From Cinnamomum chago (Eukaryota > Streptophyta > Magnoliopsida > Laurales > Lauraceae), in assembly GCA_038049695.1 (NCBI GenBank), contig CP142459.1:68874001-68938000 (forward strand): a stretch of DNA of 64,000 nucleotides, in the 5' to 3' direction. Positions 1 to 64,000 of the stretch are shown here, in pieces; the stretch's first letter is position 1, and each line of letters opens with the position of its first letter. The notes beneath the pieces were generated by a model that saw only the letters and a program-made list of their open reading frames with translations, had not been told where the DNA came from and did no database searches. The translations under genes and the position numbers were made by a program.

Positions 1-1
1 G

Positions 2-1244
2 CTTGACGCACCAACGGGCCTCCTATTGGGCCTGGGGGAGCTCGAGTACGAGCAGCTGGTCCGCAATGGCGACCCAGCTTACGAGCCTCATGTCCTTGTG
101 GACGAATGGGACTCGATCGCTCTGAACTACACCTCTGGCACCACGTCGGCTCCAAAAGGTGTAGTCTACAGCCATAGAGGTGCGTACCTTAGCACTCTAA
201 GCATTATGGAGTGGGAAGTGGGGAGCTATCCTGTCTACTTGTGGTCGCTCCCCATGTTCCACTGCAACGGTTGGGCCCTCACGTGGGGGATTGCAGCACG
301 TGGGGGTACAAACGTGTGCATCCCCGGCACTGTACCGTGCCATCAACCACCATGGAGTCACCCACATGTGCTGCGCGCCGGTCCTCTTCAACGTCCTCCT
401 GGAGGCCCGCCCAGAGGAGTGGCGTCCACTAGCCGTTCCTGTCAAGATCCTTACAGGCGGTTCACCGCCACCTGCGCCGCTCCTTGAAAGGATGGAGCGG
501 CTCGGGTTTCAACTAATGCACGCCTATGGGCTGACGGAAGCCACCGGCGTGGCGCTGGTGTGCGAGTGGCAGTCGGGTTGGAACCGGTTGTCGGAGGGAG
601 AGCAAGCTCGGCTCAAAGCCCGACAGGGCATCAGCGCTCTCTGCCTCGGCGGGTTCGACGTGAAGGATCAGACTACCATGAAGAGCGTCCCCCACGACGG
701 GCAGGCCGTTGGGGAGATCGTCCTCCGGGGGAGCACTGTTATGAAAGGGTACTATAAGGACCCCGCCGCCACCTCTCTGGCCTTCAGTGGCGGGTGGTAC
801 CACACCGGCGATGCCGGGGTGGTGCACCCTGATGGGTACGTGGAGGTGACGGACCGGTTGAAGGACGTGATCATTTCAGGTGGAGAGAACATCAGCAGCG
901 TCCAGGTGGAGTCGGTGCTGTACAGTCATCCCATGGTGGCGGAGGCGGGTGTGGTGGCAATGCCACATAAGCATTGGGGTGAGACCCCTTGTGCCTTTGT
1001 CTCATTGAAGAAGGAGGAGGAGATATCAGTAAGGAAGAAGATAAAAGAAGAAGACATCATATCATATTGCAGAAAGAAGCTGCCCCACTTCATGGTTCCA
1101 AGGAGGGTGGTGTTCATGGAGGAACTTCCCAAGATAAACATGAAGACTCAGAAATTCAAGTTGAGAGAACTGGCCAAAACTCTTCCTCCGTTAAAGGAGG
1201 AGCATGAACAGCAGCAACACCTCTGTTCTGAGTCCCGTCTCTAA
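2..1244 (+). pseudogene. Peroxisomal acyl-activating enzyme (AAE1 / benzoate-CoA ligase type), 3' part, frameshifted
   Basis: This is the C-terminal two thirds of an ATP-dependent acyl-CoA ligase of the AMP-binding (ANL) superfamily; the 5' end lies outside the window. Visible motifs in order are the P-loop-like YTSGTTSAPKG (from about 128), the A5 motif YGLTEATG (about 523-546), YHTGD (about 799-813) and the hinge region DRLKDVIISGGENIS (about 853-897). The protein ends in Ser-Arg-Leu, a type 1 peroxisomal targeting signal, so the intact family member would act in peroxisomes. The reading frame is phase 2 up to about 325 (GGTNVC) and phase 0 from about 327 (ALYRAINHHGVTHM). From remembered family spacing, about 14 nt are missing there. 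Either the gene is dead or the assembly has an error. The A10 loop reads LPKINMKTQK: its lysine is present but the glycine normally before it is missing. The substrate cannot be told. The sequence is much more GC-rich than its surroundings. Confidence 0.85.
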
Positions 1245-2122
1245 GATGGAGCTGGTTTTTTTTTAACATGGTACTGATGATAGGACTATAGTGATACCTT
1301 CAAATAATAATTAATATGAAGTGGTCTTGCTTGTTTAGTGTTTGTCCCCAACAATAATGTTGTCCTACAAAATCCAAACACTTCATATCATTGTTTCTCT
1401 TATTTTAATCAATGAGTTTGAAAGTGAGGAATTCTTTTTGGTAAATCTGAAAGTGAGCAGTTTGAGTTGGGCATAACCCTGATTATTATTTTTTTGTGTG
1501 TGTGTGTGTGTGTTGGGGGTGTGTGTGCTTGTTTTGTCGGTGGGGGTGGGGGTGGGGGTGGGGGTGGTAGTTTGGTTTGGATTTCTAATAAGTGAATATT
1601 TTTAGCAGTCCCTCCAAAGAGGATCAGAAGCAAGGCAATATCACCATTGGCGGAAAATGATTCCCCCAATCAGAGGGTGCTACATGGGGGAAATTTTTTT
1701 TTATGAAGGGGATGAGATGTCATGAAGTTGACATCTCTCCCCTCATGTGGCACCCCTGAGTAATCCCAATGGGGTCTCCCTATTTCTACCAAACAGGTTA
1801 TCCTCTTCCACCATTGGCCTGTACAAGACATGGGAGATGGGTCTATTCACATCACGATTGCGACCACTGCAAATAATAAGACAGTGGTTGCTGGAGCGGC
1901 ATTTTGACGGTGACCATTTGAATAGGTGGTATCAGTGAGCCTGTGACTCATGCAAATGCACCGACAAGTGCTGAGATGAAGTCACATGCATGATGCACCT
2001 ATAAGTGTGCTCAATTGAGTGTTTAATGTCCTCTCTACCTGATTTTCCTCATCCCATCTTCATCTAATCTCCCAGTTTCGTTAAACAAAACGCTAACACA
2101 ATAGCATGTGCAGTTAAAAACC
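1245..2122. other. Intergenic, with GT and GGGGGT repeats
   Basis: This is AT-rich sequence downstream of the acyl-activating enzyme with several polyadenylation-like AATAAT/TTAAT motifs around 1300-1420. It contains a (GT)n tract at about 1495-1514 and a (GGGGGT)4 run at 1541-1567. I see no coding signal. Confidence 0.6.
1541..1567 (+). repeat. (GGGGGT)4 G-quadruplex-forming repeat
   Basis: Four runs of five guanines are separated by single thymines, and a fifth G5 run lies just upstream at about 1515. This meets the usual G-quadruplex pattern with one-nucleotide loops on the + strand. It lies about 300 bp past the stop codon of the ligase gene. Confidence 0.8.
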
Positions 2123-2550
2123 ACACTGTCCGTTTGGGAAGGGAGGAGGGGAGAGGAGGGGAGGGAAAATTTGAGGGGGAAGGAAAATGAAGGGGAGGGG
2201 AGGGAAAATTAATTTTCCCTCCTCTTGTTTGGGAAGTAAAAAAGTAAGAGGAAGGAAAGTGAAAAAGTATAATTTTGTTTTTAGTGAGGTATAGAAAAAA
2301 AGACTATTTTACCCTTACTCTTGGAAAAAATTCAAATAAAGTCTAAAAGGCATTTTAGTCCTTTCCTCACCCCATCCTCACTTTCCCCTCATTTTCCCCC
2401 TGTTTTGGGGGGGAAATTTTTAAGGCAAAAAGTGAAAATTTTCCCTCCATTTCCCCCTCCCCCATTTTCCCTCCCCCCTTCCCAAACACCCTCCAAAACC
2501 ACTTTCCCCCCCCCCCCCCCCCATTTTCCCCCTCTTCCCAAACAGAGCCT
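2123..2550. mobile_element. MITE-like inverted-repeat element, purine/pyrimidine-rich
   Basis: The left end reads CTGTCCGTTTGGGAAGGGAG and the right end is its near-complement, CTTCCCAAACAGAGCC. The left half is G/A-rich and the right half C/T-rich, including a run of 17 C at 2506-2522, so the whole unit can fold back on itself. Ends beginning with a GTTTGG-like motif are common in plant hAT-type MITEs. No clear target duplication was found, so the boundaries are approximate. Confidence 0.5.
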
Positions 2551-3998
2551 TAAGACAAACCACCTCACTTATTATAGCAGCTCCTTTATAGTGGCCATAT
2601 CAAATTCACTCGCCATTTTCAATCTGGAATATTTGAGAATGGCTCCCTACCAGAGTACCTTTTATTTAGATTTCGAACCCTCAATATGCCATTCTTCTTG
2701 CATGTGTAGATACTCTTTCACGTTTATTGGCTTTCTTTCAACTTGTGCGCGCTACTATTCCAACTTGGATAACTAGTGAGAGTTCTCACCTAGCTATTTA
2801 AGTTTTCACCTGGATAACCATGTTTCAAACACTTGATATGCCCTATTTTTGTGTGTGCAGGCTTTCGTCTCACTTGTGTTAGTTTTCTTCTCACGTGTGC
2901 GGGCTACCGTTTTCACTTAAGTGGGCTGCCTTTCCCGTGCGTGCGGACTCCCTCTTGGGTCCTAACTTACCAGGCTTTAGTAAAAAAAACACAAAGAAAG
3001 AAATCAGGGGACATTTAATGAGATGATTTTTTTTTAATTAAAAATCAACACAACAAACCCTCCTCTTTTATGGGGTGGAAATGTATCATTGTTCATATCA
3101 TAGTTGAGGAGTGAATGAAGACACAGTATAAAACTATAAAATGTTCTTATAAATACATGTATATGACCATCTACGATTAACTGATGCTGGTTTAAGTTTA
3201 ATGCTTCTCTCTCTATGTGACCCACGTAGTAGCATGCTTTGCGATTCATCAGGTACATGGGCCACCTATGTCAAGCTGACAGCTGCCAAAAACTGATATT
3301 GATGTTGATATATAGAACCATAACCAGGCGGTCCAGGCCTTTTGTCTTTTTAACATTAAACTACCACCGAACCGATCGCTTGTTTGGATCAATCATGGGG
3401 ACAGGGGATCCGTTTTCAACCACCACTTCGCAGCTACGTGGAACATTTATTTTCCATCAGATGGATGTCGTTGGAGGTTTCAAGGTCTCTTAACCCACCT
3501 TGTAGTTCGGTTTCTTTTGAAGTCCTTTTGAAAAGGAAAGTGGAGATGGAATTCCACGATGAGAAGGGAATTTTGAATTCTAGTAGAATCTGCGAACCCC
3601 CAGTTTTTTAAGTTAAAAAGCCAAGACCCTTTTTCTACTACTAGTGGAGCCCTTTTCGTGCAAGATACATACTCTTTCCGTATGATAATCTGAAAAAATA
3701 AAGTCATTGAAAAATCCAATATTAATTATCCCAATGGAGAATGACCCGGTAACAAATTAAGTAATTTACAATCACTCATTGTTCTTGTGAAATTTAGTAA
3801 AAGCTTCAATAGAAAAAAGTAAGAAGAAGATTGAATAACAAGATATATGGAAGGAAACTAATTTTAAAAAAAGAGTTGAAAACTAACATTTTCTGGCCAT
3901 ACATGATTAGGCAAAACACTCACCAATTTCAATATAGATCGATAGTCAAGCCTATTTCCCATTAAAATTTGATTAAAACCTAGCGCCAAATACATACC
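2551..3998. other. Intergenic, no gene recognised
   Basis: This is AT-rich sequence with several short open frames that show no domain or codon signal. I see no transposon ends inside it. It borders the outer end of the giant inverted repeat at about 3999. Confidence 0.5.
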
Positions 3999-4567
3999 AA
4001 ATTCAATGAAATAAAATACTAACCAACCAAAACAGCACCCAACTCATACATTTAAATGAATCAACAACAAATCACAAGGATTCCAATCAATCTTTGGCAT
4101 TCTCATCTCTTCCTCTGACAAAAATTGCATCTTTACAGGCATTGAGATCGGAGTTGAAATTTTCTACACATGAAAATCTCAACTAAAATTTCTCATTTGA
4201 GTTCTTGCAGTGAATGAACAAATTCTTCAAACACAACCCTTTTCATGATCATTTGAGCTAAGCATTCTATTGAAATATAATAATACTAAGTGGGGCCCAC
4301 AGATGTGTAGTTCTCTTTGATTATATATATAATATAATAATACTAAGTGGGGCCCACGGATGTTAGAGAAAATGCATGACAAGTTCTTCTACTAAGTAAG
4401 GCTCACAAATGTGTAGTTCTCTTTTATTTTATATATAATATAGTAATACTAAGTGGGGCCTATAGATGTGTAGATGTAGAGTAAAAGCATGACAAGTTCT
4501 TCTACTAAGTGGGGCCCATAGATGTGTTGTTCTCGTTTTATTATATATATATATAATATAATAATAC
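3999..4567. repeat. Giant inverted repeat, left arm, outer part
   Basis: The first 280 bp are unique sequence whose reverse complement recurs at about 23605-23894 with only scattered differences. From about 4285 it changes into tandem units of AT-rich sequence around GTGGGGCCCAC (exact at about 4292 and 4349, degenerate at about 4453 and 4510). The arm is interrupted at about 4567 by the Mutator-like element and resumes at about 13172. Confidence 0.8.
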
Positions 4568-4890
4568 AAAAAATACTTTAGATAACCAGTTGGCCAAAAG
4601 AAACACTTTAACCGACCGTGTACCAGAACAATCAGTTTGCCTGAAACGGTGTTTTTTTTTAAAGAGTTTCAACTAGCGTCCCGAGGGACCTTATTTTTAT
4701 TAAGCTAAGGGTCCCTAGGGACCCTACGGCGGACATAAATTAGAATAAAAAAGGCATTTTGCTCGTGTTTTGTTGTCAAGGCTTCACATACAGGTTCCTT
4801 TGCGCCCATTTATTCCTCGAAAAACTGTGGTCCCCTCCAACATCTGTTTCGGGTGCTGCTCCTGCTCATCGCCCTTCTACCAACTGTGGT
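4566..4890. repeat. MULE left terminal inverted repeat
   Basis: It matches the reverse complement of 12830-13165 over its whole length with scattered substitutions. It includes the palindromic block GGGTCCCTAGGGACCC, which resembles the motif in the internal 75-bp repeats. Just inside it, TTTGTTTGGTGGGGAACATT occurs twice (about 4968 and 5057). Confidence 0.88.
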
Positions 4891-4959
4891 CCCCTCCCAC
4901 ACGTCTTTGTCGAAGGTTTCTGGCCTTTTTTGAGTCGTCTAGGCTGGATTGTCTTCTAG

Positions 4960-5942
4960 GTTGGGCTGTTTGTTTGGTGGGGAACATTAAAGTGCATTAA
5001 AGCCACCTCTTGAAGGTCATTCCCACCTCTTGAAGACCATTAAAGCCACATGCCTTTGTTTGGTGGGGAACATTAAAGTGCATATGATACTCTGTTTGGG
5101 GTAGAGCAATGGAAATGTGAAGTTTGTATTGCACCCTAAAACATGATTTTCTACCGTTGATAAACCCTTTTCATAATACCTAGTTGCACGTAACCATTTC
5201 TACATGCATCTCATTGTCTTCTTCCCCACAACATCCCATCATAAAAAAAATAGACAGATTGAGATTTGAAATCAAAGTGTTTGTGCTTTCCTTTTCCTTT
5301 CCAATATAAGTACTTCTGTCATGATAATAAGAAGAAATATTGTATTTTTATCACGACCATTGATTAAAAACCCATTGGGCCCTTTCAAGGGAAATAACAA
5401 ACCAGATTGCTGACAACTGTGTGATTGATCTAAGATTTTGAAGGTGATTGATATTTGTAGATCTCAAATCCAACAGTTAATGACTTGAACCAAATGTTTC
5501 AAACTAAGATAGAGATTGGCATGCAAACATCTTTGATATGATTTTTTATGTTTTTATTTTTCACTGACATTGATGTGAGAATAATATGGACCAAAAGAAA
5601 TGTCAGCATACAATTGAATTTTGGGTTTTAGAGAAACTGGTAGATAACATAAAGAAAATGATTTGAAATAAGTTATGTGATTAGAAAGAACATAGAGAAT
5701 CATATATGAAAATAAAATCTTCATTTGATTACCACTTGGGGTTGTAAAAAAAGCAAGATTAATCGAATCAATGTTATCAGAAATAATTGTACCACTGCTG
5801 ATGAATAGCCTTACTTACCAGTCAACTTCCAAATGGACTTGTGGTATTGAACAAATGTTCCTTTTGCAAATTATATATGTTCAGTGAAGCATATTTGTTA
5901 TTACTGATTTAACCAACTAATATGAAATGTTTTAATATTGCA
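4960..5942. other. MULE subterminal and 5' leader region
   Basis: This is AT-rich sequence between the left terminal repeat and the first recognisable transposase exon. It should hold the transposase promoter and first non-coding exon or start codon, but I cannot identify either. The first coding block begins after an acceptor-like TTGCAG at about 5942. Confidence 0.4.
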
Positions 5943-8347
5943 GTATTCCTTCGGATGTTGATGTCCTAATAATATTACATTATGATGGTAATTTTCAATC
6001 CGATCTCAAAGGTCCTCAATATATCGGAGGAAGACAAAAGATGAGGCATCTCCCTAAAACCATAACATATAGTGAGCTGGTGAACGTAGCATTCGAAGCA
6101 TCAAACTGGGAAGCAAGTGTGGAAGCGTTATGTATAAAGTACCTTCTTCACAATGGAAGTTTTTTTTCATTGATAGACATTGATGATGACAATGATGTAA
6201 AGGGAATGTTCAGAGCTTCGGGGACTTATCCAAGAAACAATATATTGTTGTTCGTTCCAAGAAGGGAAGGAGACACATATGCTACCAAAGAAACCCCAGA
6301 AACCAGGTTCGTACGTAGTGAAATTTATTTTTAATCCATAATTGTGTTTATATAAATCCAAAGTTAATTGATCCATGTGTTTTTTATACAGAAACAATAA
6401 GAGCCAAAGAAATAAACATCAACGAGAATCCTTGATCAATGAAATTAGGTTAACCAAAGCAAAAGAGTTGGTGATCGAGCCACACACGAAAACGAAAGAA
6501 CATAGTTCAAACAAGGAGCAACAATTTCATGTTCCGGACGAGTGGATTACTAGAGGGTTGAACGATGCAACCACCAAGCAGAACTTCACAATAGTGGACG
6601 CGATAGTGCCCGAGGCAATCATATCTGAGGAGGGAGTTGATTCAGCAAGGGAGATGTGGTTGGGTCGTAAGTTTAACGATCGTGAAGCTTTCAGAAGATG
6701 CATTGCAGAGTTTGCAATTTACAGTAACTTCACGTTGGAGCATGTGCGCATCAACATGAAGCAAGTAACTGCGCGCTGCAAAGATGTAAATTGTCCTTGG
6801 AGAATACATGCGTCCATGGTTGAATCGGGACCATATTTCAAGGTGCAGAAATACATAGCAATTCATTCTTGCTCGAAGCCTATGATGGGGACAGCTCATC
6901 CATAGGCATCTGCGAGGTTAATAGCAGATTTCATTAAAGAGAGGGTACGATACAATAATGATATAAGACCAAAAGAGATAATCAGTGAATATCAAATGGA
7001 GTTTGGTACCCTAATCAGCTACAGGAAGGCACACATGGTTAAGGAAGTTGCTCTGCACAAGGTTCGAGGGTCGTATGAAGAGTCGTTTCAGATTCTACCA
7101 CTGTATTGTAATGAGCTTAAAAGGATAAACCCGGGCACAGTGACCAACATCGACATCACATCTAATGACCGTTTTAGACGTTTCTTTTGGGCATTTGGTC
7201 CCTGCATTCGAGCTTTTCAAAACTCTTTGCTACCATTGATAGCAGTAGATGGGTCACATCTTCGTGGCAAATATCCCGGTGTTCTACTAGTAGCTGTGAC
7301 ACATGATGCAAATCATCAGCTATTTCGAATTGCATTCGCCGTTGCTGAATTAGAGCGTCGTGACAGCTGAGAGTGGTTCCTTGCAAACTTATATATGTCA
7401 TTGGGTGAACCGAATAACCTCACAATTATTTCGGACCGTCAGAAGGGCCTAATCCCTGCAGTTCAAGCCATAATTCCTAGTGCACACCACTGTTTCTGTT
7501 GTAATCATATAGTGGAAATATTAAGGCATCCTTTAATGATGTAGGCATTTTGAGGAAATTTTGGAAAGTTGTGCGGGCTTATAGACCTTTTAAGTATGAT
7601 GTATACATGAATGACATATTGTCGGTTGATCAGCGTGCTTATAATTACATTGACGCAATCGGGCGTCAAAATTGTGCAACGACTTTTGCACATAGACGCC
7701 GTTACGACATGCTAACTAGCAACGCCGCGGAGTGCACAAATAGCCTGCTTAAGGACACAAGGGTTCTACAAATTACAATGCAGGTTGAAGAAATACGTTC
7801 AAAACTAATGGAATTTTTTGAAAGACGGCATGCGCAAACGCAGAAGATTATGTCACGTCTGACTCCTTATGCAGAGAAGTACTTGAGCAATGAAATTGAA
7901 GAATCTCGCAGACTGCACGTTCGTGTCGTAGGTTTGGTAGAGTTCCAGGTGCAATCAAGTGAGTACGTCGATGTCGTCAATCTCGAGTGTAGATCATGCT
8001 CGTGCCGCAAATGGGAAGTAATGGGAATCCCATGCTCACATGCAATGGCTGCAATGAAAGTTCGGAATATTGATCCATATGATTTATGTGAGCACTGGTA
8101 CCATACGCCCATGTATCAGATGACCTATAGCGAGGTTTTACATGCAACCCGTGATAGAAAACAGTGGGAGTCGTGCTCTTGTGAACGTGTTCTTCGTCCA
8201 TTAGCAAGTAAGCAGCCGGGTCGGCCAAAGAAGAATAGGGTTCGGGTGGAAGACCGCAACCGCGTCAGAAGGGTTGTAACCTGCTCCAACTGTAAAGAGA
8301 GGGGACACAATCGGGGGACTTGCCATAATCCTCCAGCTATTCAGTAA
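5943..8347 (+). pseudogene. mudrA: mudrA-like MULE transposase, inactivated
   Basis: Encodes a MuDR-type DDE transposase that would cut and move the element. Exon 1 (5943-6311) carries the MuDR N-terminal domain and joins after a GT-AG intron to exon 2 at about 6391 (ETPETR/NNKSQ). Domains in order: the MuDR DNA-binding region (about 6640-6900), the catalytic core with first Asp in AVDGSHL (about 7246) and second Asp in IISDRQKGL (about 7420-7450), a SWIM zinc finger with C-x-C and C-x-H (about 7996-8043), and a CX2CX4HX4C zinc knuckle (about 8281-8322). Three lesions are visible: TAG at 6903-6905, TGA at 7368-7370 where the family has Trp (DS-W-EWF), and a 1-nt deletion near 7517 that moves the frame. 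The start codon was not found. Confidence 0.88.
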
Positions 8348-8735
8348 AGGAACCAGTTTTTGGTTTTTTTATGTCTAATATCACATGTAATTTTTTGGGT
8401 TTTGTTTATGCATATTAACAACAAATTTCAACCGATTTAATGATATTTTGTTTCAAATGGTTATTTATGGCTCCTTTTTTATGCATACGAACAGCAATGT
8501 AATCAGAAGAAATTTAATGACATGTCAATGACATTTTGTATTTTTCCAGATGTAATGTTCCATCTGGCTTCCTCTTGGTTGTTAATGTATAATTTCCCTC
8601 ATTTCGTTTTATTTTTTTCCCTTGAATAATTCCAAATTCAAGTTGGATTTCCCTTTGCAGTTATATTGGAATGGACCTTATCTACCCATAAAGACTACTT
8701 TTGCTATGCACTTTGTCTTAATATGTATTTGAAAA
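8348..8735. other. MULE spacer between the two converging genes
   Basis: This is AT-rich sequence after the transposase stop. It probably contains the transposase 3' end. I see no coding signal. It runs directly into the 75-bp tandem repeats. Confidence 0.5.
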
Positions 8736-9150
8736 ACAGATGTTGATGCATGGGTCCCTACTGACTCTTATATTTAACTAATATCGGTCGTAAGGGATGC
8801 AGGGAAGGAAACAGATGCTGTTCAATTGGTCCCTAGGGACCCTTATCTATAACTAATATCGGTCGTTAGGGACGCTGGGAAGGAAACAGATGCTGTTCAA
8901 TTGGTCTTTAGGGACCCTTATCTTTAACTAATATCGGTCGTAAGGGATGCAGGGAAGGAAACAGATGTTGTTCAATTGGTCACTAGGGACCCTTATCTAT
9001 AACTAATATTGGTCGTAAGGGATGCAGGGAATGAAACAGATGCTGTTCAATTGATTCCTATGGACTCTTATCTATAACTAATAAAGGTCGCTAGGGACGC
9101 TGGGAAGGAAATTTGGGCTGCTTTATGAGTCGTTAGGGACGCTGGGAAGC
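8736..9150. repeat. 75-bp tandem repeat, about 5 copies, inside the MULE
   Basis: The unit contains GGTCGTAAGGGATGCAGGGA, a GGAAACAGATGCTGTTCAAT block and CCCTAGGGACCCTTAT. By counting, the period is 75 bp. The CCTAGGGACCCTTA and TAGGGACGCT motifs are also present in the terminal inverted repeats, so the array looks built from terminal-repeat-like sequence. It lies between the 3' ends of the two converging genes. Confidence 0.85.
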
Positions 9151-9437
9151 TTGTGTGTTTAAATCACTGTAAATTAACAACAACTTTACAATTGTTGCCT
9201 CATTACATCAAAAATCAACTTCAACTTCAACAAATAAATCTCAACCCAAACAACAATTTCATTACATCATTTTCACAGAAAATAACAACTTCATTACACA
9301 TCATACATCAACATCCAAATAAATTTCATCCAAACTACGCGTTCTTTACATCATTTTCATCCAAAAGAATACCAGTTCATTACATCAATTTCACCAAAAG
9401 AATTTCATACGTCCTTGGCATATAATAAAACATAAGT

Positions 9438-11020
9438 CTATAAAGCTGGGAAGTTCGGGAGTTGAAGCCTGTCAGCATTCATAAGCCAACTTCTCTTGAA
9501 TATTTCAACCAAAATCTTCCGACGATAGTAGGGAATGTTAGCCTGGGTGAACTTTATCTGGCGACGGTGTATGCAGTGCTCCGCGTATCCAATAGCAAAG
9601 GAACCACAATCCGTCCCATTCTGCTGATAAGGGATATCAGTCTTTGTGATGTTCGTCCACACCCATGGCTCACCCCATCCGAAATCTCCAAATCGCTTAG
9701 TTAACCACATTCTCTGTTTACAAATTAAGTAGGAAAAAAAGTAAATAAATAATAGCATGCGAAAGGGCAATCCATGAATAACAAGAAATTGATGGGTTTT
9801 ATACTCACGAAACCATCATAAATATTCTGTGTAAGGTTATTGAGTTGTTTGCGTACGGTTCTCAGCCTTGTAACGTGGTGGATTCCTCCTAGCCTGCTGT
9901 GCCATGTGATTGTCAAGGGGAACTGAATGTCATTATTAGGTCATGCCCAAGGCTTTATCACTCGGCCGATTGCCATCTCGAGTAGGCCCATATCTGTAAA
10001 ATTGTCAAAAATATATTGTTGTTAGTGCATACCAACTTTGTAAAAGACTAATGCATTCAACAAAACACTATGATTAATACAAACCTGGAGCAGCTGGAGA
10101 GGGCCTGACAAACTCTTGAATGTATGTTCGAACGCATCACTCTCGTCTGTTGGGTCAATACCAACTGGTTTGCCATCCGAACCAACATCGGTTTTCTTTA
10201 GCCCAGCCCACCTCACTCCCTTGTTCAACATTCTGTATAGGTTGGCCAGACAAGCGGGGGCCCAGGCATAGGGTTTGAAATCCCTAAATAATTCAAGTGC
10301 ATATGCGGGCCCCCTAGAAGAAGAAGCGTTTGAATTGATCTGTCCCGAAACCAAGAAAAAGAAGAAATGCTCTAGTATTGTAAACCTCTTGCTCAGCACT
10401 AAGTTTCTTCTTCATCTTCTTATTATTTCCTTGATCAGCCTGGATCCAGAAGTGTTGTTCCAACCATGTGTACTTAATGGATATTCCACTGAAATCTACA
10501 CCCATTTGGGGTCGAAGGCCTAGCAATTCTTCACACAAATCTGCGACGTTTGCACTAGGAAATGTTATACCGGTGACAGCCGGTCCATTGATTGGTAGTC
10601 CGTAGATATATGCAACATCCTCTAGTGTCACTGTCGCCTCGCCGATGGGAAGGTGAAATGTGTTTGTTTCTGGGCGCCACCGCTCCACCAAACCGGTAAT
10701 CAATGCGTGATCTATTCTAATCCACCTCATCTGTGCAAGGTGGTATAGTCCGGACATACGAACATATTCTAGCTGCCTCTCGTTTAGATGCCATGTCCCG
10801 TAATCAGGGTTAGTCGGAATGCATCTATAAGTACCAAGCTCCTGTCAACATGTAAAAGAGAGCACGTAAAAAACCATGCATTGACATTCAATTGAAAATG
10901 GTAGGTGGTTTAGCAACATACAATCCCATTATATATGGCTGAACTAATATGTGTTTCCTGCTCAGAGAGAAGATCAACTGTAGCATTTTCGTTTGCATTG
11001 TTGCTCTCTGCTTCAGACAT
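9438..11020 (-). pseudogene. Plant mobile domain (PMD) gene with Ulp1-type C-terminal exon, decayed
   Basis: Transcribed towards the transposase gene. Exon 1 (11020-10922) starts with ATG, encodes 33 acidic residues and ends at GT. Exon 2 (10841 to about 10085) encodes a plant mobile domain (aminotransferase-like PMD, PF10536 type): YHLAQMRWIRIDHALITGLV, ERWRPETNTFHLP and LPINGPAVTG. Exon 3 (9993-9809) continues with WHSRLGG. Exon 4 (9713-9438) ends in a Ulp1/C48 cysteine-protease C-terminus: IPYQQNGTDCGSFAIGYAEH holds the oxyanion Gln and catalytic Cys. The catalytic His and Asp of such proteases were not found. Frameshifts near 10330-10360 and in exon 3, plus an in-frame stop after KPWA, show decay. 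PMD genes and Ulp1-like proteases are each known as passengers of plant Mutator elements. That both belong to one transcript is inference from phase and spacing. Confidence 0.72.
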
Positions 11021-11570
11021 CTGTCAGTTACAATCAAAAGCAACAATATTAACCCATAATAATATTACCTCAACCGGGTCTGCCAGAGAAGGATGGAAAG
11101 ACAGTGTACAGAAAGGTCAAGTTTGGAGAATGCACTGCTAACTACTTTGGAGCTACTCACCTAGGCAAAAAGTCGACACTGGACTTTACCAAGATCACAA
11201 ATGAGGAATGATGGGCCCAGGACTCAACAGTCCACATGCATATCTAAATAGATATTTGAATAAAATATAGGCAATGCCAATTGGGACCAGTGGATTGCCA
11301 AGACACATCCCAAAAGAATCTGGAGATTCCTTTGCATGTGACCTCCACCTCAAGAAGAAATTTCAACCTGAACCTTCGTAATAAAAGATGAAATTGATGG
11401 CATTTCTTTCAGTGAGCCCTATACCCCAATAGAAATTCTTCTATGATGTTAGTTGTATGATGATAATGGTGATGTGATGCCGTCTGTCTTTTGTTCCAGC
11501 TGGGCTTCATTGGGTCTGTATCTGCTCCTTGTCTTTCTTTTGTTTTGTTAATTTGTCTAGCCATTTGTTT
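11021..11570. other. MULE interior with an unidentified coding-like fragment
   Basis: A frame at about 11070-11210 on + reads as protein-like sequence (GKTVYRKVKFGECTANYFGA, then LDFTKITNEE followed by a stop and WAQDST). I do not recognise the family. It may be a captured gene fragment or part of an unknown element. The rest is AT-rich. Confidence 0.35.
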
Positions 11571-11890
11571 CCTTCTATTATGCATTCTGAAGCTAATGTC
11601 TTTGCCACAGCTACCTATCTATCAACATCCTCTAAGTGAAACAGTTGCAGGTCTCATCCCCTTAGCAGAACTTTTCCATCACCCTCATGATTACTCTCTA
11701 TATTTTTAAGGGTCTTTAACGGTGTCTGTTATTCCTAGTTAAGACCTTACACACCACACAAACTAGACCCACGATTCAAATGGTGTATCTTTCTTGGATA
11801 TAGTCTCAACCATAAAGGGATTACTGGTGGAGTTTATTTGTCTCGCCAAGTTGTTTTCAATTAGGATTTTTTCCCCTTTCAACAGACCTC
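11571..11890 (+). mobile_element. Copia retrotransposon fragment (integrase C-terminus)
   Basis: The + strand reads, with stops and frame changes, LFHHPHDYSLYF, then LRPYTPHKLDPRFKWCIFLG and YSLNHKG, followed by VYLSRQVVF and FFPF. This is the conserved end of Ty1/Copia integrase before the reverse transcriptase, where PHKL-P-S-C-FLGYS and SRHV-F-E-FPF are typical. There is an in-frame stop after VVFN. A Ser/Thr/Pro-rich linker may continue to about 12190. No LTRs are visible nearby. Confidence 0.75.
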
Positions 11891-12437
11891 TCAATCTTCT
11901 TCTTCCTCTGTTTCACCCACTTCAACCCACAGTTCTTTTTTAGCTTCTCATTGGTTCTCTTTTGTTTGCCCACTTTCCTCTGTTCTTAGACATGTTTCCA
12001 CTTCACATTGAAATTCCACACCCACCTCTATTTTAGGCCCTGTTCCTTCAATACTACCTGCCACTGGTACTACTATACCTCGCTTTTCACATTGCCCTTT
12101 CCTTGACCTCTCCCAACCACAAAGCAGTACTCCTAAATCTACTTCATGTCCTATCACATCCACTAAGGAATGTCTTATGAGTGTGTGTTTGATTGGAAGA
12201 GTCTGTAAAATTCTAGTTCAGAGATTTTTCAAATTGGCAAATGTTGATAGCTTAATCAATCTCTCATGAGTATTTAGAACTGTATGGTTCAAGAATTTCA
12301 AAAGTGAAAAAAACAAAAGCCAACTCAGTACACCCATGACACACTCTTCTTTTAATCATCCCCATCAAACACCTTTTTGTCCAACAATTTCTACACATGT
12401 GCTCCCTAATTTACATGAGCATTTGTCTTTGACAACC

Positions 12438-12620
12438 AGATCATGCATTTGTATTTAGCAAGTGATTCAGAACCAGAAACAATATAAACAAGATCATGCA
12501 TTTGTATTTAGCAAGTGATTCAGAACCGGTAACAATATAAACCAGATCATGCATTTGCCTTTGGCAAGCAATTAAGAACCTAAAACAATAGAAAGTAGAT
12601 CATGCATTTGTCTCTGCCCA
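12438..12620. repeat. 53-bp tandem repeat, about 3.4 copies
   Basis: AGATCATGCATTTG starts at 12438, 12491, 12544 and 12597, a constant spacing of 53 bp. The copies also share AAGTGATTCAGAACC. The array lies inside the MULE, 200 bp from the right terminal repeat. Confidence 0.85.
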
Positions 12621-12829
12621 TTGTCTTTCAAGAAAAGGCAAACGCCATTTTTAGGGCATTTTTCAAGCTATGAAGAGTATTGTTACACAAGGACGATGAA
12701 GACCCTTTAAAGTGATTTTAGAGTGGAGAGTACATGTCTACCACGAGGAAACAATAACCAAACGAAAAGGCATGGAGACGCAATTTGGGTTTGTCCTAGA
12801 TGACAATCCAGTCAAAAAAAGGCCAAAAG

Positions 12830-13165
12830 GGAGCACAGTTGGTAAGAGGGCAATGAGCAGGAGCAGCAGTCGAAGTAGATGTTGGAGGGGACCACAGTTT
12901 TTCGAGGAAGAAATGGGCGCAAAGGAACCTGTATGTGAAGCCCTGACAGCGAAGCACGAGCAAAACGCCTCTTTTATTCTAATTTGTGTCCGCCGCAAGG
13001 TACCTAGGGACCCTTAGCTTAATAAAAATAAGGTCCCTAGGGACGCTAGTTGAAACTCCTAAAAGAAAAATACCGTTTCAGGCAAACTAATTGTTCTGGT
13101 GCACGGTTGGTTAAAGTGTTTGTTTTGGCCCACTGGTTATCTAAAGTAATTTTTTTTTGTAAATT
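12830..13165. repeat. MULE right terminal inverted repeat
   Basis: It is the reverse complement of 4566-4890 with scattered differences. The outer end runs into TTTTTTTTGTAAATTCC. The same terminus is seen in a lone copy at about 19735-19897, which supports this as the real end of the family. Confidence 0.88.
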
Positions 13166-13171
13166 CCTCAC

Positions 13172-14820
13172 AATACTAAGTAGGGCCCACAGATGTGTAG
13201 ATAAAAAGCATGACAAGTTCTTCTACTAAGTGGTATAATATAATAATACTAAGTGGGCCTCACAGATGTGTAGTTCTCTTTTATTTTATACATATATATA
13301 TAATATAATTATATGAAGTGGGGCCCACAAATGTGTAGTTCTCTTGTATTTTATACATATAATATAATAATACTAAGTGGGGCCCACAAATGTCTAGATG
13401 TAGAGAAAAAGCATGATAAGTTCTTCTATTAAGTGAGACCCATAGAAGTGTAGTTTACTTTTATTTCATATATATATAATATAATATAATATAATAGTAC
13501 TAAGTAAGGCCTACAGAAGTGTAGAGAAAAAGCATGACAAGCTCTTCTCTTTTATTGGAGCCCACATATGTGTAGTTCACTTTTATTATATATATAATAT
13601 TATAATACTAAGTGGGGCCCACAGATGTGTAGAGAAAAATCATAACACTTTTTTCTCTTTTATAAGAAGGGCATAGATATTATATGATTATTATTATAAT
13701 ATAATAATAATATATTATGATATTATATTATATTATGATATTTTTGTGTGTGGGGGGGGGGGGGGGGGGGGAGCACATGTGTAGTGAAAAAGTATGCAAC
13801 TTCTCTTTTCTTTTATAATAAGGGTATAGATATAGATTTTATATTATTATTATTATAATATCATAATAATATATTATTATATTATATTATATTATAATAT
13901 TTGGGGGTGGGCCCCACAATGGTGTAGTGAAAAAGTTTGTATTATAATATTTGGGGTTGGGCCCCACAAAGGTGTAGTGAAAAAGTTAGCAATTTATCAT
14001 AATAATATATTATTATATTATATTATAATATTTGGGGGTGGGCCCCACAATGGTGTAGTAAAAAAAGTTTGCAACTTTCCCTCTTTTATAATAGTATATA
14101 TAATAGATAATAGATAGTAGATAGTAGACAGTAGATAATAGATAGTAGACAGTAGATAATAGATATTTCGGGGTGGGCCCCACAATGATGTAGTGAAAAA
14201 TTTTGCAATTTCTCAAAATAATATATTATGATATTATATTATGATATTATATTATAATATTTGGGGGTGGGCCCCACAATGGTGTAGTGAAAAAGTTTAC
14301 AATTTCTCATAATAATATATTATTATATTATATTATACTATTTGGGTGTGGGCCCCACAATGGTGTTGTGAAAAAGTTTGCATTATAATATTTGGGGTTG
14401 GCCCCCACAATGGTGTAGTGAAAGAGTTTGCAATTTCTAATAATAATATATTATGATATTATATTATAATATGCCCACAATGGTGTAGTGAAAAAAGTTT
14501 GCAACTTTCCCTCTTTTATAATAGTAGTAGATAGTAGAAGTAGATGGTAGACAGTAGATAATAGATAGTAGATATTTTGGAGGTGGGCCCCACAATGGTG
14601 TAGTGAAAAAGTTTGTAGTATAATATTTTGGGGTGGGCCCCACAAAGGTGTAGTGAAAAATTTTGCAATTTCTCAAAATAATATATTATTATATTATATT
14701 ATAATATTTGGGGGTGGGCCCCACAATGGTGTATTGAAAAAGTTTGTATGAGATAGATAGATAATAAGGGTATAGATATTATATTATTATTATAATATAA
14801 TAATAATAAATGATTATATT
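13172..14820. repeat. Giant inverted repeat, left arm, inner part (GTGGGNCCCAC arrays)
   Basis: Two kinds of tandem unit follow one another. The outer kind (about 13172-13680) has ACTAAGTGGGGCCCACAGA, then TGTGTAG, GAGAAAAAGCATGACA and an AT tract. The inner kind (about 13900-14750) has GGGGGTGGGCCCCACAATGG, then TGTAGTGAAAAAGTTTGCAA and an ATAATATATTATTATATTAT tract. Both kinds recur in reverse order and orientation at 21375-23640. A run of 20 G lies at 13752-13771. Confidence 0.85.
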
Positions 14821-15285
14821 TCTATCGATCTATATCTACATATCTACATCTACATATATACTCTTATAAAAGAGAGAAAGATGATGTCCTTTTTTCACTA
14901 CACACATAGCCAATAAAATGAAGTTGTGGGGCTTACCCTTATATATATTTATTATGGATAAAGATATAGATAAAGATGAGGACATAATGAGAATTTCCCA
15001 ACTTTTACTCTTATAAAATGTTTTAAAAAAAAGATAAAGATGATGTACTTTTTTCACTATACACATGCCCAATAAAATGCAAGTTGTAAGGCCCACCCTT
15101 ATATATATATATATATATATTTATCATGTACATGTATTTTATGTATGGATAAAGATGGGGAAATAATGAGAATTTTCTAATTTGTCTAAAATAGACTTTG
15201 GACTAGGCTTGAATTTAGAGGGGTTTTAAGGATCCGGATCACGATAATCTAGAAGACTAAAGTTTAGGAATTAAAAATATCTACC
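14821..15285. other. Short reversed repeat units and AT-rich spacer
   Basis: Two degenerate units at about 14860-14940 and 15000-15100 (CTCTTATAAAAGAGAGAAAG, CACTACACACA) lie in the orientation of the right arm, opposite to the units just before them. A (TA)10 tract is at 15101-15120. No coding signal. Confidence 0.5.
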
Positions 15286-18200
15286 CAACGGTACCATAAT
15301 CTTAAAAATCTAAAATTACAAAAAAGACCCCTAAATTCTCTGGAAAATTGCTAACTACCTCCCTACTATACCCAAATGGACTCGGATACAGACCAAACTT
15401 CGCACACACGATCCTAATAATTTTTTAATCTCTTATATTGAGTAGATGCTGATATTTTAAACAAAATAAAATTTCATTTTAATACATTCCAATAAATCGA
15501 GTAAATTTTTGTTCGATTTCTTTGTTTTTTTTTTTAAGGTGGTGAAGAAAAAAAAAGGAAAATGTGGATAAGACTAGAATCTATCTCAAATGTTGTTTTT
15601 CTCCCTCTTCTTTTTTCAAGTTTCTTTTAACATTCTTCTTATTCAGATACTACAAGATTTTCAATGTAGGAAATTTTGTGGGTATGAGGTTTTTCCTCTG
15701 TGAATAATTGTGTAAGGAAGAACATGATATTTTAACAGATTTTTCATTGACTCTTAGCTTCTTTTGGAATAGAGGGAGTTTTCATACATGTAAGTGTGTC
15801 TACTGAAATTATTATTGTTTGATTTTGTCTTTTTCTTTAATTTTTTTAATGTAAACTTTATATTGTTTTGTTATGTGAGATAAGAAAATCGAAAACTCAA
15901 ACAGAAAGTGTCCTGATTAAGAAAAGCAAAGTAGACAATAACTAAAAGGACGATGCTATGAGGCATTGAAAAACTTTACATTATCTGTCAGAATTTGTTT
16001 TCGTTCTCCATAAAGTCGAAGGGGAAAGGCTTTTTTTTAAGTAGTACAGGTGCAAATATTCAAAAGGCCAAACACATAATCCATATTTGTATAAGAATCT
16101 GACATTTTATTTTGTTTATTTTTCCTGTTTTAGTTTATGTTAGTTAAATTCTTACATTCTAGACCAATGCCTCTTCAATCGTCACCCTCCAAACCCATCA
16201 AGAGTGGGATAAGACCAATAAGCATTCATTCGTGGTTCTCATTGAACCATTTTGTTCACTAATTTCCAAATTTTTATTCTTTTGTTTTTTTTTTTGCCTT
16301 TAGTAAAATTAATTGTGAGATATGGTGCTATTAAAGAATCATGTTAAAGGAAAAATATTTCAGATTTTATCACTCAGAAAGTTTTTTTAGTCTTTCTTGG
16401 CACTATTTTGACCACCCCGGTTAATAAACTAAGCGAAGGTGGGAAAAACAAAAGATTTTAACTATGCACTATTTACTCCATTATGTGGTTCATGGTGTAC
16501 ATACTGCCTTTTAACTCTGAAAACCTGCTAAATGTCATGTTCTTTTTTAATAATAAACCTTGAACTAAGACAGGATGAATACAAAAAAGAAAATGAATAG
16601 TATATTTTATAATGGATCAAAAGAAAAGGAATTAAGTGTGTTTTACTTACTACTTTTTGGTGTTCAATACTTACAATCTTGTGGGCACTTTAAATACTTC
16701 ACCATTAGTTTAAAAGTCGTGACAAAATGTATTAGTTAGCTTGCTACTTTTGTTATTGTTGCTGGTGGTCAATTGGTGGTTGTGTTATAATTTAAATACC
16801 AAATTGACTACACACGAGAGAATTAACATTCTCTTCTTTTTTTTTTACCTAAAACAATGCTAATTGTGCAAATAGTTTCTATTTATTTATTTATTTATTT
16901 TTATTTTTATTTTTTGGTAGAACAAAAAGATACTTGAGTGGTATTTATATTTGAAATTTGAGAGTTCAGAACATCAGAGGGCTCTGAGAGGTTTCCAGAA
17001 TATATGAGATTATTTTCTTTATACGGATGTAACCCTTTGTTATTATTTTTTTAAATATTAACCCTTTAACCTTTTGTACACTACTTTAAATATTTGTAAT
17101 TTGATGTTGATTCAGTTGTATATTATTTTATTATATATTATGGCCTTTGAAAAAGGTATTGAAACTTCCAAAACTTATAAGCACATCCCATATCTACAGG
17201 TTTTTCGTTTGCATTATTGCTTTATGTTTAGCTTTTTTCTTTTTTTTTTAGAAAAAAGTAGCACCTGACAAAATATCATAAATAAGAAAGCGAAAGGCAC
17301 AAGCTTAAACTCATTTTATGTCCTTCTTGTTTTTTTCTCTCTTTTAATGAAAGTTACCATTAAAAAAATTAAATATTATTTTCCCTTTTGCTTCATGTGT
17401 TTGTATTTTATTTAGTTAGAATAACTGAGTTTTCAATCTGACATAATAGTTGTATTGATCTTGATTTATACCCCTGTTGGAAGAATAATCACAAATTGGA
17501 TAATGTGATAACTACTACTAAATATTAGTTCTCTTCCAATATTAGTGATTGCTAAAGATAATTCCATAAATGTAATTTAGTGGTAGGTCTTATAGATTGC
17601 TATCGTAAAATTGTTGTTGTTCTATACAATTTTTAGTTTCTTAATATACAACTTTTTTGAATTTTCTTATTATAAAAGGTTATTTCAAGGGCATGAATAT
17701 ATTTATTTATTCTTGCTCATACTCAAGAGATTTAAATTGAAAAACTTTGATCATTTTCTAACACATCTATTTCTTTCATCATTACAAGCTTCTTCTTCTA
17801 CTTCTTCTTGTCTTCTTTTCATATATTTCAATGAAGCGTCATGCCTTTTCTTAAAAAAAAAAATAAGAATCTCATAGCAACTGCTTGTTTTACTAGCGTT
17901 ACTACTAACTTCAGAGTCAGTGAATAAAGTAATCATTTTAAGAGTAAACAACTAAAATAAGTATTTGATGCTGAGTTGCAACAAATTCAGTTTGTTTTTG
18001 TTCGTTTTGAATTTTTCTTACTTTGATCAACACTCCCATCCTCTATACAAAACAGAGTAGAATAGTTGATCTAAAATACCTGTGATATATTCTTATGTAT
18101 TTATTACGAGGAATGTCCAATTCTTTTGGCAGATTTGTATATTTTTTGGTATTTTTTCCCTATGGTTATCTCTATTTGTGAGCTTCCATTTAACTAAACT

Positions 18201-19093
18201 TCTATGATTACTCTGTATTATCCTTTTCTTAAAGGGTATAAAATATATCACTTTGTATCAAGCAAAAGAAGATGCTGACTATTGGAGATGTATTGCCTTT
18301 TTTTACCTGATAGTAGTTCGTCTTATAAAATAAAACAAAGCACATGTTAAATACTAATATTGATCAACAGGTGCTCTGCAATTCTTACCCGTCAGAGTTC
18401 ATTTCATAGTTTCACCATTGTTGATCCCTGTCGCTTAAGGACAAGCCAGATTACTTCATTATTCTTGACGGTCGGTGTGAGATGTTATTCTTCTTTGTAA
18501 GTTAAGACTAAAACCACCATTTCAATTTTGTTATTCTGATGTCCTTAGGTAAGATATAATTGATTTTTTTCCTTAATAGATTCTGATTTGGTATTCAACA
18601 TATAATGTTCATGGTAATTGGTTAAAACAGTAAGCTCATCTAGTTTTTAGTTTTTATTTTTATTTTTTTTATAAAACTACAGATTATCAATTTGACGATA
18701 CTTTCGACTGGACTTCGACTGGACTTCAACTTTAGTAGGTCAAGTCTACCAGGAAACTGATAAGTCGACCTGACAGGTTAAATAAAGTAAATTTAAATTT
18801 CTTTGTACACATTCATGATTAAATATCTAGAAATATGTGATTTATATCCTCAAGAAGTTATATAAATTTCATATTGATTGTCTTTTGATATCTCATTTTT
18901 CTCACTATCTCATTATTTTATTGTTTTCAAATGTATTTGAAAAAAGCAGTGTCAGCTGCATTTGGACATTGTACGGGCCTTGCAATTTACAATCACTCAT
19001 TTTATGTTGAAATTTTATTTTTAAATGTATGGAAGCTTCTACTAATTTTTTTAAAAACTTTATTTTTTAAGAATTTTCTTAGTATAACTGTGT
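15286..19093. repeat. 3.8-kb duplicated module, copy A (uninterrupted)
   Basis: The sequence is collinear with 24597-30972 from CAACGGTACCATAAT to TATAACT-TGTG, with scattered substitutions and small indels. I recognise no protein domain. It contains long T-rich tracts and many stops in all frames. It shows the empty site (TTCAGTTGTATATTA, about 17113) into which the solo LTR of the other copy inserted. Confidence 0.88.
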
Positions 19094-21374
19094 GTCCGGC
19101 CCATATTCTATTTTTTCGTCTGCTTCTTGTTTTAGCTTTGTTATGGAGGAATATGGGTGGATTTAAATTTTGAATGATCTTTTTGCTCCTATGAAGGTTT
19201 GAAAGTGAACCTGCAGCGGAAAAATATCGCCAACAAAGAAGTAGAAGAGAATGCCAACGGTTTGGTTTGCTCTGAAAAGATCTCTCCACTGCAAATCAGA
19301 GCCATCAGATGTTCATGACCCAAGGGCCAGGAAAAAACTGAAATTTTAGCCCTTTCAAGGAATCTTTGGAGACCCCAACTATGCTTGTTTTAAGCCAACC
19401 CAGGCCTCTGGCGAGTGCAGATAGATGTCTAAAATTCAAGGAATCCATGGAGTTCCTAATTTGAACAGAGGGTATGGCCGTCTTCCCTCTTTGCTTCAAG
19501 GGTGAGTGCAAATAGAAGCTTAAACCCCGAAGCCTTCAATGGATCCAAGTCTTGATCTTCTTATTTTAGAAGAAAATGTTGCAGTCACTGCCAATAACCT
19601 TAAAAAATCTCTCTATCCTATGGAAGACCTTCCTTTTATGTTAAGCTTCAGTCACTTGAGCAAGACTTTTTATCTTTTAACCGAGAACAGGAAATGAAGA
19701 TGAGTTCTTTTCATTTATAAGCGTACACCACAAGGTGGTTAGGACCCTTAATGTTATAAAACAAAGGTTGATAGGGATGCTAGTAGAAATTGCTAAAAAA
19801 AATACGTTTTTGAGCAAAATGACTGATCTGGTGCAAGGTTAGTTAAAATCATATTTTCAGTCCACCGGTCACCTTTTTTTTTTTTTTGTAAAATCCTTAA
19901 AAAAAAAAAACCAACACAACACGCACACAAATTTTGCCATGTAGCTAAAACATTGCTGCTGCTGCCTCCAATCATGGAACAAGAAGCTTACCCCATATAT
20001 ATCCAGAGTGGAGTGGTCCAGTGCCACCTATCCCATGGACCTTTTGATTGGTCATTTTTGTCATCTATTGCCGGGTCATTTTGTCTATTCAATCATCCCT
20101 TGCTTAGTTGGATCTTTTAATAGGGCCGGGTCATACTAGTGAACCTCAGTACGTAGACTGGTGAAGAGATCATGAAAAGTTTTGGTTGGGACTTTTTAAG
20201 AAAATCCAGCCCATATACATGGAAGTGACAAACAATCTAACCATTAATTAATCTCGATATGGTCTTTTTTTTTTTTTTTTATGTGCTCATCCAACCTATT
20301 CATATTAGAATTAGCTCTAAACTAATAAATATTGGCCGATATTTCACCCTAATTGGATTGATATGTGCAGTCCCCATTGCTATGATCGAAATCTTTTGCA
20401 ATGCTCGAGGTAAGTGTGCAACTCTGGCCAGGCCAAGCCCAAGCCAGAATGCCTTGTCTGCATGAAAATGCAATTTTTGAGAGGTTCGGGCTTGATCTCA
20501 GCTTTATTTTTTTAAGTGCAAAAGTGCCTTGGGTCTTCAGATTTAGCCTTGGTATCCAAATCACAAGGTCAATATAGGATCCAGATTATTATTTAGTGGG
20601 GTAAAGAAATCACTTCAATCAAATACGAGACGAGACAAATGGAAATAACAGCATGCTCTTTTGAAAACTCCATGAGATTTAGTTGAGAAGACGAGGGCAC
20701 AGGTAAAGGTTGCAAACATGCTTGGCACTCTATGGCCATGTTGATTTACATATTAGAATCTAGTGTCTAAATATGGCATAAAAAGCGGCCAACACACTCA
20801 TGGTTGAATGGTGTTCGCACCTTTGTGTGTATGACACACACATGCCTAATAAATTCATTCCTCGGTCTTTCAGTTGCCGATACCACTCTTGGACAGCAAA
20901 GTATGGTTAAAAAGAAAAGTTGATAATGGGCCAAGCTTGTCCATGTATCCCTTTGAGTTCAGCCCACTTGGGCCCCATAAAAACCCATGAGATAGGATGA
21001 GGGTAGAAACTTAGGGGGCGCTTTGCTCTTATTTTATTGATTTAGAGCTTATTTGCATATTACATTTTTTGGTAAACCTCTAATTGTATTTTATTTATAT
21101 TACAAAATTAGAGTTTTTCCCAAAAAAAATCCCAATGGGCCATTTTCATCTATGGGTGTTTTGGATGAGAATAACCTCATAAAATTCTCAAAATGATACA
21201 AACGGTGTCTTCTGCATTATAATTTTTTGAAAAACACGTCCAATTACCACAATTCTTAAGAAACGTTTAAAAATAATTTTACCAAACAAACTAAATATAA
21301 TATAATACTCAATTAACATTGTAGATATTATGAACCCCCCAATTTTTTTTTTAATCTATCTATATCTATATCTA
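19094..21374. other. Central spacer of the inverted-repeat structure
   Basis: It holds a lone MULE terminal repeat (19735-19897) and otherwise mostly AT-rich sequence. The stretch at about 19200-19680 is less AT-rich and reads in places like decayed coding sequence, but every frame is short and I recognise no family. Confidence 0.5.
19735..19897. mobile_element. Lone MULE terminal inverted repeat (diverged)
   Basis: It aligns in order with the right end of the 8.6-kb MULE: AGGACCCTTA, AGGGATGCTAGT, ATCTGGTGCA-GGTTAGTTAAA, CACCGGT and the T-run ending in GTAAAATCC. It is more diverged than the two ends of that element are from each other. I found no partner repeat, so it is a solo end or a deleted element. 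Confidence 0.7.
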
Positions 21375-21796
21375 TATATCTATATATACTATATTATAAA
21401 AGAGGCAATGTTGCATGGTTTTTTCACCACACCACTATGGGGCCCACCCAAAATATTATAATAAAATATAATCATACATTATTATTATATTATAATAATA
21501 ATAATATAATATCTATACCCTTATTATCTATCTCATACAAACTTTTTTACCACACCAAAGTGGGGCCCACCCCCAAATATTATAAAATAATATATCTATA
21601 TCTATATATATATGGGGAGGTTTCAAGTGCATCCATCCCTCACCATAGGGTGAGGGATACTTCCATAATTGGGCATTTTCAATTACAAAAGTTACTTTTC
21701 AAGTACATAGGATGAGGTACACATCTTTGTCTTCATGTGCAAAAATGGGAAGTGTCTCTCACCCTATGGTGAGGGATAGATGCACTTGAAACTTTT

Positions 21797-21833
<37 letters not shown>

Positions 21834-23894
21834 TATTATAAAAGAGGCAATGTTGCATGATTTTTTCACCACACCAATATGGGGCCCACCCAAAATATTA
21901 TAATAAAATATAATCATACATTATTATTATATTATAATAATAATAATAATATAATATCTATACCCTTATTATCTATCTCATACAAACTTTTATACCACAC
22001 CATAGTGGGGCCCACACCCAAATATTATAAAATCATATAATAATATATTATTTTGAGAAATTGTAAAATTTTTCACTACACCTTTGTGAGGCCCACTCCA
22101 AAATATTATATTGCGAACTTTTTCACTACACCATTGTGGGGCCCACCCTCAAATATCTACTATCTACTATCTACTATCTACTACTATTTTAAAAGAGGGA
22201 AAGTTGCAAACTTTTTTCACTACACCCCAGCCCACCCCCCAAATAGTATAATATAATATAATATATTATTATTATGAGAAATTGCAAACTTTTTCACTAC
22301 ACCATTGTAGGGCCCACCCCCAAATATTATAATATAATATCATAATATATTATTTTGAGAAATTGCAAACTTTATTACTACACCATTGTGGGGCCCACCC
22401 CCAAATATCTACTATCTACTATCTACTGTCTACTATCTATTATCTATTTCTATTATCTATTATATCTATTATCTATATCTATCTACTATTGCAAAAGAGG
22501 GAAAGTTGCAAACTTTTTTCACTACACCATTGTGGGGCTCACCCCCAAATATTATAATATAATATAAGAATATATTATTATGAGAAATTGTAAACTTTTT
22601 CACTACACCTTTGTGGGGCCCAATCCCAAATATTATAATGCAAAATTTTTCACTACACCATTGTGGGGCCCACCCCCAAATAGTATAATATAATATAATA
22701 ATATATTATTATTTATATTATATTATGAGAAATTACATAAATTTCACTACACCTTTGTGGGGCCCACGCCCAAATATTATAATATAATATAATAATAATA
22801 TATTATTATATTATAATATAATAATATATTCTTATTATACTATTATAATAATCATATAATATCTATACCCTTATTATAAAAGAGAAAAAAGTGTCATGCT
22901 TTTTCTCTACACATCTGTGGGCCCCACTTAGTATTATGATATTATATAAATATATAATAAAAGAGAACTACACATATGTGGGCCCCAATAAAAGAGAAGA
23001 ACTTGTCATGCTTTTTCTCTACACATCTGTGAGCCTCATTTAGTATTATTATATTATATATATAATAAAAGAGAACTACACGTTTGTGGGCCCCACTTAG
23101 TATAAGAACCTTTCATGCTTTTTCTCTACATCTAGACATATATGGGCCCCACTTGGTATTATTATATTATATAGATATATAAAATACAAGAGAACTACAC
23201 ATCTGTGAGCCCCACTTCGTATTATTATATTATATATATGTATGTATAAAATAAAAGAGAACTATACATATGTGGGCCCCACTTAGTATTATTATAATAT
23301 CTGTATGCCCCACTTAGTATTTTTATATTAGATATATATATAATAAAACGAGAACTACACATCTATGGGCTCCATTTAGTAGAAGAACTTGTCATGCTTT
23401 TTCTTTACATCTACACATCTATAGGCCCCACTTAGTATTATTATATTATATATATAATAAAAGAGAACTACACATTTGTGGGCCCCACTTAGTAGAAGAA
23501 CTTGTCATGCTTTTTCTCTACACATCTGTGGGCCCCACTTAGTATTATTATATTATATTATATATAAGATCAAAGAGAACTACACATTTGTGGGCCCCAC
23601 TTAGTATTATTATATTTCGATGAAATGCTTAGCTCAAATGATTATGAAAAGAGTTGTGTTTGAAGAATTTGTTCATTCGCTGCAAGAACTCAAATGAGAA
23701 ATTTCAGTTGAGATTTTCATGTGTAAAAAATTTCAACTTCGATCCCAATGCCTGTACAGATACGATTTGCTTGTTGGAGGAAGTGATGAGAATGCCAAAG
23801 ATTGCTTGGAATCTTTGTGATTTGTTGTTGATTCGTTTAAAGCTATGAGTTGGGTACTATTTTGGTTGGTTGGTATTTTGTTTCATTGAATTTG
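21375..23894. repeat. Giant inverted repeat, right arm (GTGGGNCCCAC arrays)
   Basis: This is the reverse-oriented partner of 3999-4567 plus 13172-14820. Inner units (CACTACACCATTGTGGGGCC followed by CACCCCCAAATATTATA) run to about 22800. Outer units (TCTACACATCTGTGGGCCCC then ACTTAGTATTATTATAT) run to about 23600. The unique 280-bp outer block ends at about 23894 with TTTCATTGAATTT. The arm also carries a MITE (21613-21798) and a (TA)n tract that the left arm lacks. Confidence 0.85.
21613..21798. mobile_element. 186-bp MITE in the right arm
   Basis: Terminal inverted repeats of about 40 bp: the left end reads GGTTTCAAGTGCATCCATCC then CTCACCATAGGGTGAGGGA, and the right end is its complement with few changes (CCCTATGGTGAGGGATAGAT then GCACTTGAAACTTTTCC). 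It is flanked on both sides by TATATA, so a TA target duplication (Tc1/mariner type) cannot be told from the surrounding TA repeat. Confidence 0.75.
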
Positions 23895-24596
23895 CAATGC
23901 TACAAATGAAATATGTGAAATAAAATTGTGACATTTTAAACATTTAGTGCTCCAATAACATCCGACAAAGTGAACTTTGTGACAATAGAAAATCTCTTTT
24001 TAATGTTGGGGCTTTTTTTTATGTTACTGAAATAGTGAAATTTACTTAAAATTTTTATAAGCGATTAAAAATGAAGAAACGTTGAATATTCAAAAATGAC
24101 CAACAATGTTATAAATGAAATAGGATTTTAACATTCAGGAGAGGTAAAGACCGGTCGGACTTTTTTTTTCTTTTTTCTTTTGTATTAGTCAATTTGGTGG
24201 ATTGGTTATCTTGTATGTCGTCTTTGACATTAGTGGTTTTGCCAGAAGGTTTGGCCCATTTATAATTGTTTTTTAATCTTTTAATGCATTCCCCTCTTTC
24301 TGGAAAAAAATAAAAAATAAAAAATAATTGTAACATGTTACACATTTTAGTGCATCAAACTTTATAAGGAATAACAAAAAATCGTTCATGCGGTTCCTAA
24401 GAGTTATGGGGCTTCAGATTTTCATTAGTGGATAAAATGTAAAATCATACATGAATATTAAAAAATGAAAATCAAATAACTTCTCCTTTAATGGAAATTG
24501 ATTTGAGGAAAAATGAGAGATGAATGCTCATCCATCACCCAGGAAATCAAATCCCATGATGGTCAAGGTCCTTTTTGCATCCATAATTTTGTGTTT
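23895..24596. other. AT-rich spacer between right arm and module copy A'
   Basis: No gene or recognised repeat was seen. The matching position next to module copy A (14821-15285) is different sequence, so the duplication covers only the module and not its flank. Confidence 0.5.
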
Positions 24597-27500
24597 CAAC
24601 GGTACCATAATCTCAGAAATCTAAAATTACAAAAAGACCCCTAAATTCTCTGGAAAATTGCTAACTACCTCCCTACTATACCCAAATGAACTCAAATACA
24701 GACCAAACTTCGCACACACGATCCTAATAATTTTTTAATCTCTTATCTTGAGTAGATGTTGATATTTTAAACGTAATAAAATTTCGTTTTAATACATTCT
24801 AATAAATCGAGTAAATTTTTTTTATTTCTTTTTTTAAGGTGGTGGAGAAAAGAAAAAGAAAATGTGGATAAAATTGGAATTTATCTCAAATCAATATCTC
24901 AAGTGTTGTTTTTTTTCCTCTTCTTTTTTTCAATTTTCTTTTAACATTATTCTTATTCAGATACTACAAGATTTTCAATGTAGGGAATTTTGTGGGTATG
25001 AGGTTTTTCCTCTATGAATAATTGTGTAAGGAAGAACATGATATTTTAACAGATTCTTCATTGACTCTTAGCTTCTTTTGGAATGGAGGGAGTTTTCATA
25101 CATGTAAGTGTGTCTACTGAAATTATTATTGTTTGATTGTGTCTTCTTCTTTAGTTTTTTTTAATGTAAACTTTATACTGTTTTGTTATGTGAGATAGGA
25201 AAATGGAAAACTCAAACAGAAAGTGTCCTGGTTGAGAAAAGCAAAGTAGACAATAACTGAAAGGACAATGTTATGAGGCATTGAAAAGCTTTACATTATC
25301 TGTCAGAATTTGTTTTCGTCCTCCATAAAGTTGAAGGGGAAGGGTTTTTTTTTTTAAGCAGTACATGTGCAAATATTCAAAAGGCCAAAAACATAATCCA
25401 TATTTGTATAAGAATCTGACATTTTATTTTGTTTATTTTTTTTCTTTTAGTTTATGTTAGTTAAATTCTTACGTTCTAGACCAATGCCTCTTCAATCGTC
25501 ACCCTCAAAACCCCTCAAGAGTGGGATAAGACCAATAAACATTCATTCGTGGTTCTCATTGAACCATTTTGTTCACTAATTTCCAAATTTTATTCTTTTT
25601 TTTTGCTTTTTGTAAAATTAATTGTGAGATATGGTGCTATTAAAGAATCATGTTAAAGGAAAAATATTTCAGATTTTATCATTCAGAAAGTTTTTTTAGG
25701 CTTTCTTGGCACTATTTTGTCCCCCCTGGTTAATAAACTAAACCAAGGTGGGAAAAACAAAAGATTTTAACTATGCACTATTTACTGCATTATGTGGTTC
25801 ATGGTATACATACTACCTTTTAACTCTGAAAACCTAAATGCCATGTGCTTTTTGAATAATAAACCTCGAACTAAGACAGGATGAAAACAAAAAAGAAAAT
25901 GAATAGTGTATTTTATAATGGATCAAAAGAAAAGGAATCAAGTGTGTTTTACTTACTATTTTTTGTGTTCAATACTTACAATCTTGTGGGCACTTTAAAT
26001 ACTTCGCCATTAGTTTAAAAATCAGTTTAAAAGTCGTGACAAAATGTATTAGTTATCTTGCTATTTTTGTTATTGTTGCTGGTGGCCAATTGGTGGTTGT
26101 GTTATAATTCAAATACCAAATTGACTACACACGAGAGAATTAATATTCTCTGTTTTTTTTTTACATGAAACAATGCTAATTGTGCAAATAGTTTCTATTT
26201 ATTTATTTATTTATTTTTATTTTTATTTTTTGGTAAAACTAAAAGATACTTGAGTGGTATTTATATTTGAAATTTGAAATTTGAGAGTTAAGAACATCAG
26301 AGGGCTCCGGGAGGTTTCCAGAATATATATATGAGATTATTTTCTTTATACGAATGTAACCATTTGTTATTATTTTTTAAATATTAACCCTTTAACCTTT
26401 TGTACACTACCTTAAATATTTGTAATTTGATGTTCCTTCAGTTGTGATGAGCCCTGAAAAGTGCACATTTTCATACACATTTTGGACCATTTTAAGGGCT
26501 TATTGATATTAAAGAGCTTTATTTAGTGACAAATCATGTTTTTATGCATTTAGGGTCCATTGTAGTGCATTCATGCATAATTTGCTCAAAAATCACACTT
26601 TTTGCATAAATTCATGAAACCTGCCATTTTTGGAGATTTATTTTTGGAAAGTCGATTATTTTCGGTGCATCAAGTAGGGTCCCATGCATCGTCCATTTAA
26701 GTTCCTTACATAAAATTATTCTTGAATCCATTTGTTTTAATTTGTGTAGGAGAAATCAAGAATGAGACCCACATTGATGAAATTTGAGAGAGATCAAAGG
26801 TAGGACATCTTTCAAAGTGGACCCACATATCTTGGTATTTTTGGAGAGTTTGAAAAGTCAACAATGAAAAGCTAGATTTGTAATTTCAAATTTGGTAAGA
26901 TCTAATTCTTACTAAGTTTAAAAACTCAAAAATCAAGAAAGAAATTCAAGAAAGGAAAGTGTACTAAAAGAGTTGACTAATCAATTAAAGAAGCTTGTAA
27001 GCAAACCAACGAGGGAAGGAGAGTCAAGAAACAAGGAAAGAAAGATCCCAAGATCCCTTTGGACGTCCACATGGGTCTCACACATGCCATTGCACAACTA
27101 TCATTCCATATGTGCACAATTATTTTCAGATTTTTCAGAGGCAACAAGATTAAAATGGTCATAACTCTTAATCCAGCCGTCGGATTGATACAATCCATAC
27201 ACCGTTGGAAAGCTCTTTTCGAGTAGATATCTTTAGAATCCAAGATTATGCCAATCAAAGCTAAAACGAGGAAGATATGACCTCTGGAAGTTGATGCTAT
27301 AATTTCTACTCGTGATTGCAATTTTGCACATGGAAAGCACCAAAAATCTCTCACTCACTTTGCTATTTCTTTGAAGACTTGTTGGCCAAGGAAGGGACTT
27401 GTCATACAAAGAAGATTGCATGCTACAAACTTGGAGTAAAGAAGGAAAGAAAGAGAGTAAAAATCTATAAATTGAAGGCATAAGCCTCCCTCTTCTCTCA

Positions 27501-30500
27501 TAGGAAGATAGACAAAGTCTCTCTAGAATTACTACTACACTCCATCTTCTTCCTCTCTCTTTCTCTCCATTTGAGTCCTCAAGGAGATTTGGCCGGAAAT
27601 CACACTACATACACCCTTGGGTTTTTCATCTAGAAGAGGCTTCTCATCCTAGTATGTAATTGTCATTGTTTATTTAATTTTTTATATCTTAAGTAAGACT
27701 TTGCATATTAGTAAAATTGTTTCTTACTCTTTCAATTTTTCTTTCTTGTCCTTGGGTGATTGGAGCTTGTTTTATGTTTCTTTTCTTGTTGGTGTTTGGA
27801 CTGACGACCCAAAGGCCCTAAGAGCATGATTCAAATTATGACCCCGCTTAAAAAAGAATTTTGAAAGAGAAGAATACACTTCCACACATTTAAATTTATG
27901 TTCTTCCACACATTTAAGTTTCTGTTAAAACCACACATTTACTTTTCTTGTTTTCACCACACATTTAAATTCTAAACTTTTGTTTATTATCTTTATTTTT
28001 ATGATCAATTCAATTTTATGTTTAATTTATGCATAGTTTATGGTTGGAACTAATTAGCATTGCATGCACATTCATATTGGTGGAGTTTAGACATGTTTAA
28101 ATTGCTGGAATCAGAGTTTTAAATTGAATAAGCAAGAAAAATCAGAGATTTGAGTCAATGATCTCGGCCAAATAATTTTTGGAAATTCAGATCCCAATAT
28201 AAAGTGCACAATTAAGTACATTGATGCAGGAATTTCATGACAGATTTTGTGTAAAAAGTTTGTGATTAGAAACCTGATCAAAACACATTATTTTTTTATG
28301 AAACTTGGAGAAATTAAAGTTTGATCAATGTATTTTCAAACCCCAGAATTTCAAGAAAAAATAATTTTGGAAAGATGGTAAACCAGTGGCTCAAACATGG
28401 CTAGTCGGACCCACCTGTGTGCAGAATTTGTGCACAGTTTTTTTTTTAGGTCATGTTCATACACTCATATTTCATTCGTTTTAAATTGTTTTTCACTTTC
28501 GTTTTTTTTATTTAATTCATGCATCATTGTAGTTCAAAACCCATCCATTAAACTCAGTTTTAGGTTGCAATAAATTAGGAGAAATCTTGAATAAAAATAG
28601 CCTTGCATACTAGTTTTTAAGACTTAGAATTTTTAGCATCTCATGGCATACATTGCATTACTAACTTTTTAATTTAGGTTTCTTTTGTTTCTATTTTAGT
28701 TTCTTAGTTTTATTTTTTGTACTTTTTATTCTTGATGTTCTAACTTGTGTGTTCTTTTGTAGCAATTTTAGTTTTTATTTTAGGATTTTTAGATTTAGGA
28801 AGTTTTCTTTTCATTGGATTGTAATTAATTTAATTTTTGGAAAGTAGGAATGATGAATGTATTTTTCTAGATTTTAGGCTAGAATTAGATTTTATTTAGG
28901 GCAGGTATAAGTTGAGAAGGAATCTTAGTTTACATTGCTCCCTGTGGATCGACCTGGTCTCACCAGTTTATTACTACATCGCAGCTCTACACTTGGAGCT
29001 CACGATCAAGTTGTATATTATTTATTATGGCCTTTGAAAAAGGTATTGGAACCTCCAAAACTTATAAGCACATCCCATATCTACAGGTTTTTCGTATGCA
29101 TTATTGCTTAATGTTTAGTTTTTTTCTTTTTATTTTTTAGAAAAAAGTAGCAACTGACAAAATATCATAAATAAGAAAGTGAAAGGTACAAACTTAAACT
29201 CATTTTATGTCCTTCTTATTTTTTTCTTTCTTTTAATGAAAGTTACCATTAAAAAAATTAAATATTCTTTTCCTTTTTGCTTCATGTGTTTGTATTTTAT
29301 TTAGTTAGAATAATTGAGTTTTCAATCTGACATAATAGTTGTATTGATCTTGATTTATACCCCTGTTGGAAGAATAATCACAAGTTGGATAATGTGATAA
29401 CTACCACTAAATATTAGTTCTCTTCCAATATTAGTGATTGCTAAAGATAATTCCATAAATGCAATTTAGTGGTAGGTCTTATAAATTGCTATCGTAAAAT
29501 TGTTGTTCTTTTGTACAATTTTTAGTTTCTTAATATATAACTTTTGTGAATTTTCTTATTATAAAAGGTCATTTCAAGGGCATGAATATATTTATTTATT
29601 CTTGCTCATACTCAAAAGGATCAAATTGAAAAACTTTGATCATTTTCTAACACATTTATTTCTTTCACAATTGCAAGCTTCTTCTTCTTCTTGTTCTTGT
29701 CTTCTTTTCATATATTTCAATGAAGCGTCATGCCTTTTCTTAAAGGGAAAACAAGAATCTCATAGAAACTGCTTGTTATGCTAGCGTTACTACTAACTTC
29801 AGAGTCAGTGAATGAAGTAATCATTTTAAGAGTAAACAACTAAAATAAGTATTTGATGCTGAGCTGCAACAAATTCAGTTTGTTTATTCGTTCTGAATTT
29901 TTCTTACTTTGATCAACACTCCCATCCTCTATAAAACAGAGTAGAAGAGTTGATCTAGAATACCTGAGTTACATTCTTATGCTTTTCTTAAGAGGAATGT
30001 CCGATTCTTTTGGCAGATTTGTATTTGTAGTTTTTTATTTTTTGGTATTTTTTCCCTATATTTATCTCTATTTGTGAGTTTTTAGTTAACTGAACTTCTA
30101 TGATTACTTTGTATTATCCTTTTCTTAAAGGGTATAAAATGTATCACTTTGTATCAAGCAAAAGAAGATGCCGACTCTTGGAGATGTATTGCCTTTTTTT
30201 ACTTGATAGTCGTTCGTCTTATAAAATAAAACAAAGCACATGTTAAATACTAATATTGATCAACAGGTGCTCTGCAATTCTTATCCGTCAAAGTTCATAT
30301 TATAGTTTCATCATTGTTGATCCCTGTCGCTTGAGGACAAGCCAGATTACTTCATTATTCTTGACGGTCGGTGTGAGATGTTATTCTTCTTTGTAAGTTA
30401 AGACTAAAACCACCATTTCAGTTTTGTTATTCTGATATCCTTAGGTAAGATATAATTGATTTTTTTCCTTAATGGATTCTGATTTGGTATTCAACATATA

Positions 30501-30972
30501 ATGTTCATGGTAATTTGTTAGAACAGTAAGCTCATCTAGTTTTTAGTTTTTATTTTTATTTTTTTTTATAAAACTACAGATTATCAATTTGACTATATTT
30601 TCAACTGGACTCTAACTTTAGCAGGTCAAGTCTACTAGGAAACTGATAAGTCGACCTGACATGTTAAATAAAGTAAATTTTAATTTCTTTGTATACATTC
30701 ATGATTAAATATTTAGAAATATGTGATTTATATCTTAAAAAATGTTATATAAATTCAATATCAATTATCTTTTGAGATCTCATTTTTCTCATTATATCAT
30801 TATTTTATTGTTTTCAAATGTATAGGAAAAAAATAGTGTCAGCTGCATTTGGACACTGCACGGGCCTTGCAATTTACAATCACTCATTTTACGTTAAAAT
30901 TTTATTTTTAAATATATTGAAGCTTCTACTAAATTTTTTAATAATTTTATTTTTTTAATATAACTATGTGCA
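24597..30972. repeat. 3.8-kb duplicated module, copy A', split by a solo LTR
   Basis: Direct repeat of 15286-19093. Removing the LTR and one 5-bp target copy (2569 bp) leaves 3807 bp against 3808 bp in copy A. Differences are scattered single bases and small indels. No protein domain recognised. Confidence 0.88.
26445..29008 (+). mobile_element. Solo LTR, 2564 bp, Ty3/Gypsy (Tat-like) type
   Basis: It begins TGATGAGCCC and ends ACGATCA (TG...CA) and is flanked by the perfect 5-bp duplication AGTTG (26440-26444 and 29009-29013). The other module copy shows the site with one AGTTG and no insert. The last 100 bp contain CTCCCTGTGGATCGACCTGG and TTTATTACTACATCG, which resemble the 3' LTR ends of plant Tat/Athila Gypsy elements and give the + orientation. 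There are no gag-pol frames, so this is a solo LTR left by recombination. Confidence 0.88.
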
Positions 30973-30990
30973 CGTGAATTGCACGTACAG
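30970..30990. other. Short hairpin with CACGTG at the end of copy A'
   Basis: GTGCA (30970-30974) pairs with TGCAC (30982-30986), and CACGTG lies at 30973-30978. It is present only at the end of copy A'; copy A diverges here. A hairpin shortly before a CTAG-like end would fit a Helitron 3' end, but the following CATTAG is only a weak match. Confidence 0.35.
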
Positions 30991-31388
30991 GGCTCCATTA
31001 GCATTCTTTACCTAGCAGCCCCACCATCGAAGGGTCCACCACTTATCCTTTCATTTGGTTTGGGTCGGCATTCTTGACCATCAACAACAATAAAAAAGTA
31101 ATGAATGATGGCTCTTATGATGACACACCCACACACCTGACCTTCCGTCCCTCTGCTACTAGTACCAAAAGCTATAGAGAGCCCAAAAATAGCAGCTACG
31201 AATAAAAATGGCGGTTCTCTCTCCCCGAACCGCCATCTTTTAAACACTCTCCCCAACTTTCCCCAATCAAATCCCTATTCCATCTCACATCTCTTTCTTT
31301 CGCCCTCTCCATTTCTTCCTTGCAGCCAAAAGCCCTAACTTTTTTTTTTTTCTAGGGTTCCCAATTCCCATCTTCAACGAATGATGAA
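30991..31388 (+). promoter_or_regulatory. Presumed promoter and 5' UTR of the CHR19-like gene
   Basis: This 400-bp GC-richer stretch precedes the remodeller start. It contains a perfect 10-bp inverted repeat (31208-31217 and 31227-31236, ATGGCGGTTC / GAACCGCCAT, 9-nt loop), CT-rich tracts and the telo-box-like CCCTAA at about 31333. No convincing TATA box. A three-codon upstream frame, ATG ATG AAA TGA (31381-31392), overlaps the main ATG at 31389. Confidence 0.5.
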
Positions 31389-34300
31389 ATGAAGCGCGTT
31401 TTCGAAGAAATCTCCGACGAAGAATGGGAAGATCATGATTTCAATCTCTCCAGAATCCTCAAAAAGGAGAAATCCCCGCCCCCCATCGAGTCCTTCGCTT
31501 ACCAGCCTCCTTCCCGCAAGAATTCCGATCAAAACGGCGGCCATTTCATCCAAATTGATGAGGATTTGGAGGATGATGATGTTGAGGTGACGGAGGTTCC
31601 GCCTCCGGCGAATCGGGCCCGGCGGTTCGTCGTGGAAGATAGCGACGAGGATTTGCCCCAGGTTTTTGAGATCCGGTCGGACGAGGAGGATGTTGATGAA
31701 GTGGCACGCGCCGTTGACGAATACGAAGATGAGGCAGATGAGGAGGATGTGGTCGGCAAAGCGCTGCAGAAGTGCGCGGGGATATCAGCTTCGCTGCGAA
31801 GAGAGCTGTATGGATCTTCGGTGCGGTCGTGTGATAGGTATGCCGAAGTGGAGACCTCTTCGGCGAGAATTGTGACGCAGGTATAGGGTTTAATTAGGGT
31901 TTCTGCGTTTATCTTTATGAAAACACCTACCTTGGACTGCTAGTGGTTTGAAATTGTTCCATTTGGATGATTTGAGCTGGTTTTAACTAAATTTTGTTGA
32001 TTGGAGTTTTTGCTTGAACTGGGGGGTTGTTCCAAAAGAGTTAACTTTTTAGCCTATTGGCAATCCGAAGTGAGGTGTGGAAATGGATTGGATTGGCCCT
32101 TGCTATTAAGCTGTTTGTTTGATGTGTTTTGTATTTGGCACTGCATTTTGTTGATGTAGGAAGATATAGATGCAGCGTGTACAACAGATGAATCGGACTT
32201 TCAGCCGATTCTCAAACCTTACCAGCTTGTTGGAGTGAACTTTCTTCTTCTGTTGTACCGGAAGAATATTGGAGGAGGTACTCATTTCATGTGGTCTTAT
32301 TGTCTCCATGGATCTTCTCCTTTGCTTTATACTTTAGAAGGTTTCTCATTCTTGTTTGCTTTTATTGGGGTTAATAAAAAAAGTTTGGAATTTGACATTT
32401 GTGAACAGTTACAACACATGCCAGGAAGAAAAAAAGTATTAGAGCTCTATGTGTTTGAGCTGAAGACTAGACATATATAAAACAAAATCTTAAGTTCACA
32501 GTCGCAATGGCAGTCACTAGCCAAAAACATCCCCCATGTCAATGAGCCAGTTTGCCTATCTTGTATTGAATTCCCAGGAACTCTAATGAAAGGAGTGTTG
32601 AAGTAGATGGTGCTTTCTTCTTTAATGGTGATGAGCGGGTAATGTTCTCCTATCAAAGTAGAGGTTATGTGATGGCCCTATGTGAATCTTCACTTTATTC
32701 CAATTTTAATCTTTTTGATTGGAAGTTGTTGCTTAAGATTTCCTTCGAATTCAGTACTGTTCAGACAAATGGGTTTGTAACTAAGAACAAGCTGCATACT
32801 TGTCATGTCCCAGATTCAGATTAGCTCCCTGTATTCCAAATATGTGGACATGATTTGCCCATAGGATAAATTTCCCAGTTATAGAGCAGAACAGAGCATA
32901 CATAGATCTATTATATTTACAATATTGAAGTGAAAGACTGAAAATAGGAATATTTTAATACACATCCCGACAAAAGAACAACAGAGGCTGTACAACTGAG
33001 CAGAAAGAAAGCCGATCCCAATGGTAGCGCAGCTCTCGGAACCCGACTTCTATATGACATCCGCAGAACTTCACTGAAATCCTAGGTCTTCTGATCATAT
33101 AACCTGAAACGCCAGAGGTTACATCAGATAAATTGGCAAGAGACTGATATGCGAAACAAATATCTGAGAAAAACAGAATAAATCTGAAACAATGCCTGAT
33201 AATAACTGAAATAACATGATAACTGGTAAACAAGATAAATCTAAATGATGCAGGAGATCTTAAATATCATAATATCAAAATAACTGAGGGGCAAGACCGC
33301 GTTAGCTAACTTGTCTTGATCTCAATTAAGAGATGATTTAATAAACAAAATACAGTGGGTACCTTGTATAGCAGAATGTGCCCATGGATTTTAGAAAACA
33401 GAATACAGAGGTACCTAGAGAATAAATACTCCACAGAGAACGGAATTAAGCTGTAGCTAGTATGCAGAACGAAACGGTCCAACCTTCACTGCGTCCAGTT
33501 TCAGAAGGACTGAGCTAAGTGGTGCCAATATCAGAGTGTACTCATGTACATATATCCACGTTTAACAAAAAAAAAATATTTCTTGTAAAACGAAAACATG
33601 TATTGTACTTATATTCATAACAATATCTGATAACTAATAAATCATGACAAGATGTTAATCAGAACATCAATCCACATCCCCTGTCGGTACCCCAGGCGGC
33701 CACTTAATTAAAGGAGTCCTGGTCGGTTGTCCCGGACGGATAGGATTGAATAGTTAATTATCTAAAATTAACTACAAGGTCCATTACCATTTCAAAACAA
33801 AAAAAAAAAAAAAAAAAAAAATACAAGGTTCATTATAAGATCTAGAGTGCTTAATAACAACATTAGACACTAATGTGTTCCATGCATTGGTGTTTCTGAA
33901 TTTAATTTCAATAAACATAACCTCTTTGGTCACATTAATGTTTAATGGTGTTATTTTTGGAGTTAATGACAATTTGGTCTATTTGTAGGTCAATGTCAAG
34001 TTTAGATATCCCCTACTATGGTCTCCTAAAGATTCAGGGTCATTGGACTATCATAGGGTACATTTCCGGGTTATAAAACTAGGTTTAGAAACAAATTGGG
34101 AAACTTCTAGTGTGGGCGGTTGACCAGGTGGTTGACCTGCCTCATTGTCGATCGACATCCAATGAAGGGAAATCGGAACAGAAGTTGTAGAAAAGCAACT
34201 GACTGTCATGCTAGTGTGGTCGGTCGACCGAATGACCAAGTGTCGGTCGACCAAGTACAAAGGAAAGCGGAGCTAGAGTTCCGGATTTCGTTTGTTTTGA

Positions 34301-37300
34301 CTTGAAACACATCACATCTCTTTGGGTTCCTTCTCTTCAAAACATTTGAGATATGAGTTATACCCACTCAAAGGCATTTGCAAAACATCATTTTAACAAA
34401 GAAATCTTGAGATTCATATATCATGCAGAAAATCTGGAAATGAACTGAAAACTGGAATTCTTTAGAATTAAAACTGAATTTCATGAAATTCTTGTAATTG
34501 AAACACACAATCATGAATAGCATATCAGACTATCAGTTACTTGCCTCTGGACTGAGCTAAAACTGATTTTAACCGATTCTCCTTCAAAATCACCTCAAAC
34601 CCACTTCTTAGAGGCAACTGCACTCTAATAGAGAACAAGAGATAGCAGAAGATGATGAGCAGGTGATGGGGCTGGTTAGATGATGGGCTGAGCTGAGAGG
34701 GAGAGGAGAGGAAGAGCTGGGCTGATCGTCGCTGCTGTAACGGAGAAGAGAAAATGAGAATGAAGAAGAAGAACAGAGAAGCTGCTGGAGCTCCTCAAAT
34801 CAGTGGGTTTTCCGGAAATTACAAATAAACCCCTATGGTTTATCCAATTTACAAGCAAGTCCCTCCAAGAAAAAAAAATACAAATAGGTCCTTCAAAAAA
34901 TCAAAGCTCCCACTAAAACACAAAATAACCTACTAATCAAGATTAATTAGGGATAAGTAGTAAGTACACTGCTAAAAATCAGGATCTCACAATACTTATC
35001 CAAAGCAGCCTCTCAAAGATAGAAGCCATTAGACATGATCAGCTAGCCCAATAGAAGCAATCTCAGAAACAAAACCTATAGCTGGAATTCTACATAACCC
35101 AATCTACTGTGCTGTGGGACATCAGTTCTCATAGCCAAAACAGATATTAGATTATGCTGCTTCGTTGAAATATCAGCTTCATCATTTGCTGCCCCAAGAC
35201 TTGATTGAAAGATACTGGCCTTCCTCTTAACTATATCTTAAATCACCTCCACCTCATCAGCCAGCCTCCAAAGAGTCCGGATCCTCTTAGGCTTTGACTT
35301 AAGTGTCGTTTGGAAAGTCTACTTTTCATGTTTATTTGGCTTAAAAGTAATTCAAATAGATGTTCTGATTGCTTTATGCCGTTTGACAAAGTTCATGTGG
35401 ATGTCTGATTCAGTCAGCTTTAAGACCTTTCTTTGATAGGGATTAGTGTGGTGTTGAACAATCCAATTAAGCATATAGCTCCCTTGATCAAGGATTAAAA
35501 AAGCGGTTGCTGCAGGCTTAGCGGCTAGTGATCAAAACACTACGTTACAGTTGCGGCGTTACGTTATGGCGTAGTGGTGTTAATTTTTTAAGTGGTCAAA
35601 AGAATTCAAATATTGTATAACAACCAATCTTGTGTTTTTTTGGTGATTTGGAACCATATAAGCATAGAAACAACTTTAGGAAAGACTATTGAGGAGAAAA
35701 ATAGGAAAAAAATGTTTTAAATTAAAACAGATTGGCTTTACCAGGTTTTACACCGTAGCGCCACTATTTTCAAAATAGCGTAGCGGTAATGCGAGTGCTA
35801 CTCTACGTAGGGGCCACTATTTTGAACTATTCCCCGGATAAAAATATGATGTTAATATAGGTATATCATTTGGCTCGTTTGCTTCTTTCTTCATCTTTAT
35901 TGATGCTACATTGGCTCATGTTAAGATGTTTTTACCATTTTAGATTGTAATGTATGCTCAGATCTAACTAATGTTTTCATGCAGCCATCCTGGCAGATGA
36001 GATGGGGCTTGGTAAAACTATCCAGGTATGCTGATGCTGTGATACTCAAGCCCTTGTCTGCTTAATGTGGCAATTGTTAGGTTTCTTTTGTTAATTGAGA
36101 TTCAATTGTAATACCTTTCCTTGTCTGACAGGCTATCACATACCTAACTCTGCTGAAACACTTGGACAATGACCCAGGTCCCCACTTAATTGTTTGCCCT
36201 GCCTCTGTTCTGGAGAATTGGGAAAGAGAACTCAGAAAGTGGTGCCCGTCATTTTCTATTCTCCAATATCATGGTGCTGGTCGAACGGCCTATTCGAAAG
36301 AGTTAAACTCTCTAGCTAAGTCTGGTCTGCCACCTCCATTTAATGTACTATTAGTATGTTACTCCCTGTTTGAGCGCCACAGGTTAGAAATATGTCATGT
36401 TCTCTCTGGTTTTTTTTTTCTTACTTTTATTGTGAGGTCTATGTCAAAATCTCACTGTCTTAGGCAGCATTAAAAATATTTTAGTTTGCACTTCTTATAG
36501 TGCGCAGCAGAAAGATGACCGGAAGGCTTTGAAGCGTTGGCGATGGAGCTGTGTGTTGATGGATGAAGCTCATGTTTTGAAGGATAAAAATAGCTATCGG
36601 TGGAAAAACTTAATGTCTGTTGCACAAAATGCACAGCAACGTCTGATGCTGACTGGAACACCGCTTCAAAATGATTTGCATGTATGTTGTTTGTCATATA
36701 GTATCTTTTAAAATTATTATACTATGAAGCAATCAGTATTACACATTGTGTTCTTACAACAGTTGATTATCATGAAACCATTCAAGAAAAAAGAAAAAAA
36801 GTTGATTGTCATGAGTGGAAATGGTCCATGCTATGGAAATCTTGAAAAGGCGGCTTTGATGGGTTGCTCTAAAGGCTTTCTCTTTCGGTAAATGGTGAGA
36901 ATGCCATTTAACAAATACATGATTGATATGAATATGAATAAATTTGAATGAGAGATGCACATTTGGATATACACATTTGCCTCGTGTCATTGAGTCTGCA
37001 GACCTGCTATAGACATGTTGACCCTTGAAAGTTGACCCAGATATATGCATGGCTCCAAATCAACTTGAAACTTGATCGAGTCAATCAAGTTCTCTTTGCT
37101 TCTATTTTTATAAGTTAAAAATTTTAAACATGGAAAAGGCGTAAAAAAAGGCTACAATGTTTTTCCCCCAAATGGTAACCCTGATTTCTTTTTGAAGACC
37201 AAAGTACTACCTACTATGAAGTTGATGCAAAATTACAAGTACAGGGTGCAAGGTTCAAAGGTAAATGACAAATTACATAACGACAAATTCTGAATCTTGC

Positions 37301-40300
37301 GAATGTGTAGAAACAAAAGATCACATTTAAGAAAGATATTAGTAAACCTTTCAAAAAAAAAGAAAAAAAGAAAAAAAGAAAAAAGAAAGATATTAGTGAC
37401 TGTTTAATCAAACTTGAAAATTATTTTGTAAAATTGTTTATGTGAATATATGTTTTTGATAAAAAATGAACAATTTTTTCATAGTGAGTTTATAACAAAT
37501 GTTTAGCTCGGTAATTGGATTATAACACTGAGATGGTGAGCAAACTGGAAAGATGGAGAGAAAGACCTTTAGTTCCATTTCCTCTTCTTAACTGGATGAT
37601 ATATAAAGAAGTCTTTCGAGGTTATCTCAATTGCAGTGCTCCTTGTGCAGACATTAGTGTACTTATGTTACTCAGTAGCGGTGTTGATGAGTCGTGACTT
37701 CCTAATACTATATTCTCTACATTCCCGTTCGAGCTGGATCTAGATTTCTGTCATGCCCAGCTTGCCAAGTACCAATCAGTTAAGCTGGTAGTTGTCCTTG
37801 TCAGGATATCATCCAATTCATAAACCATACTTAAAGGAGTAAAAATTTACTTTGGAAGCAATTGATTAGGCTGCAGAAGTGTTCTTAAATGGCTATGGTA
37901 ATCTTAAGGTAGAAAAATTAACTTTGGAAGCCAATTGAGGAAGTGTTGCTTATTGACTATGGTGATATCAAAGTGGAACTTTTTAATGACATAATGTTTT
38001 ATTCATCTCATGATTGTCACGTATTTCATTTTTGTCATCTGCTTGAAATGCTAGAATCCCTTCTGTTGAAGAAATTGATGTTTTCTTTTTTAACCTACAA
38101 AGAGATTTCTTGTCTTGTTATGATGTGTATTTTACTGTACATGGATTATGGAGTTAATATTTTTAGAGGCTCTGTTGCTATATATATTTATGTATGTATG
38201 TGTGTGTGTAATGGCTCGAACCCGCAATCCCCGCAATCCTGAGGTTGCGACACTAAGCACCTTTCAACTGTGCTATGGGCTCTATTGCTACAATTGTGAC
38301 TAGAAAAGTGAATCTGGCAATAATTAAGTCCTTTTGGGTGGGATATCAGAGGCTGAAACACTTGGAATCTTGATATTTCCTGCAAATTTATTTATGTATT
38401 ATTCTAATATAAATTTAGACGTATCTTTTACTAGTTTGCTATTCTAGTAACTTTTACCCTAGCTTCTTGGCGCAACCCCGGACCTTCGATTGAATAGACC
38501 AACCTCTCAGAGGAGGTTGATCGAATCCAACAAAAGGATTCCACACAAAAGAACACTCACAGCCATGAACTCATGGGAATAACTCACGTTAATAGATTTG
38601 ATTGAATAAGGCATGCTCCATTACAATAAGTTATTCTATATAAATAGAGTAGTAAAGTCCTAAACGAGGAAATATCTAATCCTAATCAACTTATAATTTA
38701 GAAAGCAACCCTTCTTAAGTAATGCTACTAGTATCTAATCCTAAACAACTTATAATTTAGGAAGCAACCATTATTAAGTAATACTAATTCTTAACAATTA
38801 GAAAATCATGTGGACCCCATCAGATGGTCCATTAGGGCCTGCGGGGTCCTAGCCTTGTGTCAGGCTGCATCACTTCTGGAAGTTTAAATTTCACGAACCT
38901 TTTAGAACAATATTTCTTTTTCACTTGTGGCTAAATCTAGAAGCTTTCGGTGGTGCACGTTTTCAAGTTGTTGCCAGACCAGGAGCCCCATCGACAGGGT
39001 TGACTTTTGTATCACTCATGCAGAACCAATCTTCAGTCTTGTGTTCATGCTGATTTCTGTAAGCTAACAATGTTTTTCAACTGTTACATAACTGCAATGG
39101 CATTCTGTTGCAGGAATTATGGTCATTATTGGAGTTCATGATGCCTGATATTTTTGCAACTGGCGATGTGGATCTGAAAAAACTATTGAATTCAGAAGAT
39201 ATGGTTTTGATTGCCCGTATAAAATCCATTCTAGGTCCATTTATTTTGAGGCGGTTAAAGTCGGATGTGATGCAGCAACTTGTCCCAAAGATACAAGAGG
39301 TGATGTTGATGTTTATTTGTCTGGTTAAATTTCAAATTCATGAGTTTCTTAGAAACCTGTGCACCTAATGTATGGATCCTTGTATATTTTCCCTCCATTT
39401 TTAATTCTTAAGTTGCTAAGAAAGTTAAGAATATTTTTGTGCAGGTCAAGTATGTATTCATGGAAACAGAACAGGCTGAGGCTTATAAAAAAGCAATTGA
39501 TGAGTATCGTACTGCTTCTCAAGCTCGTCTTGCAAAGCTTGCAGATGTCACTACTAACAATGTTGCTGCTATGTTTCCAAAACGTCAAGTTTCCAACTAT
39601 TTTGTGCAGTTCCGGAAGGTGCTGATTTGCTTTTCATATGTTACGTTGGTCTTCACTCCCACAGCTTCTAGATCTGATTTTGAGTATTTAATGCTTATGC
39701 CAGATTGCAAATCATCCCTTACTGGTCAGGCGTATTTACAGTGATGAGGATGTTGTTCGTTTTGCTAGAATGTTGCATCCAAAAGGTGCATTTGGATTTG
39801 AATGTACCTTGGACAGAGTAATTGAAGAGCTAAAGGGTTACAATGATTTTGCAATTCACAGGGTAATTATTCTTCCTAATACTCCCTTCTGTCTTTGATG
39901 AAGCTTGAGAGGTTGCTTGCCTTTGCAATATTTGTATTGAAAATATTTCTTAGCATGGCTTTGCAATTGCTTGTTTATGATTATAGCCATGGGCAATGAA
40001 ACTCATTTTATGATTGTTTCTGATTCCAATATAAAAACAATATTCTTTTGTTTTTTTTTTTTTTTGTTGTTTTCTTTTTTCTTTTTGTTATTTTAACAAG
40101 AGAGAAAAGGAAAATGGTCAGCTTTTTAGTTTCTACGTTTGATGCCCAAACACAGATATAATCATAAACATGGTTGTGAGGATCAGTGACGCGACTCTGC
40201 ACTTTTGGAAATGTAGGACATGAAATTTCGTATTTGATAGCTGGTAGCACAGTTGGAAGGTGCTCACTGTCACAGCCACATGGTTGCGGATTCGAGTCAC

Positions 40301-43005
40301 ATTACCATTAAAAAAACATTTTGGAGTTAGTTCATTAATTCCTTTCTTGCAATTATTTATGTTCAAAAGAAGCAAAAGTAGAAGATCAGTTTGAAATAAT
40401 TGACTCAGCACAGTAGGATATGCTGAACTTGTACCCTAGAAGTTTTGGCAGTATCTAGTACCAGTACAAGTATATCATATCAGTTGACACGGTTATGATA
40501 GTCATGTACAAGCACCTGAATATCATAAGTTACTAGAAAGGGGGTAGATCCCTGCATCTCATGGATGAACTAAGAGCCCTTAAAAGGAGTCAACCGAAAC
40601 CTGATCATTTAACAGCATTCAACTCCTTTTTCTTCGACCCACAAAGCTAATATTTATGGATAGCTGCAAATCCAATAGCTTATTTGGCAAAGACTGGGAG
40701 CGTTCAGAACTGAGTTGAACTCCAGGGTTCCTTTGCAGTTGAAATTTGCTCTCATCTATGTTTTTGTTTCAATAGTAGTCTATCATCTTAATAGACAGCC
40801 ACAGGTGATGTACAGATTTTTAGCTTTGATATAAAAGTCTTCAGTCCAATTGCTTCTGTTGTCGTTGTTGGTCTTTTGGTTGGTGATTTGGGGGTGGGGA
40901 GGGGCATTGGGTTTGACCTCTAATAAGATGCAAGACAAAGTCCATAAATGAAAATGCCCATACTACAGTAAACCTAATTTTAATGGCTCAGTTGAAATTA
41001 TATTAATGAACAGGGCATGTAGCCAACCATCCATTCCCTCCATAACAATCACGGGAATATTTCAAGCAGTATTTCTCGAGATTTGTTTTTTGAATGGTAG
41101 TATTACTCGATAATTTATAGGCAAACTCGTAAGCTTTCCAACATAAAAAAGAAAAGAGAAATGAGTATTGAATTAATAAACCTTAACGATATAAAGAAAT
41201 CTTGGCCATACCAATAATAATAAAAAAAAAACTTAATGATATATTCTTATGTTGAAAGTTTGAAATAAGTGAATGACCGCATGAATTTGTCATGACTGGT
41301 AAATTAGTGACAGCTCATCCACCTTACACTTTGTGAAATGGTTGGTGATGCAGACCATTTATTTTGTCATCCCATTATGGATTGAGCATGGCCTGAAATT
41401 TAAACTTAAAAGAATTATCCTACTCGTCCCTTTTTGGCCATCAAACAAGTAGGTCATAAAGAAATTGTAAGCATTTCCAAATATTATAGGCAAATTATAT
41501 GGTTACAATCTTGTGATCGGCATGGTTCTCAGTCTAACGGACCACTACAGGGCTGGCGATTTTTCCGGTGTCTGGGTTAGTGTGCATGTCCTTGGGGACC
41601 ACAACAGTTAAGAGTGGAAGAGTTGCTTCACAGTCATGAATTGGGGAAAAAGCATTGCCTCTTTTTTTTTTTTTTTGAGATCTTAGGAATATGGTAACTT
41701 GAAAGTCTAGCCATGACATCTTGAACACGATATCTCTGTTTTTATAACCCTTATGGTGTCTGTTTAATGGCTCAGTTGCTATAAACTCTCACTCTTTACC
41801 TTTTCACTATGCTTTGCAGCTTCTAGTTTATTACTATGGCATTACTGCAAGGGGAGCACTTTCAGAAGAACATGTATTACTTTCTGCCAAGTGCAAGGTA
41901 TGTCTGCCGATTCTTTGTAATTATGATAAGATGGAAACCTATTACTTACACAGTATTCTAGTAGATAAAAGGAACAATATTGTTTACATTTCTGCTGTTC
42001 TGGCCGGAATATAATTGGTGATGGTGGTTCTCACTGCAGGCACTTGCTGAGCTTCTTCCATCCCTAAAGGAGCATGGACACCGAGTTCTAATTTTCAGTC
42101 AGTGGACTGCAATGCTTGACATTCTTGAGTGGGCTTTGGATGTCATTGGAGTTACATACCTGCGTCTCGATGGCAGGTATAGTTGTCATACTTTTATCAC
42201 TATAATGCATGCAGGTAAATATGGCTCAGGATGCCTTTATATATATTTGGCAGGCATGCTTTTGTACATTTTAAGTGAAGATCCACAAATGGCCTTCAAA
42301 TTATACCCCCTTTGGCAGAAAGTGATTGCCGGCAATCACCTTCGCAAATCAAATCCTTGCATTGGAACCATTTTACCATGAAAAATTAGGAATTCGATTC
42401 CATGCAAAGAAATGGGTCCCTACTCCCTAGTGTAGTGGTCAATGGTATATTAGCAAATTACCAATTGTTATCTATTTTGTTTCAAATGGCAGCACTCAAG
42501 TTACGGAAAGACAGACAATAGTGGACACATTCAACAATGACCTTTCTATATTTGCATGCTTACTTTCAACAAGAGCTGGAGGACAGGGCCTAAACTTGAT
42601 TGGAGCTGATACAGTAGTTATACACGACATGGACTTCAACCCTCAGATGGACCGCCAAGCAGAAGATCGGTGCCACCGAATTGGCCAAACAAAACCGGTC
42701 ACCATTTACAGGTATTTTAGCAGTTGTTGCCTGAATACATTTCTAAGTCCTGCCTCATTTGAGGTTTGCTTGTTTGTGTAGAGTCTTTTATATGTTATGC
42801 TGTTATGCCGCAATGAATGAAGAATGTTGACCTTTCTCTCAGGCTTGTGACGAAGGGCACCGTTGATGAGAATGTCTACGAGATTGCAAAGAGGAAACTG
42901 ATTTTGGATGCAGCAGTGTTGGAGAATGGCATGGATCTGGAAAATGAAAATGCCTTGTCTGAGAAGACAATGGGAGAGATTTTATCGGCCCTCTTGCTGG
43001 GGTAA
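31389..43005 (+). CDS. CHR19: SNF2-family chromatin remodelling ATPase, CHR19-like (SMARCAD1/Fun30 group), 12 exons, 732 aa
   Basis: A nuclear ATP-dependent DNA translocase expected to slide or edit nucleosomes; related members act in heterochromatin upkeep and DNA-end processing. Exons: 31389-31880, 32160-32277, 35985-36025, 36132-36382, 36501-36681, 39114-39299, 39445-39618, 39704-39862, 41820-41897, 42040-42176, 42493-42711, 42843-43005. All introns are GT-AG and phases join into 2199 nt without a stop. Residues 1-164 are an acidic N-terminus starting MKRVFEEISDEEW, as I remember the Arabidopsis protein; residues 179-205 begin the SNF2_N domain (LKPYQLVGVNF). Walker A DEMGLGKT is at 208-215, DEAH at 322-325, LTGTPLQN at 351-358, motif V STRAGGQGLNL at 631-641 and motif VI QAEDRCHRIGQ at 661-671. 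It appears intact. Introns 2, 5 and 8 are enlarged by transposon remnants. Confidence 0.95.
32801..34991. mobile_element. Solo LTR, 2191 bp, in CHR19 intron 2
   Basis: It starts TGTCATGTCC and ends GGATCTCACA, flanked by the perfect 5-bp duplication ATACT (32796-32800 and 34992-34996). It has no open frame of note and no partner LTR, so it is a solo LTR. Read on -, it starts TGTGAGATCC and ends GGGACATGACA, which is the commoner LTR orientation in plant Gypsy elements, so it is probably antisense to the gene. It supplies 59 percent of the 3.7-kb intron. Confidence 0.88.
35480..35840. repeat. CGTTACG-rich repeat in CHR19 intron 2
   Basis: This GC-richer block holds repeated GCGTTACG / CGTAGCG motifs in both orientations (GGCGTAGTGGTG against CCGTAGCGCCAC), as in some hAT-type MITEs. 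The ends and target duplication could not be set. Confidence 0.35.
38205..38290 (-). mobile_element. tRNA-derived SINE head in CHR19 intron 5
   Basis: The minus strand reads ATAGCACAGTTGAAAGGTGC (A-box-like), then TTAGTGTCGCAACC and GGGTTCGAGCC (B box). It matches, block by block, the SINE at 40232-40320 in intron 8. It is truncated, with no poly(A) tail seen. Confidence 0.6.
38458..38800 (-). mobile_element. LTR-like fragment in CHR19 intron 5
   Basis: On - the block starts TGTTAAGAATTAGTATTAC, a frequent start for plant Copia or TRIM LTRs, and holds a TATATA-like CTATTTATATAGAATAAC. It includes two tandem copies of about 62 bp sharing TATCTAATCCTAA-CAACTTA and TAATTTAG-AAGCAACC (38665-38790). 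No target duplication was found. Confidence 0.4.
40232..40320 (+). mobile_element. tRNA-derived SINE head in CHR19 intron 8
   Basis: It reads TAGCTGGTAGCACAGTTGGA (A box), then GGTGCTCACTGTCACAGCC and GGTTGCGGATTCGAGTC (B box), followed by a short A-run. The pol III box spacing is that of plant tRNA-derived SINEs. It is about 90 bp long and truncated. Confidence 0.6.
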
Positions 43006-44499
43006 GCCATTGGGATGTTCCAAGTTGAAAAAGAATGAAAAGATATGAAAGATTAAAGCATCAAATTTGATTTCCCCTCGTGATACAGGGGCCTTGAGAT
43101 TTATTTCACCTTGTCCTCAACTTTGGTGGACTCTCTGTCTTGAATATTGCGATGCTGGAAACTTGGAGGTGCATACATTTATTTCCGGAAACTGGGCCCC
43201 ACTAAAATGTTGAGGGCCAGTGTTCCTCCTCTCTATCGAGAGTATTAATTGTTGTCTGTACGAGAATTTATTGTATTCCCTTACACAATGAAAAAAAATA
43301 AATAAAAAAAATGAAAGGATTAGAGTTTCATACAAGAGGTTAAAAAAGGCGGCCTTTGAAAGTCTACATGGGGTTTCCCAGCATTTGTGGGTTCAGATTT
43401 GAAGCAGGAATACCACACGGGGGTAATAATTATCTAGAGCTAAAAGGAGCTTACTTTCTTTCTTTCCTTTTTTTCTTTTGGTAGCTAGACTGCAAAAAAA
43501 ATGTATCAGGTCAACAACTGGAGCTAGTGTTCTGAGATTAACATTGGCTCGCAGTACATCAATTATGTATATTGAAGAAGACTTGATATTGGCCTTGGTA
43601 GGCCAGCTTCAGGTTTGGTGGGCTGGTTTGTAATTGGGCCCTGCAGCCTTGTACTGGGTTTTAAATTCAGGATTGGGCATGCATGCCCTTCATAATGCAA
43701 TGGGCCTCGAATTAAATATCATTCTTCTTTTTGCTTGCAAATGGTTTTTCCTTAAATTTGATGGATATGAGGGTCCTTTTTAAAACAGCTTTGGATTCCA
43801 GGCTTTTCAACTCCTGTCTGCCTTTTCCTCTCTTTTCTTTGGCATACATAGGTGTCGTGTGGCTGTGAAATGTTCATTTTTTCCCCTCTATTTTGTTTTT
43901 CCGATACTAGAGGGAAAGCCCACATTTTCCTCCTACAAAGTCAAGAGTCCAATCCATCCTTGTGCTTAAAAATCTTGAAGAATGTGAACAAATAATCACA
44001 TTTTCCATAAATTTGTTAATTCTTTTGTATAAAATTTCTGCAGTAAACGTATAAGAAGGCACTTATATCCTTGCAAAACCTTGGTTATTCTGCTAAATGT
44101 AGCTGCACAAACCTGTATTTGGTCAATGATCCAATGTATGGGCCACAGCACAAGAATGAGAGATGGGGACAAGTTGAAGCTACTGCACTGAAAGACGGGT
44201 CACTGCTTCTTGAAAGGCAGAGAGAATCTGTGGGGACAAACTTTCATGGTACCTCTTGTTATTTCCTTTCTAAGTTTGGAAAGCTGTCACAGTGACTAGC
44301 TTTTCTGGGGATTCTTTTTGGATAGTAAAATCCAGTGTTGGATCGATGCCTTGTCCCCACCATGAAGGGTGCTTCACTGCCTCTTGTTATTTGGTTGGGG
44401 GGAATTTGCACCTGCTTAAACCAACCAGCGGTTGCTTTCCATGCTCCTGTGCATATGCCAACCATTGATCCAGTGGATTCAAAGTGACCAAATTATGGA
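43006..44499. other. CHR19 3' UTR and intergenic sequence
   Basis: The first 300 bp are probably the 3' UTR of CHR19, ending near A-rich AATGAAAAAAAATAAATAAA at 43290. A coding-like frame at about 44095-44250 (NLYLVNDPMYGPQHKNERWG) is unidentified. The stretch from about 44300 may already belong to the 5' side of the LINE. Confidence 0.45.
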
Positions 44500-47400
44500 C
44501 CTGTGGAAAGATTGGCGTGAAAGCGATTCAACATGTCGCTACTTTTATCCAAGGACCACCATATCCACTAGAAAAGTGCAATTTTTGGAATACCATGAGT
44601 GAAATTGGCGAACAAACAGTGGGACATTGGATGATGATAGGGGACTAAAATGAAATTTTGAATAGCCATGAAAAATGCGGGGGCAAAAAATTTAATGCTC
44701 GAAAGGCCAATTATGCTAGAGTTTATGGAAAAATTTAAAATGATGGACCTTGTATCAGCTGGCCTAGCTTTCACTTGGTCCAACAGGAGGAAAGGTCTAG
44801 CACATGTGAAGGAAAGACTTGTTGACAAAGCCATAGGGAATCTTGAATGGCGAAATCTGTTCCCAGAGGCAACCTTCTCCGTGCTTACTGTCGGTGGCTC
44901 CGACCATTCTCCCATCCATTTTCGTGGAAAGCCAAAGTCTCCATCGCTTCCTAGGACCTTTAGATTCCACTCCATATGGCTAAGGGGCAAGAGCTGTGAG
45001 CAAATCATCCTTAATACATGGCCCAAACCCTATAGGGTTAATGGAAACAATATTGACCACACCCTTTATCTCCTTGGAAAGGATCTTACTAGATGGAATA
45101 AACTTAGATTTAGGAAAGTTGATGAGGTTATTGCTGAAACTAGACTTCAAATTGAAAGATTAAGGAATAAAGATTCTAATTTTGCTTCAGTGGAAATTGA
45201 AATCAAGCTCAACGAAAAGCTCGATGATTACCTATGTAGGGAAGATGAACTATGGAAACAAAAATCTAGAGAGCTTTGGCTGAAGGAAGGAGATAAGAAC
45301 ACGAAGTTTTTCCACTCAAGTACGACTAATAGGAGGAAAAACAATCGAATTGAGAAAATCAAAAGCAATAGTGGTTATTGGATGGATAGTAGAGAAGAAA
45401 TTGGAGAGACTTTGTGTGATATTTAATTCCCTAAGACAAACTGTGACTTCATTTGGCCCTAGAAACCTAAGTGAGATAAAAAAACCTAATTGCTAATTTG
45501 ATTACACCAGGAGAAAACCAAGGCCTCATAGCTGTTCCCTTAGAAGAGGAGGTTAGGAAAGCTGTGTTTCAAATAGAATCCCTTAAAGCTCTGGGCCCTA
45601 ATGGTTACCCTTACCCGGCTAAATTCTATCAACATATGTGGGACTTGATTGGGTTGGATATCATAGCTCTTGTGCAAGACTTCTTTAAAAATAAATACTC
45701 CCTAAGGAAGCTAAATAAGACTTTTATAGTTTTTATCCCAAAGAAGAGTTGCCCTAAAAAAGTCAATGACTTTAGGCCCATTAGTTTATGTAATGTTATT
45801 TATAAAATTATTGCTAAAGTAGTGGCAAACAATTTTAAAAAGCTGCTTCATAAAATCATCGGGCCTTATCAGAGTGCCTTTGTGGAAGGCAGAGCTATAT
45901 CTGACAATTACATTGCAGTTGCAGCACATGAGGTGATCCACTCTTTTAAAAGGAAGAGGAAGGAGAAATTTATGGGGCTAAAACTAGACATGGCAAAAGC
46001 TTATGACCGTATAGAGTGGGATTTCCTAAGTATAGTTCTAGAGGCCTTTGGTTTCCATGATGACTTTATTAAAATTATTATGGAATGTATTTCATCGGTC
46101 TCTTTCTCCATCCTTCTTAATGGATCCCCCATTTGGGTTGGTCACAACTACAAGAGGTCTAAGGCAAGGGGATCCCCTCTCTCCTTACCTGTTTATCTTG
46201 GGTGCTGAGGTCCTCTCCTGAATTCTTCTAAGAGAGGAAGAAAAATGAGCCATACATAGAGCAAAGGTCTCTCGATCTGCACCTAGCATATCCCACCTTC
46301 TCTTTGCTGATGATAGCCTCCTACTCTGCAAGGCTAATTTATATGAGGTCAGAGTTGTTAAAGATATTCTTGATGATTGTTGTTTTCTTTCTGGGCAACT
46401 TGTCAATTTTGATAAATTTGCTGCATATTTTAGCAAAGGAACATGCACTCTTAAAAGAAAAGAACTTGCTAAGGTCCTAGGGGTTAGGCTCATGACCGAA
46501 AATGAGAGATACTTAGGAAATCCCCTCATCATGAAGAGGAATATAAACATTAGCTTTAAATATCTTATTTCTAAAATTAATAGCAAAATCATGTCTTGGC
46601 AAATACAATCAGTTGCTTCGCCATCCTAATTTATAATATGTCTGTTCTCCAATTACCCTAAAAAACCACTAATGAGGTGGACATAACGTTTAGAAGTTTC
46701 TTTTGGGGTGACAAATTTGAAAAAAAGAATGTCCACACCATTAAATGGAAAGAAATTTGTTGCCCCATTGAAGAAGGTGGGCTTGGAATTAGAGATACCA
46801 AAGAAAATAATTTAGCACTTCTACCAAAAACATGTTGGAGGTGCCCAACTAATTATGAAGATCGTCTAAGCTCAAGGATTCTGAAAGAAAAATATTGTCC
46901 TAACAAATCTTTATGAGAGGCAAGATTTAAAAAGGGAAACTCTTGGTTTTGGAAAGGATTTGTAAAAGCAACTCATTTTATTAATGAAAGGGTAGGGTGG
47001 ATCATAGGTAATGGGGAGCAAGTTTTGGTATGGAATTGTAACTGGATTCCAACGGAGAGGGGTCTTAGGAAACCTTTATCCAATATGATTAATCAAGAAG
47101 ATGGGAATGAACAACTTATTAAAAATATCTTTAATAACTCTGCTGATGTGGATAGTATATTGAAAATCTATATTCCACGCACTAGTAGAGACGATAAGAA
47201 AGTTTGGCCTTTTTCAAAAGGGGGTGACTTATCTACAAAAACTGCCTACAAAATTATTCATGAAGAATGGAGGGATGGCCCAAGATCTACCTTTAATTGG
47301 AAGGCATTGTGGCGCCTTCCTCTCCCCCCAAAGAGTACTATTTTTTGGTTGGAAATGCCTTAATAACGCAATTCATGTACGCAAATTGCTTTATGATAAA

Positions 47401-48356
47401 AATATTTCCAATGAAGCCCTATGCCCTATTTGCACAAAAGTAGAAGAATCGGTGGAGCATGCTCTCTCTCTCTCTCTATGTAATCATGCTAGTGTGGCTT
47501 AGTTTGGATTCGACATTGGAATGCTTTCACATTCCATAGATCCTACTATAATTAGGGATTGGTGAATTTCCTTCATGAATTTTTGCCAATCGATGAGCCC
47601 TCCACCCCATCCTCAAACTAAATCCAAGATTTTGGCTCTCTGGTGGGCTTTGTGGAAAACCAGAAATGATTTTATTTTCAGGGGCATAAAAATTAAGCCC
47701 ATGCCCACAATCCTATATGCTCGCAGTTTGATTTGTGAACCAATGAGCAAGGCTAAAGAGGATCATCAAGAATCCTCAAATCTTCACCAGGATCTGATCT
47801 TCTGGTACACTACAAGCAAGGCTTAAGTGTTCACAAATGCCTCATTTAGAGCTGCGGATGGAAAAGCAGGCTTTGGCTATATTATTTGGTTTGATGGTTC
47901 TTAGGTACATGCAGGATTCGTCGATGGTCCCAAGGTTAACTCCCCAAAAGAAGCCGAGGCAAGGGCAATTCTTCACGAGCTAAAGGAAGGTGCGTCGCAG
48001 GGTTTCAGCAAGATCCAACTTTTGTCAAACACGTGAGGTGATTCTCGCCATTAATACGTTGATAGATTGGTCAATCCATCCTATTTTCTTGGATATCAAA
48101 GACTTCATCTCCAAGTTTGAAGAGATATCCTTTGCTTATGTTCTTAGAAATGTAAATGTGTTTGCTCATGAACTTGCAAAGATGTCTTATGGGTCTAGTT
48201 CTCATGTGAGGATTAGGGAGGTTCTGCAGCCTAGATAGGATGGGGTTTTTGTTTTGTTTTGTTTTTATGTTGGCTGCTTTTCCTCTCTTTTGTTTTAGTT
48301 AGTTGTTTTTTTCTTTCGTTTAATGATATTTTATTTATACAAAAAAAAAAAAAAAA
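44500..48356 (+). mobile_element. L1-type LINE, 5'-truncated, with poly(A) tail
   Basis: The remnants run in the order of a plant L1-clade ORF2: endonuclease C-terminus, reverse transcriptase, zinc-finger linker, RNase H. It ends in a run of 16 A at 48341-48356. The 5' boundary is uncertain because the first recognised endonuclease residues are at about 44540 and upstream sequence cannot be assigned. No target duplication was found beside the poly(A). It is inserted about 1.5 kb downstream of CHR19 in the same orientation. Confidence 0.88.
44530..48238 (+). pseudogene. LINE ORF2 remnant (endonuclease, reverse transcriptase, RNase H)
   Basis: The apurinic-type endonuclease part starts at QGPPYPLEKCNFWN and IGD-stop-NEIL (about 44550-44660) and continues to EWRNLFPEATF and GGSDHSPIHF (about 44845-44930). 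The reverse transcriptase (about 45498-46620) shows RPISLCNVIYKIIAKV, GPYQSAFVEGRAISDN, LDMAKAYDRIEWDF, then after a frameshift near 46135 TTTRGLRQGDPLSPYLF and the catalytic LLFADDSLLL (about 46293-46325). A zf-RVT-like part lies at about 47280-47460 and an RNase H at about 47830-48220 (ELKEGASQGFSKIQLL). Stops at about 44650, 45424, 46220 and 47358 and several frameshifts make it non-functional. Confidence 0.88.
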
Positions 48357-49821
48357 CATATACATATCTTTTTCACTCGATTCCAGCATCTATTTTGAAG
48401 TTTATTGGCGGGCTCTTTATATGAGTACTTGCTGAAATGGTATCCTTTAAGCAGACACCCCAAATATGAACTTTCAAAATTGGGCCGAAAAGGAGAAACG
48501 ATAAACAGGTCCAATAATTAGGTTCCATAGGATTCTATCGTAGGGATGATGGAGATGTGTTTTTATTCATCTGAGGGACTACATATACTGTATCTGTATG
48601 GGTCACCAATTACAATTCAGTTGTGACCCCAGACTCAGATGATGTTATGGCTATTTTGGGGTCCATATTCCATATGCTTCTGAGTTTTGGACTATTTTGT
48701 GAAACAGTGGTTTTATTTTGTGATATTTTGTAGATGTTGGTAGGAGATCCTATAAATGGCTCAAAAAATATATATAATATATATATATATATATCACATT
48801 TTAGTAGTTGACATTGGATATGGATGTGAGTGTGTGTATATATATATATCTATTTGTGTAAAAGACAATCATGGGGCCCACTGGAATGCATGACGAACAT
48901 AGAGATGGATTTGGACATTGGTCAAGCATGGGCCTAATGTGACTGCAATCAAGACAATCCTAGCACTCCAACTTATAATCACTTTATATTGTATTTATTT
49001 ATTTTTCTTTTTTTCTCAGTGGTATCTTTAAAAAAAAAAACCCCTCAGGGGAGCACGGATGCTCATAATAAGATGAGCTCCAAGTGCCTTTATATCTAGT
49101 GGGGCCCACCTGGTGATCCATCCACGCGGAGCATAAAACAAGGAAATCCCTTCGGTCAACGATCCTGGGTTTGGAACCCATCTGAATGGACTTGACCATT
49201 TGATCAACTATGCACACTTTTGGATGGTAAAAACTTGTGGGCCATTGATCAAGTGATTACGATGATAATCTGAGCCTCCGTCACCATATACAGGTAGGTG
49301 GAGGAGATATCTTGTGATCCCTTCATCCCATCCCCTGGTAGGGCCCATAAAAAACGATGCTTATCTTATTGTGAACATTGGTGTTTGGATTGTGGTTTGC
49401 CTTTTAAAAGACGCCCTAGATTATGCACTATTTTAAATGATGCTTGGCAGATATTTTTGATTAAATCTAACACAAGATAATGATGCATGTGTCGAATTTG
49501 ACCGGAGAGTAGAGGAAATGAGTTATGCAGAGAATTTGTCATGTTACAAAGTGTGTACATGTCGGTGGAAATTTGATTGGGTTGAGTACTATTTAGCACA
49601 AAACCTTTCTTTGATACATCTCTTAGCCATCTCAAAGTTAAAAATCTAGAAACCTTAACTGTGTTTGAAAAGCATTTCCGCTATTTCTACTAATGTGATG
49701 TCATTTTAGAAGGAATGGTTAGTGGAGGAAATTTAATAAAATGAGCCGGAGCCGGTTGGATGTCCCAACATTCATATGGCCCAGCGAGCCCACGAACGTG
49801 AATTTGAATTTTGTAACATCA

Positions 49822-49871
<50 letters not shown>

Positions 49872-50340
49872 GACCCCGGCTATTTTTCATGACAACGAGG
49901 TCGAACTGCTGACAGAACATTTCTATACCTCTTATACATGCATTCATGTGACCGGGCCAGCAGGAACACGTGCATGTAAGTGCCCATTTAAATTCCATCG
50001 TTGTCTAATATCAGGTCTTGTGCCCACTTGCTCACATTTTCCACCGCACGTCGCTGTTATCCTGGTGGGCCTATATATTCATTAAAGGTCAAGTGGCCAT
50101 TGCATCTCAAACCCAGACTTTGGTTTTTCTGTTGTCCTCCATATCATTTCATGATTTCCCATATGATAATGTAAAAAAAACTTATAGGAAGAAATGATTT
50201 TACATGGGCAAACAAGATCAGAACTGTGGGGCTCACTAATCTTCTATGAAGACAGACGCATAAAAACTGCAGAACATTCGCTCTTTAATTGAATGGACTT
50301 GGGTCCACATGTTCTTGTGATCGTATGGTCATTTCAATGG
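48357..50340. other. Intergenic, with a long (AT) microsatellite
   Basis: No gene was recognised. Class I TCP-like GTGGGGCCCAC occurs once at about 49100. A tract of about 22 AT units lies at 49825-49869. The rest is AT-rich unique-looking sequence. Confidence 0.5.
49825..49869. repeat. (AT)22 microsatellite
   Basis: An uninterrupted AT dinucleotide run of about 45 bp. Confidence 0.95.
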
Positions 50341-50342
50341 AA

Positions 50343-50480
50343 TCCCAAGCTGTAGTTCTGTTGGTAAAGTGATGTAAAGCACTCCTCAACTATGCAAAGG
50401 TACCTAGGTTTTACGCCCAGGTCAGAATGGGAAGATATTGGCCACTTAGGGTAGGTAGTGGGTAGATAAAAAAAAAAAAC
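50343..50480 (+). mobile_element. SINE-like tRNA-derived element
   Basis: AGCTGTAGTTCTGTTGGTAA is A-box-like, and CCTAGGTTTTACGCCC is a degenerate B box at the expected distance. A tail region ends in a run of 12 A at about 50469-50480. A second A-run of about 22 follows at 50502. No clear target duplication. Confidence 0.5.
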
Positions 50481-51310
50481 CCACAGACATAAAGAACCAC
50501 CAAAAAAAAAAAAAAAAAAAAAATCACTGCAGCAAAGAAGTGAATACCATTTAAAGATTACCAAGATGTAACCTTAGTTTATGTTCATCAGGTGTGATTT
50601 GTGAAGGTACGTACAATGGGAGGTGTTTTTATATAGTCATTTCTCATAACTACAAAAGGCAAGATGCAGATTATGCAGAACACAACTGGAGTTTTTCTAG
50701 TTCTTGCTGTTAGATAAATTTCAGGAACGACCTCGAAAGGGTCCAACCTTGTGGCCCCTTATAATTGGTCTAAAGGCCCTTTGCATAATACATAAGAATT
50801 CATGATTAGATGAGCTCCATCAAAGGATTATTTTAAGAAGGTGAGGGGGAAAGGATATGAAGTGGATATGTAGATGGGACATTCATTTTCCTAGTTATCG
50901 AATTATTAGGATGATGGTTGGGTATTCATTTCTCATCTTCCCTTGATTCGACTCCCATCTAAGGGAAATTTATTTGATAGTCATGTTTGAATATTCACTT
51001 TTGGTTATTCATTTTGAAACACTTATGGAAATACAGTCCCAGGTATTCAATTACAATAAACAAATTGGCCTTAATTAACCTTTTGGACACCATACATCAG
51101 TGAATAGCTGCCAACAGCCCAAATTCCCTTTCTTTTCTCTTAACAGGTTTGGAAAACTTTGAGGCCTTAAGAAGGCACCTCTCGTGATTGAGTGGCCCTT
51201 TTTTTCAGACATGTACATATAACAGGGAGACCAAAACACTCCCCAAGAGTCTAACGCTTTCAGGTAGGTTCTGTTGATTGGACCTTTCCTGAGATTGGAA
51301 TGGCTGGCTT
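50481..51310. other. Intergenic, no gene recognised
   Basis: AT-rich sequence. The phrase around 50750-51060 (CATAAGAATTCATGATTAGA, GAGCTCCAT) recurs in diverged form at about 52100-52430, so both may be copies of an old repeat that I cannot name. Confidence 0.4.
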
Positions 51311-51870
51311 ACCCTTTTTTTTTTTTAACGGTAATGGTAGATTAGATTAAAGATTTTAAAAAGTACAATAACAAGAGAGAGCAAATAAAAGGTAAACTAA
51401 GGTATAGTGCTAAAAACCTACTAAAAAACAACAAAATAGATAGCCCAACTTTGCCGAAGCATCCACTATTCTGTTTGCTAGCCTATACATGTGGCGAAAT
51501 CCAACATTTATAGATGAGGATAAAGACTTGATTTCATTGAAAAGGAATTAAAATTGCCAAGGGCCCTTATCCAAACAACTCATCCATAGTATTGCTTTTG
51601 AATAATCACTTTCCACCACTACATTCCAAAAGTTATGAGATGAACAAATCCTTAGAGCTTCCAAAATAGCTAATTCTTCGGACTGATCATTAGAAGCTTA
51701 ATGCCTACATACTTTGAGAACATAAACAACATCTCTTTCTTATACTTTCTTAAGACGTATGCCAACTACACTTTCAAGATTTGATTTTTTCTTGGTGCAG
51801 TACTATCCACATTAAATTTAAGAACATTTTGATAAGGCTTATTATTAAAACAAGAGGAAGCAAATGATGA
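51311..51870 (-). mobile_element. LINE 3' fragment with RNase H domain, antisense
   Basis: Read on -, LKFNVDSTAPRKNQ is followed by LAYVLRKYKKEMLFMFSKYV and, after a frameshift, SNDQSEELAILEALRICSSH and VVVESDYSKAILWMSCLDKG. This is the reverse-transcriptase-associated RNase H (RVT_3 type) found at the end of plant L1 LINEs, with its catalytic Asp, Glu and Asp positions visible. A T-run at 51315-51326 marks the poly(A) end. It is 5'-truncated to about 560 bp and unlike the LINE at 44500-48356 in sequence. Confidence 0.82.
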
Positions 51871-53204
51871 TGAAGGACAAGAGATGCTCCATGTTCCTCG
51901 CAAAAGAGTCAGCTAGAACCGACATGGACACTAAAAATGGGACACTATCAAAATTTCTAAATCAACCATACTGTCATACATTGATCAAACTTATCATAGA
52001 TTCAAAGCTCAGCCAAAACTGAGTTGTATCAGGTAATATATGCATCTTTGACCAATGTTTCAGCTGATACATCTTCCTCCAGTACATTTAGGGCCCATTT
52101 GTTTGCTTAAAATATATTTGGGCTTGTATACAATACGTAGGAATTCAGGGTCAAATGAGCTACATTAATGGATTATTAAAAAAGGTGAGGGTAAAGGATA
52201 CACGGTGAGGAGTGGGGTGAAGGATATGAGATAAAGACCGGACCTTGACTTTCCTATCTTCTAAATTACTAGAGCGATAGCCATATATTCATTTTCCATG
52301 TTCCTTAGATTCAATTTCTACTTAATGAGAGATTATTTGATAGTCATTTTTTAAATATTCACCTTGATTTTTCAATTTTAACCACTTATAGAAATACAAT
52401 CTTAGGATTCAATTACATGAAACAAACATGCCCTAGTAAGGTCAATAAAATGCCAATTACCCAATTATCTCAAAGCAACCACATCCAAAAGATTAGGGTA
52501 TGGACTATGGACCCTTGTTTAGGTCTAATTGATGCTCGTTCCCAGTTCCCCATTTAAATTTTGAGTCTGGTTAACCCTCTGGTTTGTTTTGTTCCAGTCG
52601 GAGTCCCATTTACTTCATACCCAAATACCCACACATAGTATATACGTAATACAGCAGTAAATAAAATAAAATATAATAAACTAATCCTATTCGATCGGGT
52701 TGAGTTTTATATTCCTGTGTTTTTTTTTTTTTTTTTTGAATTACTTTTTGGCTCTTCCTTTTCATAGCCCAGGATGTGGGTTTCTTTAGCTTGGCTTGAC
52801 TTGTGTGCGCTTTTTTGGGTTGGCCCATTTATGGGTTCTTTGGTTTTTGCTTCCCCTCAACTGTTTCTTGTCTTGCATTGCAGCTAAGTGGAAGCATTAC
52901 CCTATTCTTTTGTATCTTTTACCTTTTTGGAATTTACTTACCATTTTCCAAAAAAAAAAATGTTAAATATATATATATAATATCAATAACAATTTGATAA
53001 ATATCGAATCCATCAAAGTACTTTCGGGTCCTGTATATTAAAGCTGGGTCAAGATCCGAATTTAGCTATCCTACTAAAAGCCACAGCAATTAGCAGCAAC
53101 TTAATAATGCAATGGAATGCAACTCATTGCTTAACCCTGTGCATCAGAACATATCTAGAGTCTTGACATACGTGTGCACATGCATCACAGGTAGTTAAGC
53201 TGAT

Positions 53205-53207
<3 letters not shown>
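51871..53207. other. Intergenic, no gene recognised
   Basis: AT-rich sequence with homopolymer T and A runs and the old repeat copy at about 52100-52430. No coding signal. Confidence 0.4.

Positions 53208-53247
<40 letters not shown>
53208..53247. repeat. (AG)20 microsatellite
   Basis: An uninterrupted AG dinucleotide run of about 40 bp. Confidence 0.95.
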
Positions 53248-53250
<3 letters not shown>

Positions 53251-56200
53251 AGTTGGTATGTCATGTTGGTGAAATGATACCGTAACTAGATATTTGTTGC
53301 ATCAGCTGTGAGTGTGAGAGTCGGATAATGGAGGGTACGAAACAATACAATTCCCGGAGAAGGCCTCTGATTTGAAACTCTCTTTTATTTGGAATCTTTC
53401 CATTGTAGTCTTGTAGTAGTTTTTTTTTTTCTTTGCCCCTCTCGCGTGAACCCTTCTCTTTTGTCTCTTCTTTCAACAACAACTAGAAAAAGTTACCTTC
53501 CTTCCTTTCTTAACTGGGAAAATTAAAAAAAAAAAAAAAAACAAACAAACAAAAGAAAGGAACCCTTTTTTCTTTTCTCTATAGTCTATAGTATTCTGCA
53601 ATCAACTGACTATCCCTATTCCTTTCTTCTTACTCTAGTGCAGCCCAAACCACCGGGGTTTCTGCACTTGCTGCTCCCATTCCAAAAGTCATTTGATGGT
53701 GGCCTATCAAGCTCTGATGACCAGTGGTCGACAGCTCCAACGCCATCATCACATGCATTGTCTCACCCCACTAACATGGGTGCATGGGAAACAAGGGGTT
53801 TCTCTTCTTGCATTGTCTGGAAAATGTACTGCATGTAGGATTCAGGATAACAATACTTGGAAAAGGATTGTTACTATTCCTATCTTTGATTAATGTAAAC
53901 TTGGTATATATTTTGAATGGTTAGACAAATATATCACCATCATCATCATAATGGGTTACTGCTCCTTCTTCTTTTTCCTTTTTCCTTTTTTCTTTTTTTA
54001 ATGTCACTCATGAGTCATCCTTATGTAAGACTTGTGCTTTTCTAGCACATGATAACTATTTTGAGTTTTGACTTTTATTTTAAACTTTAATAGAAAGAGT
54101 GTAAAAAGGCTTTTTGGGGAGAAATTACTTGGATATATAGATCTTCACTAGACAAGTAAGACTAACAAAATATTTGCTTTGGCCTGAACAATATATGACT
54201 CACTGCTCAATTTACTCATTTTGAATAGGAAAAGGATAAGATGCAATGGGTTCTATATAACAAAGCATTATCTTTTTAGTGCTTAAATTCGTGAGAAGTG
54301 ATGCACTTCAATGCCCTAATAATGGTCTCTTCTTTTTGGCTTTAATCCATTGTTTTGACCACCTTAGCATAGCCAGTTCAGTTGTTCCTATGCAATCCCT
54401 CCACAATACATATAGGTACCAAAGTCCAAAAAGAAAAGAAAAGAAAAAAGTAGAATTAGTAGAACATCCTATAATATAAGTAGATCTGATGCTAAATTTT
54501 AATTAGTTAGATGAAAGTAGCACCGAAAGAAAAATAAAAACACAGTAAAAAAAAAAGTTTAAAGCAAATGTAGATTATTAGTATTGATAATAAAATCAAC
54601 ATTGCATGTTAAAGCTCATGAGATCTATTCATTAAAACTCTCCTAATAAAAATGTCACAACCTTAATAAACATATAACACCTATTCTGACACACTTATAT
54701 TAAAAACTTGAAAAAGAAACCTAATTATGAGGTTTGAATCATTTGATTTGTAGGGCCAAGACATTTATTCCCATGTAACTATAAAAAAAATCAAGATCTA
54801 CAAACAAGAAGTTGGGTTAGGTGAGTAAATACAGGAGACTCTTAGATGATCAGTAATGTAAGAAAGATGTCTGTTACAATAAAATGGATTAATAAAACAT
54901 TAGAGGCAGCACTAATATAGTATGGTATAGTAAAGTAAAGTATCTATAGTACAATAAGTTGAAAGTGGGGGATGGCAAGAATAAAAAATGGTGACAGACA
55001 GGTGAGCGAGGGCTGTCGTTTCCCTCGTCCTCATTTGAGGTGCCGGCAGGGCATCGTCACCATTCCAGTGGGCCCCACCCCTGCTCCCCCTGAAATGTAC
55101 TGGGTCCCATGCCACGTCAACACCGTGGGGGGCAGGGAATCTATACAAACCGCAAGAAGCCCCTCAGAAAACGACAGACGCACATCCATGTCAGATGACA
55201 TATATACCTTCATTTTATTATTATTCTTATTATTATTTTTTTACTATGACTTTCCAATTCTCCCCTTCAATCTTCCTCCCATCACGTGCTTACTCGTCAC
55301 TTTTGAAAAATTAAATTGTTGGAATGATCATGCATTAATTTATTTTAGAGGCCACGTGTTAATAAGTTGGGTCTATTAGGTGAAATCTGATTGTTCAATA
55401 GATAAATTTATTCTTAACTACTGGAATGATCATGCATCAATCTACCTTGGGGTCCCCCAATCCAGAAGTGAGGCCAACAAGTGGGCCTTAAAAATGATTC
55501 AGATCACTCTTGAGCAATAAACAATATCAGATGGTAGATAGATGAAGGGAGAGGTCTTCTTAGCCATGTGATGAGTTGATGTGTGTCCATGTTTTTGGGT
55601 CGAACTCTTGTAGGTTTTTTTTTTTTTTTTTTTCTTTTCATGTTGGTCGAAGACTTGGCTCCAAACAGTTTCATAACTTTTTCTATATTTAAAACGAGAT
55701 TTCTCATCCATATGGTCATGGTCAATGTCTCGGGGAATTAAATTATCAATTGGGATGGAGAGAATTATGAAGTAATTATTAGAGAGAAGTTATAATTGCA
55801 CGTGACTTGTGCGGCCTCTGTTTGAAGAATCAGCATGAGCTGACAGCTGGTTGAATAATCGGCTGGAAGTGGTGGGGAGGATTGGTGCAAAAAAAAAAAA
55901 CAAGTGAAATGTGATTAGTTATTTTAACAACTTTACTCTTCTTCTACCAAAAAAAAAAAAAAAAACAACAACTTTACTCGTCCAAATGCATTTCAAGGGT
56001 CACATGTGTATAATGTTGAGAATTTCCCTCATTAGTGGCTTTGCTGGTGGATTTTCATTATTAGCGATCAACTCCTAATGAATATTGAGAATTTCATTAT
56101 GTTATAAACAACACTGTGACAGTGATACACAGTTTTTTATACACTTTGGTGTTACATTTTTTTAAAGAGAAAAAGATCAAGATTTTTGGTTTTTTTTTTT

Positions 56201-57529
56201 TCTCATTTATGCAAAATGGCCTTTTCTTTTGTGGTTCATGAAGTTTCAACATTATATAAGCAAATAAGTTCTTGTGGTTCATGAAGTTTCAACATTAGAG
56301 AAGCAAATTCAAGGGCATTTTATTTTATTGGAATTCAAGGAATTCCTAAAATTCTCCAACACATTGCAATTCCCAAATCCTCTTTTCTATTTGAGCATGC
56401 ACAAATTCCAATAAAAAGCAAAGGGTCAGAATTCTAGTAATTTCAAAGATCAGTTGAGACTATTTAAGTAGCTCGAAATTTAAAATTTTCGTGAAAAAAC
56501 ATAGTTATCACATTATGCCCTGACTATTTGGATGCAAAGGAAGATGTGAAGGAGAATTTTTTTTTTAAAAATCTCGTCCTTTTCTTTTCATTTGAATTCA
56601 TTTAAAAGGAGTAAACTAATCCTCCTTTGAATATACATTTGTTAAAAAAAAAGAAGCAGTGGATAAAACGCCATTTTCTTAAACAAAATTAAACTTGTAC
56701 TATTGACACATGGTATCTATACTTTTAATAATGATTTTTTATCCAAATTAAGGTTCAAAATAATTTCTCTTACATTGCTTTCTTTCCTAAAATTTAAATA
56801 TGGTGATCAATCATTGTCATTACAAGAGAAAAGTGGTGATTCTCCACTAAACGGATGCTAGTAATATGACAAGGAAAAACAAAATAATGAGAGAGTTTTC
56901 TGCACCCATTTTCCCCACATCCAAATGGGCCCCCCATTACTTTTGACACGAGTCAATCCGAAATGTGGGCCCCACAAAGTGCCCTTCTATTCAGCTGGCA
57001 CAAGTGTTACGATTCCATGACCTAGCAGGCCCAAGTGGGATGGCATACGTGTCAAAGATTCGCAGTCACCCAACAAACAGATCATGTAACTGCTTTGTGG
57101 TTCACAAGATGAGGACGGCTAGTAGCCTGTTTCTCCAAGTCGAAATTGATTTCATACAATCTGTAGCCAATGCTGCTATTCTTGGTTGTTCTATATATGT
57201 TGGGCTATGGTCTAGAATCTGTACATTCACTTGAGTAAGCAATGATTGGTCCCTAAATATGTGTGAGACTGAGGTGCCAACACCACTGTTTAAGTATGTG
57301 TGTGTTGGCATCAATGCTTGTTATTTTCAAATTTTTTTTCCGAAGGGCATAATATTGATTCCAATAAAGCAGGAAAAGGAGAATTCTCTACATATGTTAT
57401 GACCTTGACAAATTTGAGAGCTTTTTATAAATATAGTAGGTCTTTATCATAAAGTTATTATCCTTCTTATAAGAGAGGGATGCATAGGAGAAGATTATCC
57501 CATCGTCTTAAATTATTCATCCGTTAAAG
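53248..57529. other. Intergenic, with a GC-richer block at 54980-55200
   Basis: No gene is supported. An open frame at 53638-53838 follows an acceptor-like GTGCAG and is less AT-rich than its flanks, but I recognise no family. The block 54980-55200 contains GTGGGCCCCAC, CCACGTCA and, downstream, ATATATACC at about 55199, so it resembles a promoter without a visible gene. Another GTGGGCCCCAC is at about 56965. The rest is AT-rich. Confidence 0.4.
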
Positions 57530-57540
57530 TTCAAGAACGG

Positions 57541-57689
57541 AATCATGAGGGATAGCTTAGTTGGCATAGGACTACAGTTTGCATTAATTAGGAGGTTGAA
57601 GGTTCGAAACTGCACTATGACACTGCGGCCACAGGGGATTTATCTTAACTCCATTATAATAAAGGAAAGAAAAAAAAAAGAAAAAAAAA
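57541..57689 (+). mobile_element. tRNA-derived SINE with 11-bp target duplication
   Basis: GGATAGCTTAGTTGGCATAG is the A-box region and GAAGGTTCGAAACTGC the B box. The body ends in an A-rich tail (57660-57689). It is flanked by TTCAAGAACGG (57530-57540) and TTCAAGAACAG (57690-57700), 10 of 11 identical, as expected for LINE-driven insertion. Confidence 0.82.
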
Positions 57690-57837
57690 TTCAAGAACAG
57701 ATAAATGTATCTTAACTAATGGTGCAACTTTTTCAAATTTAGTTTTTTCAGTGCTTATTTACTCTAGAATTCAATCGTTAGACGAATAAGATCTATGTCT
57801 AAGGAAGTAAACAGTTTATAACTCTCCCTACTTTGGT

Positions 57838-57838
<1 letters not shown>
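57690..57838. other. Short AT-rich spacer
   Basis: Sequence between the SINE and the compound microsatellite, with no feature seen. Confidence 0.5.

Positions 57839-57936
<98 letters not shown>
57839..57936. repeat. (CT)40-(GT)8 compound microsatellite
   Basis: About 80 bp of uninterrupted CT pass directly into eight GT units. This is the longest simple repeat in the window. Confidence 0.95.
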
Positions 57937-58917
57937 TTTCTTTGCCCTCACTCTTCATGTTTCCAAAAACCTGCAAAATATTGCAGAAAAGAGCTCAAAT
58001 GGAAATGCGTCTTTATGAAGAGTCACATCTTGTTAGACAATGTTGACTCTCTCTTACGTTACAGAACTTAATTAGAACTGAATAAATATGGGCATAATCC
58101 GGAAATTCTGCAGTGACTTAATCGATCCAGTAGAAAGAAAGACATGCATGGTTAAGTTGCTTGAAGTATAATTTAAGCAACAAAAGCATATGTGCCTTCA
58201 AATGAATGACCAAGTAAGTCCCTCGATGTTTGTAAGATTGGAACATTTGGTCGTGCTATCATACAAACTCATTTCAACTTCTAATTTCTCATTGGTTCGG
58301 GTAGATGAAAAACTATATGTACTTTATAGATATGTATTCTTACAATAGTGGTAATGTTTTAAAATTTTAATTGGGCCGATTGATCCTCTAGGTTAGACCG
58401 TAACCACTACAAGTAACTGACTACTTATCCTCATGTCTCTTTTTTTTTTGGTATCTAAATTAGGGGGGTTGAAACGTCAGCCCTTTAGTGAGGGAAGTAG
58501 ACCTTGGGAGAGGTAGGATAGCTCTCTGGAGAGAAAAGGTGAGTACCCAAGTTCAACTTTGGATAACCAGATAAGAACTGCGGCCTCTTGTCACTAGGAA
58601 AAGAGGCCATTCTTTTAACCTTAGTTAAATTATGTAATACATTGTTCAACAGTTAAAAGGAAATTAAACCAGCCAATATTAACCCCTGATGACAAGGATA
58701 TTTTGCCCAACCTCTATCAATGATGAGTTGTTTCCACCCGCCAACCCGACTAACAGTCATGTATCTTGATGGGACCTATCTTGACCCTCATCTCTAAGTT
58801 GGGGTTATGTAGTCTCTTGTTTCTTCTGCAAGTTTTGATGGCCTTTTTGTTGGCAAGGCCGGCTCGAGATAATTTGAGGCCTAAAGCGACAATCCTAAAT
58901 GAGGCCTCGAATTATCT

Positions 58918-58957
<40 letters not shown>

Positions 58958-61190
58958 AAGTTTTGAGGGATTCGTATTTTCTAATAGATACATTTATCAT
59001 TTATAAATTATAACTAATAATATTTATAAATAAAACGAACACTAACTATAATAAACATACAGTACGAGCATGGAATTAAAAAAAAAACCTTAAAATCATA
59101 AAACAATAGAACCTGATTTAGTGATTTATCATTATTGGCCATAAAGATTTTAGATATAGATGAATTTTGAATTTAATCCAGCTTTTTCATTATGAAAAAG
59201 AATGGATTATATTTGAGTTTGTGGGTTATGATTAACATATACTATAAAAAAGACTCACATATTATCAGAATATATCCACATGTATTGTTAAAAAGAAGAC
59301 AAAACTAGATTAATAAATCTTTAAAGAATATTGGTTTAGAAATAAAAAAAGTAATTATAGAGAAAGACAATCTATGAGAGAGACAGAGGGTGAGAGGGTA
59401 AAGAGAACGTGAGATAGAAAAGCATGGGTGAAGAAACATTCATTTGAAAAACCTCATTGGTGAGGTGGTAAGGAGGTTGGGTTGAGATTTGTTGGGATTT
59501 AAAAAGACACTATGCAGAAAAAAAGAAGGATGACACTTGCTTTAATGTTTTGTTTAAATGTGAAAAGATGACTTTAATGAGATGTAATACTAATTACTAT
59601 TATGGGGCATTGAGAGAAAAAAAACTATGACAGTTGCTTGAATGTTTTTTTTTTTAGAATTTGAAAAGATTTTTGTGGGGCCTTAATTTTTGAGGGGGCT
59701 AAAGCAATGACTTTTCTTGCCCAATGGTCGAGATGCCCCTGTTTGTTGGGTTGGGCTGAGGATGAAACAAGTTTGGGTTAATTTACTAAAGGTTTAGAAA
59801 CTATTGGCCTTATATTGATTCTTGATTAGTTGGAACAAGGGTATGGTAATTATTATTATTTTTTATAAAAAAAATGTTTATGAGAGACCAAATTAACAGG
59901 CTTAGGTGAGTAAAAGGACCTAAATGATTTTGGATCATATCATCAAAGTCTTATCCCAATCGAATACCAAAGTAGTTTTGGATATCAAGAACAATTTTTA
60001 AACTACTTTTTTCTTGGGCCTTCTCTAAAAAGAAAAAAAAATATGAGCTTCTCCAACTTAGTGCCAAAAAAAAAGAGGAAGATAGGAGCTTTGAAAATCC
60101 CAGAATTTAATACTAAAAGCACATTTAGCCTAATTGCTCTGAATTTCTTAATATTTAACATAAGAAATCTAATATATATAATTAGCGGAGATTTTCACCT
60201 ACAAGGAGATTGCATATGCATAATGTGGTTTGACTTGTGTAACCCACTCAGATGCTTTTCTATCATTGGGGATGGATGAATGGAAAAAACTGTTTATGAA
60301 TAAAAGTTATTTAAAAAGTCAACTCCATCAAATCATCTTAGTCCATTTGATATAATAGTCTTAAAATTTAGTGCCCTTTTAGCTATAGAATTTTTTTTTA
60401 ACCGTGAGTAAATGCTTAATGAGCACAAAATTAGTGTCAAGAAGAGATAAGAGCGTGTAAAGAGTTAAATCATCGAAGGTTGGCCCATGTGGGCTGTATC
60501 TGCAGGAGGAAACCCATGTTTTTGTCATGCATCTCTCTCTGCTTGAAAGTTTAGCTTTTGAAAAGTTCCCATCATGTTAGGATTTTCTTTGAAAAGATGA
60601 TGAAATGGGTCCAAGTACATTGGACCACTTTATTTGAAAATCTTTTAACATAAGTTGGGCGTCATCATGACTAATCAATCTGATGATTTTCTGCTGTGTT
60701 CGAGAGAAAAGGACGTACTTGATATAAAGTGGAAGGAAAGGGAAGCATTCATTTGCATCACATGAGGTTAGCAATCAAGTTACATGCCCAATTTCATCAA
60801 CTACTGTTCTTATCCTAAGAATGAAGACTTCTTTCCTTTCCAATTAACATTTCTAGATGTCTTTCCTTCCCATTTAACATTCCCATGTAATAATCCCTGT
60901 CAGCTCCTACATTTTGATAGTGGGGCCATTTGTTCAATACAACCAATATTGAACCAGGAAATATGCCTTTCGGGTACTGTGACCACTATGAAACAAAATC
61001 ATGTTGGGTCGAACATGGAAAAAAAAAAAAAAAACTTTTGAATTTCTCTTTAATATCAAAAGACACATTCATTAATGGACGGTTAGGGATTGTTATAAAA
61101 AAAAAAAATCATGTTAGATTGGTCAGTATCTTAGAGGATGTTGACTTAAACAAAATCACCGTAGAGTGCTTCGTACAGCCAGAAAGAATG

Positions 61191-61233
<43 letters not shown>

Positions 61234-61778
61234 AAAACAAAACAAATCAAAAAGAAAAAGAAATACAAGTCTAACTAATTGGATGAATTGTTTTGGTCAA
61301 TGGTCATACTGTATTGACTTGTCAAAGGATGAACTAGTTCACCATCGACCCAGCACAATGAATCAATATTGCATTCACACTTTTATATATATCACTCTTA
61401 TCCCATGTAACCCTTCTTGTAGGGTAAATGGGAGCCACGACAAGCAGGAAAAAGGTGAGGGATCGAAAGATTTGGATGGAATCCCCACCTATATGTGTAA
61501 AATCTAAGTTAATTAAATTATTCTAATCATGAGATCCATGACTATCAAGTCTCACATTACTTTTAGAAGGCACCGATATTTATTTTTATTTTAATCCAAA
61601 GGGGAGAAAGAAAGGGCAATTGGTGTGAGGGTTGGATGGACATAGTAGGCCGTCGATTGCCCAAAAGGGAGGCCACATGATGAAATTAGACACGACCCTA
61701 CATAACGTAACATGGCATTTGTCCTATGGTCCTCCTTTAGTTTGAATTTTCTAACTAGTTTGATGTCCATAGGTCAAG
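57937..61778. other. Intergenic, no gene recognised
   Basis: AT-rich sequence with a (CT)n tract at about 58924-58956 and a (TA)n tract at about 61195-61227. A block at about 58440-58620 has a T-run at its left end and a weak B-box-like GTTGAACTTGG on -, which may be an old antisense SINE. No coding signal. Confidence 0.45.
61195..61227. repeat. (TA)16 microsatellite
   Basis: An uninterrupted TA run of about 33 bp. Confidence 0.92.
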
Positions 61779-61790
61779 TCATGTGGGATT

Positions 61791-62014
61791 TTTTTATTTT
61801 TTTTTTAACGGAGAGTACCAAACTCTTTAGGCTAGACTATTCCCTTTGGGCCCAGAGAGAAGCCGGGTAGAACCCCTACTCCTAGGTGGTAGCATAAGTG
61901 GACTCAATCTTCGGTTCTTGAAGAGAAGTGAATGGAGGTCTATACCAAGATCTCTAACTCCGAAAGAGGAAAGAACTGTAGTCCTGACCACATGGCCAAC
62001 CCTTTAAGGTTGAA
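61791..62014 (-). mobile_element. tRNA-derived SINE with perfect 12-bp target duplication
   Basis: TCATGTGGGATT stands at 61779-61790 and again at 62015-62026. On -, the element opens with GGGTTGGCCATGTGGTCAGG (A-box-like), has GGAGTTAGAGATC at the B-box distance and ends CTCCGTTAAAAAAA (T-run 61791-61809 on +). It is 224 bp long and different in sequence from the other SINEs here. Confidence 0.8.
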
Positions 62015-62026
62015 TCATGTGGGATT

Positions 62027-64000
62027 GAACTTAAAAATAATTTCATTTAAAGGTCCCCTGGCTCCCATGGTGTAAGTTTAGCCTCAATTTTTCTTTAAAA
62101 CAGAAAGCTAGAGAGGAAAGATGAAAAACGTGTGGGGTTATGTATATATCTTGAGCTCTGAGCCTATAAATAAAACTTTGAACTTTTCTTTGGATGACAA
62201 GTTTTGTTTTGTCTTTTCTTTTGGTATTCCCTTGGATGACATTGAAAAGCATCGAGGGAGCCAAAACTGTTCAAAAAAATGACAATTTTAGATGATTTCA
62301 CTGATGGACCCTAGCTACCAACACATCACACTTCCGATGTATAATTGTATGTTTCACCTTATTTTACTGTAAATTGTAGGTTTCACCTTTGTTAGGTGCG
62401 TTTTTTATTTTGGTCCATGACATCGTTAATACTTGTCTAATTGATTGCCTTATCTGAGACATTACCTTGATCTCGATTCCCACCTAACATTTTGATGACT
62501 TTCAAGTCGTTTGTTTCTCACTTTCGGTAGCTACTTTATACTTTAATCCCATAGTAAATGGATATTTTCCAAAAGGATCTCATGAAGTCGACATTTTGAA
62601 AAGAAATTAGGGAGAACATTAATGAAGTCGTCATTTCACAAGCTCACAATTCTGTCTCTTTGGCTATTGACCTAAGTATGCTATATTTTAATGTCAGCAC
62701 AATTACACTTGAGTGTGGTGTTGGCAGCTAAATATCACACACAAGCACATGGATCGAGTCTTGAATCTTTAGATCTATAGTATTACTTTTGGCTAATAGG
62801 TTAACATAGGAAAAAAATTTTAAAAATAAAATAATAAACAATATCACAATCAGAAAATAAAAATATCACATTAGATATATTGTTTTAACCATATTTATTT
62901 GTTTATGCAATTATTTTAAAATAATTTTAGTTTTTGCAATAATTTTTCATTAATATCTCGAGGGCATATTTGTATACACACATTTTCCGCGGAAAGAGAG
63001 AAATTGCCATGTCAGCAAATTGCATAGAAATGGAAACTTCGGAAAAAGATTTCAGTAGAACTTAAAAATTTATGTTTGGTGTAGAAGATATTTCCTCGTT
63101 GAATTGGTGCTAATGTTGAGTGATGCGGCTGTAGATTTCTTATAGAAAATCAAAATTTTAAATTTGGTGAAACAATTTTTTGAAAGAAATAACATAACAT
63201 GTATATTATTTATTCAACATCAAATAATAATTTATTTTAAAAAATAAAAAATAAAAAAGTTGTAAGATTTTGGGTTGAAATTGACAAAAATGAGGAAAAG
63301 AGGGAGAAACTTTTTAAGAAAATCTATTTCCCATAGCCTCATAGGATACCCATTTCCACTATTATTAAGGAAAATGCTGACCAGGCAGAAAAACGGTTTC
63401 CGTAAAATTATTTCGCTCCAAATGCATGAAAAATAAATTTTTCACAGAAAACCATCCACTTTTCCGCAGAAAAATATTGCACAAACATATTGGAGAGAAA
63501 TCAGTTTTCCAAAAACGACATCTGTGGACAATGTGTTTTTTTTTTTTTTTTTAATCCAAATTCTTTTGATTTTTGGCACCTCAATTACCTCAGCTCACCA
63601 GAAGAGCATCTTGGATGGCACAATTGTCACTTCAATGTTACATGTGTTTTCCTCTCTGTTTTGGACCCTTCCGACCTTCTCAATTCTAGACGGTAGAGTT
63701 GGAAATCATTACTGGAAGTCAGGAATCGTGATTGACTTGTCTGTTAAGTGATACCTTACGTGCTTGTGAAGGACTTTGAATTGTAAATGAAGTACATGCC
63801 AATTAATTTCAAAGGTGAAGTGAAGATCACAGAAATGTCTGCCAATCTCGACCGTTCAATGAGGTTGGTGCACCTGTTATTATTTATATCAAGTTCTGGC
63901 CCACTGTACTATTCACTAGTTTATACCTATAATTATCCATTTGATGATGATGAGGATTTTGCCACTAATGAGAAAACTAGGGACTCACAAATCCCAAAAT
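62027..64000. other. Intergenic, no gene recognised
   Basis: AT-rich sequence with short homopolymers (T-run at about 63536-63552). No coding, RNA or transposon signal that I can support. Confidence 0.45.

What the first reader, a model, noticed from the sequence alone, without database searches (positions are those of the whole stretch)
13172..23894. Dozens of perfect class I TCP-factor sites amplified as tandem repeats
Each unit of the two arms has an 11-bp core of form GTGGGNCCCAC (GTGGGGCCCAC or GTGGGCCCCAC). By eye I find about 25 exact copies across 4285-4567, 13172-14820 and 21375-23640, and at least as many with one change. This is the palindromic consensus published for class I TCP transcription factors. 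The AT flanks vary while the core stays constant. The array could act as a TCP decoy, an enhancer cluster or a replication/recombination feature; all three are inference. TCP binding has not been shown here.
Basis: partly seen in the sequence, partly recalled or inferred. Interest (0 to 1): 0.75.

Follow-up and report, generated by a model that had tools for sequence, protein, structure and literature searches.

The report
Repeat arms carrying TCP-like motifs
A stretch of what looks like plant DNA has two mirror-image arms built from about fifty copies of a short repeat that carries a sequence TCP growth regulators could bind, but the motif seems to have multiplied along with the repeat rather than being kept for that purpose.

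Summary
The motif is real: 28 exact GTGGGNCCCAC sites in the window against 0.01 expected, 25 of them in 4,160 bp of arm. GTGGGGCCCAC and GTGGGCCCCAC are each other's reverse complement.

The sites are a fixed part of tandem units. The 46 aligned units share one orientation per arm. They form the arms of a long inverted repeat (about 3998-23894). A Mutator-like element (MULE, about 4568-13155) splits the left arm.

The core is not singled out for conservation. In units found without core or adjacent 3' block, 20/374 core and 15/344 block positions differ (p 0.60). Core changes are mostly C>T or G>A (30 of 37). The copies descend from few founders, so the shuffle figure overstates the case.

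Best reading: a foldback-like inverted repeat whose unit carries a TCP-type palindrome. TCP binding is untested. No target-site duplication was found, so I file it in no transposon family. Amplification of a TCP15/23 motif by tomato MITEs is already reported (passages).

The parts
3998..4273 (+). Left outer cap, the non-array end of the inverted repeat
   Evidence: Reverse complement of 23607-23894, 90.9% over 276 aligned bases; BLAST 3998-4570 vs 23894-23314, 91.6%
4274..4567 (+). Distal piece of the left arm array, outer-type units; 2 exact cores
4568..13155 (.). Mutator-like element nested in the left arm (right end 13155 by BLAST, perhaps 13167): about 326-bp TIRs (4568-4893 and 12829-13155), transposase ORF pieces on +, Ulp1-like peptidase and plant mobile domain on -. 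Not part of the arms.
   Evidence: TIRs; DBD_Tnp_Mut, SWIM, Peptidase_C48, PMD and a sub-cutoff MULE domain; arms collinear when 4568-13167 is skipped:
13168..13745 (+). Proximal piece of the left arm, outer-type units (core GTGGGGCCCAC followed by ARATGTGTAG)
13890..14820 (+). Left arm, inner-type units (core GTGGGCCCCAC followed by AATGGTGTAGTGAAAAAG)
14860..21350 (.). Spacer between the arms. 15286-17119 and 17129-19068 are direct copies of 24597-26445 and 29016-30955. No recognisable coding domain found.
   Evidence: identities 94.9% and 94.1% ungapped; Pfam on all 13 spacer-overlapping ORFs of 65 aa or more: 0 matches
21397..22790 (-). Right arm, inner-type units, inverted relative to the left arm; holds a MITE-like hairpin near 21612-21800 (by eye)
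22794..23606 (-). Right arm, outer-type units, inverted
23607..23894 (-). Right outer cap

Best explanation
The palindromes are a fixed part of a repeat unit of about 50-113 bp that makes up the arms of a foldback-like long inverted repeat. A founder unit carrying the palindrome was multiplied by tandem duplication, giving two sister unit types that differ in the middle base of the core. The array and its outer cap were then duplicated in inverted orientation. A MULE later split the left arm, and point changes now erode the copies. The conserved block (core plus the 3' GTGTAG tag) most likely served as a repeated end-recognition site of a non-autonomous foldback-like DNA transposon; that role is inferred from structure alone. 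TCP proteins may bind the sites as a by-product. Shown here: the units, their orientation, the inverted collinear arms, the nested MULE, and the lack of extra conservation of the core over its 3' block. Inferred: the order of events, mobility, transposase binding, any TCP binding.
For: Within each arm the aligned units have one orientation: 24 of 24 outer and 22 of 22 inner after dropping one chance hit and two cross-hits. The arms are collinear, 1906/2108 ungapped positions identical (90.4%), once 4568-13167 is skipped. 35 of 46 units have their nearest relative in the opposite arm (20/24 outer, 15/22 inner; about half expected by chance), so the array largely existed before the arms were copied, or the arms converted each other. 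Core and 3' block change at like rates at G/C sites: outer 28/216 vs 13/96, inner 9/198 vs 6/110. In units found without either, 20/306 vs 3/121 (p 0.15). Core changes are C>T or G>A in 30 of 37 cells. Tandem repeats inside long TIRs holding extra transposase sites are shown for Galileo (PMC3688188, abstract and discussion).
Against: No target-site duplication of 7-11 bp was found at the cap ends. The spacer holds no recognisable transposase: 0 Pfam matches in its 13 ORFs of 65 aa or more. Only one copy of the structure is in hand. In the inner units the core ranks 2 of 37 eleven-column windows for conservation, so a mild constraint there is not excluded. Two degenerate units of opposite orientation lie at 14890-15100, just inside the left arm (by eye), so orientation is not perfectly uniform. 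The spacer copies (K2P 0.054 and 0.062) match the distal array piece (0.055) but are less diverged than the cap (0.098) and the proximal piece (0.095), so the order of events is uncertain.
Confidence: 0.55

Rival explanations
1. A non-mobile minisatellite next to a cap sequence was copied in inverted orientation by a local rearrangement such as template switching. The structure is a segmental duplication, not a transposon.
For: No TSD at the cap ends. Much of the spacer is a direct copy of DNA 9-12 kb further on, so local duplication is likely here. No transposase in the spacer. Spacer copies and the distal array piece have like divergence (K2P 0.054-0.062 and 0.055).
Against: Internally repetitive long inverted arms are the usual look of foldback elements (PMC4079207, PMC3169594 passages). 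Cap, proximal and inner array pieces are more diverged (0.072-0.098) than the spacer copies, a weak argument against one shared event.
Confidence: 0.3
2. The array is kept as a cluster of class I TCP binding sites and acts as a decoy or enhancer for nearby genes.
For: 25 exact palindromic class I TCP sites in 4.2 kb, each readable on both strands. TEs are reported to have spread a TCP15/23 motif in tomato (PMC12595863 and PMC8725346 passages). The inner core ranks 2 of 37 windows.
Against: The core is no better conserved than its 3' neighbour. In the outer units it ranks 14 of 30 windows. 30 of 37 core changes are C>T or G>A. Intact cores are 22 of 34 (65%) where 71% would be expected at neighbour rates.
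Confidence: 0.08
3. The arms are subterminal repeats of a CACTA-type element; the inner unit contains TAGTG/CACTA next to the core.
For: CACTACACC recurs beside the core in the right arm, and TAGTG in the left.
Against: CACTA lies within internal units, and by eye the cap ends show no such terminus. No CACTA transposase domain was matched in the 26 ORFs scanned.
Confidence: 0.04

Closest known systems
Foldback-type elements with internally repetitive TIRs (Tm1 of root-knot nematodes, Tetris of Drosophila; FARE of Arabidopsis, Tnr8 of rice)
   Same: Long inverted arms with tandem units (Tm1 and Tetris: passages; FARE and Tnr8 seen only as mentions and citations)
   Different: No TSD found here, single copy in hand, units of 50-113 bp in two sister types, left arm split by a MULE
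Galileo (P superfamily, Drosophila)
   Same: Tandem repeats in long TIRs; there they hold extra transposase binding sites (PMC3688188 abstract and discussion)
   Different: No transposase linked to this structure, and no binding shown
Tomato MITEs said to have amplified a TCP15/23 binding motif
   Same: A transposon-type repeat multiplies a class I TCP motif (passages in two later papers; a look-up of the DOI I recalled for the primary paper found nothing held)
   Different: There, dispersed short MITEs; here, tandem copies within two arms at one locus
MuTAnT MULEs of Medicago
   Same: Foldback TIRs built of modules (passages)
   Different: 292-bp reference element with 144-bp TIRs, family about 200 bp to over 1.6 kb, 9-nt TSDs; no GTGGG string in that paper's main text

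Membership tests
Foldback-type DNA transposon | Long inverted arms made of tandem repeats | tested here: met
Foldback-type DNA transposon | Short target-site duplication at the element ends | tested here: not met
   No direct repeat of 9-11 bp (up to 1 mismatch) or 7-8 bp (exact) between 3955-4005 and 23875-23925
Foldback-type DNA transposon | Several copies at unlinked sites | not testable with these tools
   Genome search unanswered six times; viral-contig scans of two unit patterns gave 0, which is no test for a plant repeat
Foldback-type DNA transposon | Related transposase in some copies | tested here: inconclusive
   None in the 13 spacer ORFs of 65 aa or more; the MULE transposase nearby belongs to a nested element with other TIRs; other copies not available
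Functional class I TCP binding array | Sequence match to GTGGGNCCCAC or GGNCCCAC | tested here: met
Functional class I TCP binding array | Core conserved beyond its surroundings | tested here: not met
   (core vs 3' block); ranks the core 14 of 30 windows in outer units but 2 of 37 in inner units
Functional class I TCP binding array | Bound by TCP protein in vitro or in vivo | not testable with these tools
Mutator-like element (nested, 4568-13155) | TIRs plus mudrA-type transposase with DNA-binding and SWIM domains | tested here: met
   the MULE catalytic domain itself is below Pfam's cut-off (20.0 vs 27.6 bits)
Mutator-like element (nested, 4568-13155) | 9-bp TSD | tested here: inconclusive
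   An imperfect 9-mer by eye (4559-4567 and 13168-13176, 7 of 9 alike, sequence); the scan found only an 8-mer with one mismatch that reflects the repeat unit
CACTA element | CACTA termini | tested here: not met
   Cap ends read by eye
CACTA element | CACTA transposase | tested here: inconclusive
   No such domain in the 26 ORFs scanned; a non-autonomous copy would lack it
CACTA element | 3-bp TSD | not tested
   Too short to judge without a defined terminus

The most novel reading that the evidence does not exclude
A foldback-like transposon multiplied a class I TCP palindrome in its arms so that host TCP factors, which act in dividing tissue (recalled), open or assemble its ends, tying movement to proliferating cells. 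Its copies would then act as strong TCP sinks.
Probability: 0.06. Interest if true: 0.65.

Novelty: new member of a known kind. Interest (0 to 1): 0.27.

Why it matters
It is a clear case of how a dense cluster of perfect transcription-factor sites can arise by repeat growth, with no sign of selection on the site itself. If TCP binding were shown, the locus would be a natural test of whether repeat arms titrate or recruit host regulators. 'Known kind' here means internally repetitive long inverted repeats carrying an amplified TF motif; membership of a named transposon family is not claimed.

Tried and rejected
Core under special constraint: not supported by the counts, nor by the outer-unit ranking (14 of 30); the inner-unit ranking (2 of 37) leaves room for a mild constraint. 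In the outer-arm comparison the core even appeared more diverged than the rest (20/132 vs 58/767, p 0.007). I do not lean on this, because the A/T class there includes already decayed G or C positions and the alignment has local slips. A first core-blind scan (core 250/693, block 176/657, p 0.0003, again core more changed) took in many out-of-register hits because its mismatch limits were loose: 63 hits in the arms, 125 outside. It was replaced with a limit of 4, which gave 34 units in the arms and 3 hits outside.

MITE pairs as the source of the units: rejected, because orientation does not alternate among the 46 aligned units; two degenerate opposite units at 14890-15100 are the exception, read by eye. 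Cruciform units: 3 of 4 folded stretches are unremarkable (z -1.53, -0.47, -1.28); one holding two cores has z -4.29. Known RNA families: 0 matches at gathering score. Copies elsewhere: 0 in viral contigs, as expected for a plant repeat.

Dropped rows: I dropped one outer hit (53357) and two inner hits that are outer units (22927, 23538). The unit at 4347 (exact core) is missing from the 46. Damaged units near 13775, 14482 and 22226 and 23299 (read by eye) are also outside the 46.

No title or abstract start that they listed describes a foldback element carrying a TCP palindrome. This covers open-licence papers only, and the lists were cut (20 of 45; 10 of 40; 8 of 100). Papers first listed were not opened.

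Full report
What was checked. The window holds 28 exact GTGGGNCCCAC sites; 100 shuffles give a mean of 0.01. 25 lie in the arms (2 + 11 + 12) at 6.0 per kb, against 3 in the rest at 0.05 per kb. The two spellings are one palindrome read on opposite strands. GGNCCCAC, the class I TCP consensus quoted in PMC10049435 (passage), occurs 73 times, 61 of them in the arms.

Independence. The shuffle test treats sites as independent. They are not: the cores sit in tandem units that share a longer block. Outer units read TACTAA-GTGGGGCCCAC-ARATGTGTAG, inner units TTTGGGG-GTGGGCCCCAC-AATGGTGTAGTGAAAAAG. I infer one or two origins of the motif here, not 25. The three isolated sites show no unit flanks by eye (sequence).

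Architecture. The aligned units of the left arm point one way and those of the right arm the other (24 outer and 22 inner units after the drops listed under Tried and rejected). Two degenerate units of opposite orientation sit just inside the left arm (14890-15100, by eye). The inverted repeat runs beyond the array into a cap: 3998-4570 against 23314-23894, 91.6%. Skipping 4568-13167, the left arm aligns collinearly with the right at 1906 of 2108 ungapped positions. The skipped stretch is a Mutator-like element: about 326-bp TIRs at 90.8%, DBD_Tnp_Mut and SWIM domains, a sub-cutoff MULE domain, an Ulp1-type peptidase and a plant mobile domain. Its TSD is unclear. It is an intruder in the arm, not the owner of the arms, since its TIRs are different sequence.

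Spacer. 15286-17119 and 17129-19068 repeat 24597-26445 and 29016-30955 in direct orientation (94.9% and 94.1% ungapped). The downstream copy is interrupted by 2.57 kb with TG...CA ends and an AGTTG duplication, which reads as an LTR-type insertion (by eye). Pfam gives no match in the 13 ORFs of 65 aa or more that overlap the spacer (listed; scanned).

Is the core special? Against the unit majority, G/C sites change at 28/216 in the core and 13/96 in the 3' block (outer), and at 9/198 and 6/110 (inner). Sliding an 11-column frame over the units, the core ranks 14 of 30 (outer) and 2 of 37 (inner). In units detected with neither core nor block, 20/374 core and 15/344 block positions differ (p 0.60), and 22 of 34 cores are intact where block rates predict 71%. 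Between the inner arms, core differences are 2/55 against 23/280 elsewhere (p 0.40); between the outer arms 20/132 against 58/767 (p 0.007, core more diverged, but see Tried and rejected). Core changes are C>T or G>A in 30 of 37 cells, consistent with decay of methylated DNA (methylation not tested). So the core travels with its unit; a mild constraint in the inner units is not excluded.

History. 35 of 46 units have their closest relative in the opposite arm, where about half would be expected by chance, so the array was largely in place before the arms were copied, or the arms converted one another. K2P is 0.098 for the cap, 0.055, 0.095 and 0.072 for the distal outer, proximal outer and inner array pieces, 0.096 for the MULE TIRs, and 0.054 and 0.062 for the spacer copies. 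These figures do not fix the order of events.

Function. The best structural match is to foldback elements, whose tandem TIR units can hold extra transposase sites (Galileo, PMC3688188, abstract and discussion). I infer such a role for the core-plus-tag block, with no transposase in hand and no target duplication at the caps. For that reason it is called foldback-like and not filed as a member. A local inverted duplication of a minisatellite remains a fair rival. TCP binding is plausible from sequence, and spread of a TCP15/23 motif by MITEs in tomato is reported in passages of two papers, so the idea of TE-spread TCP sites is not new. Decoy, enhancer or origin roles have no support here.

Limits. 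The host species is not known; that it is a plant is inferred from the plant mobile domain and the MULE. Its genome could not be searched. No binding, chromatin or methylation data were at hand.

Noticed in passing
4568-13155: A MULE with transposase, Ulp1-like peptidase and plant mobile domain; its TIRs and a 75-bp minisatellite between its genes (8734-9111) carry another palindrome, GGTCCCTAGGGACC (8 matches with up to 2 mismatches, all 8 inside the element). A second case of a palindrome multiplied in a transposon.
   Followed up: partly
15286-19068 and 24597-30955: Direct duplication of about 3.8 kb, one copy between the arms, the other ending about 400 bp before an acidic-protein ORF at 31356-31886 (0 Pfam matches; from memory it resembles the start of a CHR19-type SNF2 protein).
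   Followed up: partly
26445-29016: 2.57-kb insertion with TG...CA ends and an apparent AGTTG target duplication, absent from the spacer copy (by eye); looks like an LTR-type element. One ORF in it (26977-27354, minus) gave 0 Pfam matches.
   Followed up: partly
21612-21800: MITE-like hairpin (GGTTTCAAGTGCATCCATCCCTCACC... and its inverse) inside the right arm, with about 190 bp of array repeated on both sides (by eye; the flanking units pair as nearest relatives at 0.97 and 0.95).
   Followed up: partly
14890-15100: Two degenerate units in the opposite orientation just inside the left arm (by eye).
   Followed up: no
19640-19925: Stretch resembling a diverged MULE TIR inside the spacer, seen by eye only; the self-BLAST (150 bp or more) did not list it.
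   Followed up: no
45480-46208: Reverse transcriptase ORF (RVT_1), with neighbouring ORFs from 44662 to 47363 that look LINE-like by eye; 44662-45426 itself had no Pfam match.
   Followed up: no
13752-13771: A run of 20 G replaces the core in one unit of the left arm; possible assembly or slippage site.
   Followed up: no
201-1244: AMP-binding enzyme gene fragment (PF00501, PF13193).
   Followed up: no
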